Source of the DNA: Deroplatys truncata
Lineage: Eukaryota; Arthropoda; Insecta; Mantodea; Mantidae
Direction: 5' to 3'
Length of the DNA stretch: 64,000 nt
Assembly (NCBI GenBank): GCA_030765065.1
Contig: CM060977.1
Location: 158,916,052-158,980,051, forward strand
The position numbers and the translations under genes are program-made. Numbering within the stretch: position 1 is the stretch's first letter; every line of letters starts with the position of its first letter. Positions 1-64,000 of this stretch are shown in pieces. The notes beneath the pieces are model-generated. The model did no database searches and was not told the origin of the DNA. It worked only from the letters and a program-made list of their open reading frames with translations.

Positions 1-1151
1 GACATGCTTTCACATTATGGCAACGTCGCGAGACAGCAACAATTTTCGTGCGAGGGGTACAGGAAACGGAGACAGTGATTGGTAGAAGAGGCTGTCTACT
101 GTCAGAATTGACTTGAACCAGACTTAGAAATTCATGTATTATTTAACAATACTTTTGCAACAGTCTTTTCCAGCCGGCATGAAAGGGGGCGATGCAAGCA
201 CGAATCGTTAAAATATGACATTAGAGAAGAATTGCATGTAGTATTGTTATTTAAATCCAAAGAATAATTTGAGTGAAATGAGAAATCCGTCACTGATGCG
301 GTGTTGCAGAGTTCCGATAAACATGGCATTCCTTTTGTTGTGCATGCGATAGGTGAAGAATGAAGGGGACGGGGTAGTCGAAGCAGTACCGATGTTTGCC
401 AAAGCTCTGGTTAAATCACAGTGCAGTCTGGTGTTTTGTGCCGTGCAGCATGGCCGTAGCGAATGACAATACACGTATCCGTAAATGATTGATAAGCCAA
501 ATATCTGATTGTTTATGTGAAAAGGAGAGACAAACGCCAAAAAAAAGGAGAGAGAGAGAGAGAGAGAGAAATTTTGGGTTATTTTGCACATTTCTTTTCA
601 TAACGGTGTTATTTCGCGTTTTCGCGATATAGAACTAATGTCGCGTTATTTCACGACTCAGAATGGATATATATGTGGAATTTAAAAATAATTGATTAAA
701 GGTTTTCCTTATTGTTAATTTTCAGCCAATTTCGCGAATTAACTACTTGCGAAAAGTCGGGGTCCCTAACTATGTCTTCCGATTTAAAAGTATTGAAGCT
801 ATTATTAGTTTCCAGATTTTACTTTCTAAGCAGCAGAATAGATTTTTCTGCATAAAGAATGTTTGGGTGGTGTTTATGGTCCTCTCCTCTGGTGAATTCA
901 TATTTACAATTTCTACATTGAACATTAAGAGATCACTAAAAAACCTTCTGCTAGACAATTTAAAACATAAAATTCAAGCTGTGTCTCAATTCTGGAAGAT
1001 AATTTCTATGTATTACTGATATGCCAAAGAGCAAATGCGGTTAACTACTGAAACCCCAAAAACAAGCTGTGCAACACAGATCGGGTTGAGTTGCATATGA
1101 TGGGTTCCTATCTTTGACATCGGATATAGTGCACCACAAAATGATTCTGAG
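1..1151. other. Intronic DNA, no gene seen
   Basis: This stretch lies downstream of the last visible exon of the minus-strand SPTLC2 gene, so it should be intron. It holds a (GA)n tract at about 548-569. At 605-760 there is a cluster of CGCG-containing words (such as TTTCGCG and TCGCGAAA) that is unusual in this CpG-poor neighbourhood. The short open frames on both strands show no recognisable protein. Confidence 0.5.
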
Positions 1152-1162
1152 GAAAATTCAAT

Positions 1163-1444
1163 TGAAATCGAGCGTTTTACTTATGAACGCTCTTTAACTG
1201 CTGTGGTCCTTAGCATCCTCATTCTATATTAGGCATGAAAGACTGGTAATTTTGCTCAGAGGCCTCCTTATCAGGCTTGAGATTCTTTTATGTGCCATAA
1301 ATCTATGACATGGGACCACTGGCTTTACTTCCCTTCTGAAGGAAGCCATGCTAAGGATTTTTACACACAAAAAAAAATTCCATCGCCCTCCGTCGGGTTT
1401 GAACCTCAACCTTGGGAACTAGCACTACACCATGGAGGAAAACA
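1163..1444 (-). mobile_element. tRNA-derived SINE, family S copy 1
   Basis: In minus orientation this copy has a tRNA-like head with a polymerase III B-box (GGTTCAAACCC-like, here degraded), the family body with the GCTTCCTTCGGAAGGGAAGT-like block, and a tail ending near TAAAGAGCGT. The flanks carry an 11-bp direct repeat GAAAATTCAAT at 1152-1162 and 1445-1455, which I take as the target-site duplication. It is diverged from the other copies, so it is an older insertion. Confidence 0.85.
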
Positions 1445-1706
1445 GAAAATTCAATGGCAAGTTATGCAAAACACATGGCCATTGTCTCAAGTGTGTTTTT
1501 ATACCAAAACAAATAGCAGAATTATGGTGTGACATCTCTTACAAACTTTTTACAATATATCTAATGCTCAAAGGAAAAAAAAGGTCCTAAAATATTTCAC
1601 TCAGTATAACATGTAGAACCACTACTTAAGATACAGAAATCTATATTCTTTCCACAATGTATATGGTTTATGGAGTGCTTAAAGCAATTAAACTCTTAAA
1701 AAAAAA

Positions 1707-2548
1707 ATCTGATGTGTTACACTCACATGACTTTCTCTACTCTTGTACAATCTAATTTTACAAACGCCTATTCTCCATATGCTTCAAGTTAATCGAGATA
1801 TCGAGATGTCAATCTTATTGGTAATTTTCTTGTAGATGCAAGGGAAATATCGTAGCTTTTAAGCGATAGTCAAATATTTTAACGCTGGTTGCTATGTTGC
1901 GCATTCCATTCTCTTTGCATGTCCAAGACAAAAAAAATGAATAACGAATTTGAGAAAAAGTGTAAGTATTGGAAAATTTAAGGAAATAACAAGCAATATC
2001 TCGAAAACTGTTCACTCAACAAAAGAAATGTATATGACATAAGTTGTGTATTTTAACGCGATCTACATTTTTTGTGTAGTAAAATTTTGTCTATCTCTTA
2101 TGGTTTACCAGTTATGCAAAAGTCGTTCACAATGAAGAATACGTTTGGAGACATTCCCAGAAAATTCGAGATATACATTTCATTTCTCATGACATTATCT
2201 TAAACATATGATATTTTCATCAAAATCGTTAGAGCCATTTTTGAGAAAATTAAAATTTTCGAAAAATCTTCCATGTAAAGGGTAGTCTGGGGTGGGGGGA
2301 TTTTCTTGAAAACCTTCGTGTCGCATCTCTGGAAGATACTGAACCTAAATACCAAGTTTGGTGTTTATCCGACTGTTCGTTTTTGAGTTATACTGTTCAC
2401 ACGCACGCACACACACACGGACATGTTTCCAAAAATGTTTATTTTGGATTCAGGTCTCAAAACATGTATTTCCGGTGAAATCTCGGTATCGAATTTTTGG
2501 GTGGAATGCAATACTTCCCCTACTTACTATACGTAGTAGAGAAAGTAA
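1707..2548 (+). repeat. Family A repeat, near full-length copy A1
   Basis: This is one of the most complete copies of an AT-rich element of about 840 bp that recurs through the window. The left end reads CTGATG...ACTTTCTCTACT and the right end reads AGTAGAGAAAGT, so the 12-mers ACTTTCTCTACT and AGTAGAGAAAGT form an inverted pair near the ends. Inside are blocks shared with 27990-28788 and 39024-39724, including GTCTATCTCTTATGGTTTAC and CAATACTTCCCCTACTTACT. A (CA)n run at about 2400-2418 interrupts it. Short open frames inside recur between copies but look incidental. I do not recognise a named family. Confidence 0.8.
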
Positions 2549-2639
2549 CAATGTCTATCTCTAAAGATGATTCCAACATATTCCTTTAATCAAAGGTGTT
2601 GAAACAAAACTTTCAATTCATTTGTTTCCAAGAGTTCAA

Positions 2640-2660
2640 CAAAAACAACAACAGCAACAG

Positions 2661-2730
<70 letters not shown>
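2640..2730. repeat. Compound (CAA)n-(TAA)n microsatellite
   Basis: A run of CAA/CAG triplets passes directly into about thirteen TAA triplets and ends at GGGTAAG. It lies in intron sequence of the SPTLC2 gene. Confidence 0.95.
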
Positions 2731-2731
<1 letters not shown>

Positions 2732-3130
2732 GGTAAGTTAAAATACTGCTTGCAGGTTAATTTCTAGCTCAGCTGTAAGAAGTATCATAATATATGTAGA
2801 AAATAAGTTTCATCTTTGTTTCAAAGTTTCTATGACTAAAACTGAAACTTAATATATTTGCCATTTTCCTCCTTATTTTTTAACCCCTTCCCACCTCCCC
2901 ACATCCAACACACATGTGGACAGAAATACTCATGGAGAGATATCTTCTTACATTCTGATATTACAAATCTTTTTACACCAATCTGTAAAATTAACCAGAA
3001 ATATGCTGGTTTTCTGGTTCAGTGCATGATCAGGTGTATTCTTAATTCCCTATGCTGTTATGTATTAAATTAAAAATCATGAACCCACTCAACGAAAATT
3101 CTTATTGAAGTTCTTTTAATAGATACTTAC
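2731..3130. other. Intron sequence 3' of SPTLC2 exon 5
   Basis: AT-rich sequence holding the GTAAGT donor of exon 5 (minus strand, at 3125-3130). The next SPTLC2 exon, whose expected start resembles an NxMxxLEKLL-type sequence, is not recognisable here or further left to base 1, so intron 5 extends beyond the window. Confidence 0.6.
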
Positions 3131-3349
3131 CGTTGTGTGGGAACACCTTTGTAGTTGCCCCTGAGAGGCGCAATCCAAGAATGAGCGAGGCATGGTTCTT
3201 TTCATCACTAAGTACAAGACAACCTTCTGATATAAGACTTGGAAGATTAAGTGCATTTGTTGCAAAGCCCATTCCAAATACTATGGCATCATCAACACCA
3301 AGAAATCTAGCAGTTGTTTTCTCTAGCTCAACAATCAAAGGATGTGTTC
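3131..3349 (-). CDS. SPTLC2: Serine palmitoyltransferase large subunit (SPTLC2-like), exon 5
   Basis: The translated exon reads [20 protein letters not shown], then an [19 protein letters not shown] segment, then [16 protein letters not shown] and ending at VFPHN. This is the start of the large PLP-dependent aminotransferase-fold domain of the alpha-oxoamine synthase family and aligns closely with human SPTLC2, including the GMGFATN and LSDE.NHASL motifs that shape the active site. The acceptor is TTTCAG (minus strand, at 3350-3355) and the donor is G|GTAAGT at 3131/3130. Phases fit exon 4, since G plus GA completes a glycine codon. The exon leaves one base for an exon outside the window. The PLP lysine and later catalytic residues lie in the missing downstream exons. 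Confidence 0.97.
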
Positions 3350-3959
3350 CTGAAACACCAAAAGATCTGCTATTAGACAATGGGATTAAAAACAGAAAGA
3401 TTTACTTCTTAATAAAATAAATGTTGGAACTTCAGAGGAAAGCAATCGATAAAACATTTGACCATTAAGATTTTGCTAAGTCAGAACTGACAGCTAAGAT
3501 TTTTATTTAGTTCACTTCAAGAATTTGTAAAATGAGCACACATTTATTTTTCATAATAACTGCCATTTAACACTTACAATATCATTGTTCAAAAAAAAAA
3601 AAAAAATGTTTGAATAAACATACTTTTTGTCACTTCATTTAACCTTAAAAGTATGGCATTTTTCACATAACTTTGATCAGTGTAAAATTAATTTAAAAAC
3701 CTATAATAGCAATTGCTTAACCTTCTCTTTTGTTATTTATTTTCACAGCAGTATTTATTTATACAAGCACTCCTATTTCTATAAACTCCCTGTTAATCAT
3801 GATAAATATTTTCCAGAAATAGTTTCAATATGTTGTATAGGTGTGCAGGCACAAACAGAAAGCTGGAGCAAATGTCAAAATTTAACTCAAATATGCAAGC
3901 CTTGCTATTGCAACCTTGATGTATCAGCTCATTAGAAACAAATTAATAAAGTTTATCGC
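3350..3959. other. SPTLC2 intron 4, no further gene
   Basis: AT-rich intron sequence with the branch and acceptor region of exon 5 at its left end and a poly-A run at about 3591-3605. I see no coding or repeat structure beyond that. Confidence 0.5.
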
Positions 3960-4128
3960 TTAATAACACGCACACGCGCCCACGCACAGAGAGAGAGAGA
4001 GGTTTCCAAAAATTCTTTATGTGCATTCAGTGCACCTCAAAACATGTATTTCCTATAAAATCTCGGTATCAAATTTTTGGGTGGAATGCAATACTTCCCC
4101 TACTTATTACATGTAGTAGAGAAAGTAA
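3960..4128 (+). repeat. Family A repeat, right-end fragment A2
   Basis: After a CA/GA simple run, this stretch matches the last roughly 120 bp of copy A1: AAAACATGTATTTCC, TCTCGGTATC, GGTGGAATGCAATACTTCCC and AGTAGAGAAAGTAA. The left four-fifths of the element is missing. Confidence 0.8.
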
Positions 4129-5170
4129 AAACATAAGAAAGAAAGAGAGAAAGAAAGAAAGAATTTATAAAAACCTATAGTTTAAGAAGTAATAACATTT
4201 GTTTTTCAAGTCAAAGCCCCAAATATGACCATAGAAGTTAAAGCAGCATATTATATAACACCCTTGTATGTTCAAACAAGCAATATGATATTCAGCTATT
4301 AAAAGAAATAACTTTGAGTTTAGAGTATTCCATGTGCATCGCCCCATTTTTTTTTTATTCATTTACTTGTCTCATGATTTAGATCTACATTGCTTGGTAA
4401 GGGTTACAGCTTTCTCCAAATGCAGTTAAAAATTCTGATGACTGATAATTGGAAAGTTGCATACCTGCCTAAAATGACAACTTTGAAACCTGATATTACA
4501 TAATATGATGTGCATATGGACAGGGTAGATCTAATTGGTTAGCAATAGCACTCCTTAAGAAAAACATGGTACAAAAACTTTTTCACATGCTGAAGCTCAC
4601 CACATACAATGGCTTGGTAATTTAAGGAGCTCTAAAAGGATATAAATCAATTATATTAAAATATATAGAGAGTTGCATATTAAAACATACTCCACTTATG
4701 TCAGATGGTTAAGATCAGTACTGAAGTATGTTTTAATATGTATATATTAAATATGTATATTGCTTCACTTTCAATAGTGCTTAAAATCTTAATAATTTTA
4801 AAACAATTATATACCTGGATTTCCACATATCTACTCCTTGCATTTAATTCCAAAATATCAAATTACATAGGAGTTACAAAATCTAAATCACCTACCGTTC
4901 TTGGACTGAAGGGAAAATATTGTAGGACCCCCACAACAAATAGGTTATATCCAATCCAGGAGTACATGTTTTGGTACAAAAGGAGAATAAGTAAACCTAT
5001 ATATTTGTGGCGATTACTTAAATTACGCTGTGGGAGTGCACAATTCAAAATGTAACTATTAAAGAAATGTTTTCCTAATTACAGAATTTATACAACCCTG
5101 GAGATGAAAAATTTATCTTTAACTGAAAAGGTTTATCTGCAGCCCAAAGTCGATGTGTGAAAAAAAACCA
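4129..5170. other. SPTLC2 intron 4, no gene seen
   Basis: Intron sequence with an imperfect (AAAG)n microsatellite at about 4135-4162. Open frames on both strands are low-complexity and match nothing I know. Confidence 0.5.
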
Positions 5171-5880
5171 AAAATAACTGATGTGTTACATTCTACTCAT
5201 TCTTCTACAAACTATTTTTATAAAAGCTTGTTGTTCTATCTGCTTCTTGTTAATTGAAATGAATTTGCATTACACATTTTGATGCTGGTAACTGGACACT
5301 GTATGGTAAAGCAAGTTTTTTTTTTAAAAAATCAGCTCACTATGTGACGGCTTTGAAATTCTATGCTCTTTCCTTGATCGAGAGAGAGGACAAAACAAAA
5401 AAGAAAGAAAGCTATTTACCACCTGAAAAAAAGCTGTTATGCTGCATTCACATAACTTTCTATACTGTTCTTCAAATAATTCTTATGAAAGCTTTTTCAT
5501 CTATATACTTCTTGTTAATAAAGATAAACTTTCTATACAGTTACACATTTCATTGTAGGTTTAATAATACAGCAAGCTAGTGATCAACTTTTTTAAAAAG
5601 TGGTTCATTATGCCATAGCTTTGAAATTCTATGCTCCTTGTGTGTTCATGATAAAAATGAATAGCAACTTACCAGATAAAAAAGGTCTACATATTTGAAA
5701 ATTCAAACCAATAAAGAATATCTCTGAAATGATTAACGGCAAAAGAAATTTTGACATAAATTCTAAATCTTCAAAATTAGTCAATAAATCCTTTAAAAGA
5801 TCCAAATTTTTTTTTGTGTAGTAAGATTTTGTCAATCTCTTACAGCTTACCAATTTCACAATTTGCCTTAATGAGCTAGA
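5171..5880 (+). repeat. Diverged family A-related repeat, two tandem left ends
   Basis: Two successive stretches, from about 5175 and from about 5436, each begin with a CTGATGTGTTACATTC/TGCATTCACATAACTTTC-like left end of family A. Both follow with the CTTGTTAAT..GATAAACTTT block, so the left end is present twice. The second continues to a GATTTTGTCAATCTCTTACAG block (about 5826-5846) equivalent to 2089-2103 of copy A1. Divergence is high, so limits are approximate. Confidence 0.55.
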
Positions 5881-6404
5881 GCCCTACCCAGGGCAGTACA
5901 TATACAATTTATGGTGGTTGGTGGTAACTAATATAAATAAAGTTTACAGAAACACATTTGTACTAACACAATTTTGTCTCACTTAAATCCACTCTACTGC
6001 AGTGGATATCCTAAATATTGCTTAAATTTCTTTTCAAATATATGCAGCTTTGATACAGTTTTTATTTCATTTGGCAAAGAATTATGAAGCTTGGAAGGTG
6101 TGTAAAATACAGATTGAATGCTACATTTAGTGGAAGCGTTATTAACTGAATACTATTTTGTAGTCTTGCACTATGGTTATGTATTTCAGTATTTATTTTA
6201 ATGTTCAAGTTTAATTTAGTGATTTTATTATAATTATAAATAAAATTGTTAGTCCAAGTTTTATCCTAAGATTTGAGGCTGGGATTTTTGTGACTAAATA
6301 TAATGCAACGTCCTTATTGCTCTCGTCTGTAGTATTTCTAATTAATTTATTACCCTAAAAATATAAGGATTTTTATTCCATAATTAAATACATTAGCCAT
6401 TATT
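5881..6404. other. SPTLC2 intron 4, nothing recognised
   Basis: AT-rich sequence with no open frame of note. It separates two family A-related segments and could be an unrelated insertion between them, but no inverted ends or duplication are visible. Confidence 0.4.
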
Positions 6405-6671
6405 TACTAATTATACAAAAGTCATTCAGAATGAAGAGAACTTCACAGGATATTTGTAGAAAATTCAAGAGATACATTTTATTTATGCAAATATCTTAAA
6501 CATGCGTATTTTAATCAAAATTGTTAGTGGGATTTGTAAGAAAATAAGGAATGATGAAAATTGTTTCATGTTTAGGCATGGGGATTTTCTTGAAAATTTA
6601 TGTTGGATCCTTGGAGGATGCTGAACTTAAAATTATATTGAACCGACTTTTTGTATTTGAGTTATGATGCT

Positions 6672-6721
<50 letters not shown>

Positions 6722-6730
6722 CCTTTTCTA
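6405..6730 (+). repeat. Family A-related repeat fragment A4, ending in (GA)n
   Basis: It shares CAAAAGTCATTCAGAATGAAG, ATCTTAAACAT, ATTTTAATCAAAATTGTTAG and GGGGATTTTCTTGAAAA with copy A1, in the same order. The stretch ends in a CA run and then a roughly 40-bp (AG)n tract (about 6680-6719), at the place where other copies also have a CA-rich microsatellite. Confidence 0.7.
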
Positions 6731-7629
6731 AAATGCTTTTTTTTTTTTGGAACCTAATTTGGTTTAATTGCTGCTGCATTTAAAGCTATTCTTTCATTGC
6801 AAAAACTACGACTGTGCTCAAAATACAATTTTTTCAGAATATCACCAATTCTCTATACACTATATTCTTTTAGCCCTTATGTGCCCACTCTCTAAAGAAA
6901 ATAGCTCTTCAGTATCAGCTAAACAGAGAAGATATGTGGTAATTTGACATGCCTCAGCCTGCATATTCTGGTTAATCTCCAACATGGTCTCAAAATACCT
7001 TAAAGGCAACTTGCCATGCTGAATTCACTTTTAATCTTAGGCTTTGAGTTAACCATACTTATACAGTTAATTTATCTAATGACTTGCTGTTTTATATTGG
7101 CCAAGACTAGAAAGCTAAATCAGATTTGAAATTTTCCATGGAGTAATTATTGGTACTACAATCAAATCCCACATCTTCAGCTTCCTTTCTTAAATTGGAT
7201 TCCATGATGTGATCTTGGAATACAGTAACTCTTCTCACCTGATTCACATCCTGGTGAAATTCCAAGGCTATAAGATATTGTATCTCAAAGAAATTTGGAA
7301 TGTGCAAGTACTTTTAATTCTGTGGTTTTGTTTAACTATTTTTTTTTAAAAAGTCTGCAAACTGAATGAAATAGGTGAAATGAATGCTCAAATCAGCCTG
7401 GTATTCACTGAACTGTAAGTGACCTGACGTTTGTCTTTTCAGGATAAAAGGAGCAACTGAAAACAGGCTCATTCAGGCAACTCACCCTAATAATTGAAAC
7501 ATGGACCTTCCCAACTAGACGGCAGACCTGCTAACTAAAATCGAGCAGGAGGGCAAACAATGATAGGGTTATCATCTTGTTTCACACTGGCCAATGCATG
7601 CTTATGTTGTAAACATTGATCAGATTTGA
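6731..7629. other. SPTLC2 intron 4, nothing recognised
   Basis: Non-coding AT-rich DNA between two family A-related segments. I see no gene, inverted repeat or microsatellite of note. Confidence 0.4.
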
Positions 7630-8377
7630 AAAAAATCTAGTGTTGCATTCACATGACTGTCTACCCACTTTTCTATAAATCATTCTTAAAAATGCTTATT
7701 CTTTTATCTTCTACTTGTTAATCGAGATACACTTTAATACACATTTACGCATATTGTTGTAGATAAGAAGAATAAGGTAGGCTACAGCAATAGTTTTTTT
7801 AAAAAGCAGGTAATGACTTTGAAATTCATTGCTCTCTGCATGATCACGAGAAAAAACAAATAGCAACCTATCACTTTCAAAAAGCGTTAAGTTCAAACCC
7901 GTAACAAAGAATCTCTCTTAAATGATTAATGGCACAAAAGATTTTACTTGACATAAATAGTGTGCTTTAACAAGATCTACATTTTTTTTAGTAAGATTTT
8001 GTCTATCTCTTACAGTTTACCAATTAAACAAAGCTGATTCAGAATATTCGCAGAAAATCCAATGTATACATTTTACTTGTTGTGCAAATATTACAACATA
8101 TGGTAGTTTAATTTACAGCCTTTTTGAGAAAATCAAAAATAATGAATCTATTTTCTGTAAAGGGTAGTTTGGCGTGGAGGATTTCCTTGCATCCTTGGAA
8201 GATGTTGAAATTAGTTTGGTACTTAAAGGTTTTGTTTTGGACATTGTTCACAGACAAATACACAAACACATGGACCTTTTTCTAAAAATGCTTCTTTTGG
8301 AGTCAGGGAATCTTAAAATGTGTATTTCTGGTGAAATTTCAATATTGAATTTTTTGGGTGGAATGCTAGAGAAAGTA
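7630..8377 (+). repeat. Diverged family A-related copy A5
   Basis: Same block order as copy A1 but strongly drifted. It has a CTAGTGTTGCATTCACATGAC left end, CTTGTTAATCGAGATA, AACAAGATCTACATTTTTTTT, TTTTGTCTATCTCTTACAG, GTAGTTTGGCGTGGAGGATT and TTTTTTGGGTGGAATG, and it finishes in GAGAAAGTAAAAA. This looks like an older subfamily than copies A1, A8 and A13. Confidence 0.7.
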
Positions 8378-9042
8378 AAAATTTAATGGCACAGCCGAGA
8401 CTCAAGCCATAGATTTTTGGTTTTCTGTGGCAATGTGTTATCGGTATGATTCTATGGCAAAACCTTCAGAGACAAATTCAGTTATTTATAAATATGATCA
8501 TAAAGGTGACTTGCAATGGTGCAAGTTCTCTAGTTCCAGACCTCTTGTTGAAAAATTATAGGGTCGGTTATTCATCTGTGAACTATATGTGTAGGCTTGG
8601 ACTGAAAAGATCAAAGATCCAGGCTCTGATTGAGGTAGCAGCGTTTTGCCAGAGAAAGAGAAAGCTTGGTAATTCAGCCATGGCAGTGAATTTTTCAAAC
8701 CTGACTTCATTTTCCAACTTTAGTCTACAAATAGCCAGTGCAACAGCTTAAGTAATAAGCAAAGAAACATATTTTAGATATTTCTGAGAAAAAATATGTA
8801 AAGATTGCATACATGGTAGATTTTTCTGCCAAATTGGTATCACTGAAAACATGTTTGTTGTGTACAAAGAATTTTAAAAAAAAGTGTTAATATGCTGTAC
8901 AATAACACTTTTCTGAAAGAGTTCATCAAATTAATTTACGTAACGGTTCAGTAACACATTACCCTTAACATTACAATGTTTTGCTATGTTCCAAGTTTTC
9001 ATAAACAAATATGTTATATGCATGTTGCATGAGGTTCCTTAC
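8378..9042. other. SPTLC2 intron 4, 5' part
   Basis: Intron sequence ending at the exon 4 donor (minus strand GTAAGG at 9037-9042). Open frames on both strands here resemble nothing known and are probably chance. Confidence 0.5.
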
Positions 9043-9188
9043 CTACTTCACGACAAGGGCTACACATAGCAAGTCCATGTTCTTTAATTGCTTCTATAGC
9101 TGCATCAGCGCAAGGTCCCTCTGCTTCCGCAAATCCCAGATAGTTGTAAGATCCCAAGTTCAAACATTTTGTGTATGTTCCAGTGTAC
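9043..9188 (-). CDS. SPTLC2: Serine palmitoyltransferase large subunit (SPTLC2-like), exon 4
   Basis: The exon encodes YTGTYTKCLNLGSYNYLGFA, then the EAEGPCADAAIEAIKEHGLA segment and CSPCREV. The NLGSYNYLGFA motif is the hallmark N-terminal segment of the alpha-oxoamine synthase domain and matches SPTLC2 closely. The acceptor TTTTAG sits at 9189-9194 and the donor G|GTAAGG at 9043/9042 (minus strand). Lengths and phases agree: one base completes the split Glu codon from exon 3, 48 codons follow, and one base passes to exon 5. The usual CSTRxE(I/L)G segment reads CSPCREVG here, a Thr-Arg to Pro-Cys change that I cannot rate as lineage-specific or damaging. Confidence 0.97.
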
Positions 9189-9278
9189 CTAAAAGAATAC
9201 AAAACTGAAAGTTGTAGGACCATCACATTTATTCATCCACAAACTCTTGACCGTCATCCTATGCTTAACCTGAATATA

Positions 9279-10237
9279 CAGGATGAGCCAAAAGACTCCA
9301 AACCGCCTACGCAGTGTTTATCCTGTATGCGTTCTCGGCGCTCGTTGCCGTCTGCCACTATCATAGAAAGGCACAGATGAAACCATACATTTTTAAAACA
9401 ACTTTTAAAGGCTTCACTTACCAACTTTATGAAAAAAGATGCTGAAGCTAGCTACCGTCGTTGTCCATACATTTTTGGCACCTCTTTAGGAAACTATCCA
9501 TCATGACCGATGTCTAATGTTTCTTCAGTAAGAACCGAATGCCATCTTTTAGATTTCTTAGCCTAACACTTCCTGTGGCCTGAAATTTACTGTAAAGTTC
9601 ATGGATTGCTGTACAGCCAGGACCTTTTACACCTGGAAATCTTTCTGCAAATCATACTTTCCTTGGCGAGCTGACCGAGTTAACACATACGAATCATAAA
9701 TAAATACACGCTGTGCAGTAGAAAGCACATAATATACTTTGTGACTAAGTACAGGACAAAATAATAAATAACACTTAATAACTGAACTAATTCACATCAC
9801 CATTAACTCAATACTGCACTTCACACTGCACAGCATGTTATGTTTTTATCATATTTCCACACGTCCAGTGGAAAAATACAGCGCAGCCGGTAATATTGTT
9901 GATAAAATACCCCTTTGGGGTAACTTAAAAACAAAGTGTACAAGACAAACCCACACACCCTGGAAAAATTAAAACAAAATATCCGCCAGGAAATTTCTCA
10001 ACATGAACTACAATGATAGTTTCCTAAAGAGGTGCCAAAAATGTATGGACAACAACGGTGGCCAATTTCAGCATCTCCTTTCGTAACGTTGGTAAGTAAA
10101 GCCTTTAAAAGTAGCTTTAAAAATGTTGTATGGTTTCATCTGCGCCTTTCTACGATAGCGGCAGACGGCAAAGAGCGCTGAGGACGCAGACAGGAAAAAC
10201 ACTGTGCATGCGGTTCAGAGTCTTTTGGCTCACTCTG
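9279..10237. mobile_element. DNA transposon remnant with ~225-bp terminal inverted repeats
   Basis: The left arm (9279 to about 9502) is inverted at the right (about 10008-10237). Both outer ends read CAG(G/A)(A/G)TGAGCCAAAAGACTC and both inner ends read AGGAAACTATC. A TA dinucleotide flanks each end, as expected of Tc1/mariner-type insertion. On the minus strand at about 9500-9720 is a decayed helix-turn-helix remnant (ERFPGVKGPG, YSKFQATGSVRLRNLKDG) of the DUF4817 kind found in insect transposases. No DDE domain remains, so the copy is non-autonomous. It lies in intron 3 of SPTLC2. Confidence 0.85.
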
Positions 10238-10425
10238 TACATGCTGGAACAAATAAATAGCATCATTGTAAGTCAACAAAAGTAATGATGGTCTATGTAT
10301 GTACCCAGTGTTATGACACCCAGTACTGGTGGTTTTATTATTAATTATATTATTATTCTGAAGTGTATAAATAGAAATTATATTATACCTTTGTGGGTTC
10401 AATTACATATGCGGTGCATAACTTA

Positions 10426-11218
10426 TACAGGATTTGTCAATAAGTATTGGGACTGAAATCATAAAAATCAATTCAATGAAGATATTATGTACAGTGAATT
10501 AATATTATTCAAAATATGACCCTCCTGCATCAATATACCACTGCAAGTGCCTTTTCCAATCTTCATACAACCACTGGAAGGTTATTCAGGCACTCTGTCA
10601 AAGCCACTTGGACCGCCTCTGCATCTTGAAAGGACAGCTTTCAGGTTCCTTTTGATCCGAAGGAACAACAAGAAGTCTGGGAGAGACATATCTGTACTGT
10701 AGAGTAGTTGGGACAGCATTGCCTCCCTTACAATTAACAACACATGACTGGGCTCACTGTCATGATGAAGGATCCAGGAACTGGCGATCTCCCTTCAAAA
10801 GCGACAAACCCTAAGCTATATTTTCAACAGTTCACATTGATGTTGGATGTTCACTGTGTTGTTTGTCTACGTCATCTTCCCACAATTTTTTTAAACTTTT
10901 TTTATGCTACTCAAAAACATGCATTCTGGACATGGCTTCACCCTTGTGACCTTCACGAATCATATAAAAATTGTCTTCGCAGCGGACTTGTTTAGTTTAA
11001 TGCAAAATTAGAAAGGCACATGGTTTGCCGTATCTTTACTCTCAATGTGCATATTTTCTCTTCATACACGATCTACACACTCCATAGGCTCAGAGGCAAC
11101 TGAGCCAAGTAGCCTAACTTTCGTGGTGCACCACCATCGATCCAGCCCGAAGAAATCTTTCACCTCTTCATATTGGCCAGAAAAAATAAATTAAGATGCT
11201 TATTTGACAAGCCCTGTA
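10426..11218 (-). mobile_element. Internally deleted mariner-like element
   Basis: The 793-bp element is bounded by TACAGGATTTGTCAATAAG on the left and its imperfect inverse CTTATTTGACAAGCCCTGTA on the right, with a TA duplication at both flanks. Minus-strand translation of the left third gives a frameshifted mariner transposase C-terminus: a LKAVLS-like piece, then WLYEDWKRHLQWYIDAGGSY. The N-terminal helix-turn-helix and most of the DDD catalytic region are absent or unrecognisable. It cannot encode an active enzyme. Confidence 0.85.
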
Positions 11219-11220
11219 TA

Positions 11221-11845
11221 AATGCATCTGGAACATAATTTGATCTAATATTAAATACTAATAATTAAGTGTTGTGTTTTTAGCATTTTGAAAGAAATTT
11301 CACATTTTGGTTTGTATATTTAGCATTTTGTAGGTTTATGAACTTGCAATTTAGCATTTTCAAGAAAAAACACAATTTCATTAAATTGCAATAAATACAT
11401 CTTTTGAAATATGTAAGATTGATGTGAGATTAAAATCACATTGTTAAGGGATTGGGTAAGAATAGATAAATTAAATAGGTTAAAACAACACAAAGAAAAA
11501 ATCAGAATAAATTGATAAGAGGAAAAAAGAGAAATTTACACTGACACAAAACCAGAATAATAAAAATCAAATACACAAAATTAACTAAGTCATGCAAGTT
11601 CATGAATCAGTAGCATTTTTAAATGAAATCTTAGAATATATCTCAACATTTTGTTCTGTCATTTGTGTTCTCCTGTGACTTATAATTAAATTGTAATTAT
11701 TGAAATATATTTCAGCATCTATGCATAACTGCTTGGGCTTTTGCATGGGAGTCTGCATATTTTGTAACAGCTGGGAATGAAAATACTCTGATCCCTCATC
11801 AAAACTAACCATTTTAACATTACAAAAATGCAATCTTTCTTTTAC
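11221..11845. other. SPTLC2 intron 3, nothing recognised
   Basis: AT-rich intron DNA with a few repeats of the word TAGCATTTT between 11280 and 11365. No gene or transposon ends are seen. Confidence 0.45.
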
Positions 11846-12191
11846 TTAGGACCGGTTTCACCAACTGATGTTAAAAATGCTCTAACATCTAGTTTAACAC
11901 GGTGTTCAAATTTTAACACAAGGTTAAAACTTTTGCGTTTCATCAAGCTTTTACAGCAAATTATTAGCTAACATATTGTTAACATCAAAGACAACTGAAC
12001 ACTAGCTTTCGAGAAGGTGGTGGCCGAACTACTATTGTCTACGTTTCACTGTGCTCTGTGTCAGTAGCAGACAACTATTTACATTCGTGGAACTGCTATG
12101 TGATGTTCGCACTTGTTTGAGGTTAGAATCGCGATGTCAACTGAAATAAATGTTTCACCATTTAAAACTAGTTCATTAACACCTGGTTAAT

Positions 12192-12576
12192 ATGTATAGA
12201 TGTATTATCAACTGCGAAAAATCTGATGGTCTTACATTAAAAGATAAAATTGCAACCTGGGACAAAATTCGCAAGTAATTTAATTGGAATGAACACGTTT
12301 CTCTTAAGAGCAGTAAGCAATTGCGGCAATTTTATGCTAACAAAGTGCAGCACCAGAAACGTTAGGTGCAAAGAGTGTGTAAGATGGTTTAAAACTGGTG
12401 GTGGACACTGCATTGAAACTAAAATGGACGAAAGTGTGTTGTTGCTGATTAATCAAGCAGACCCGAAAAAAAAGTGTTTTGATTCTTGAAGCAATTCCTT
12501 TGGAAACCTTCCGGATAAACTACAAATGGTAGCTTTGGAAATACCAACATTATCACCCACCAAGCAAATGAAAAAT
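12192..12576 (+). pseudogene. Harbinger Myb/SANT-like DNA-binding protein, broken
   Basis: From the ATG at 12192 the frame reads IATWDKIR, stop, FNWNEHVSLKSSKQLRQFYA, a second stop, and then after a shift into another frame WFKTGGGHCI and MDESVLLLINQ. The order W-x-KI, K-S-x-x-Q-L-x-x-x-Y-x-N and TGGG is the pattern of the Myb/SANT-like proteins that help Harbinger transposases bind DNA. Two in-frame stops and a frameshift make it inactive. It ends where the LTR element is inserted at 12577-12580, so its C-terminus may be interrupted or end here. The assignment to this family is by remembered motif, not by search. Confidence 0.7.
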
Positions 12577-12580
12577 GTTA

Positions 12581-13581
12581 TGCGATGGTTTTACTTAATG
12601 TATTTGTATATTTGTTTACTCACGTGGTGAAGCCATCTTGTGACGTGATTCATTTGTTAGGCTTGTTAGCTCCATCTGGTGTTAGCAATTTGCGGCAGTA
12701 TTAATGTTCGTTTGAAAGAATGCTACTGTTATTTTATTTAATTTTGGTTCTCTGTCCTCCGGCTAGCTACGATCTTTTTGGTCAAGCACTTCTCTTTATA
12801 CAGGTTGTGTAAACGGAAGGGAGTCTCTTATCCAAAGATAACACTGATGAAGAAATTTGTTTTACACTTTTATTGTCGAACACGTTAACTATCACATTTA
12901 CACATTGATCTTAACACTCGCCAAACTGAAACTGTTATAATAACTTCATTACTGATATTTCTTAATTTGCGTACTTCAACTTTTTGTATAATTAACTTTA
13001 TCACACTTGAGATTTTTCATAACTCTGTTACACGTAACCTGCAAATTGATATCCGACGTGTGCCGCACAAATACTTTCGACAAACTGACTGTCTGAAGGC
13101 GACGTGTAGTTTACAAATATTTTCGATGAACTGAGGGGAATGCGACGTGTAGTGTACAAAGAATTTTGATGAACTGTGGGCGATCTACCTCTGACTTGGC
13201 TTTTTATACACATACACCCCGATATGCCTAAAGATTATAACTGAGCTGCAATTGGCTAATAAAACGCGCCAACATTAGCGTCTATTTTTATATCCAATGA
13301 AAATTATGAATACATATGCTCTAGGGAAATGTTCCAGAAGATTCTAAAAGAAAAACGCGCCAACATTACGCAACTTGCTCGTTTCCAATAATGATAAACA
13401 GCTCACCCCCTCGCTGCATTATTGCACGCTATTATTGTCAGTTTCAGTAAGGCCGTATAAACTTACCTCTCAACAATAATTACAATCAATATACATCTCA
13501 AATCAATGTCACATAAAAATGCATATTCATATTACAATCATTATTTACATTTAAGTAATTTGTGATACAAATACTGCATCA
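12581..13581 (-). repeat. 3' LTR of the Gag-only element
   Basis: 1001 bp, starting TGCGATGG and ending CTGCATCA on the plus strand. Read on the minus strand it carries a TATA-like TATAAAAAGCC (about 13196-13206) and an AATAAAAGTGT signal (about 12863-12873), which bracket a plausible transcription start and polyadenylation site. It matches 15829-16830 with only scattered substitutions and one indel. Confidence 0.95.
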
Positions 13582-13719
13582 TATGCCCCACTAGAAACAT
13601 AATTATAAATATTTACAACTTGTTTGGAAATTTTATAATTGGGTTTTTAGTCTCCTAAATCTTGGAACACACGCTATCACTTTCACTTAACACATCACAC
13701 GCATTTAACACACGACATA

Positions 13720-13763
13720 TTTTTTTTTTTTTTTTTTTTTTTTTTTGTTTTTTTTTTTGTTTT
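13720..13763. repeat. Poly-T tract
   Basis: About 40 T with two G interruptions, inside the retroelement interior downstream of gag on the element's coding strand, where it reads as poly-A. Confidence 0.9.
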
Positions 13764-14314
13764 ATCTCGCCACTACTTACTGGCTCTGGTTTAATGTTGT
13801 TAGACATTAATCTGACATCACAATTTTTATAGCAAATACTGTACCCTGAAGTATTCAGTTACTGTTACAAAATTGGTTTACTTTCTTATATTGTTAACAA
13901 AAATTTGTGCATTTAAGAATTTTTGTAATTACTATACATATTTACTAAAATATTCACCCTTTACATAAATATATTTACATCTCTTAAATCTAAGTACTGT
14001 TTCACATTTTCTGTTTGCTACATAAGTATTTGTTTTAATTATTTTTACCCCATTTTTGTTATTTTGTACTGTATATTCACAATACTCTTGGAATTATATC
14101 TATGTAATTTATTTTAATATAACATAATGCTTTATTTCAAATGCTGTTACAGTTACTAATAAAATGTTATTTTCCTTTTAAACATTTAGTTATGTCCCAA
14201 ATTTATTTCTCCTTTCACATGACGTACATATTTATTTAACCCTCTTACGTTCCAATACATTTCTCTGCAAGTCATCTTTAACTATCCAGCATTTACTTTA
14301 CATCTCATTGCTAT

Positions 14315-15334
14315 TTACCCTCCTGGATCAAATTGTGTGTGGCTAAACATTACTCGTAGCTGTATCCTAACCTTCAAAATTTTGTTCATGGATAACCTCT
14401 TAAAGGATTCATATAATATTTCGTCCCCTAATAACATTTGAAAACAATCTAAAGTTTCCTGAACAACACATCTTTTAACAACTTTCATATTCAATTCATC
14501 TGCTATCTTTTTAATTTGAGAGTACTCTGACAAATCTGTCATAAATTGTACTGGATTGGAGTTTTCATTCTTAACAGCTTGGTACTTGTTAATTTCAGAA
14601 GTTAGCTTTTGATTATTTACAGGCAAAACTTTAACTTCTTCGTACAATTCATTTCTTTGCATTACTGACTCCTTCTGTATTTCTGATATCTCCCCTCTGA
14701 AATTAACTTGCGCCTGATTCACATCTACATTCATAACCTCTTTCATCTCTCTCATCTCACTTGAAATGTTACTCAATCTACTACCTGACTCTGTACATTC
14801 TACATCAACATGTTCACTTTAAGTATTAACCTCACTTTCTTTGTTACCTATTTCCCTGCTCATGTCTAGCATTTTCTTTGAAACCTTTCCTATCTCACTT
14901 GCTATCACTTCCTGATTTTCATCTCTCATTTTTGGCATACTACTATCTAGCTTCATAACTTTCTTTTCAATTTCTTCACTGCTTTGATCTATTTTCTTTT
15001 CTAATTCCTCATTACCCTTTTCCATGTTCTGAGTTAGTTTTTGTTCTAATTTCTCATAACTCTTACTAATATCTTCCCTTAATTCTTTCTTTAACGTTTC
15101 AAAAAAAGTTCTCACCATTTCCATCATCATGCCAGCATCAAAATTAACATTTCCTGCTATTCTATTCTGACTTTCTGCACTAACATTTTCACCCTCAAAT
15201 CCTACATTGTTTGAGCTATTTTCTGTAACCTGTATTGAATTACAGCTAACTGTTACACTATCTCCCTCCATAATTATTTCTTCTGTATTATTAGTGGACA
15301 TTGTTTTCTTTATTCTACCGCTCCTAAGGTACAT
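14315..15334 (-). pseudogene. gag-like gene with one in-frame stop
   Basis: A single frame of 340 codons on the minus strand is interrupted once, by TAA at 14819-14821, and reopens in the same frame. The first part (171 codons) begins MYLRSGRIKKT and is mostly heptad-rich coiled coil (KSYEKLEQKL, ELEKKIDQSSEEIEKKV). The second part keeps coiled coil and then has NPVQFMTDLSEYSQIKKIAD, VQETLDCFQMLLGDE and YESFKRLSM, which resemble the capsid core of arthropod Gypsy-type Gag (P-x-x-F, W/F-containing helices). It ends QFDPGG without a CCHC zinc knuckle. The stop could be decay or a readthrough site, and a single copy cannot tell these apart. Confidence 0.7.
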
Positions 15335-15682
15335 TTAAATGTTACAATTTTGTTTTCTAAAAAAAAATTATGATACTCTGACCTTTGTGATGCTGTCTGT
15401 TGCTGTTACTTTGATGTCCAGCTTCCTGCCCCTCTCTCCTAGGTTTGTATGTCGCTTCTGCGTCGTATCATGATGAATCTACGTCGTTTTGGTGTTCTGT
15501 ATTTGAATTCCCCTGTTGCCTTTTAATCTCGGAATTACGATGTCCAATCATCCGCGTAGTCTGTCGTTCTTATAGTTGTTTCTGGAATCTGCGTCTTGTA
15601 GTTCAGTTCACTGCTCCATTCGCTCCACGTCCTGGTTCATTCTGCTCTTTCCCGGTCATTCTGCTCCTTTCCTGGTCATCGT

Positions 15683-15700
15683 GCCCCACGTTGGGCGCCA
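15683..15700 (-). other. Second (duplicate) tRNA-Lys primer-binding site
   Basis: The same 18-mer as at 15808-15825 (GCCCCACGTTGGGCGCCA on the plus strand), followed by ATT and an LTR-end-like TGCGGTGGTTTAGTGCTTA. It is therefore a second, diverged PBS-plus-LTR-end unit 125 bp away, inside the element's leader. Confidence 0.85.
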
Positions 15701-15807
15701 ATTTGCGGTGGTTTAGTGCTTACGTAATATGTTTTTACGTAAATTATTAGAACTTGAAGATCTTATATTGTGCTGCTTTTGTTTTGTTTGGTTACATAAT
15801 TTTAACT

Positions 15808-15825
15808 GCCCCACGTTGGGCGCCA
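15808..15825 (-). other. Primer-binding site, tRNA-Lys(CUU) type
   Basis: Three bases from the 5' LTR. The plus strand reads GCCCCACGTTGGGCGCCA, which is the 3' end of arthropod tRNA-Lys(CUU) including CCA. The element's minus strand can therefore pair with that tRNA to prime reverse transcription. This also fixes 15829-16830 as the 5' LTR and the minus strand as the coding strand. Confidence 0.92.
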
Positions 15826-15828
15826 ATT

Positions 15829-16830
15829 TGCGATGGTTTTACTTAATGTATTTGTATATTTGTTTACTCACGCGGTGAAGCCATCTTGTGACGTGATTCA
15901 TTTGTTAGGCTTGTTAGCTCCATCTGGTGTTAGCAATTTGCGGCAGTATTAATGTTCGTTTGAAAGAATGCTACTGTTATTTTATTTAATTTTGGTTCTC
16001 TGTCCTCCAGCTAGCTACGATCTTTTTGGTCAAGCACTTCTCTTTATACAGGTTGTGTAAACGGAAGGGAGTCTCTTATCCAAAGATAACACTGATGAAG
16101 AAATTTGTTTTACACTTTTATTGTCGAACACGTTAACTATCACATTTACACATTGATCTTAACACTCGCCAAACTGAAACTGTTATAATAACTTCATTAC
16201 TGATATTTCTTAATTTGCGTACTTCAACTTTTTGTATAATTAACTTTATCACACTTGAGATTCTTCATAACTCTGTTACATGTAACCTGCAAATTGATAT
16301 CCGACGTGTGCCGTACAAATACTTTCGACGAACTGACTGACTGAAGGCGACGTGTAGTTTACAAATATTTTCGATGAACTGAGGGGAATGCGACGTGTAG
16401 TGTACAAAGAATTTTGATGAACTGTGGGCGATCTACCTCTGACTTGGCTTTTTATACACATACACCCCGATATGCCTAAAGATTATAACTGAGCTGCAAT
16501 TGGCTAATAAAACGCGCCAACATTAGCATCTATTTTTATATCCAATGAAAATTATGAATACATATGCTCTAGGGAAATGTTCCAGAAGATTCTAAAAGAA
16601 AAACACGCCAACATTACGCAACTTCCTCGTTTCCAATAATGATAAACAGCTCACCCCCTCGCTGCATTATTGCACGCTATTATTGTCAGTTTCAGTAAGG
16701 CCGTATAAACTTACTTCTCAACAATAATTACAATCAATATACATCTCAAATCAATGTCACATAAAAATGCATATTCATATTACAATCATTATTTACATTT
16801 AAGTAATTTGTGATACAAATTACTGCATCA
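15829..16830 (-). repeat. 5' LTR of the Gag-only element
   Basis: 1002 bp, TG...CA, near-identical to 12581-13581. It carries the same TATA-like and AATAAA signals in minus orientation (about 16447 and 16111). The transcript would start within it and run leftward into gag. Confidence 0.95.
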
Positions 16831-17264
16831 GTTAGTAGCATAAAATCTAAGTACCCAATTAACAGTTGTAGCCTAGGAGAAAGAGGCATGCTTCTGTTGG
16901 TAGTATTCTAACCTCTCGTATTTCCCATAAAACCATGCTCATGACCCCTTGAACAGTCTATACTGCTTTAAAAATTTCTCCTTTTGCAAGGTTTCAAATT
17001 TATTATGACGTACAACTACTCTTCTATTAGAAATGGCATTAAAAATGTCAATTGTAGCAAACTCATATCGCAGCTTGGTTTGCGGCAGCCACTTTCCAAC
17101 TTCTAACATTTGTTAAATGCCTTAACACAGGGGTATCACGATGTTAACACTGACTTTAACATATTGTTAAAGCTAACATTGATGAAACAAAATTTGTGTT
17201 AACTTCAGTGTTAAATCAGTTTAACATTGTGTTAAAATTTAGCATCTGTTGGTGAAACCGGCCT

Positions 17265-17600
17265 TTAATGTTTCAAATCTATTGACCATACTTGGCCAGC
17301 AGTGTCAGCATTAAAAAGCTTAGTAACCTCTTGTAGAATTTTCCTCCATCTAACTCAATAGCTTTTTGTTGCACTTAAGCACAAACTTCAGTAAACATGT
17401 CTTTTTTTTTCATTTTACTTTTTACATATTTTTCTTTTGAAAGAGTCCATGAATTGCAACATATATGTGGGTTACCATCCTCCAGCACACCTTTTAGCAC
17501 TAGTCAGCAACTCATCCCACAACTTATGTGCAGAACACAGGCAGAGCCCTTGAAATAGGTGGTTTGTTACATTATTTGCATCACGCTTTGGCGTCAATTT
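17265..17600. other. SPTLC2 intron 3, unassigned
   Basis: Sequence between the Harbinger end and the LTR-like repeat. A minus-strand open frame (LFQGLCLCSAHKLWDELL) is present but is not a family I recognise. Confidence 0.35.
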
Positions 17601-18509
17601 TGAAGTAGTTTGTATCGAAGGAGTTGTATTATATTTCAACCGTTGGGAGCCGAACTTGAAGTTTGTTTGCAACCGCACATATGATACACGGTTTCCGGTA
17701 GTCTTCGCCCCAAGTGTACTTTCAGGTGGCCTTTGCCCCAAGTTTAAAAAAATAAATATTTTTTTCTTTAAATATTATATATATATGTTTGCCTCGGCTG
17801 CGTCAGTATTATTGTTAGAGACACGTTTCTCTTAGCAGGGTTGTGGTGCGACTAAGAATGTAGGCTTACAGTGTTTATAATTTTACTTCACTCCTTTTAT
17901 TAATGCTTGATACGATTTATATAACACTTAACTGATAGAGAGCTGTGAGATTCTTTTATTAATTATTTGCACTTTTTAACACGTAAACTATTTTTCGTCT
18001 CGCACGAATACATATTAAATCTCTTGAGGACACTTTTTGCGTCTGGTTAGTAACACTGTCTGCAACCAACTGAATTGATTTCAACCACCTAAACTTGTAA
18101 ATTTCTGTATTTCAAGTCTCTGATTGGTTATTCCTAATCCAATAGAATACCTTCATTTAACTAAAGCTTTTTCTGGTTGTTGATTGGCAATTTTTTTTAA
18201 ACTGTCACTAAAATTACATTATTGCTTCCAAGAATCACAAGTAACATTTAAACTTTCTAATTCATTATCACCTCAAAGTTACCTCATTGTTAGCAAGTTT
18301 TGACCTATTTCTCACAGCTCCTACATTATTAAATTACGTAATATGTTCAACATTATTACACATGGATACAATAATAAACATATACAATGATTGTAATATA
18401 CACTTTTTATATATTGTTTCATACACATATTGCTTTAAGGCGGGCTGTTATTGAATTTATATTTATATAATTAGACTGAAATCATTTAAGTGTTAAAAAT
18501 ACTGCCTCA
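17601..18509. repeat. LTR-like repeat, direct copy of the solo LTR at 30666-31551
   Basis: It begins TGAAGTAG and ends ATACTGCCTCA, parallel to the proven solo LTR. Shared landmarks include CGGTTTCCGGTAGTCTTCG (TTTCCGGTGGCCTTCG in the other copy), CTAAGAATGTAGGCTTACA, CACTTTTTAACA, TTGCTTTAAGGCGGGCTGTT and ATCATTTAAGTGTTAAAAAT. It has a 13-bp insertion near its start relative to the other copy. I find no matching 4-bp flanking duplication, so it may be one end of a rearranged element. Confidence 0.75.
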
Positions 18510-19555
18510 CCCTCCAACTGGGTAATCAATTTATTGTGAATGAGACCAATCACAAATTTAGCCTGACACTTTACTTAAAAATAATTACATTATTATTAGG
18601 ATCATAGTCATGATTGTTTTCCCTATGCCTAAAAATTCATATTTTGAATGTCATAATGGAATAAGTAAAATGCATTAATTATGCTAATTTCACCAAATAA
18701 AGGAAACTGCTGTCCTTTTCACATTACCATTCTGCCTTCCAGATCAGTGGTCAAGAGCGTCAAACATTCCAAGAAAGTACAAACTCCCACTTGAAGTTTC
18801 CATAAGAAAGAAAAAAACGTTTTATTTGAAAAAAAATTGCGGATTCCACATTTATAATGCAATTTGGTATAATTTTCACATTTTGAGGCAATTTCCCATT
18901 TTATTCCATTTTGAAAACAAATTTTATAGGTAATGAAAAATGAAAATACAAGAGTACAAGCTTTATTCGTATTCTGCGCTATATTACATTTGCGAAAAAT
19001 CACCATCTCCACTAACAGTGCATGTATAAAGCACCCCTTCTAAAATGATGCTTTCTTTCCAACTCTCACTTAAGTTAACATTATTCAGTGGTTGGTATTC
19101 TGAGAATTTACACATTAAGTACAGGTCTCAAAAGGCCACTACATGCATTCTGGGACTTCATAAAGATTTGGAAATCTGTTTAGCATATTATGTATTAAGC
19201 TGAATTTAACATTCTCATTCACTACCTGCTTTCTGGCATATAAAACAGAAATTAATGTAAAATACTATAAATTTCCCAAGCAAAAACAAAGATCATACAC
19301 AATTATTTACTCTTCATACTCTATTTAAATGCATAACTGAAGCATTACTGCACTTATCAAAATACTGCAGTATTAGATTACAGAGCAGTAGAAAACAATG
19401 TTTTTTAAGCTTCCTACTCAGAAGCACATAAACTACATTTTTGTGACTTAGTGCATTCATTTTGTGGAGGAAATTCTTCACATGAAGAGTCCAAAATATC
19501 CCCCAAAAATACGACACAAATGCTTTCAAGAAAACTCCCAACAAAAGCTTTACAT
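18510..19555. other. SPTLC2 intron 3, nothing recognised
   Basis: AT-rich non-coding sequence. The minus-strand open frames at 18719-19012 and 19314-19544 are composition-driven and match nothing I know. Confidence 0.45.
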
Positions 19556-19960
19556 GAAAAACTGTTTGCTATTTTTTATTTTCTCAAAAACAGTTGAACA
19601 ATTTTGATTATAATTAAGATAACTGCATTACCAATAAAATGTATTATCTTGCATTTTCTGATAATATTCTGTGAAGTCCTCTTCATTTTGAATGAATTTC
19701 ATGTAATTGGTAAACTATAAGAGATAGATAAAACCTTACATGAAAAATGCACATCTCATTAAAACACACAATTTATGTCAAAGTTTGTTTGAGGCATTTA
19801 TTATTTCTGAGACATATATTGTTATAGTTTGAATTTTCCAATAATTTACCCATACATTTGTTGAAGTTACGTCACCATTCTTTTGTTTCTTGTGATGTCA
19901 TGCAGAGAGTGAAATTTAAAAGTCAGCATATAGCTATACACTTTTTAAAGATTCAACACA
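19556..19960 (-). repeat. Diverged family A-related fragment A6
   Basis: It contains TTTTCTCAAAAACAG, TTTTGATTATAATTAAGATA, TTGGTAAACTATAAGAGATA, TCATTAAAACACACAATTTA and TGTCATGCAGAGAGTG in the block order of family A, on the strand opposite to copy A1. Neither end is recognisable. Confidence 0.65.
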
Positions 19961-20570
19961 TTTGAGTCCCTTGTATTCCCTCTAATTGTAATGAAATGCA
20001 TAATGAAGCCAATTCTGTGAATATTTATCAGATAACATGAGGCAGATACAAAATTAATCTTTACTAAGAATTGTAGAAGGGAAACAAAAATAAATAATAG
20101 TGGGTAGAAAAAGTAACAAGTATGCAACACATCAATTTTTTTATTTAATTTATATATTATATTTATCATTTAAGAGCACTGAATTGTGCAAACAATTGAT
20201 CAGCAATACTGTTCACTTGTTTATGTTTGGTTTTAATTGTGGGTTTTACAACTTTGCTTTTAACTTTGAATTATATGCATGTTCACATTGTCATGCTTAC
20301 CTTCTTTAGGCGAGCAAGAATATTCCTGGTTAATTTCCCGTCAGCCACTAATTGAACCAAGAATGGATTTATACTAGTAAGCCAACCATTAGAGCAGTTG
20401 GCTGCATACCTTGTTAACCTTTTGTTTACTGCATAGCAGATATGAACAAGGAAGCAAGGAGCTGGCGTAATAAGATATCCTTTAAAAACAATTTCAATGC
20501 AGTTTTTTTCTTAAGAAAATATTAATTTTAGGACATATTTACTTTACATTTTTTTTAATCTTAAAAAGAG
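19961..20570. other. SPTLC2 intron 3, nothing recognised
   Basis: Non-coding AT-rich DNA without repeat ends or convincing frames. Confidence 0.45.
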
Positions 20571-21120
20571 GAAATTGCCTGCACAATTTGTATAATAATG
20601 TGCGAGGTCTACCTGGAGTAAAAACTCCCGTCTACCAGGGGAAGGAGAAACTCACTCCCGTGGCTCTTTCCTTTAGTCAATACCTGAATAGCTTAAAAAA
20701 GCCCCCCCCCCCCACCTCCGCTTCTTTATGCAGGACAGAAGTGGTTCACCACTTATGTGCATCAACCCCAAAGGGGATGACTACTGAAGAACCTTGATAG
20801 GGACTACGGTAATCTAGCATTCGTCTACCAGCTCCAAGTTTGTACCGGAGATCATTGAAGCATCTCACAACCCTGTCTGGGCATTTCCAGTCAGATGTAA
20901 ACAATCTCCCATGGGTATCAGGAACCACCGCCCTGCCAAGTCCAACTCAATCCAAAAAGCTCACTTTTGGGAGGGACTCAGATGTTTGGCCCAACGTACT
21001 TCTGGTAATGTCAGAAGTACCACGAGTGCTCAGTGTACACAGCACCAACACCAGTCTAATTTGTGAAAGATGGTATACAAGATCTTTACAACACATCAGA
21101 ACTCGGGCTTTTTACTCATA
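20571..21120. other. Base-composition outlier block, possible transposon fragment
   Basis: This 0.5-kb block is clearly richer in G and C than its surroundings and has three overlapping open frames (plus 20588-20797 and 20840-21121, minus 20746-20928). It also has a C14 run at about 20703-20716. A frame with TPVYQGKEKLTPVALSF and one with TTLSGHFQSDVNNLPWVSG are visible, but I do not recognise a family. Composition suggests an inserted element body such as a non-LTR leader rather than a host exon, and no splice-bounded exon of SPTLC2 is expected here. Confidence 0.4.
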
Positions 21121-21373
21121 AAACAATTTTTTCCCTTGCTGTTTAGTGGGCATTATTTCAGTTGGCAAAAGTGCCATTTACTTTCAGTTTCTAGCTTCTA
21201 TAAGCCTAGTATGATGAATGAAAATGTGAAAACATAAGTGCCTCTATAATATTCCTTCTAGTCTTACACTAATTTTTTCATTGCAAACTTGTATTCAGTT
21301 ACGCTGTTTATTCATTCAATATTGTTAACTGCATACAGTATACAAAGGGCAGAATGTGCTGGCTAATACTTAC

Positions 21374-21528
21374 TCAAACGTCCAACCATAGTCCCTTGTT
21401 ATTCTGTCCTTGAGCACTACTTCTGCTCCTGGAACACTACATATTGGCCTGTTCCAACAGTCCCTCACACGACGGTAGACATAGCGCATATAAAAGCTCT
21501 CAAATCTTTCAAAGAGTGGCACATAACC
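21374..21528 (-). CDS. SPTLC2: Serine palmitoyltransferase large subunit (SPTLC2-like), exon 3
   Basis: The exon encodes GYVPLFERFESFYMRYVYRR, then the RDCWNRPICSVPGAEVVLKD segment and ITRDYGWTF. The YVPL(Y/F)..FE.FY.R..Y.R and WNRPICSVPGA blocks are diagnostic of SPTLC2 and lie between the membrane segment and the catalytic fold. The acceptor is TTTCAG (21529-21534) and the donor A|GTAAGT (21374/21373) on the minus strand. The 155 bp equal 51 codons plus two bases (GA), which exon 4 completes as Glu. This exon is isolated by introns of 24.5 kb and 12.2 kb. Confidence 0.97.
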
Positions 21529-24500
21529 CTGAAATGGAATACCTCATTAGTACAGGAATTCAGATGGAGCTTATGAATCTTGTCATAACCTGTAAAAAGT
21601 TTTAGTCAGAATGTGTTTCACAACTCCATTCTGCGTTACTGAACATATTCTTTCTCTAAATTCTGTGAGTGGGGAGTGTGAGGGGAGATAAAATAACTGC
21701 AGAACTATATAAGCTTTGATATGCGGAAACACTTCTACAATGTCAGTACGTGACTTGCTGTTTACTTTCTTTCAAAACCCCTTTAACTATGTTTTACCAA
21801 ACTTATGGAGGCGAACAAAAAAATAAAGGGCAGGGAATTTACATGAACATGCATGTATACATGTGTTACCTCATAAAAGCATGTTAGCCGAGAATAGATT
21901 TTACTACAATAGGTAGTATACAATTATATATATACTAATATTACAAAGAGAGAGAGAGAGAGAATGTGTGTGGTGATCTTGGAAGCCACTCAAATTCTGA
22001 TAATTCTTTCACCACTGAAAAACACTATTCTTTCAGGCATAAGCTATAAAACATTCTAAAAGTTTTAAAATTGGGTTTTTTATATTTATATCACCCACTT
22101 TCTTTGAATATCAAAATTGGAGAATATTGTTACATACTGGATAGATGGCCTAAAAGTTCACATGAGAATTAAATTAATTTTGAGTACCCAGCATGTTACA
22201 TTGAGGGGACGTATACTTGCTTGGCTGCAGAGGACCAAAACGTAGCGTGGAGGTTAAGAGGTAGGCGTGAGTTTTTCACTATACAAAATTCATAACACAA
22301 GTCTACTCACACATTCCTCATTCCTAGATTTATTTCCCAATCATTTAAGGTTCCTACATTAAAAAATGGAAGGTGGGAGATGTCCACCGATCCAAAACCC
22401 AGCTTACACACATGATACGTTCCTCATGAAATCCTGAGACAGACACTATCCCCACTACCTGTGGCTAGCAAAGCCACCAGCCAAGAGTGACAAACAACAA
22501 TGTGTCTGGTAATGACAATGTAGAACAATAATGTAAACCCCCAAATTATTAATAAGCCACATTATTTTTGGTAGTTTATTGTTGAAATGCTTTATTGTTA
22601 ATGACTTCCAGCCATAGGCGTAAATGGCCAGGTTTAGTATATACTTTTAAAACTTTTGCTGAAGTTTGTTATCGAAGGAGAATTTTTGGTATGATACTTT
22701 TTGGTTCAGTGTCAACACAGCTAGTTTACAATAAATTATTTATTCAATAAGAAAAGCATTAAACCACTACAAGAGATTTAAAAAAAATATTTATAATTAG
22801 TAAGAAGAAATATGATTATCTTCAAGGTTTACTTATTTGCATATTGAATGTATTATTTTAAAACATTCTGTAAGTATACAATGGTTTAGCATAGTATAAC
22901 AAAAACTTTTGGGCAGACATTTTCTCTCAACATATGGATACCTAATTGCACTGCTGCTAACACCCTCAATTAACATTCACATTTTCATTGTTTCATTAAT
23001 TGTCCAAGAGAGATTTTAGACAAATAATCGACAATCCTATTCCTTCCTAAATATAAAGCGTATCTCCATTTTAAATAAGCCTCTGTGTCAGTGTGATCAT
23101 AGTTTTAGTCTCAGAGTCTTTTACCAGCTTGCCATAGTTCACCACTTCTCAGTGAAGCATTTTCTTAGCACTACAACCTCCAAGTCACCTGTACGTCAGA
23201 TAATTACTTTGGAATTTTCTCGACACTTTTCCATCTTTCTGAAAAGAATCTAGGATGGGTCGAAATATTTTAGGCTTTAAATATGCTGCTTCTTGTTTGA
23301 AGGATCGTTTTGATAATGAATATTTCATTAAAGCAGAGCAGACTCACTTCATTAAAACAGAGCAGAGTTGAGAGTTTTACTATCTGTATTAAACACACTA
23401 GAACAGCCACATTTAATTGTATTAATACACTAACAAATCTATCACCAACATCTACGCACTCAGATGAAAGATAACATCGTTCAGTGGGCGATATACATAC
23501 ATACTGCATTATTGCATGGAGATGGCCCATCATAGAATGTCTACCCTGGGCAATCAGCTTGGCACTGAATATAAACAGGGCAAAAAGAACATGTGCAGCA
23601 GCATTCTGAGCATAAATTTGGCAAAGCGTCTATCAAAGAGGTGTTAGAACCCAGTTGCAGAAGGAAAGTGAAAATAACATGCAGCCACGTGTTGCTCTGC
23701 TTTAGCAGAACCAAATAAACACATAAGGAAATGTCTATCTGAGAGGGACTGCTTTGTGCAAGAGAGCAAAATCCTTCTTTCTCAATATATGTATAATAAA
23801 AAAGCACTAATGTATTTAACTGTGGCAGCAGTTTAAAAACCAAAATAAGCTAAAACACGTTTATCTCAAAATTTAGGATATACACTGTCTACCCTGTCTC
23901 CTTTGACACTATGCCACTGGTCTGAAAAAAGTTTAGTAGCCCTATTATTTGTATTTAAGAAAGTTGAAAAACATTACTATATATTAATACTTTGAAAACC
24001 TAACTTAGATTTTATTCGTTTGTATTTAACGAAAAATAGCATAAACACCGAAATTAAATTTGTTTACCTTTTTCATAATAAAATTGTATTATACAAAATG
24101 GAAATGTTTTTAAAAATAGTGGTTTATTATTAATCAATGTTATAAGAGTTAAAACAAGTGCTTGAATGTTATCCATTTCACTCCAAACAAAAATACAGCA
24201 TATTTTCAGAAGCCTATATAATACGTATTCTAAAACAAGATTTACAAATTTTCCGGCAACCTGTGGTTATCCTTAGCTTGAGTACAACTGTAGTGGACTG
24301 TGTTTTAAAAATAACTGATTTTAGGTCCGCATATTAAAAAATCCAAGGGTTTTAAATTGGAATCTTGCAAGCCACTTATTATTCCACCCTCTAGCAATCC
24401 ATCTATACATAAATACATTTACGAACAGGGAATGTATTACTGAGTTACTGTCAGATATTCTGTGTACATTTGCAGTTGTGTTCCATTATCCTGGAATGTA

Positions 24501-25097
24501 AGCAAGTTTTCATTTAAAGATTTTCTACATTCTCATCTTCCTAATTTTCTATTTCATCAATGAGAGGATTAATCCATGTAACATTTATAGATGCACAGCA
24601 CAAGCGAGATTTATCAAAAATTATTAATAATCAATGATTTATTTTTCTCTGCCATAGAGAATGATCTCTCAAAACAATGGTTTATCACTCCAGTATCTAC
24701 AATTTTGTTAACTTACAGAATCATTAAAAGTAAAATGTGCACTTATTAAACTGGTAAATATATCTTTGTAATTCAGGTGAATCTTTAGTCCCTTCAGGAT
24801 TATCTTCCAAAATTGAATTGTTCAATCAAAATGATCTTCAGTCAAGTTCTGATGTATTTTGAGTTTATAAGCCTGTACTTTGAGAATTTTATGTATTGCA
24901 TTCCTTAAATCTCCAACATAAGATGCTTTGAGGGAACCATTCATTTGGCATTTATTGGTATCAACATTGAGGCAGTATTGCAATTACAATACCAACAAAA
25001 CAATTATTAATCATCCAACCCTCATGTAAATATAGAATAATTTATGCAATCAAGTTTTAATGTAAAAAGTCATATATATTTGAACTATGTTAGTGTT
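21529..25097. other. SPTLC2 intron 2, right of exon 3
   Basis: Non-coding. It contains a TATA-rich and (AG)n stretch at about 21927-21964. A block at 22230-22480 (around TTTCCCAATCATTTAAGGTT) is weakly echoed near 49340-49370 and may be an unrecognised repeat. The minus-strand frames at 23270-23843 (LIQLNVAVLVCLIQ and similar) are hydrophobic low-complexity reads that I do not credit as genes. Confidence 0.45.
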
Positions 25098-25110
25098 AAG
25101 ATATATCAAA

Positions 25111-25407
25111 TAAAAATAGAGTTTATCTATGGACGCTCGTTAACTACTATGGTCCTTAGCGTCCCATTCTATATTGCACGTGAAACACCGGTAACTTTGC
25201 TCAGAGGCCCCTTTATCAGGCTTGAGGTTCTTTTACGTGCCATAAACCTACCACACGGGACCACCGACTTGACTTTGCTTCCCTTCCGAAGAAAGGCGTG
25301 CTAAGGATTTTTACGCCTGAAAAAATCCATCGACCTACAGCCGGGTTTGAACCCGCGACCTTGGGAACTAGAGACTAGCACGGTACCACTAGTCCACGGA
25401 GGACGAC
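25111..25407 (-). mobile_element. tRNA-derived SINE, family S copy 2
   Basis: A complete copy on the minus strand: CGTCCTCCGTGGACTAGTGG head, B-box GGGTTCAAACCCGG, family body, and tail TAACGAGCGTCCATAGATAA. It is flanked by a perfect 13-bp target-site duplication AAGATATATCAAA at 25098-25110 and 25408-25420. The insertion is in intron 2 of SPTLC2, in the same orientation as the gene. Confidence 0.95.
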
Positions 25408-25420
25408 AAGATATATCAAA

Positions 25421-26789
25421 GATGTAGGCCAAAGCTGCAACTGTTCCTCTGCAAAGGGAAAGCTGTCACCCAACACAGATAACAATACAGCAGAGAGATC
25501 GAGAGGGCAACATAATAAAAAATTTGAGTTAGAAATAAACATATGGGATGAATTGAGAGATTTTTAGAAAGTTGCAAGCATGGGTCTTCAACCTAAGGAA
25601 GATGTCATCTATATGGTGATTGGTTAGTGAAAAAGAACACTACGAATCACGCCAAATGTAGCCAATGAAAAGCTAGATTTAATGGCTAGGCAAATCCAGG
25701 CAGAAGGCCATATATTCTTGGAGCTTACAAAGAAGCCCCAGTGTCTTCATTGCAGCACAAGATATTACAGTATGTCAGTACGTAGATTTCAACACAGTAT
25801 ACTACAGTATGTCAGTTTTATCATTTCAACACCAATGACATAGTTCGTCAGTTTCTTTAGTATGTGATGCATAAGTAGTAGATGTACAATGCGAATAAGC
25901 TCAAGTTATGCAGACAGTTTCAGCAAGGCAATATTGTATATTTTATTGTGTTAAATACCTATTTGTTGTGATTGAGGCAAGACAAATAATAAATTCTCAA
26001 AGCCAAACTGTTAAGTGTTATCTTTGAACATTCCTTTTCCGATCACTCCCTACCAAGAGATGCTTATTCGACCTAACAATAGATAACTAGACGGAGCATT
26101 ACTAAATTCAAATACTTTAAAGCGATCCAATAAAAATATAACACCTGCAGACCGCAACATCTCATAAATGACCAATTGGACACAAGATTTTAAACAGACC
26201 AGCTTCATATAAATAGTTCATACAGCAATGAAAACCAAACAAAATTTTAATGAAGGCATAATTATATGTGAATGAAATTCTACAAAATATTACTTACAGC
26301 AGAAAAGAGGAGGGGATATTACAAGGAGGATAACTGCAGACATCATGAGAAGTTATACAACTTGAGTTATTTACATACAAACAAAATCTATTACTGATGT
26401 GTGCCAAGTGCTTGAACAATTTCTGACCATGATATAACTAGAACGGAATACAGATTTATGAACAAATCCTGTGTAACAACTTGGCAAAGATTCTGATTTA
26501 AACCTTTAGAGTATAGGCTATAAATTTCATTAAATATGTGTAAGTATATCCTACAGTTTCCCTTTGCTTTAAAAGCTTTAAGTGTTTTTATTACTTTTTC
26601 TTCTTGCCTAATTTACCACAATGATCTCACCAGAAAGGCATGTTCTGATGCTTCTGAACCGAAAGAGAGAAAGGAGGATGGCGAGGGAGAGAAGGTATGT
26701 ATGTGTCTCAGCATGCACCTAATAACAGCATATATAAATAAGAAACAGTGCATTTAAGCCTATGTTTTAAGGCTGCAAGCTGAACAATT
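25421..26789. other. SPTLC2 intron 2, nothing recognised
   Basis: Non-coding sequence. The direct words CACAGTATACTACAGTATGT at about 25794-25813 and nearby CAGTATGTCAGT repeats are local duplications only. Confidence 0.4.
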
Positions 26790-27665
26790 TCACAGAATTC
26801 TCTCCACCAGAAACCACAATGTAGAAACATATTTTTCTACTACCCACCTATAGTACATAGAGGAAGTATTGTATTCCACCAAAAATTTAATAGATTTCAC
26901 CAGAAAAACACATTTTGAGATCCCCTGAAACCAAAAGAGCATTTCACGAAAAGGTCGTGTATGAGTCAATGGCATAACTGAAAAACAAAATGACATACTA
27001 GTATCAAACTTAATATTTAAATTCAGCAAAAATTTTCAAAAAAATCCACTACCCCAAACTACCATTTATATAGAATTTTTTTGTTGTTATAGATTTCCTC
27101 AAAAATGCCTAACAATTTTGATTAAAATTCCAAATGTTTTGGCTATCTAATCACTAATAAAATGCATATCTTAAAATCTCTGCAAATAGCCTGTGGTCTT
27201 CTTTCTGAATTAATTGTGTGCAATTTTCTATAGCTGATAAACCAAAAAAGAGAAAAACTTACATGAAATGCATATATCTCTTCAAACAGAATTTATATAA
27301 ATTTTCTTTTATGGCACTCTATTTCTGAGATATTCACTGCTATTGATTTTAATTTTCCAATACTTAATAATGCAGCTTCTGAAGAAGTGCTAAGTCAGAA
27401 TTCTTGATTCTTGTGATGTCATGCACAGAGTGGAGTTTCAAAGACAGCAAACAGCAACCCATTTTTTCAAGATATGACTATCACTTGAGCCTCCTGTACC
27501 AACAATGTACCTTGTAACACAATGAAATGTCAAATTAAACCATTTCTGCAAATGTTTATCTTAACATTTCTCAAAAATATTTATCTTGAATAACACAAAG
27601 TAGAAAACAAGCATTTGTAAGAATAGTTCGTAGAAGAAATAGTCAAATAAAGAAAAGTCATATGG
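26790..27665 (-). repeat. Diverged family A copy A7
   Basis: Minus-oriented copy with TATTGTATTCCACCAAAAAT, TTTCACCAGAAAAACACATT, ATTTTGATTAAAATTCCAAA, ACCAAAAAAGAGAAAAACTT and GATGTCATGCACAGAGTGG in family order. It is older than the adjacent copy A8. The two lie head to tail in the same orientation with about 320 bp between them. Confidence 0.7.
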
Positions 27666-27989
27666 AGGTAACATCAGATTTTTATTTTCTCAAAATGGCT
27701 CTCATGTTATACAACCAGGAATTCATAAAAGGCAAATAAAATCTTACTGCGGGTAAAATATAGCTCTTATTAAAGGTTGCATTCCATGTCAACCTGCTAT
27801 GTAGCATTATACGTTCCCAAAATATTAGCTGTCTAAATTTTACAGACCTAAAAGAACTTATAATATAATTTAATAAACTCAGCCATACACCCTTTGGTGG
27901 CATAACTAAAATATCCACAACTTGAATGAACCACCACTATGGTTAATTGTATACTGAAACTCATGGTTACCTAGCTGACAGAAAATTCA

Positions 27990-28788
27990 CTTTTTACTTT
28001 CTCTACTACGTATAGTAAGTAGGGGAAGTATTGTATTCCACCCCCTGAATCCAAAAAAAGCAGTTTTGGAAACATGTCCCTGTGTGTGTCTGTGAACAGC
28101 ATAACTCAGAAACGAACAGTCGGATAAACACCAAACTTGGTATTTAGGTTCAGTATCTTCCAGAGATGCGAAACAAAGGTTTTCAAGAAAATCCCTCCAC
28201 CCCAGATTACCCTTTACATGGAACATTTTTCAAAAATTTTAATTTTCTCAAAAATGGCTCTAACGATTTTGATTAAAATATCATATGTTTAAGATATTTT
28301 TATGGTAAATAAAATGTATATCTTGAATTTTCTGGGAATGTCTCCAAAAGTATTCTTTATGTGAACGACTTTTGCATAACTGGTAAACCATAAGAGATAG
28401 ACAAAATGTTACTACACAAAAAATGTGTATCGCGTTAAAATACACAATTTATGTCATATACATTTTTGTTGTTGAGTGAACCATTTTCGAGATATTGCTT
28501 GTTATTCCCTTAATTTTTCCAATACTTATACTTTTTCTCAAGTGGGAATTCGTTATTCAATTTTTTTATGTGCTGGACATACAAAGAGAATGGAATGTAC
28601 CATATAGCAACCAGCTCTTAAAAGATTTGACTATCGCTTAAAGTCTAACATATTCCCTTTGCACCTACAAGAAAATTAGCAGTAAGATTAACATCTCGAT
28701 TAACATGAAGCATATGAAGAATAAGTGTATGTAAAAATAGTTTGTACAAGAGTAGAGAAAGTCATGCGAGTGTAACACATCAGATTTT
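27990..28788 (-). repeat. Family A repeat, near full-length copy A8
   Basis: It runs from ACTTTCTCTACTACGTATAG to GAGTAGAGAAAGTCATGCGA...CATCAGATTTTTT, the exact inverse of copy A1. The two are alike over their whole length, including the CTCAGAAACGAACAG and GGTTCAGTATCTTCCAGAGA blocks. A minus-strand frame (27987-28226) repeats the frame seen in copy A1, but stops elsewhere show that the element is non-coding or decayed. Confidence 0.85.
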
Positions 28789-29369
28789 TTAAAATGCTAT
28801 CAACATTTATTCCTGATTATTGCTGAAGTGAGATTTAACTTATGCCATAATATTTAACTTCCAACTGGATTTCAGTTATGCCAAAATACAAATGCTTGCC
28901 ACAATGACTTCCTTAAATGGAAGTCAGCCTTAGAAGTATATCCACAGCAGCTAAGTAGGACCTCCAACATTTCTGAATTCTTTCAAATACAGACGGATAA
29001 GTTTAGAATTTCTCTTTCTCAAAGACAGGAAATAGTTTAGTATATTCACTCAGATCTTGATCAGGAAATGTTTTGCAGTAGTTGCCAAAACTGCACGACA
29101 CCAAGAGTCAGTAACTTGGAGATATTTATAAAGAAAGCCTGTTTTTACTCGAGTAATGACAAAATCGCATACTTCGTCAGCCACAATTCATAAGGATGCC
29201 CTTAACTTAGTAACGTTTTCAAATTTTTAGGTCAATTGTGTTCTTCATTTTGTTAAATGGAATTCCTGATACCATAACACCTTCAAAGTTATAAATATAG
29301 TATCAAAGAGTAGTCATAAATCCAGTCTAATGGAAAATTCCAGAGTACTGTTTCAGAGCTCATTTAGGG
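28789..29369. other. SPTLC2 intron 2, nothing recognised
   Basis: Non-coding sequence between family A copy A8 and the non-LTR element. No coding remnant can be read with confidence before about 29370. Confidence 0.4.
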
Positions 29370-31860
29370 CTCTCTGCATACTCTACAGCAATGGTGTAAG
29401 GAAACAGACCTGTCTGTTAACCCTGACAAGACTGAAAGGAGGAGGAGGCTCCTGCCTGGGTTGTTTGGGAAGAAATTGAAGCTATCTGGAACATTAAGTA
29501 TCTAGGTTTTATCCTGGATGCTCGGCTGAGCTAGAAAAAGGATGTGGAGTATAACTCAAAGCCCAAAATATCTTGTGGGCTGTAGGAGAACCATTGGGTC
29601 GAGATGGGGCCTACGACCAAGGGTGGTCAAAATGGCTATACACTTCGGTAATAAGACCCTTGAATATCCCATGCACCATTTGTTTGATGGCCTACCTCTC
29701 TTGTGAAGGCAGTAATTGCCAAAGTAGATTTATTGTAAAGACTGACATGTCTGATAAAGAGGGCAGTGTGGATGTGTGGTGTGATGTGATGTGGTTTTAG
29801 GGGCAGTGTGGAGTACCCCAGAGTCTGCATTAGAGATCTTGATGGACCTTCCTCCTTTGCACTTGTTTATGAAGGAGGTCGCAAGGTTGAGTGCACACCA
29901 TTCCGACACTAGCAGGAGGGGGGGGGGGGTGTTTCAAGCTGTGCCCTACAAGGGACATTCACCAATTCTAACTAGACTTCTGGAGATGTGTCCCATTACC
30001 CTAATGGTAGGGGATTTCTTGGGGACTGTGTAATCTAAGTCCATTTTATACAATGGTGATACCTTCCAGGGAGAAGTGGAACCAAGAGACGGGGTCTCCC
30101 ATGAAAGCTGGGAGCCTGACATGGTTCACAGATGGCTCCCACTTCAGCAATAGGGGCCTGGGGTCATAGGACCAGGCTTACCATTCCCTTTGGAAATGTT
30201 GCCACTGTTTTTCAGACTGAGATATACGCATTTTAGCCTGTGTTATGCATATTTTTACTTTCCAGGCTAACAGGTGGAAGTGAACATCTGCTCAGATAGC
30301 CTGGCAGCTTTGAAAGCCGTTATAGTGGTCAAAGCTACATCGAAACTGGTATGGCAATGCCTAAGGATGTTGGATAGACTCTGTGTCAGCTGTCTGGTTA
30401 GTTGTGTTTGGGTTCCTTGGCATACTGGTATAAGAGGAAATGAGATGGCGGACATGCTTGCCAAGAGGGGCGCAGGACTTTATTTTATTGCACCTGAACC
30501 CTTCTGTGGTGTGTCTCCCAAAAGATCCAAGTATGAGATAACCCAGCTTACTGTGAGGGCTCATCTTGAGATCTGAAGAAAACAAGCTACTGGGGCATGG
30601 TAGAAAACAGTGAGCTTCTCCTGAATTTAACTAGATCTAAGCTCAGAGAAGTTGTTGGTTATCTTTGAAGAAGTTGTATTGTAGTTCAACTGTTGGGGAG
30701 TCAAAAGCTTGATGTAGTTTCTTGGAGCATTCGCCCCATGTACGATACAAAGTTTCCGGTGGCCTTCGCCCCAGCATTTAGGAATCAACTTTGTATTTTA
30801 ATGTTTCTTTAAATATTATATATATTTATGTTTGCCTTGGCTGTGTCAGTATTAATTTGTAAAAACATGTATCTCTTAACAGGGAGTGATGCGGCTAAGA
30901 ATGTAGGCTTACACAAATTATTTTTACTTCATTCCTTTTATTAATCCTTCACACGATTAAAAAACACTTCACTTATATAGAGAACTGAGAGATTATTTCT
31001 CAGTTACTTGCACTTTTTAACATGTAAACTTTATAATATTCTCGTCGTAATGAATTTTTGTCTCACACTGGATACGTACCGAGCGAATGAACTGCTCAGG
31101 TATGTTGCCCTCTGGCAACTGCCGTTTACCGCTTAAAGTTGTAAATTTTTCTATTTCACGTCTCTGATTGGCTAATTTTACTCCAATAGTATACTTTAAT
31201 TAACTTAAGGTTTTTCTAGTTGTTGATTGGCTATTTATAAACTGTTTTAAATATTACGTTATTATTGTTCCAAGAATTACTAGTGCATTATTAAACTTTC
31301 TAATTCATTATTGCCTTAAGGTTACCTCATTGTTAGCAACTTTCAGCCTCTATTCTCACAGCTCCTACATTATTAAATTACCTAATACATTCACATAACA
31401 TTATTATACATGTACACAATATAAACATATACAATGACTCTAATATACTTTTTATATATTGTAGTATACATATATTGCTTTAAGGCGGGCTGTTATATTT
31501 TATATTATATAATTAGACTGAAATCATTTAAGTGTTAAAAATACTGCCTCATCTTACAGGTGACAACTCTCTGAATAGATATTTATACATAATGGAACTT
31601 ACTCAAGACCCTCTATGTAGGAAATATGCAGAGAATATGAAACCTCACAGCTTATACTACGTGAATGTGAAGGTTTTGCTAAGCATAGATATACATCTCT
31701 AGGCTCCCTTTTCTTGGAATCTGAGGATATAAGAAGGGCAGAATATCAAAGGAAGTGGCCCATTTTATTTCAACTATTAGACTTCATTAAATGCTATGAC
31801 TCGTCTGCATTCAGCAACACTTTCTACCTCAGCATCTTCAGCTATTTTGAATAGTCTTGG
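29370..31860 (+). pseudogene. Non-LTR retrotransposon C-terminal half (RT end, RNase H, zinc motif), broken
   Basis: In order on the plus strand: the end of a reverse transcriptase (LSVNPDKTE-like, KYLGFILDARL, SVIRPLN); a linker (DLPPLHLFMKEVARLSA, PYKGHSPILTRLLE); an RNase H domain with TWFTDGSHF, NICSDSLAALKAV and WVPWHTGIRGNEMADMLAKR; then, beyond an inserted solo LTR, SLNRYLYIMELTQDPLCRK and ECEGFAKHRYTSLGSLFLE. The last part is the usual C-terminal zinc-knuckle end. RNase H places it in the R1/I/Jockey group. Many frameshifts and stops make it dead, and the 5' part (endonuclease and RT core) is missing. Confidence 0.85.
30666..31551. mobile_element. Solo LTR inserted in the non-LTR element
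   Basis: 886 bp, starting TGAAGAAG and ending CTGCCTCA, with TCTT duplicated at 30662-30665 and 31552-31555. Taking out the insert and one TCTT joins GGTTATCTT to ACAGGTGAC and restores an open frame (REVVGYL then TGDNSLNRY) in the host retroelement. The sequence is therefore defined at base level. It is related to 17601-18509. Internal AT-rich TATA stretches and conserved blocks fit an LTR, but which strand is sense is not settled. Confidence 0.9.
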
Positions 31861-32630
31861 ATGTACCTTTAAAGGAAGAACTGCTATCTACTTAAGCACA
31901 GAGACATGTTCAAAAGTGTATTTTTTATAACAAAACAAAAAATACCAATGTTTCACAAATTCTCAGCTTCATTGTGTCCTCTTAGTGCTAGTTCATTTTA
32001 GACAAACGTTTATGCAGCTTATTATTTTAAATAACATGTATATGTTTTTGCAAACTTTGCATTGTAACAACATTGATTCTTGGTAAGCTTCACTTAAAAC
32101 CTGACACTTCAACCAATTCTAGGAAAGCAAGGTTAAGGACATTATTTACACACTTTTCAGATTTCTCCTGCTTGCAAATTTTTCCAAGTCAGACACTCCA
32201 TCTGTCCAATTCATACATTAAGTGTCAAGTTCTAAAAAATCCATTAAATTCAGATTTTTCTTCATAATGAGAGAGAGAGCACTGCCGCCTAACTTCAAAA
32301 ACCATCTTCGTCTTAGCCACCTGAGATTTCAGTTTCTTTCTGGACCAATCCACTTCATGAAAGGAGTTCTATATTTTAGTCAACTAAGCACACCTCATCC
32401 ACTTCCCAATTTGGCACAAAGCTCAAAAATAAGTTCATACTTATAGGCAAATGGGAGCAACATAAGCACATTTACAACAGGCTAAACTTATTTGAAGTAA
32501 AATAGGTATAACATTGTAAAAAGTATGAAACGCAAAGCTTACTTGAATTTTCACTTTCACGGAGCAAATATAACAAGAGAGTAGAGAACATCATACAGAA
32601 AATAATATTGTAATACAGTACATGACAAAA
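31861..32630. other. SPTLC2 intron 2, nothing recognised
   Basis: Non-coding sequence after the 3' end of the non-LTR element. Plus-strand frames at 32073-32446 look like chance. Confidence 0.4.
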
Positions 32631-33165
32631 AAATCTGGTGTTATATTCACACAACTTTTTCTACACACTATTGTTCATTTTATATAGTATGTATAGACTA
32701 TTCTTGCAAAAGCTTATTCTTCCATCTAATTCCGTTAATTGAGATAAACTGTTTCATAAACAATTTCATTACATATTTTGCCACAAAGGGAACAGCTAGA
32801 GTCAAATGTTTAAAAATTGGTTGCTATATGCTGCTGTACATTGAAATTTCATTCTCTTTTTATTACATAACAAGAAACAAGTAGCAACAGCACTTAAATA
32901 TATAAACATTTTCCGCGTACAGGGTAGCCTGGAGAGGGGGATTTTCTTGAAAAGCTTCGTATTTCATTCTCTAAAGATACCTTAATTTAAATACCAAGTT
33001 TCGCATATATTCAATTTTTCATTTTTGGACGTTGCTTCTCTCCCCCCCTCCATAGGCACCTTTCTCTAAAACTTATTTTTATTCAGGGGGCTTCAAAACA
33101 TGAATTTTTGGTAAAATCTCAACATTGAATTTTGGATGGAATGCAATACTTTTACCACAGAAAAT
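32631..33165 (+). repeat. Family A-related copy A9, internally deleted
   Basis: Left end AAATCTGGTGTTATATTCAC, then ATCTAATTCCGTTAATTGAG, then a jump from about 32910 to the GGTAGCCTGGAGAGGGGGAT and TTTTGGATGGAATGCAATAC right-hand blocks. The central GTCTATCTCTTA region is missing. Confidence 0.65.
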
Positions 33166-33661
33166 GGAAACAGAAATATAATTTATGAAAGGAAGTCTTT
33201 TGCTGTAGTTTTCAAATACCCCATAACAGAGAAAAAGGAATTTTGTGAACTATAACACAAGCTAACATTAAACAATATTAGGTAAAAGGTGTATCACTCA
33301 TTTAAAACTTTAACAACCCTCAGGCAAGCATTGCTAGTGCAAAGTTAAAATCCTAAAAAAAATATTTTAGATTGTTCCCCCTGCATATCAAAATTTGTAT
33401 CTAAATTTACAAGAAAACTTAGACGACATGTAGCTTTTTATCAACAATCAGAATAGGAGTAGAAGATGAAAATAAGAAAAGGTTGAAGGATTTCTTTTAT
33501 CAATTATCTTTAAGGTAATTCCTTAATAATGTGAGAGCAAGAATAGGAAATAAACCCACAACACTTTTTCTTAATATTCTAAATTTATTTCAATAAAATT
33601 GCACATTTTTATTCACTGATATACATTGCATGTGTTTGATAATTTGTGGATAGTCATTCAC
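33166..33661. other. SPTLC2 intron 2, nothing recognised
   Basis: AT-rich, no repeat ends or coding remnants seen. Confidence 0.4.
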
Positions 33662-34945
33662 ACTTTCTCTTTCTCTACTGCTTAGCTATAGTAAGTAATG
33701 GAGGTATTGTATTACAACAAAAAATTTGATACCAAGATTTCAGTGAAAATACACGTATTTAGGCAAATGGAAAAAGAAAAGAAAATAGTATTTTTAAAAA
33801 AGGACCACCAATGTGTGTGTATGTGTGTGGGTGCGCGTGCGCACATCAGTGTGCCCGTGTGAACTGCAGAACTCAAAAATGAAAAGTCAGTTAAATACCA
33901 AACTTTGTAGTTTAGTTCTGCATCCCCAAGGAGGCAACATGAAAATTTTCAAGAAAGTCCCCCATTGCAAAACTAACCTTGCAAAAAACAACTTTAATTA
34001 TTTTGACTTGCTCAAAAATGACTAATGATTTTGATTAAAATACAATATATTTAAGATATTTGCATGACAAATAAAATGCATAACTTTAATTTTCTGGGAA
34101 TAGCCGGTGAAGACCTCTTCATTTAAGTAGTTTTGTGTAACTGATAAACCATAAGAGAAATAAAAACATACTACCCAAAAAAAATTAGATCATTTTAAAC
34201 TGCACAACTTATTTAAAATAACCTTCTTTGTGGCATTAATTATTTCAGAGACGTTATTATTAGTATAAATTTTTCAATACTTTTGTCATTTGGAAGGAAT
34301 TTTGTATAACTGGTAAATCATAAGAGATAGCCAAAAATGCATTACACAAAAAAAAAATTTAGATCATTTTAAAATGCACCTCTTTTGTAACATTAACCAT
34401 TTCAGAGATATCAGTTATTATTAGTTTCAATTTTTCAATACTTTTGTCATTTCTTTAAAGTATTGCCTCCACAATACAATAGAAAGAGTTTGGAATTTCT
34501 AGGCTGGCATATAACGCCTGCTTTTAAACACCTGAATACTGATTAGATTTCCCCTATCCCCCTTGTTCCTAAGATTTATCACGTTCATATAAAGCAGACA
34601 GCATAAGCTTTCATAAGAATAGTTTTTAGAAGCTATATAAAAATATAGTAGACAGTGAAAGTCAGTGAATGTAACATAACATTTTTTAAAGTTTTGTCAC
34701 TATTCACTTGGTTCCCACGGTCATGAAGAGATAATGAAATTTTAATGTCAGCATATACAAACCTGGTTTTTAAACACCTGTCTATCGATTTGCTTTCCTC
34801 TATTTGCTACCTACAAGGAAATGTGTAATAAGACTAATTCTGCAAAGGTTTATCCTGATTAACACAAAGTGATAGAAAAATAAGTTTATAGAGGCTAAGT
34901 AAAAGAGAGAGAGCATTAGTGGGTAGAGGAAATCACGTGAAAGCA
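33662..34945 (-). repeat. Family A-related compound copy A10 with internal duplications
   Basis: It starts with TTTCTCTACTGCTTAGCTAT (right end, inverted). It passes a TG-rich microsatellite (33811-33850) at the place where other copies have CA runs. The segment around GTAACTGATAAACCATAAG is then repeated (about 34120-34260 and 34295-34450), and two successive left-end segments follow (to about 34690 and 34945). So more than one copy, or local duplication, is merged here. Confidence 0.65.
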
Positions 34946-35084
34946 ACATGTTTGGTTTATCAATAGTACTTATTTCAGATTACAAATCTCATAAGTAAGT
35001 TTGATTAGTGAAGACCAACAGCGAAGAACAACAAGCCTTATTGCTCATTATATAACATTTAAGCACTGTCCCCCTAAGCACCCA

Positions 35085-36235
35085 TCCCCTCTAATGGCAA
35101 TACCCAATTCCAACGTTTCTGCCATTTTTGGAATGACTCCTGGAATGCACTTTCTGGGATGGTGCACAGGTCTCTTATAGCATTGTCCTGAATCTCCTCT
35201 ATGATTTGGATACAGAGTCCTTTCAATGTGGTTTTAAGTTTGGGAAACAGGAAAAGTCTGCTGGGGCCAGGTCCAGAGAATAGCGTGGATGGGGCACAAC
35301 AGGAGTCTGATGTTTTGCCAGATAACTAACAAGGAGCGACACGTGAGCCAGCGCATTGTAATAATGCAACATCCAAGTCTGGTTTTTTCCGCAATTCAGG
35401 CCTCTTCCTGCACACAGCATCCCTCAAATGCACTAAAATTCCCTGGTAGACTTCCTTGTTTATCACATGACCACGCGATACAAATTTCTGATGGACAATG
35501 CCTTTGCAGTAAAAAACTGCAACCAACATCTTTGACCGAATCATGTGTGCTTTTTTTGGACAAGGAGACCCTTTGCCCATCCACTGTAACGACTTCACCT
35601 TCATTTCAACATCATAGACATAAACACAAATCTCGTCTCCTGTCATGATGCTCTTAAGGAAGTTTTCATTGCAAGCAGCTCCTGGCTGATTTCAACATGG
35701 GTCTGTTTCTGATCATTAGTCAACAAGACACGGCACAAATTTTGCACCGACATTATGTCAGTGTCACTCAAAATTTGATGGCATCATCTATGCTGATGCC
35801 CACTTCGTCAGCAACTTCAACAGCTAAACGACGATTTCCACAAACTCCCTCAACATGGTCATCTGTTGATGTGCAAGGTCATTCAGGCCTGGGATCCTCA
35901 CCGACAGATCTTCTGCCATGTTTAAAATGCTTAAAGCACTTATAGCAGTGCGTGCAACTCATACAGCCCTCCCTGTATGCTTGGCTAAGTAAATGAAACG
36001 CCTCTTAAAAGTTTTGTGAAGTTTGTAGCAAAATTTTACACACACATTGTTCAAACTCTTTCATTGTCACTAATCCGATGAACAGCTTGTGCATAGGCTC
36101 ACTTCAGTGGCATAGCTCGGCAACTAAGCCAAGAGTTTCATAGCAAAACGAGGTAAATGGCAGTTTGTCCAAATCTGCTACCAGAAGTGCTCAGTAGCTG
36201 CACCATGCTCCCTATGCCAATTGACACCCTATTAT
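35085..36235 (-). pseudogene. mariner-like transposase, broken
   Basis: Minus-strand translation in fragments gives, in order: GDEICVYVYDVEMKVKSLQW with GSPCPKKA, then KMLVAVFYCKGIVHQKFVSR, then YQGILVHLRDAVCRKRPELR. After a shift come LLVSYLAKHQTPVVPHPRYS and DLAPADFSCFPNL. These are the catalytic domain landmarks of a mariner transposase: the first Asp in GDE.W, the HHDNAPAH-equivalent read HYYNALAH, and the third Asp in YSLDLAPADF. Frameshifts and stops break it. The N-terminal helix-turn-helix, expected at about 35700-36200, is barely readable, and I found no clear terminal inverted repeats. Confidence 0.88.
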
Positions 36236-36670
36236 AAAAATTGGGTCTTTTTTTAACACACCTTTAATACTCAACAAAACTAACATTAACTGCTTCATCA
36301 ACTGCACAACAAGAATTAAATTAATTTTAAGTGTAAGATAAATGCTTATGTTTCATAAATTTTAAGATTTTATTGCTAAAAACAATCCTACTAGATTATA
36401 TTTTGTTTAATTTATGGCTTTTGGAATACTCTTGAAATAAGCTTTTAACCGTGAAGTAGAAATCAGTAGTCTTTATCTTCAAGATATATTTTTATGATCT
36501 GTAATCGTTAAGGATATTATTACCAAATGCATTAGTTCCATAAAGTGTTATCTACATACACATATACTCTTAATGGAATTATGATCAAAAAATGAAAAAC
36601 ATAGCAAAAATATTTTGTTTTTGTGGCTTTAAATTGTTATATAAAATAATTTATGTACTATAACACTACA

Positions 36671-36701
<31 letters not shown>

Positions 36702-36744
36702 AATAATAATAATTAATTTAATCTTCCTTATGTTCTCTTTCACT
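36236..36744. other. SPTLC2 intron 2 with (ATT)n microsatellite
   Basis: Non-coding. A palindromic compound microsatellite of ATT triplets followed by AAT triplets lies at about 36670-36715. Confidence 0.7.
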
Positions 36745-36861
36745 TTCTCCAAGTATTTTATTCAAGGGATTTCAAAACATTTATACTCTAAATATGGATA
36801 TAGAATTTTTCGGTGTAATGCAATAATGCTCTACTGTAATACGTGTCAGAAAAAGTAAAGT
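36745..36861 (+). repeat. Family A right-end fragment A11
   Basis: It matches the last about 115 bp of the family: GGATTTCAAAACAT, ATAGAATTTTTCGG.GTAATGCAATA and GAAAAAGTAAAG. It is degraded. Confidence 0.55.
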
Positions 36862-37574
36862 CAGTGTTCACCTGATTCACATATTTATCTTGTGTGCAAG
36901 CTTGATATTGAGCTTAAAACGTATGTTCAATGGACCTGTACTGTGTTTTAGGTTGGAAGAGGCAACATTTTGGATATCTTCCTCTTTTGGCATGTAAATA
37001 CATTACAGACCACTGAAAATTACTTTACTGTATTGTTTTTGATCTTTTGCAACTTTTAAATTGTTAAATACTTTTATACAACTCCTTTTGTTATTTGTGT
37101 AAGATAAAACTTTTTAATTTCTTCATATAGAATGCACAGTCTTGTATTCATTTTGCTCAGATTTATGTGATAAGCTACTAGGCATACTTGAAAAATCATA
37201 GATAAAATCGTGTTTCACGATTGTTTTACTCACGAACATGCTTCAATTTCTTTGTACTGAAAAATGAAACATCATCTTATGGTCAATTTTTGCAAGCACA
37301 CCACAATTTCAGAGCCATTTTTAAAACCTAAGAATGCTTGATGAACACGACTGCTTATGGACCTTTAAACCAACATGAAAGATAGGTCAGTTTGTGCGCA
37401 GTATATGTTTGTGAACAAACAAAAAAAACCAAAACCAAAAATTAAATGTCCAATAAATATCCAACCTGTAGTCGGCCACTTCCGAGAATGGGGGCAATTA
37501 GCTCTTGAAACCAGTCAAGACAAAAATACATGTGTGATAAGTGTTTCAACTCCGGCTCAAATTTTCTAAATATA
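36862..37574. other. SPTLC2 intron 2, nothing recognised
   Basis: Non-coding sequence. The plus-strand frame at 37375-37569 (KKPKPKIKCPINIQPVVG) has no recognisable relatives. Confidence 0.4.
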
Positions 37575-38255
37575 AAATCTGGTATTTATGTTCAGCTTCT
37601 TCCAAAGATGCAACAAGAAGATTTGGAAAAAAATCTCCTCTCCATTCCAAAATTTCCTTTTTGTGGAAGATCGCTCAAAAGTTTTGATTTTCTCAAAAAT
37701 GGCTAAAAACTATTTTGATTAAAATATCTTACATTTAAGATATTTACATAACACGTAAAATATATACTTGAATTTTCTGGGAATGGTCTATGAAGCCCTC
37801 TTCATCCCAAAGTAATTTTGTATAACTGTTAAACCATAGGAGACAGACAAAAACTTACTACACTAAAAAGTAGAGCTCTTTAAAAGACAATGCATTTCAA
37901 ATAGCTTTTTTGTGGCATCAACCATTTCTGAGATATCCATTATTGGTTTGAATTGTTCAATACTTTTGTCATTTATTAAAAGAACTCTTGCTATTCAGTT
38001 GTTTCTCATGTTGTCATGGAAATAGTATGGAATTTCTAGGCGAGCATATGACTACCCAGCTTTCAAACACTACCATCAATTTGATTTCCTCTATCCCTTA
38101 ATTTAACATAATATGTAATGAAAAATTTCTGCAAAGTTTTATCCTTCTATGAAGATAGAAAAATATCTTTCATAACTATAGCTTGTACAAGCTATTTAAA
38201 ACTAAACAATAGCAGTAGATAAACTCACAAGAATGTAACCATCAGTTTTTTTTCA
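37575..38255 (-). repeat. Diverged family A-related copy A12
   Basis: Blocks in minus order: TTATGTTCAGCTTCTTCCAA, TTTTCTCAAAAATGGCTAAA, TTTTGATTAAAATATCTTAC, GTTAAACCATAGGAGACAGA and GTAACCATCAG near the left end. The terminal ACTTTCTCTACT motif is lost. Confidence 0.7.
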
Positions 38256-39023
38256 TGTAGTCCAGACTGGTTTAAGCTAGAAACAGGTCACAAAATTGCA
38301 CAAATCAAAACTTACATTTGTGCAATCTGTGAAAAGCTGATGCAGAAATATACAATAAATGTTCCATATGATAATATTAATGAGGTTTCTTAATTATATG
38401 TAAGGTGAACTACATGCCAAGAGGAAGAGATCGAATGACACAGCACACTGGAGATAATTACTGTGAAGGGCAACGTGCCTAAACCATGAAGTGAAGAAGA
38501 TATATACAGACTGGCCGGTGACCTATTGTCATGCTTTTAAACTATGAAAGAGCACATTGTTTTGAGTGGTTTTCCTTAATTTTTTCCATAATGCTTTCCA
38601 TTCTTGAGATAATTTTATTTTGCACAATATTGCAACACAGCAAATTCAACAGGTTAACTTTTAATTCTTCAGCATCTGCTATTATGGCAATGATCAAATA
38701 AACAGAAAATTACACACGACTGTAAGATAGCCTAAATATCATACAGAACTGAGGAAACATTTACAATATTATGCAAATTATTAAAACACTTATTTATAAA
38801 GGTAAATAAAAGCTTGAGAAAACCAAGTTACAAGATTGTGCTTCTTTTCTTTGTGAATTATAAAACTAAATAATTAAAGCAAGCCAAGAACAGAAAATCA
38901 ATAAGAACTTCATCTTAATGTTTACTGAAATTGTTCAAAATGTGCACCCCTCACCAAGACACAGGCTTCACAGCATTTTCCCCAGTTCTGTTGCACTCTA
39001 TGAAGTACGTCTGTGTTGTTTTT
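38256..39023. other. SPTLC2 intron 2, nothing recognised
   Basis: Non-coding AT-rich intron DNA. No transposon ends visible. Confidence 0.4.
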
Positions 39024-39724
39024 TTACTTTCTCTACTACGTACAGTAAGTACGGGAAGTATTCTATTCCAAAAATTCGATACCGAGATTTCACCGGAAAT
39101 ACACGTTTTGAGACCCCTGAATCCCAAAAAAAGCCTTTTTGGAAACATGTCCGTGTATGTGTGAAACATTCGAAAATTTTAATTTTTTCAAAAATGGCTA
39201 ACGATTTTGATTAAAATATCATATATTTAAGATATTTTCATGACAAATGAAATGTATATCTCGAATTTTCTGGGAATGTCTCCAAAAGTATTCTTCATTG
39301 CGAACGACTTTTGCATAACTGGTAAACCATAAGAGATAGACAAAATTTTACTACACAAAAAATGTAGATCTCATTAAAATGCACAATTTATGTCATACTT
39401 TTTTTTGTTGAGTGAACCATTTTCGAGATATTGCTTGTTATTCCCTTAAATTTTCCAATACTTATACTTTTTCTCAAATTCGTTATTCATTTTTTTTGTC
39501 CTGGTAATGCAAAGAAAATGGAATACTCCACATAGCAACCAGCTCTTAAAATATTTGACTATCGCTTAAAGCCTAGCAATTCCCCTTGCATCTACAAGAA
39601 AATTAGCAATAAGATTAACATCTTGATATCTAGATTAACATGAAGCATATGGAGAATAAGCGTTTGCAAAAATAGTTTGTACAAGAGTAGAGAAAGTCAT
39701 GCGAGTGTAACATCAGATTTTTAT
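39024..39724 (-). repeat. Family A repeat, copy A13 with an internal deletion
   Basis: It runs from TTACTTTCTCTACTACGTAC to GAGTAGAGAAAGTCATGCGA...ACATCAGATTTTT. It is very close to A8 but lacks about 110 bp between the ACATGTCCGTGTATGTGTG block and the AAAATTTTAATTTTTTCAAA block. The deletion breakpoint is at the CA/TG microsatellite. Its left end directly abuts the transposon remnant that starts at about 39728. Confidence 0.85.
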
Positions 39725-39727
39725 TTC

Positions 39728-41085
39728 TTCCACTGCTCGAAGTATTCTTTCTGGCAGTATTTCCACTTCAGACACTTCTGTAATGCATATAGAAGTTTTC
39801 ATATTTCCCCAAAGAAAAACTAACTATTGGATTTAGACCTGGCCATCTTATTAGTCCATTCCAAGCAATCCAGTGTAGATGTTGCATAGATGCCCCACAC
39901 AGCTCTAATTATGTGCAGAGATGCACCATCATGCAATAGCCACATACAGTTTCTTAGTGCCAGGGGAACATCCTCAAGCAGAACTTGTAACATTTCTTGA
40001 AGAAACTGGAGACAGATGGTTCCTGTCAAAACCTGCAGAAGAATCCACGGACCGATTAATGTGTGTCCTATTATTCCTAGACAAACATTTACAGCAAATC
40101 TGTGCTGAAAGCTGTCTTATCTTATTGTGTGTGGATTGTCGTATGCCCAGGTGTGTGCATTATGGTAATTAGTTACCCTATCTCTGGTAAATGTTGCTTC
40201 ATCCATTGCAAGAAATTTAAGGGGCAAGATCCTTGTTGAAGAAACCATTCGGAAAATGCTACCCTTGGCACAAAATTGGTTTCAGAGAAATACTGGACAC
40301 ACTAAGTATAAGGGCATAGCAATTCTTTTAATGTTCTCAAAACAGTCCAACAGGATATGCCAATAGTGTGAGCTATACCACGGCTGCTGCTGCTTCTTCC
40401 ACATCTTCTTCCATAAAGTGAAGGATTTCTTCTTATGCAGCATTTCTTTGACCAACTCCTTCAACATGAGGAGACATGCTTCCTGTATCTAGAACTCTTT
40501 GACACATGAAAACAAATGTCCCATGATGTGTATTTGGAAATCTTTCTTGATAAATATTTGCTGCAGCTGCCATGTTCTGATATTGTTTCCTGTAAGTGAG
40601 TAGCATATCAAGATACTCGGCATTAGTAAAGTGAGTCATTCTGTAACTGATAATCTGCTGTTTCAAAAACAAGCATAAGCACAATACACAACAGCCAGTG
40701 GTTTCTTTGTAAATAAACCGCTGAAGCACATTTCTTTTGATCTTACATGTTGTCATGTTGTGCAGTCTCTCGCTAACAATGTTAGATTCAACTGAGACAA
40801 ATTTTGATAGCTTATAATAAAGAGTGGACATTGTTTTAATTCAAAATGTATTTAAACACGCAGAAAACATTTATCCTTTAATCTTCTCTAAGAAATATTT
40901 GAAAAAGTATTAAGTTTTGCAAAATTGTCATTCAAAATAAGAGTTAATATTAAGCAATTTTTTGATTTTTCTCAAAAACTACTTTAAAAACAGCAAAACT
41001 GCACTAAGATTTCTTTTTCTATTCATTAAAAAGAATCGTCCTGTTCAAAGATGATTATAGGTCACCTTCCACCCTGTGTATTGAA
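39728..41085 (-). pseudogene. DUF4817-type transposase remnant
   Basis: On the minus strand the N-terminus reads MTHFTNAEYLDMLLTYRKQY, AAANIYQERFPNTHHGTFVF and CQRVLDTGSMSP, a typical DUF4817 helix-turn-helix start (Y.ERFPN..H, RL.ETGS). After a decayed middle the catalytic part reads MTGTICLQFLQEMLQVLLED, VPLALRNCMWLLHDGASLHI and IRAVWGIYATSTLDC, where the HDGA...H motif holds the second DDE/D residue. The upstream end near 41085 has an ACACAGGGTGGAAGG-like terminus. The other end is missing where it meets family A copy A13. Several shifts and stops, so dead. Confidence 0.85.
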
Positions 41086-41929
41086 TTTAAACGAACAGTA
41101 ATCTCCTTATATTGGTTTTTCCTGTTTAAGTTCTCATATTTGCTGTCCATGTGGATGTTACATCTTACTTGTTGATGCCAAACTTGTTGATGCCATGTTT
41201 TTCATGTTCTCACACGAACTACACACAAATAGTGAACCCAAAAATACTGAACTTTGCACAGTACTTTCCAATTTTTAACTAATTGTTTACTTGGTAAGGT
41301 TGTTTTACAGTCAGATTTTATTTTTATTTCATATTTTCATTTGTCATCTCACTAGGACTAGGGCTACATTTCCTTTTCTTTCTTACAACAAATTCATCCA
41401 TCACTTCCAAAATGGCACACACAACTGACGAGAATGACTGAACCACACAGACTTCAGAAGTGAGCACCACTAACTGGAATAGAATGTTTATTTTAAACTA
41501 ACAATGATATTGTGCTACTATAAACATTAACACGCGGTTTGCAATTGCTTCTTGGTAGCTTGTCAGGTGTTGACAACTCCACATGGAGTGAAACAATCTC
41601 TTTGCCTTCAGTGACATGCTCATTGTTGAAATGTGAAGCACCAATGACTTCCAAGAATAACAATGCATCACTGATGTTTCAACTGAATAAGCAGGTTATT
41701 TCTGCAGAATGGTTTTTGGTGCTCCTTATAAATAACATTCACTAGGGGTAAATTCTGGAGAACATGAAGGTCAAACTTTAGAAATGACGCTACCTTACAG
41801 ATAATTATGATAACTTCACAATGAACCTTACTGTGCATGACCACAATACAAGGCAAGCAGGCAATTTGCATAGACCAGCAAATAGCTTAAAACTGTTCCA
41901 AAAAGAATTACTATTCTGCAATAACAATT
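41086..41929. other. SPTLC2 intron 2, nothing recognised
   Basis: Non-coding. The open frames at 41539-41745 (plus) and 41668-41871 (minus) overlap and match nothing I know. Confidence 0.4.
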
Positions 41930-42460
41930 TACAATAACCTTCCATGCTACTTAAAACTATTAGGGAAGCCTAATCAACATAACATCTTTGAGAAAGACCT
42001 AAAGTCTTTCTTATATACTCACTCCCCATATACTATGGCAGAAGTTTTTAATAGGTAATGCAATATATAAATATTCAATACATAGGCAGATGCCATGTGA
42101 TAGTGACCTACACTTATTTATTATTGTCCAACTTTAATGCATATTGAGATGTTTACTCTTGGGGAAAAAAGAAAGAAAAGAAAAAAAAGAAGAATGGTGA
42201 TGGTTTGCAAATTTTCAATTCTTAAATAATGCATGGTGTGGAGAGGGAGAAATGTTCTTGATGTTGGGTATGTTTATTAGTTGAACAAGTTCTGGGTGCT
42301 GGGTGTGTTATTATTTAAGAAGTTCTGGGTGCTGGGTGTGTTATTATTTAAGAAGTTCTTGGTGCTGGGTATGTTTATTAGTTATGCTGCATATTTCATA
42401 CTTGTATGACATGTTCAATGTCCCTGAGCGTTGCTCACAGTGGGACCAAATGAACAAACA
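41930..42460 (+). mobile_element. 3' end of a non-LTR retrotransposon, copy 1
   Basis: It reads FEKDLKSFLIYSLPIYYG-like coding residue at about 41988-42045, which resembles the last helix of a reverse transcriptase protein (FKKxLKxFLL-type). A 3' UTR follows, ending in the recognisable CCCTGAGCGTTGCTCACAG and GGACCAAATGAACAAACAAAC tail. The same end is seen at 49890-50340, where the tail is a (CTA)n run. A minisatellite has expanded inside this copy. Confidence 0.6.
42262..42385 (+). repeat. Minisatellite, ~34-bp unit, about 3.5 copies
   Basis: Tandem units around AAGTTCTGGGTGCTGGGTGT and GTTATTATTTAAG. The middle two are almost identical and the outer ones read GGTATGTTTATTAGTT instead. Confidence 0.85.
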
Positions 42461-42743
42461 AACAAATTGTTCAAAGAGTCATCATTAACATATGCTGTGA
42501 CTGAACTTTTAAGAATACATGTATCATAAAAAATTGTCATGTATTTGTATGCAGCACCTCTGTGCATATGTTGTCCCTTCAAAAATCATGGGCCTTTGTA
42601 TTCTTCTGACAGTATGATGTAACGGAACCATGTAAATGAAACCATGCCTAATCAGAGAAAATAACTAGATCAATCGCATAATCCAGAATATTCTGTAAAG
42701 TTCAATTAGAGAAATCCGCATGACTTCACATTGTCACACGGCT

Positions 42744-43384
42744 GTAAAGGCTGGTTTACAACAGCCTGAGAACGAGAATGGGAATGCATGTTGATCACAA
42801 AGTGGAAAGTGGATTTTGTGCATTAGGATTTCATTTGTTTTTAACTGACCAATGATATTTTCTCACCTGCTTCCAATTTAGCTAACACAGGTTAGCCAAC
42901 GTCAAAATTCAAGAGAGTAAAACATTATCTAAATGCATATCTATCACATTTCTGATTCCTCTAGTTAATTTTTACCAGTTTTTGCTGTTCTTTGTATCTT
43001 TTCCCATTGTTTTTGAGGCAATAGCCAGTTTTGAGTTGCATATAACCAAACTACAGATAATCCTTTTACTAGAAGAACCAACACTCAATGGATTGCAGGT
43101 GTCAGAATCCGAGTTGAGGCACATACACTACGAATATCTTCCAGTTTCATGTTTCCAGCTAGAGAAACAGCAGTTGCTTGTCATGGCCGACTAGAATAAC
43201 CTCTACAGTGAAGTGTATAATACGCACAATATGAATCTAATATGCTGTGCCCAGGAACAAGAAAGTTAAAACTTGGCCAAGTCTTATTTCCTGTTCTCAG
43301 GACTCAGGAAAGCTTCCCGTCAATTGTGAACACAAAGCTCCCATTAGAATACTGTAATTCAACTTTGCCATTCTCGTTCTAGTT
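42744..43384. mobile_element. Inverted-repeat MITE, copy 1 (right end damaged)
   Basis: It starts TAAAGGCTGGTTTACAAC and follows the same sequence as 62540-63317 throughout, including CACAAAGTG, TTTCATTTGTTTTTAACTGA and the GAACGAGAA(T/C)GGGAATGCAT block. The right terminus stops at TTCTCGTTCT, lacking the final GGTTGTGAACCAGCCTTA seen in the other copy. Confidence 0.75.
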
Positions 43385-44017
43385 ACTTACTTACTGTCCT
43401 TGGCTGTCGTTAACAAGCCTTAATATCTGGGCTATACTTGCCCCTTAGGACTTCAATATTTAATAGTTTATTTGCTGTATGAGCCAATTGTTTAGAAATG
43501 TCTGCTTCTTGAGAAGCAAAAGGGATTTTCTTAGGAGCATTCTAAAGCTGCCCCAATTTAATCCAGTTTTTATCCTACTGCAATTAACCTTTTTCGCTTA
43601 TGAATTCTAGTGTTTAACGAACGAGTTTCTCTAAATCCTATAATTTGTCTATTCTTTATTTGGAAAATCAATACCAGAAAGCTTGTGTGACAATTTCCTA
43701 CAGACCTCTTGACACGAGTATCTATTTGGATATGTTATATATAAACACTTTGTTCTAATGTGAACTTTCTATCCAATATTTCAGAGAGAATAATTTGCAT
43801 ACACGCATCCATTAAAATTAACACTGAACAAAATGAAAATTATGCAGAAATAAGGAACACTGGAACAACATCTACACTTTGTGAAACCACACACATTAAA
43901 ATTACACGGAACAAAATAGTTATATAGAATAAGGAACAATAATAGTAAATGGGCATTCTGTATATGAAACCCAACATGTGGAAATGCATTGGTCAGAAAC
44001 TACCAAGATATCCATGT
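43385..44017. other. SPTLC2 intron 2, nothing recognised
   Basis: Non-coding. A short duplicated theme CACATTAAAATTACACGGAA/CATTAAAATTAACACTGAAC occurs at 43810-43918. Confidence 0.4.
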
Positions 44018-44021
44018 TGGG

Positions 44022-44602
44022 TAAATTGTCATACTGTTTCCCTCGTTTGTGTCACTTTTGCCCGCATTAGGTCTTACGCTGCTCTAATGTAATGCTGCCA
44101 ACATATGAATAATGCCACCGAAGCCGGTAAGATACTCAGCCTCAAAGCGTAGCCGAGAGATTGAGGGCCCTCAGCCTCAAAGCGTAGCCGAGGGATGTTT
44201 TTTAGAAGGAGAGGAGTGGTCGGCCGCAACTGCGAAGCGACGACAGAGCGTAGCCCAGGGATCTGCGCGCCTAAAACTCCAATGATTCACGTTCACAAAA
44301 CAACAGCACATCGCATATTCAGTGCATTTCACTGATTATTTAGGTTGGCAGTACCCACTTTGCATGGAAAAATGGCTACGTTTGTTTTCTTCCTAACGCT
44401 ATTTGCCTATATAAATAAAACACTTAAAACGGGTGGGTAGGTGGGTACTAGATATTGGAGAGACCACATCATGTTCTAAAATCACTCCTAAGGTAAGTAA
44501 TTTCATTGCTTTTTCACTTCCTTATTCCTAATTTAGGTGGGCAAAAGAAAGACCTAATGCGGGCAAAAGTGACACAAACGAGGGCAACAGTATGACAATT
44601 TA
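44022..44602. mobile_element. MITE with ~54-bp terminal inverted repeats and internal tandem repeat
   Basis: The left end (44022-44075) includes AATTGTCATACTGTTTCCCT and TTTGCCCGCATTAGGTCTT. It returns inverted at 44549-44602 with one or two changes, and TA flanks each end. The interior has two units of about 33 bp built on CCTCAGCCTCAAAGCGTAGC at 44137-44198 and a GC-rich patch unlike the surroundings. No coding capacity. Confidence 0.85.
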
Positions 44603-46077
44603 GCCTCCATGTTAAGTATATCTCCAAATTTGCAGCCCTCAAAAAAAAAAAAAAAAAAAGCAAAATTTAAACAGAAATTATCAAAATTTCTGCACGATTG
44701 CAGCAAAAAATTTTGCAAAAAAATCTCCTTCACTCATCCGGTTCATTTGCTATTCCTCTACAGCATTACCTCCTCCTCGATCCAGTACCTACCAACCACA
44801 GTCCTTGGTCATGACCCTTGAGGTCACCCAGCTTTCCCCCTCCCCTTGATTTCATTAATGGAGATTCAATCCCATGACAAGGAGGTTAGAGCCACCACCT
44901 GCCTGTCACATAAGCAATATAACTGCAAATAAGCAAAATGGACAATAAATGGACTCCCAAAGCAATTTGGGGTTACCTTTTCAACTATGGCGAATATGCT
45001 AATGTAACTTTTATGTTTTAATATTCTGAGGGGTTTGGAAACAGAAGATGGCCTGCTAGTGTTTAAGCATTTAGAGCTCTTGACATGGTTTTGATACCGA
45101 ATAGGTTAACCTTACACTAATAAATACTTATGTTCAACCATACTAGCACATAAAATAATGAAGTCTACATTATAACAAACAGGTTAGCTTTGCTTCCACC
45201 AGTATGGGGCTCTTTGTACCTATCGTAGTTCATGCAGTTCTGAACTGAAGAGCTGCCAACATGTGAGTGAAAAATACTGCCACATTGAAATTAGAAACTA
45301 GTACGAAGTGAACCAAAGTAAAACGATAGGGTCCTGTGGTTTTGGAATTTTTAGCCTGAAGTTAGGCTTAAGACATCTAAGTTGTGTGTATACAAATGGG
45401 ATTCAAATAACTGGTTCTTGTGCATTATACTTGTACAATTGGGTTGGCAGTTTCTTCTATGCATGCACAGTAGTAGCAAGTTGGAGTCCTTTGTTGGAAT
45501 TTTGCTTTGATTTTGCCATAAAAGAAACTGTTTTGAAAAGAGAGGGCAGGAAGTACACATGCTGCCTAAGTGCTCACATCTCCTCTTAAAGTCCCTCTTA
45601 TATGCATTTATTTACTTTTATCTCAATTTTTAGCATTTTTCTTTTTGGGTGATAAGTACAGCAGTTTTTCCTACATTCTAATGAGAAAATTGACAGTGGT
45701 GTGATTCCTCATTTAACATCTGTATTCATTTCTGTGATGCACAGCATTTTAAACGTGAATTAATTGACATTTTTTAAGATTTCCTTTATTAATGCTCTAA
45801 TGTGACTTTTCTCAATAGATAAGTGAGAATGGGGTTGAATTCAGTCTTTTCTGTAGTATATTAAAAAAAAAAAAAGAGAGCTGCATTATTGCCCAGCACA
45901 ATTTTGTATCCTTTGGAAACTGTTCTTGCAATGATAAAGCTATGATTTTTTTTCACCACAGATGAGACTGCATTCAACCCCATTCTCACTTACCTGTAAA
46001 ATACAAATCTAGGTCAAAAATGTAAAAGGAACATATGTTTCCTGTAAATGGAGTTAAAAATGTAGTGTGTTACTTAC
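44603..46077. other. SPTLC2 intron 2, 5' end
   Basis: Non-coding. Poly-A runs lie at about 44640-44660 and 45862-45875. The intron starts with the donor GTAAGT of exon 2 at 46072-46077 (minus strand). Frames at 45308-45589 are not recognised. At 45828-45850 and 45970-45995 the words GAATGGGGTTGAATTCAGTC and its inverse ATTCAACCCCATTCTC can pair to form a hairpin of about 150 bp. Confidence 0.5.
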
Positions 46078-46260
46078 TTCTCTATTTTTTTCTACTGCAA
46101 CTTTTGGTGTAAAAAGGAGCTGATTCAAGTATCCGAGAAACATCAGTAGGTAAAATCCCAAGTACGTCATGACAGCCGTATAAAGAGGAACTTCCTCGAA
46201 GCTTTCTTTTGAATGTTCTGGTTTCTTCTTAATCGGTGCACCATTTGGAATTTTAATTTC
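46078..46260 (-). CDS. SPTLC2: Serine palmitoyltransferase large subunit (SPTLC2-like), exon 2 (membrane segment)
   Basis: 61 codons encode EIKIPNGAPIKKKPEHSKES, then FEEVPLYTAVMTYLGFYLLM, then FLGYLNQLLF and a basic tail VAVEKNRE. The hydrophobic stretch of about 20 residues is the single N-terminal membrane anchor of SPTLC2, preceded by the FEE.PL..A..TY.G(Y/F) motif shared with vertebrate SPTLC2. It tethers the catalytic domain to the cytosolic face of the ER. The acceptor TTACAG sits at 46261-46266 and the donor GAA|GTAAGT at 46078/46077. Both junctions fall between codons and the join to exon 3 reads NRE-GYVPL. Confidence 0.95.
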
Positions 46261-46572
46261 CTGTAATACACATTCATTGTTTGTGTTAGAAACACTCAAA
46301 AGCTTAATAAACTGTCACCACACCCCTCCGGGAAGATGTTTTTATTCACAAACTAACATTTAAATACTGTAGATTCCGCTCGTGTTTAAAACTTAGGAGT
46401 TCTACCTATGCCAAATTGGGTTTTAAGCGTCCGAATCTGTCATTTCTTTAAGTTCTGGCATTTGACATGTGCTTTGACTTTTTAAATCCGAACCATGCTC
46501 CAGGTAATGCGGCAAACGATAATGGAACTATTTGCCTATTTAAGTCCAAATAATCTTAAACACTATACATAC
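46261..46572 (-). other. SPTLC2 intron 1, 312 bp
   Basis: GTATGT...TTACAG on the minus strand. It is short compared with introns 2-4, which are swollen by repeats. No transposon is visible in it. Confidence 0.85.
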
Positions 46573-46695
46573 CAGTATTTTTCCATTCTTGATTGATTCT
46601 AAAGGCGTTCCTGGTTTGCCATTCGCTTCATTCAAAAGATGTTTCCCGTTTTGAATTTTCACATCTTTCGTTTTCTGCACACCGCTCGCAGCCAT
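46573..46695 (-). CDS. SPTLC2: Serine palmitoyltransferase large subunit (SPTLC2-like), exon 1 with start codon
   Basis: 41 codons, from MAASGVQKTKDVKIQNGKHL to ESIKNGKIL, end at the donor CTG|GTATGT (46573/46572). This polar N-terminus is poorly conserved between species, as in other SPTLC2 proteins. I chose the ATG at 46693-46695 because it has A at -3 and G at +4. An in-frame ATG lies 19 codons upstream (46750-46752) after an in-frame stop, and would add an Arg/Ser-rich leader. It is a possible alternative start. The assembled CDS in the window is 826 nt (exons 1-5), about half the usual 550-560 residue protein. With SPTLC1 and a small subunit it condenses serine and palmitoyl-CoA to 3-ketosphinganine. 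Confidence 0.88.
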
Positions 46696-47096
46696 TATGG
46701 AAGCGAATGTGGAACTAGAACGTGAGCGCCGCTGTCTGGGATTGGGTGTCATACCTCAATTTTGCGCATGCGTCAAACAATGTTGACCGCTGTAAAGAGA
46801 TAAGAACAGTAATTTAATCATTTATAATGTTTAGAGAGTAAATATAATAGTTAAACCCTATTATATAATGCAACGTAATTTCTAGTTCCTTGTATTTGAG
46901 GCTTTACAGGTTAGACGTTGTGTAAGCTCCTGTTTATGACTCATCCTGATAGAGGGAGCGAGTGAATTTACCGGCTACTCATGACATTTGACAGCTGCAA
47001 CTCACGGCGAGGTGCAAAATATCTGGTACAACGGCACTAAAGGAAGGAGTGGTACCGTGATTTTCTTTATACAAAAGACTGCATAAAGTAGCCGCA
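46696..47096. promoter_or_regulatory. Bidirectional promoter region between SPTLC2 and the plus-strand gene
   Basis: The two start codons are 401 bp apart and point away from each other, so both 5' leaders and both core promoters must fit here, unless a non-coding first exon lies further off. The region is CpG-richer than the introns, lacks an obvious TATA box at a sensible distance, and contains the NRF-1/Ewg-type palindrome at 46763-46772. Transcription start sites cannot be placed from sequence alone. Confidence 0.7.
46763..46772. promoter_or_regulatory. NRF-1/Ewg-type palindromic site TGCGCATGCG
   Basis: The 10-mer TGCGCATGCG is the core of the NRF-1 consensus, bound in insects by the orthologue Erect wing. 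It lies 68 bp upstream of the chosen SPTLC2 start and is symmetric, so it could serve both directions. Such sites are common in bidirectional housekeeping promoters. Binding is inferred, not shown. Confidence 0.6.
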
Positions 47097-48255
47097 ATGG
47101 AAACCAATACCCGAGAGCCAAGTGAAATTAAAAATCAGGTGAGCGATCTTAATCTTTCTCAGTTAAATGAAGCTACCGGAATGCGTAGGGATAATGAATC
47201 CATTGATGATTTCGAGCATTTGGAGCCTGAGTCATCTCCAGTTAAAGAAAACGCAGAGCAAAAAATCGAAATTGAAGTCAAATCTGTTACTGATCAATTG
47301 CCGGTAAAGGTGGAAGATTACAGTGTTTTTGAAAATAGCCCGGAGAAACAGAGTGTTTCAGAATTGTCCCCTTTGGCTACTAAGGAACCTGTCGCTCAAG
47401 AAGTAAAAAGTTCAGCCAGTTTTCTTGAAGCTGATTTATTAGGAGAAAATATTTCAGAAATTTCCGATAAGCTAGGTACTAAAGATCACCATGAACTTCT
47501 TTCTTCTTCGGAACCAGTTGTGGACACAAAACAAGAATTTCAGCTTCCTCCTGCAAAGGAGTCTGCACAACTCTTTGATTTAGATTCTCAAGGATTCATA
47601 GACAGTGAAAAAAATATTTCTAAAACGTTTATGGACATTGAGAAGAATGACAAATCTGAGATAATTCCCACCCAATTTGAAATTGCAGATAAATTTTCTG
47701 GAGCAGGAGAGTTTCTCAATTTTGAATCCAAAGTAAATAAAATACCTGAAGAGCCTGCTTCTCTTCCTCCTAATGAAGGAGTAAGTGTCCTTCCACCCAA
47801 AATTAAAGAAGAACCCAGCCCAGGACACAGAGAAGAGCAAAGTGAATTGCACAAAGATTTCGACTTAACATATGGAAACAAAACAAAAGAAAGTATAGTA
47901 GAAGAAAAAGAACCTTCAAAACCTGTAGATGTACCCGAGCCTGAAGAAGAAGATGAAGAAAGTGTTGAAGTATCTGAAAGCAAGTTTTTCAATGCCGATG
48001 AAGAACTTCAGGTTAAATCCTCAGCACCTGCCGAGCCCCCTGTAAAGCTTACTGCTAGTGATTTGGACATTAAACCTAAAGCAGCTAGTTCCTCTAGCAT
48101 TGTGCAGCCTTCAGCTCCAGTGGCACCATCAGCTCCACCAGCACCATCAGCTCCAGTTGCTCCACCACAATCGAAGCCTCAGCAGCAACCAGCCGCTCAG
48201 AGCAGTGAGATTGAAGATATCAAGCCAATTCAAGTTTTCCAGTCCCTGGGTCTTG
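47097..48255 (+). CDS. First coding exon of an acidic, proline-rich protein; possible reticulon-like N-terminus
   Basis: An open frame of 386 codons starts at a strong context (GCCGCAATGG) and reaches a consensus donor CTTG|GTGAGT at 48255/48256. Reading on would give only 23 more codons of unlikely sequence before a stop. The protein is disordered and rich in Glu, Ser, Pro and Lys. It has a DDFEHLEPESSPVKE segment near residue 40, an acidic PEPEEEDEESVE patch near residue 282, a PSAPVAPSAPPAPSAPVAPP repeat near residue 341, and ends DIKPIQVFQSLG. Long variable N-termini with an (D)FEHLE-type acidic segment before a conserved two-hairpin membrane domain are typical of insect reticulons (ER tubule shapers). 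The reticulon domain is not in the window, so the assignment is tentative. Another scaffold protein is possible. Confidence 0.45.
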
Positions 48256-49184
48256 GTGAGTACTTGGACAACAATTCTAACGTAGTAATACTAACTAGAG
48301 ATATCATGCATCTAGCTTTCAGCTGAATTACTGGAATTTCACTCCTGAAGCCAGGTGAAAGGTACCGGGGACACTGTCCAGCTAATGTTAAGTTTCAAAA
48401 ATTCAGATAACTAGACTATTACCTTGAATAAAGATCAAGTGTTAATTAAGTTTTTCACTTTTGATTAAATATGTTCCAGTCTGAAAGAACTAAATCAGAA
48501 GGCCACACTGATGTAGACTGCTTATAAGCAATGAAAAACACTAGATACATTTCTATTTTATAAATGGTATTCTGCTTTGAAACCAGGAGTTTATTAAATT
48601 TATTTGACATAGAACATTTTGTAATGATATTACCCTTAATAATTGCAATGACTAAAAGGCTACTGTTGTACCTGGCATTATTTAGAACTTTGATTATTGA
48701 AAATGCATATTCAGCAGAATGCATTCTTAACATTGTTCTAAAGCATTAAAAAATTTGAAATTCCAGCAATATATTTACTATTCACATATATAACTAGCCT
48801 TCTGAGTGTTAACAATACTTGTGGCAATGAATGAATGTCATTAGTTGATTGTAATGCTGCTGTCTCCTAATGTGTACAAGGAAAGAAACAGTTCTATTAT
48901 ACTTACATTATCACTATATTACACTTTACTCACTAGCAAAAATCACAATAGTTAAACAACACAATGAAAGTAAACATTTGATTATAATTATGCTGGCGAG
49001 TGCTTGCCACAAATGTTTAAAAAAAAAAATATATATATATATATTTATTCGGGTTCTTACTCACACACACACACACACACGGCTCTATTAGCAACCGAAT
49101 GAGTTTGAAGTGTTCTACGTTATAAAAGGACTCAAATTTATGAAAAACCATACCCTTTATGAGGTTTGTGTGCAACCCATCCCA
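48256..49184. other. First intron of the plus-strand gene, 5' part
   Basis: Begins GTGAGT. AT-rich with no second exon recognisable. At its end are a (TA)n run (about 49029-49043) and a (CA)n run (about 49061-49080). Confidence 0.5.
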
Positions 49185-49380
49185 CCGACACGGATACTTG
49201 TGAACGCTTGGGGCCTGGAGTTCAAATCCCACCAGAACTGCCCTCCGTGACTTGAATTTTTTTTTTCCAGGCTTTCTTCAGTCCTCATAACTGGCACATG
49301 CCAGGAAGATATGATAAACTTTGGCATGGAACGTTTCCTTCCTAAATTTCGTTTCCCAATTATTTAATTTCATATATCAT
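49185..49380 (+). repeat. tRNA-like repeat fragment, possible SINE
   Basis: Contains GGAGTTCAAATCCCACC, which fits a polymerase III B-box with its T-arm stem, followed by CCCTCCGTGACTTGAATTTT and an A/T-rich body. No A-box half or flanking duplication could be fixed. It does not belong to family S. Confidence 0.4.
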
Positions 49381-49889
49381 CAATGTCCACTGTATGTGAT
49401 GCTGTATGATATAAGAGCAGGTTCTAAGCAGTTGTAAAAACAAATAATAATCCATCCCTATTCCATCTGGTGGGCAGAATTGATTTGAGCATCATTACAG
49501 TGGGCAGAGACAAAGGAAGAAATGTGATACTTCACCAACTAGTCACAAAATAGGCATGGATGTATATGTGATGTAGTTTTGTGAGTAATCTATAAGTTCA
49601 TGAACTAGTCACAAAGACTTGCAAACATAGTTTGTGTAAATACAGTTACTTTTTGTATGCTATCATATATAGGAAACAACAGTATACATGTTCACATAAA
49701 AGTTAATATAAATTATATACAAAAGTTATACATCAACATGGTGTGCTGTTATTCATAATGCTTACACTTAATGGATAGAGTATAGCCTTTGCATAAAGCT
49801 TGCTTGGTCTTTTTCGTGCATAAATGTAGATATACCAGAACTATTTAAAATTAACCTGCTCCATTTTGAAACAGCTCAAGATGTTTTCT
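49381..49889. other. Intronic DNA, nothing recognised
   Basis: Non-coding; the phrase GAACTAGTCACAAA occurs twice (about 49533 and 49601) but no longer repeat is seen. Confidence 0.4.
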
Positions 49890-50340
49890 ACCTACATTCA
49901 CCCAGTATGGTTATACAGAGGACAATATTGGTATGTGGTTAACATTCCAAACATCCATCTGGGATATGCAAATTTTGAGATAGGTATCTTTTCCATGCTT
50001 TTTAAAGCTATTGGGAATTCCTAAGAAGCATAAAATGTTAAAAAAAGAATTAGTCATTCTTATATACTCGCTCCCCACGTACTCTGGAGGAATGTTTTCT
50101 TAAGTAATATGTAAATGCTTAAAATTAGAAATATATGCTGTAGATTTAGGTGGCATTTACAACTTACTCCCAATTACTTCTGTTATACCTTGCATGAGGA
50201 AAAAGAGGTAGTATGGGTATTATATAATTGCAGGTGTTTGATGATAGTGTGTAATATTCTTTGACATGTTCTGTGTTCCCAAGCTTTGCTCACTGAGGAC
50301 CTAATGAATAAAGCTGAACTACTACTACTACTACATAAGG
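49890..50340 (+). mobile_element. 3' end of a non-LTR retrotransposon, copy 2
   Basis: It shares TCTTATATACTC(G/A)CTCCCCA and the CCCAAGCTTTGCTCACTGAG and GGACCTAATGAATAAAGCTG tail with 41930-42460. It ends in a (CTA)n run at 50323-50335, the simple-sequence tail expected of such elements. The coding remnant is too short to name a clade. Confidence 0.65.
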
Positions 50341-51691
50341 TAGCTCCTCAATATCTCTCTACCGCATTTGATGAGCATGAGTGAGTGAGTGAGCGAGCGC
50401 ATTCCTAAATGATAAAATGAAATGCTTTTGTAGGATCTGATAGGTAACATTGATTTTGACCATAATAAAATTTACCATAAACAAACAACTATAAAACAAA
50501 TATATCTGCTGCCATACAAACTATCATTTGTTTCGCCGTTCCTAGCAACCTAAATATTGGTTTTAATCACAGTAGTGAAATAAAACGTTTTAATCCATTG
50601 CTACAGTCTTTTTATTTTATTTCTGACTTGTAATCTTTATTATATAGAAAACCAGACTTTATAAGGGCCAATAAATTCACTGCTCTATGGACATTCCTTA
50701 GAATGTACTTTGGGAGTAAATATTTCTCCCTTTTCCATACTCATTTCAATTTACACTCATACTATCATCAATTTCAATTTATTTATATCCATTATCTCCA
50801 AGACAACCAGCATTGATGCCACAGTTTCCATCTACCAACAATAAATCTATATATTTAATTAAAATAATTACTCTGATTTACGTTTTAGTAGCAGATAAAA
50901 TATTGTATGCCACACAAGATTAAGATACCTATATGTATTTAACGTTTTGTGAAACATCACCCTTGGTAAGCCTCAAGCATTAAAGTTTTCAATCAGTGGT
51001 AAAACATTATTTTAGTCTTTTACACTTAAATTATTATGGCTATACTGAAGTGTAGTTTAAAAGATTCCACAATAGGTGAATTGACATTAAATATCCTAGA
51101 GTGCATGTATTTGTGGAACTGTGCTCCAGGATTTTTATAGAAATCGTAAAAAATCTTTGAAGACCAGTATAAGAATTTAATGAGCTAATCATATTTTAGA
51201 TTATTAATAAAAGATCCTTTGACAGATGACAACTGTTATGTTCATTTTTGAACTGACAAATTGAAATTCTCTTTAATATATTCATTAAATAAAAAGTTTT
51301 TTTCGCATCATAATGGGTTACGACTCAAACTCACCTGTATGAAACCTCATTAAGCAGTATGACTTTTTGGTCTCTTTTTAGTGGATGGGGAAGTTTATAG
51401 GCTGGATTACTGATGAAGAAAATGGTGCAGCAAATGTGAGATATGTTTTCATAGCTTGTAAGGCATAAGAGGCATTTTAATCTTTGTGACTTACTCTTGA
51501 CATAATTTTCTAAAATCATAAATATCTGAAACTGAAAAGCTACTTTTGTTTCAGTAAAACTATCCTCGCCAATTTGTGTTGATAATTTATTATCCTGACT
51601 ATTCCCTCTGCTTTTGAAATCTAGATCTAGCATATGCCACAAAGGTCTATAAAATTAAACGTAAATAGAAAAAAAAAAGTTCATTCCCTTC
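50341..51691. other. Intronic DNA, nothing recognised
   Basis: Non-coding, with a (GAGT)n/(GAGC)n run at about 50376-50398. A minus-strand frame at 51331-51642 has no recognisable relatives. Confidence 0.4.
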
Positions 51692-51705
51692 CCCAAAATA
51701 TAAGT

Positions 51706-51998
51706 TAAATTGAGTTTTATTTATGGATGCTCTTTAACACTGCTATGGTCGTTAGCGCCCCATTCTATATTGGGCGTGAAAGACCGATAATTTTGCTCAG
51801 AGTCCTCTTTATAAGGCTTGAGGTTCTTTTATGTGCTGTAAATCTACAACACTGGACCACCGGCTTTACTTCCCTTCCGAAGGAAGCCATGTTAAGGATT
51901 TTTACACCTGAAAAAATCCATCGCCCTCCCATCAGGCTTGAACCCGCAACCTCAGGAACTAGAGGGTAGCATGGTAACCACTACACCACGGAGGATCG
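51706..51998 (-). mobile_element. tRNA-derived SINE, family S copy 3
   Basis: A full-length minus-strand copy with a slightly altered B-box (GGTTCAAGCCT). It is flanked by a perfect 14-bp duplication CCCAAAATATAAGT at 51692-51705 and 51999-52012. The tail side reads AAACTCAATTTAA. The intact long duplication points to target-primed insertion by a non-LTR enzyme. Confidence 0.95.
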
Positions 51999-52012
51999 CC
52001 CAAAATATAAGT

Positions 52013-52929
52013 GTCCAAGTAGTAACATGAAACTAATTTGTTATTTTGCAAGGTTGAAGTTTGAAACTCCATTAGGTATATTATTAACTTTTAGACATTA
52101 GATGCTTCTTGCATATCTCCATGGTGATTTGGTAGATTATGCCTGCAGATCAACAGGCAGAACAGATCTGCAGGCAACACAGAATTATTACAATTTTTTG
52201 TGGAGAGCAACAATGGCAAAGAAAATGTTTGATTGCTTTTACATTAAAACAAGTCTTCCATTTCATATATCATAAAATAGAGAGTTTAAGGTACACCTCT
52301 TAGAGGTTTAAGGTACACCTATTCAGCCTCTCTTATATGTGGTCAATAATAATATGAAATGTATTCCTTTAGATTACTAATATTTACAGGGTTACTCTCC
52401 TCCAGTCATGTCCATTGTGTTCAATGTAGAACATAATTAAATATTTTGCTTGGCAAGACAAAGCCGTCGAGTACCGTAAGAGAACAATTTAGTGCTGTTC
52501 AGTTTTACATCTGAAAACAGAACAACCATGAAGTGTCTAGCTATGACTAGGAAGTATTTACCTGAACTTCATTTAGTACCACATGGAACAAGGTGCTGAG
52601 AATAAAACTTATTTTGGTGCAACAGTAAAATAATTAATAGAAAAACAGCGTGTTATTTCCCAAAACTGTGAATTTAACATCAGTGTCATGGCATTAAAGT
52701 CGCATGTTTATAATGTTGCTTGCTTAAATCATTAATAAGAGCTTCTCAAAAAGCAAACTGTGTCATGCTGAGCTTTGCCTATCAGGTGGAAAGAGCTGTT
52801 GAGTAATCCTATTATATTGGGGACCTGCATTAAGTTGATTAAGCTCCCCAGTTATATAAATTATTATTAATTAAGAAATACATAATACACAGACCCAGTT
52901 TCTGCCATTCAAGCAATAGAATGATATGA
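52013..52929. other. Intronic DNA, nothing recognised
   Basis: Non-coding. A local 17-bp duplication AGGTACACCTnTTAGAGG-like occurs at 52290-52322. Confidence 0.4.
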
Positions 52930-53480
52930 TAGTTCAGATGAATCTTATAATATTAAGAATGCAAGATCTTCTTATAGATTACTCCAAACAAAATTTCAAC
53001 AGATAATATTACAGTGGATCAGCACATGTGGGAGTTAATTGTAACGAGACTGCAGACTTTTTGGCCAAAAAGGGTGCAGTGTTATACTCAAAACCTATAA
53101 AGTCTTGAGGACTAGATATGAAACTAAAAAATGTCAAAATTAATACAGAACAAAAATACCAACATAATATTCAAAAGGAAATTACTAATAAAAATTACTC
53201 CAACATTAAAGAATGGAGAACCTACTAGAATGCTCAGATTTGAGGAAAGCTGTACCACATTGACTAGCTAGGGAAAAATTGATGGATCAGAATCCTACAC
53301 ATTAGATCAACAACATAATACAGTCAATGAAAAAAAATGAAAGCGGCTTAGTTGCAACCAATGGGAAAGGCATTGACCCCAAATATAAAGAAGAATGTTA
53401 ACCTCAGTTGTCAAATTCAACTATACATCAGTCAAGGCGCCAGAACAAAGGTACTGTGGGCTCAATAACTGTGAACTGAA
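52930..53480 (+). pseudogene. RNase H end of a non-LTR retrotransposon, broken
   Basis: Reads IILQWIS, then after a one-base shift AHVGVNCNETADFLAKKGAV. This is the last RNase H motif (W(I/V)P.H.G..GNE.AD.LAK.G) of Jockey/I-type retrotransposons. Downstream is C-terminal coding residue with stops. It is a different element from 29370-31860, since the sequence is clearly distinct. Confidence 0.7.
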
Positions 53481-54764
53481 ATAACAAATAATAATAGTTA
53501 TTGCTATTATTATTAATATTATAGTTACCTGTCAGACTACATTATTATACTGTATAAGATCATTCAAAATATTAGATCTTTTAAAAAATAACTAAGCATT
53601 ACTTAATTTCGATAGAGTGAAATTAGATTTAATGTTATTATTTGGGATATTAAATGTTTTGGCAGTTAACATTTAATACTAGTGTATTATGTGTAGACCT
53701 ATATTATTTACCTTAAGTTCATCCATGCTGCATTAGTGAACTAACTGTGACCAAATTGAGCTAATCGCATTCCCAAAATACAATTATTATCCTGATTGTA
53801 CCAGGGAGTATATAAAAGTATTTACTCTCTGGTTTGTACCAGCATAAAAAATAATAAAATAAAAAAAATAGAACTAAACAGCTGAGGAAACTTGCCTCCC
53901 AGGTTCTGTTGCCCTTGCAACCAGTGTTCAGATGGATCCACCTACCAGGAACGTGCTATAAATGGTTATGCCTACTAGTGTTAAATACAGAATTTGCTTC
54001 TTGTTTTTAGGAGATTGGGTCAACATGCAGTTTAATAATTTGGGAAGAATTTGAGTAGATTAATGGACAGTTCTAAATAGGGAAAACAACGAGGAATGTG
54101 GAAATTAGACACTTAAAGGAATCAAAATACAAACAACTAAAAAATCAACAGTGGTTGCTCATTTCTGGACTAAAAGTCGAAATATAAATTCCACTCCTAT
54201 AAAACAATTAAGAAAGTAACAGGAACTGACCACTTGAGAGCAAACTTACATTTGGAAAAACAAAGAGTTTTCAATTTTGAACTTCCACTGAAAGATCTTT
54301 TTTTTTTATGTTGAGCAGTTGTACATGACAATGGAAGTGATTAATCTCTGAAAACCTGCTCCTAGTTATTATTGTAAGTTATGTACTATAAACAATCAAC
54401 TCAAATTCTTTCCAAATTACAAAATTCATTACTCCTTTGCAGAATAAATACTTTTGGTTATAGTAAGAAAATTCCAAAACAGGGCCAAGAATTTTTTAAG
54501 AGATGGAAATAATAAATTCATACACGTGCAAATAGACAAGTGGTTCAAGTCTCTCAATTGTTCTGTCCACCCCCTCCCCATTGTGCACACCTTTGTTTAG
54601 CAGCAGAATTGTTGTCAGCTTACAATAAGACAAAGTTAGGATTTTCCACATTAACTAAAGAGCCTTCAGGCTCAACTTCATTTCCATGACTTATTTCCTC
54701 ATACATTGACTCTCTTTCCTTTCATTTGCCAGGTTTTCTTATACAATGAAAGTATATTGTCCAT
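53481..54764. other. Intronic DNA, nothing recognised
   Basis: AT-rich, with poly-T at about 54298-54307. No coding remnants can be read. Confidence 0.4.
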
Positions 54765-54772
54765 ATAATGAC

Positions 54773-55503
54773 TAAGCCCCGGATTTTTAGGTTCTAAAAA
54801 GTTAAAATTAGGTTCTATGTATCAGTGTGTTAGGATTTTATAGGATCTTATATGTTGAATTTAGGAACTTATAGGATCCTTGGCATATTCATGCAAATCA
54901 CTGGGCACTTTGTTTAAAATGTTAAAAGTTAAATCAACTGTAACTTTAGTATGTATTTGAAAGTACCAAATTCAAAAATGTGTTAGAAACTCCCTATAAC
55001 TACTCAACAGCGCTATTAAAATGTTTGCCTCTAGTTTTCACCTATTGTTGCGGCATGTAAACATCACACGTTTCAGAAATGCCGCGTGCCACTCTTCCTC
55101 TTCCGACTATAGCTAGAAAATGATAACTGAAGGCGGCGAACGTTTTCATTACTTTATTATTGTGGCGGACGGTTTAATTAAGGTTTATTATTGTAAGGTA
55201 TTGCGCAAGATTTCATAATCTAATTATTTAATAGTTTCCTTATTCGAACGGTCTCCCTTCGTTTTAAAAATACTTTTATATTCATAAATCTACTCTTATT
55301 TGCTTAAATAACCGAATTAGGCACTTTTAGGTTCTATCACGACAAATAGGTTTTATTAGGTCCTAACGTAAAATTAGGTCAATTTAGGCTGTATAAAATT
55401 GAAGTATATTGCTCGTTGGTAACTAAAACATTAAAATAAACCGAAGTTTGCAGTGTAGGAGGTAAGGAATAAAATAGGTCAGAACCTAAGAATCCGGGGC
55501 TTA
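54773..55503. mobile_element. hAT-type MITE, 731 bp
   Basis: Terminal inverted repeats TAAGCCCCGGATTTTTAGGT and (inverted) TAAGCCCCGGATTCTTAGGT. ATAATGAC is duplicated at 54765-54772 and 55504-55511; an 8-bp duplication is the hAT signature. The subterminal GGTTCTA/TTAGGTTCT words are repeated many times inside (about 54790-54880 and 55320-55385), as in hAT binding sites. Non-coding. Confidence 0.9.
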
Positions 55504-55559
55504 ATAATGACTACCAAAGATACAGATATGAGGAGCTTGGTATTAAAGTTGGGCTACTC

Positions 55560-55745
55560 CAATTTGAATTTTTTTTACAGCTGAGGTGAAAGACGTGATA
55601 GCTATTATTGCAATTATGCTAGGTATTTTAAAAATAAGTTTTGGCGTCATAAATATTTCTTTGTAGGTTTTATTACACAGAAAGTAATATTAAAGCCTAA
55701 ACGTGTAGCTTTATTAATTACACAAGAAGTGTAGATCTCGTTATG
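55560..55745 (+). repeat. Family A-related fragment A14
   Basis: The end TTACACAAGAAGTGTAGATC resembles the central family block (ACACAAAAAATGTAGATC). The fragment is interrupted by the adjoining tRNA-like SINE. Limits are approximate. Confidence 0.4.
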
Positions 55746-55885
55746 GCACCCAAATTATGTCAAATATTGTTTTGTTGAAAGGTGGAATCAGACTGAAAAA
55801 TTCAATGCCATAGTCGGGATTTGAACCACGGATCTTCCCTGTACGCACGGTTGCTCTAACCAACTTAGCTACCATGGCAACATGC
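55746..55885 (-). mobile_element. Second type of tRNA-derived SINE
   Basis: On the minus strand the head reads GCCATGGTAGCTAAGTTGGT, then TAGAGCA and a B-box GTGGTTCAAATCCC, and closes with CTATGGCA. The 7-bp acceptor stem and D-arm can form, but the anticodon and T-arm stems do not pair properly, so this is a tRNA-like SINE head and not a working tRNA. The body GAATTTTTCAGTCTGATTC follows. A related body and B-box occur in the opposite orientation at 56100-56190. Confidence 0.7.
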
Positions 55886-56046
55886 CGGTGCGACATTAAA
55901 TTACCAACTGACTGGCATTTTTTCCCGGTAAACCACAAGCAGATCTCAAATCATATTTGAGATAGCATACCCCAATGGCGACTTAATATGTAAATACTTT
56001 AAGGCCCGGGTTTTATAGATAAGCTCTCTTAGGTCAATCAATGGTA

Positions 56047-56220
56047 ATTAATTGTTCTTTCACACAAGGTCATGTGTAAGTCAAGGGTTGAAAGATGGAA
56101 TCCGCGCATAGAGCGGAAAATCCGTGGTTCAAATCCTGGCTATGGCATTAGATTTTTCAGTCTGATTCTGCCTCTCAACCCTTGTCTTATGCAAGGTCTT
56201 GTGTGAAAACAATATTAATT
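56047..56220. repeat. Foldback element built on the second SINE type
   Basis: The outer arms are inverted: TTCACACAAGGTCATGTGTA...TCAAGGGTTG on the left, and read backward from the right TTCACACAAGACCTTGCATA...ACAAGGGTTG. About 60 bp per arm, including the flanking AATTAAT words, can pair. The middle holds the SINE B-box (GTGGTTCAAATCC) and body. One arm was probably copied in inverted form during or after insertion. Confidence 0.7.
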
Positions 56221-56287
56221 ACTATATTTTCGTGTTAACCATTTCCGAGATATTCTTTTTTATTGGTATGGATGTTTAATCGAATAC

Positions 56288-56342
<55 letters not shown>

Positions 56343-56499
56343 ATGCAAGGAGCATAGATTTTCAAAGCCATCAACAGAGAACGGAAGTTTGGCAGAATGC
56401 CTTTTTAAATGTGTTAAATCTAACTACAATTTGAAAGTGAATCTGTCCGATTTATATCTTTGTGATAGTTTTATGTTGCCTTTTATATAAAAGTCTAAT
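56221..56499 (-). repeat. Family A-related fragment A15 with (CT)n tract
   Basis: TTAACCATTTCCGAGATATT and TGTCATGCAAGGAGCATAGA are family blocks. A (CT)n run of about 50 bp lies at 56289-56339 between them. The plus-strand frame that reads it as poly-Ser-Leu is an artefact. Confidence 0.55.
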
Positions 56500-56900
56500 T
56501 GTCGAAATAAATGCCTTTTGTTGCCTTTTTTATTATTATTTATACCTTTATTACTAAAAATTGTCTACATGTGTAATTTACTTCTGTAACCACTACAATG
56601 AATGTGACTGCATCGAAACTATGCTATTTATTGCCTTCCAGTCAGTTCATATTTTCTTTACAAGCAACAACCGTGTAAAAGGTGTACCGTAACAGTAAGT
56701 AAGGTTATTATCGCTTGTGTTTACTTGGCTTCGTATCATACTCCTTCAACAGCAACAATGAGTGTCGGAGTTAAAACATGGTTTCATTGTCGTTCTAAAT
56801 TTCTCTTTCAGTTTTCATTGCGACATTGTTGTGCAAGGTAGCTACTTATAACTGTCGAAATTCAGTGTTCCTTTACGCAGTAAATTGCAGTTACATTAAT
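56500..56900. other. Intergenic or intronic DNA upstream of the hAT remnant
   Basis: Non-coding apart from possible 5' remains of the transposon. It has TGCCTTTTGTTGCCTTTTTT near 56509, echoed by TTGCCTATTTTAGC near 59182 on the far side. These could be weak terminal motifs of the hAT element, but they are in direct rather than inverted order, so I do not set ends by them. Confidence 0.35.
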
Positions 56901-57655
56901 ACTTTCAGATCCAATGCATCTTCTACGGACGGAAAATACTTCTGCGCAAAATATATGAACAGTCAGCGAACTACGAAAAGGAATATTTCATTTCTCAACA
57001 TATCAGTACAGCCAAGCACAAAAATGCACTTTTCAAGGCTACTGGAAAGAAGATTTCCTTGCTTCCAATAGCTACACGAGTCGAAAATCGCAATTTGCAT
57101 TCAACTTACGTAAAACTTTTATTGGTGCTAGAATACTTTTGTGGAAACTACAGAAACATTAAGACAGTTTTTGGATAAGTATACCAACGAATCTGTTCCC
57201 AGGGAGTCAAGTTTGTGAAAATGTTATTTAAGTGAATGTTACGATGTCATGAAAATCATTAAAGGTGACCTAAAGAATAAAGATCTGGATATCAATCGAC
57301 GAGTCAACTGATCAAACGGGTCCTTTTATTGCCAAGTCATCATTGAATCATTAGATCCTTCAGAAGGCGAATCAATAAAAGCATTCCTGCTTACAACAGT
57401 GTCTCGAAAAAGTTGTAATTCAACTATCGCACAGTTATATACCCATTCATTACAGTTGCTTTGGGCTCTAAATTCAATACCACAATGTATTACTTTTTAT
57501 CTCAGACGCTGCACCATACATAAAAAGGTTGGGACAACTTTAAAAGTGTTATTTCCAAACATGCTTCATGTGACCTGCGTAGCACATTTTCACAGGGTGT
57601 GGATACGAAGCTTGTTTCCGGATGTCAAATTGATTTCTAATTTTAAGGGATTTTT

Positions 57656-57841
57656 GCGAAAGCCCCGTCAAGGATTCGGACATTTTAAGACATTACACCA
57701 GATAATAGTACCTCTTTGCGAAAGCCCCGTCAAGGATTCAGACATTTTAAGACATTACGCCAGATAATAGTACCTCTTTGCGAAAGCCCCGTCAAGGATT
57801 CAGACATTTTAAGACATTACACCAGATAATAGTACTTCTGC
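57656..57841 (+). repeat. 62-bp unit in three tandem copies inside the hAT gene
   Basis: Units start at 57656, 57718 and 57780 with GCGAAAGCCCCGTCAAGGAT. They differ at about three positions. The unit is coding sequence of the transposase (SRVQHFKT-like helix). Since 62 is not a multiple of 3, the expansion itself shifts the frame. Confidence 0.95.
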
Positions 57842-58325
57842 CCCCAGAATCTATCATAACGAGATGGGAAAACATGGATTTCAGCAGCAATTTACTATGC
57901 TTCAAATTTCCCGTATATAACTATCATGGTGGTCGCCACTTTGAAGCATGAAGCATTTTCAATTGTAGTAGCAAAGGAACTTCTCGAATCTTCGGAAGTG
58001 AGAAATTACTTAACTTTCATTGCGCCCGAGTTCGGTTTGCTGCCACACGTGTTCTGTCAGCTTCAAAAAAGAGGGCACCTTTGACGAAGTCGGTGAAAAT
58101 TGTGGATGATGCGGTGCAAATGCCGGGGAAATGAGGTTCATTAATTAGTGAAAAACGAAAAATGGTGTTTTCGAAAAATCTTGAGCTTGACAAACTCTAG
58201 AAACATTTCAAAAGCTCTACAAGGCGACAATTTGCCATAGGAAATGGACCCTACAAAGAGTTCAATGTTTTAGATTTGCTCCAGTTACCTCTGTAGATGT
58301 TGCGTGGTCATTTTCTCAGATGAAA

Positions 58326-58611
58326 TTCGTCGTCCTCTGTGGACTAGTGGTGCCGTGCTAGCCTCTAGTTCCAAAGGTCGCGATGGATTTTTTTTTCGGG
58401 CGTAAAAATCCTTAGTATGGCCTCCTTCGGAAGGGAAGTAAAGCCGGTGGTCCCGTGTCGTAGATTTACGGCACGTAAAAGAACCTCAAGCCTGATAAAG
58501 AAGCCTCTGAGCAAAATTACGGGTCTTTCACGCCCAATATAGAATGGGACGCTAAGGACCATAGTAGTTAAAGAGCTTCCTTAAATAAAACTCAATTTAA
58601 TTTTAATTCAA
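58326..58611 (+). mobile_element. tRNA-derived SINE, family S copy 4, lacking its B-box
   Basis: Inserted in the hAT remnant with a 13-bp duplication TTCTCAGATGAAA at 58313-58325 and 58612-58624. Removing it rejoins FSQMK to NVLSDKRLNMN. The head runs TCTAGTTCCAAAGGTCGCG straight into GATGGATTTTTT, so about 20 bp carrying the B-box GGTTCAAACCC has been deleted compared with copy 5. It should not be transcribed by polymerase III in this form. Confidence 0.95.
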
Positions 58612-58721
58612 TTCTCAGATGAAAAATGTATTGTCTGACAAGAGACTCAACATGAATTAAGAAAATTAAAAAAGGATTTGGTTGTCATGTGCAACCAATA
58701 AGCTGGTAAGGCATTGTATCT

Positions 58722-59010
58722 GTCGTCCTCCGTGGACTAGTACCGTGCTAGCCTCTAGTTCCCAAGGTCGCGGGTTCAAACCCGGCGGAGGCGATGGATT
58801 TTTTCGGGCGTAAAAATCGTTAGCATGCCTTCCTTCGGAAGGGAAGTAAAGGCGGTGGTCCCGTGTCGTAGACTTACGGCACGTAAAAGAACCTCAAGCC
58901 TGATAAAGAGGCCTCTGAGCAAAATTACCAGTCTTTCACGCCCAATATAGAATGGGACGCTAAAGACCATAGTAGTTAAAGAGCGTCCATAAATAAAATT
59001 TAATTTAATC
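58722..59010 (+). mobile_element. tRNA-derived SINE, family S copy 5 (best-preserved)
   Basis: Contains GTCGTCCTCCGTGGACTAGT, TTCCCAAGGTCGCGGGTTCA, AACCCGGCGGAGGCGATGG and the full body to AAAGAGCGTCCATAAATAAA. A- and B-box positions are both present (GTGGACTAG... and GGTTCAAACCC), though the A-box lacks the usual GTGG after the AGTA. No clear flanking duplication. It lies 110 bp from copy 4 in the same orientation. Confidence 0.92.
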
Positions 59011-59468
59011 ATAAGCCTTAAAGAAACATTCTCACTTTTTGTCGAGTGCAGCTAACATTTTGTTTAAAACTTACTTTAAAAATATAACACAACACGATGT
59101 TAACATGAATATACCGATTGTGCGATTGTCTGAATAGTGCAATCTAGTAAATAAATAGGCATAATATAAGGTTTTTCTTTATTGCCTATTTTAGCTATAC
59201 CTTTTTGCCTGTCTATTTTAATGATTTATAATAAACTTCCGGTCTCTCGCCATCACATAGCGATCCGCCTTTTAAAAATCTGTCAAGCGCTTTGGCCTAT
59301 GGTATCCTTATACCTACAACGAAATGAGTAATGAAGGTTTACTCAAATTTATTCACCGTTTGATTTCAATACAGAAATATTGGCTTCATCAACAATACAA
59401 TTATTAGTACAAAAAGAACAGGTATAATTCGCTGTAATACACAAATACAGAAATCCCAATTATTACAT
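59011..59468. other. Intronic or intergenic DNA, nothing recognised
   Basis: AT-rich; may contain the 3' end of the hAT element, but no inverted terminus could be fixed. Confidence 0.35.
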
Positions 59469-60331
59469 TGACGCAGTAATTTGTATCACAAAAATGTAAA
59501 TGTCAGAGTGATTGTAGTGTGAATATGCATTGTTGTGTGGCATTGATTTGAGATATTTGTTGATTGTAATTATTGTCGAGAAGTGGGTTTATACGGCCTT
59601 ACTGAAACTGACAATAATAGCGTGCAATAATGTAGCGAGGGGGTGAGCTGTTTATCATTATTAGAGACGAGCAAATGACGTCAGAGTGGCGCGTTTTTCT
59701 TAGAATTTGCTGGAACATTTTCCCCAGAGCATATGTTTTCGTAATTTTCATTGGATATAAATATAGACGCTAATGTTGGCGCGTTTTATTAACCAATAGC
59801 AGCTCGGTTATAATCTTTAGGCATATTGGGGCGAGGAAGTATAAATTCAGTGTCAGAATCAAGTTTCATGTAGTTCAACGGAGGCATTCATGGAGTATGC
59901 ATCGCACACAGTTCAAGGTTACGCGTCGCAAAGTTATGAAAAATCTCTCGTGTCGTAAAGTTGATTACACAAAAAGTTGAAGTACGCGAATTAATAATGT
60001 GCAGTAAATAAGTTATTATAACAGTTTCAGTTTGGCGAGTGTCAAGATTAATAGGTGAAAGTGAATAATGTGTTACGACAATAAAAGTGTAAAACAAATT
60101 CTTTTATCAGTGTTATCTTTGGATAAAAAACTCCTTTCCGTTTACACACCTATGCAAGATAAGTGCTTGACCGAGAAATCATAGCTAGCCGGAGGACAGT
60201 GAACCCAAAATTAAATACAATAACAGGCGCTCAGTAAAAGATAACAAGAAGTGACCGAAACAAACTGTCTTTTATACGTGCGGCAGATAAAAATGAAACA
60301 TCTTCCAACTACCAACATTAATACCCTCACA
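59469..60331 (+). mobile_element. Diverged LTR related to the Gag-only element, opposite strand
   Basis: It aligns with the minus-strand reading of 15829-16830. It starts TGACGCAGTAATTTGTATCA and shares GTTTATACGGCCTTACTGAA, TAGCGTGCAATAATG, TTCATTGGATATAAATATAG, TTGGCGCGTTTTATTAACCA and ACAATAAAAGTGTAAAACAA. A TATA-like GTATAAATTC lies at about 59839-59848 and an AATAAA signal at about 60080. A primer-binding-site remnant follows at 60336, so this is a 5' LTR whose interior is gone or replaced after about 60360. Confidence 0.85.
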
Positions 60332-60335
60332 AAAT

Positions 60336-60355
60336 TGGCTACCACAACGTGGGGC
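60336..60355 (+). other. Degraded primer-binding site
   Basis: TGGCTACCACAACGTGGGGC matches the TGGCGCCCAACGTGGGGC site of the Gag-only element with a few changes. It is correctly placed four bases after the LTR end. Confidence 0.7.
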
Positions 60356-60539
60356 TAACAAATAAATAACATTAAAACTACCACAACATGAGTAGGTACC
60401 TAAACTAAATTTTCGAATTGTAAACATAGTATACTCCATAAGAAAACATAAACTAATTCGTTTCTAGATATTCTTAGACTGAATAAAAACAGCCCTGTAT
60501 TAGGAATTTTTTCAGATCTCTTTTGAAGACTTAGGGTTT

Positions 60540-61085
60540 TAATTTTTTTTATGTGGGAAGTTTATTAAACAATTGAAGGCATTATAATATAAACTTTTTT
60601 CATATAGGGCTCTTTTATGGCCTGTAATGTGCAGTTTAGATTTATTTCTTGTATTACAGCCATGAATATCAGCATTTGTGTTAAAACTATTTTGCTGCTT
60701 ATACATTGTTACCAGAGTTTCAAAAATGTATAGCGAAGGAACAGTGAAGATATTTAACAGTATGAAGTAAGGTTTGCAGCTTGTGTTGCTGCAAAGGTTT
60801 AACATTATTCTGATTGCCCTTTTTTGTATTATAAAGATTCTATTTTTATAACTGGACTTTCCCCAGAATATTATACCATATGATAAATGACTATGGAAAT
60901 ATGCAAAGTTGTTAAGTACATCAAGATTAAGGAAATTTTAAGGGTATATAATGCAAAACATGTTTGGGATAATTTTTTAGATAGTACATAAATGTGGATT
61001 CCCTAGTCAAGGTTACGATCAACCCAAATTCCAAGAAAATTTATTTTATTACACATTGTTATTAGTTCATTTTCCAAATAAACTT
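60540..61085 (-). pseudogene. CR1/Jockey-like reverse transcriptase, C-terminal fragment
   Basis: Minus-strand fragments in order: FLGIWVDRNLD, LSKKLSQTCFALYTLK, then SCKPYFILLNIFTVPSLYIF, IHGCNTRNKSKLHITGHKRA and LYEKSLYYNAFNCLINFP. The F.LLNI.TVPSLYI.E and H..NTR.K..L...H....EKS..Y...K..N.LP pattern is the conserved tail of many CR1/L2/Jockey-type non-LTR reverse transcriptases. Frameshifts separate the pieces and the catalytic FADD region is not present. Confidence 0.75.
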
Positions 61086-61190
61086 CGGCTTATTTGGATT
61101 AGGTATCAAAAATATATAGAAGAATACATCTTTGTAAGAATATTGTGTAGAAGAGTGAATAGGGAAAGCTATATGAATGCAACGTATCAA
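61085..61190 (-). repeat. Family A-related left-end fragment A16
   Basis: GAATACATCTTTGTAAGAAT..TGTGTAGAAGAGTGAATAGG and GAAAGCTATATGAATGCAAC follow the order of the family's left end (GTTTGTACAAGAGTAGAGAAAG..). Diverged. Confidence 0.5.
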
Positions 61191-61197
61191 TGAGAGG

Positions 61198-61425
61198 TCT
61201 CGGGTTCAAACCCGGCGGACGTAATGGATTTTTTCGGGCGTAAAAACCCTTAGCATGGCTTCCTTCGGAAGAGAAGTAAAGCCGGTGGTCCCTTGTCGTA
61301 ATTTACGGCACCTTAAAGAACCTCAAGCCTGACAGAGTGGAATGAGCAAAGTTTCCAGTCTTTCACGCCCAAGAATGGGACGCTAGGAACCATAGCAGTT
61401 AAAGAGAGTTCATAAATAATTCAAT
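61198..61425 (+). mobile_element. tRNA-derived SINE, family S copy 6, 5'-truncated
   Basis: Starts within the head at GTCTCGGGTTCAAACCCGGC and continues through the body to AGTTAAAGAGAGTTCATAAA. It has several small deletions compared with copy 5. No flanking duplication found. Confidence 0.85.
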
Positions 61426-61429
61426 TTGA

Positions 61430-62325
61430 CGTGTTGCATTGTTGTCTCGAATACAGGTGTACTTCCCGCATTTCAAATTCTCCCTTGTGATGCAAATTTT
61501 AAAATAATTCATGTTCGTGAATTACATCAAGCAGTTCTGGGTGAAAAGAGCATTTAAATAGTCATTAATATAATTTAGGACATTTTAGGCATTATAATTA
61601 CCTCTAGGCAATTTTAGTCAAAAAAATCCCTCATCTTAGGCCATTAAAAATGCATTCAGCTGGCTTAAACTCGACACCATGTCAATTATTTTCCACATCG
61701 GGCTAAAGCAAATAAACATTTGTCGCATTAGTTATTTTCAGGCAAGTGGCGTAGTTCTTAGCCGCGTTATAGTGAATATTTTGCGCTCAGTTTGATTTAT
61801 AATAAGGGCTGAGGAAGTTAATGGCATGGTCATCCTTTAAACATAATTTATTTTAATTGTATTGATACAAACATATTTAATATCAGTCCCTCTTTGTTTT
61901 ATATTTGCGTATGCTTGACCCTTAATGAAACGGCGTTACTTCCTATGTAATCTTCAGAACACCATTCAAACCACTTTAACACCGTGAACAACGATCCGAA
62001 AATAAGCATTTCCTTAGAAGGCTAGAGAATGGGAATTTATAGATACATAGTTGCCGGAAGTCTATTCACGAAACTTCCCTGATGTCATTCTCCTGTTTTA
62101 GAAATCCAGTCATGCAGTAAAAGCCGCGCTGCACCGACCCGTTCCGCTGTATAGGTGTAAATACGAGCATTTACTCTCTCGCCGGCGCAAGTACACTCCC
62201 TGCAAGAAATTGAGCTCAAGCTTATACTAAGCATTACGTTTCATATTTCAAAGCGAGATATGCGTGCCAATGCTGTTTAGCCATAGACATTACATGGACG
62301 TAATAAATAGCAGCTACTTGGATGA
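61430..62325. other. Intronic or intergenic DNA, nothing recognised
   Basis: A few repeated TTAGGCATT/CTAGGCAATTTTAG words at about 61575-61650, otherwise non-coding. Slightly higher GC at 62100-62215, without an open frame of note. Confidence 0.4.
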
Positions 62326-62327
62326 AC

Positions 62328-63366
62328 TAAAGCCGGAATTACGATGAACTTTATTAACGTGACGGGACACAACGCGAAGTTAAATGATGCTGCTAAACCA
62401 AAGGTTTAATTAGCATACACTTAACGTAACGGGAAATACTCTTGATTGGTGATAGTTTTTATTACTTCACTACTGCTTCACCCGATTGGTTCACTTGACA
62501 TCAAACTTAACGTAACAGGAAGGAAAATACTGTATTGTCTAAAGGCTGGTTCGCAACCACCCCGTAACGGTAACCAGAACGGAAACGAGAACGGGAAGCA
62601 AGAAATTTTGATTCACAACAGCCCGGTAACGAGAACGGGAATGCATATCCATCACAAAGTGAAAGTCGATTTTGCGCATTGGGATTTCATTTGTTTTTAA
62701 CTGACCAATGACATTTTTTCACCTACTTCCAATTTAGCCAAGCCAACGTCAAAATTCGATAGAGTAAACATTATCTAAATGCATATTCATTACATGTCCG
62801 ATCCCTCTACTTATGCCAAACTTTCATTCCTTTATTTAATGGCATACATTAAAATTATTTATTCTGTTTTCATTTCCACCGGATTTAGCTGTTCTTTGTA
62901 GCTTTTGCCTTTGTAGGTAATAGCCAGTTTTGAGTTGCATATAAACAAACTACAAATGATCCCTTCACCAGAGGAATCAACATTGATTAGATTTGCGGGT
63001 GTCGGGATGAGGTTAGGAAGCACATTTACTACTAATTCCTTCCAGTTTCATGTTTCCAGCTTGCGACTATAGATAGCACTAGTGGCTGTTTCATGTCACG
63101 GCCGCTTAGAATAACCTCTAGAGTGAAGAGTTTAATATGCACAATAGGGATCTAATATGCCGTGCCCGAGAACGAGAAAGTTGAAAGTTGGGCAACTCTT
63201 CTTCCCGTTCCCGGGGCCCGGGAAGGCTTCCCGTCGGTTGTGGACACTCCCATTTGAATACATGTATTTGAACTTTCCCGTTCTCGTTACCGTTCTCGTT
63301 GGTTGTGAACCAGCCTTAATTCATGAGCTAGATCACGTTACGTTAAGTTCATCGTAATCCCTGCTT
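62328..63366. mobile_element. Outer MITE with inverted ends, host of a nested MITE
   Basis: Left end AAGCCGGAATTACGATGAAC, right end (read inward) AAGCAGGGATTACGATGAAC, each flanked by TA. Subterminal TTAACGTAAC(G/A)GG motifs recur at 62354, 62423 and 62508 and inverted at about 63337. Removing the nested element leaves about 260 bp. Non-coding. Confidence 0.8.
62540..63317. mobile_element. Inner inverted-repeat MITE, copy 2
   Basis: The left end AAAGGCTGGTTCGCAACCAC and the right end (read inward) AAGGCTGGTTCACAACCAAC pair over about 45 bp, including several ACGAGAACGGG/AACGGTAAC units. It is related end to end to 42744-43384. The GAGAACGGGAA-type words are repeated at least five times within, a likely transposase-binding array. 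Non-coding despite short frames. Confidence 0.88.
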
Positions 63367-63436
63367 TAGATTTTGAAGGGAAACAAGCTTTCTCAAAAGT
63401 TGTATAACTTATCTGCATCAGTCCATAAAAAAGTAA

Positions 63437-63697
63437 AGGTCGTGGATTCAAACCCAGAGGAGGGCGATGGATTTTTTTTCGGACGTAAAAATCCTTAGCA
63501 TGGCTTCCTTCGGAAGGGAAGTAAAGCCAAGCCGGTGGTCCCGTGTCGTAGAATTAGGGCACGTAAAAGAATCTCAAGCCTGTTAAAGAGACCTCTAAGC
63601 AAAATTATCGGTCGTTCACGCCCAATATAGAATGCGACTCTAAGAACCACAGCAGTTAAGGAGCGTCCATATATAAAACTCAGTTTAGTTAATTTAA
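63437..63697 (+). mobile_element. tRNA-derived SINE, family S copy 7, 5'-truncated
   Basis: Begins at AAAGGTCGTGGATTCAAACC, so the first half of the head is missing. The body has an AGCCAAGCCGGTGG local duplication and ends AAGGAGCGTCCATATATAAA. Confidence 0.88.
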
Positions 63698-63714
63698 TTT
63701 TAACGAATATACCA

Positions 63715-64000
63715 GCTATGCCACTTAAGCCTTGACGTAAATCATGTTGGTTAACGAGATATACTGCTATTAAGGTTTACCAATTATTCAAAAGTATACA
63801 AAATTCATTGCTAATGAAGAGGACTTCCCAGGTTATTCCGTTGAAAATTCAATACATGTATTTCATTAATCATGCAGTTATCTTAAACACGGTATTTAAT
63901 AAAAATCGTAAGCCATTTATGTGTAAATCAGAAATACATAAAATCTTCCGCTTACGGGGCAGTTTGTTGTAGGCGGGGATTTTCTTGGAAATCTTAGTGG
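63715..64000 (+). repeat. Family A-related copy A17, cut by the window edge
   Basis: TTAACGAGATATACTGCTAT, AAGGTTTACCAATTATTCAA, TATCTTAAACAC, AAAAATCGTAAGCCATTTAT and GGCGGGGATTTTCTTGGAAA follow the middle and right-central blocks of copy A1. The right end lies beyond base 64000. Confidence 0.7.

Follow-up and report, generated by a model that had tools for sequence, protein, structure and literature searches.

The start of SPTLC2 on the minus strand and the start of a long acidic exon on the plus strand lie close together in Deroplatys truncata, which raises the question whether an enzyme subunit of sphingolipid synthesis and a reticulon are paired head to head at one promoter and whether such a promoter might set the ratio of enzyme and regulator, as was put forward in a preliminary description of this locus. 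It is still an open question how sphingolipid synthesis and the shape of the ER are adjusted to each other, and a shared promoter would offer a simple genetic handle on this matching. The window, i.e., the whole stretch of 64,000 nucleotides that was analysed, corresponds to C3:158916052-158980051 in the 4.29-Gb genome.

Divergent starts and the SPTLC2 gene

Two ATG codons point away from each other, at 46695 on the minus strand and at 47097 on the plus strand; the stretch between them measures exactly 401 bp. In-frame stops are present upstream of both (at 47058 for the plus-strand gene and at plus coordinate 46758 for the minus-strand gene), making both plausible as true starts. The two opposite-strand start codons 401 bp apart proposed in the preliminary description were found as described, and its limits of 46573..48255 are exact. 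Bidirectional pairs are delimited by divergent starts less than 1 kb apart, and the 401 bp found here fall within this limit as an ATG-to-ATG distance. The features of the locus are collected in Table 1.

Table 1. Features of the divergent gene pair (window positions unless given on contig C3)
Feature	Position	Strand	Remarks
SPTLC2 coding exon 1 (MAASGVQKTKDVKIQNGKHLLNEANGKPGTPLESIKNGKIL)	46573..46695	-	first 41 codons, phase 0, donor CTG/GTATGT, reads on into exon 2
SPTLC2 exon 2 (EIKIPNGAP...VAVEKNRE)	46078..46260	-	human SPTLC2 match; splice sites read from sequence
SPTLC2 exon, human residues 110-162	21370..21528	-	match limits, not true exon ends
SPTLC2 exon, human residues 156-212	9038..9205	-	match limits, not true exon ends
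SPTLC2 exon, human residues 217-292	3105..3332	-	match limits, not true exon ends
Intergenic stretch, 401 bp, putative bidirectional promoter	46696..47096	.	single genome match (itself), CpG observed/expected 1.0
NRF1-type site TGCGCATGCG	46763..46772	+	next base T; differs from the GCGCATGCGC consensus at one outer base
First coding exon, long and acidic (reticulon, very probably)	47097..48255	+	386 aa, ends in phase 1
RHD exons, outside the window	C3:159437559-159437766, 159458963-159459171, 159460832-159460937	+	PF02453, join analysis

The minus-strand gene was compared with human SPTLC2. Local tblastn within the window resulted in four exon matches, which are placed in order on the minus strand; exon 2 shows 48% identity to human SPTLC2 residues 61-91 (plus coordinates 46206-46114, E 3.5e-5). 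Exon 1 by itself matched neither a family nor human SPTLC2. A genome search with human SPTLC2 resulted in 11 matches, 8 of them on C3 in the SPTLC2 locus with 46-68% identity, and two of these 8 run over one stop each. The exon match at C3:158937421-158937579 (window 21370..21528) carries one TAA in the genome-search match, which is slightly longer than the tblastn match. The other three matches, located on C16 and C11 with an identity of 30-41%, are presumably sister enzymes. The SPTLC2 exons span human residues 110-524 in the genome search and residues 61-91 in the tblastn of the window, an exon outside the window matching residues 337-396, and the locus reaches C3:158877418 and extends over at least about 85 kb.

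Compared with PDB sequences, the exon within 3102-3401 (exon 5) matched human SPT subunit 2 with 9e-26, versus 3e-14 for AONS/KBL, 1.3e-11 for ALA synthase and 5e-7 for SPT subunit 1 as the best rivals. By these sequence comparisons the minus-strand gene is confirmed as SPTLC2 rather than a sister enzyme, and the assignment made in the preliminary description is borne out by both the ordered exon matches and the PDB comparison. Within the window, the SPTLC2 introns measure between 0.3 and about 25 kb. Moreover, two adjoining long frames of 167 and 171 aa are present at window 14315-15334 on the minus strand, which by eye look like, and presumably encode, a retrotransposon gag-type coiled-coil protein.

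The acidic exon and the reticulon-domain exons

The plus-strand exon (47097-48255) consists of 386 codons and one base followed by the donor TTG/GTGAGT. Its frame is open over 421 codons from stop to stop; in 100 simulated sequences of equal length (first-order Markov), the longest frame without a stop averaged 137 and did not exceed 191. The predicted product of 386 aa is acidic, with a pI of 4.4 and a net charge of about -43. Searched alone against Pfam with an E limit of 1, the exon matched no family, and Pfam found nothing in the three plus frames of 48256-64000. A tblastn of reticulon sequences against the window yielded no reticulon domain (RHD; best E 1.4), and a motif scan for RHD signatures across the window gave nothing convincing. 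In the genome search with the acidic exon the sole match among 28 scored candidates was the exon itself, and none of 125 pattern matches in viral contigs was confirmed as a relative.

A genome search with PF02453, in which 37 candidates were scored, resulted in three matches, all on the plus strand of C3 (159437558-159437746, 159458976-159459179 and 159460732-159460902), i.e., 473-497 kb downstream of the acidic exon 1 on the same contig and strand. Two of them score above the cut-off and the third just under it (31 vs 31.8 bits); the latter crosses three stops upstream of its exon, where the match enters the intron. The three matches are read as consecutive exons of one reticulon gene, and this gene on C3 is the only one detected in the genome. 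A randomly chosen place would lie on that strand and no more than 500 kb downstream with a probability of about 6e-5.

Exon 1 ends in phase 1, which is the phase required by the first RHD exon: the acceptor of the latter, TTTGCAG/TG GTG GAA (TTTGCAG/TGGTGGAACTAGTGTACTGGCGC), has to be completed by a single upstream base, for which exon 1 provides a G. Human reticulons likewise have a phase-1 boundary at the junction of the N-terminal part and the RHD. The predicted join ...QVFQSLGL-V-VELVYWRDPKKSGIVFG... contains no stop through four exons and 560 residues. The profile search that had been suggested as a check on the reticulon call is near-complete on this product, matching PF02453 positions 1-155 of 157 with 1.4e-45 given a predicted splice to exon 1, and the window exon alone is without a match. 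Since the PF02453 match comes from the RHD exons, it speaks for a coherent join and does not imply that the join occurs. The 2.6 kb read downstream of exon 4 yielded no last coding exon for the reticulon gene. The reticulon call, which had been uncertain when only the window was considered, is strongly supported by RHD exons lying about 473 kb further downstream on this strand, by the matching phase and by the open join, and the plus-strand exon very probably represents the first exon of a reticulon long isoform. A second gene other than reticulon was rejected on the location and strand of the RHD, the phase and the open join, with 240 of 457.5 kb of the gap scanned.

The presumed intron 1 of the reticulon gene (C3:158964307-159437558) would comprise 473,252 bp, which is an extreme size and strikingly large even beside the SPTLC2 introns. 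For Drosophila Rtnl1, primers are described for which a genomic product would measure about 14 kb, compared with transcript products of 636-672 bp (PMC10072275), suggesting that the fly reticulon gene contains long introns as well. Of the gap of 457.5 kb between the window end and the RHD exon, 271.6 kb, located outside C3:159160052-159345999, were fetched, and 24 of 27 ten-kb loci (240 kb, all except L008, L031 and L032) were scanned with Pfam on the plus strand at E up to 0.01. The families found were DDE_3, Transposase_1, HTH_Tnp_Tc3_2, HTH_SB, DUF4817, HTH_48 and RNase_H, next to weak helix-turn-helix names (HTH_24, HTH_32 and SpoIIID; E 0.0002-0.003), and are read as transposons; a clearly cellular domain was not found in these 240 of 457.5 kb on the plus strand. 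As a control, the same scan recovered the single known RHD exon and one of two SPTLC2 exons. The scan can miss genes, as shown by the missed SPTLC2 exon; it also missed a PolB-like fragment in L012 that was spotted by eye, and Pfam is blind to genes without known domains. Long frames in an inverted arrangement are present in the gap at L007:9058-9999 (-), L008:3-2732 (-), L008:6560-10000 (+), L012:4268-4972 (-) and L012:5442-6077 (+). By eye they are PolB-like and resemble a Maverick/Polinton-type element within the presumed intron 1.

Two other readings of the acidic exon have to be weighed. It might open another gene with its remaining exons in the 473 kb, the reticulon gene starting further on. 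With a gene number in the order of 20,000 for 4.3 Gb, a gene would be expected about every 200 kb, which counts for such an arrangement, as do the lack of a family match for the exon by itself and the coverage of the gap, of which 271.6 kb were fetched and 240 kb scanned out of 457.5 kb. However, the phase match and the open join to the RHD exons, the proximity of the only reticulon locus found on the same strand and the 240 kb of plus-strand gap without a clearly cellular domain make this highly improbable. Far more weight is due to the possibility, which we place somewhat short of even, that an internal promoter close to the RHD exons gives rise to most of the reticulon protein, as a short isoform, and that the shared promoter controls a minor long isoform. 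Drosophila Rtnl1 is described with several isoforms that have their membrane domains in common, the shortest being isoform C (PMC10072275), in line with such an internal promoter. Moreover, upstream of the first RHD exon its frame continues through the splice acceptor without a stop and contains an in-frame ATG (MISLFAVVELVYW; C3:159437540-159437558, L004), which makes an internal, unspliced short start possible and adds to this possibility. Against it stands the result of a short-first-exon scan, which covered the 31.6 kb preceding the RHD and yielded one weak candidate but nothing convincing as an alternative first exon, at a background of 0-7 candidates per locus over the 27 ten-kb gap loci. 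If the promoter upstream of the acidic exon is shared, it drives the reticulon long isoform, and should a short isoform be transcribed from an internal promoter of its own, the idea of a set ratio of enzyme and regulator would apply to the long isoform only.

The 401-bp stretch as a putative promoter

SPTLC2 and the plus-strand gene constitute a real head-to-head pair, the second member of which is very probably the reticulon gene, and the pair adds a case to the known class of bidirectional gene pairs. Our main reading, to which we assign a probability of about 0.8, is that SPTLC2 and the only detected reticulon in its long isoform are located head to head and flank one bidirectional promoter.

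In the genome search with the 401-bp stretch a single candidate was scored, which was the stretch itself. At 1.0, its CpG observed/expected ratio is above that of the whole window (0.53), of the downstream remainder of the window (0.73) and of reticulon exon 1 (0.40), and it is in itself not unusual, as values up to 1.44 occur in other 500-bp stretches of the window. The contrast would be compatible with a promoter free of methylation next to a gene body that is methylated. Across the shared stretch the CpG content is asymmetric: reticulon exon 1 is strongly depleted (0.40) and SPTLC2 exon 1 is not (1.25, over only 123 bp).

The NRF1-type pattern YGCGCAYGCG matched twice in the window and not at all in 100 shuffles. 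One match is placed in the 401-bp stretch, where an NRF1-type site at 46763 is plausible. The source of the NRF1 consensus GCGCATGCGC (PMC10810270) also lists a one-base variant, aCGCATGCGC, which human NRF1 binds with a Kd of 1.27 vs 0.31 uM; the ten-base core of this variant is the site at 46763-46772 read on the other strand. Drosophila Ewg is given there as a homologue (PMC10810270). The second match is found at window 33834-33843 on the minus strand, inside an SPTLC2 intron, where no promoter is expected. The site was rejected as promoter proof, being single and having another copy in an intron. Overall, it is plausible that the 401 bp act as a shared bidirectional promoter.

As the most likely mechanism, divergent core promoters within the 401 bp would form one bidirectional promoter, an NRF1/Ewg-type factor might act at 46763, and the shared promoter would keep the two ER-membrane genes active across one and the same wide range of cells. 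The splice across 473 kb, the sharing of the promoter, the factor and any co-regulation are inferred.

Possible functional meaning and comparison with known systems

Next to the existence of the pair, its functional meaning has to be considered. We lean slightly towards the pairing being an ordinary by-product, in which a common short bidirectional promoter forms an open region that merely happens to be common to both genes, without functional coupling. Head-to-head pairs are frequent in animals and short bidirectional promoters are common, which supports this, and no promoter signal more specific than a generic NRF1-type site was found. In the literature searched, no description of a positional link between SPTLC2 and reticulon was found, which points in the same direction. 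However, Nogo-B (RTN4) is described as a negative regulator of SPT (PMC7037072, PMC12594915) and as a potential SPT inhibitor (PMC8167824), and functional coupling is at least possible in view of these reports. In its strongest form this would be an old, selected coupling, in which the catalytic SPT subunit and the long reticulon are expressed together from a single bidirectional promoter, so that sphingolipid synthesis is matched to the shaping of ER tubules, and in which the reticulon feeds back on SPT as Nogo-B does; we regard this as unlikely. An old linkage would fit the shared chromosomes of SPTLC2 and RTN1 in human (chromosome 14), of lace and Rtnl1 in the fly (arm 2L) and of sptl-2 and ret-1 in the worm (chromosome V). 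If the gene order is not conserved in other arthropods, the locus would be an ordinary bidirectional pair. The regulatory story is attractive and rests on analogy, and a restraint of SPT by the reticulon in Deroplatys truncata would be an analogy only.

Compared with known systems, the predicted reticulon resembles the long isoforms of Drosophila Rtnl1 and of human reticulons (RTN1-A, RTN4-A/B) in having a long acidic N-terminal part without a Pfam domain followed by a canonical RHD; it differs from them in its first intron of about 473 kb and in its position head to head with SPTLC2. The intergenic stretch shares with animal bidirectional promoters the divergent ATGs, here 401 bp apart, a CpG content that is not depleted and an NRF1-type site, whereas here an enzyme subunit is paired with a member of a protein family for which an SPT inhibitor has been reported. 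Finally, the regulation of SPT by Nogo-B in mammals involves the same two protein families as the pair described here, but it is reported as a protein-level effect in the endothelium (PMC7037072, PMC12594915).
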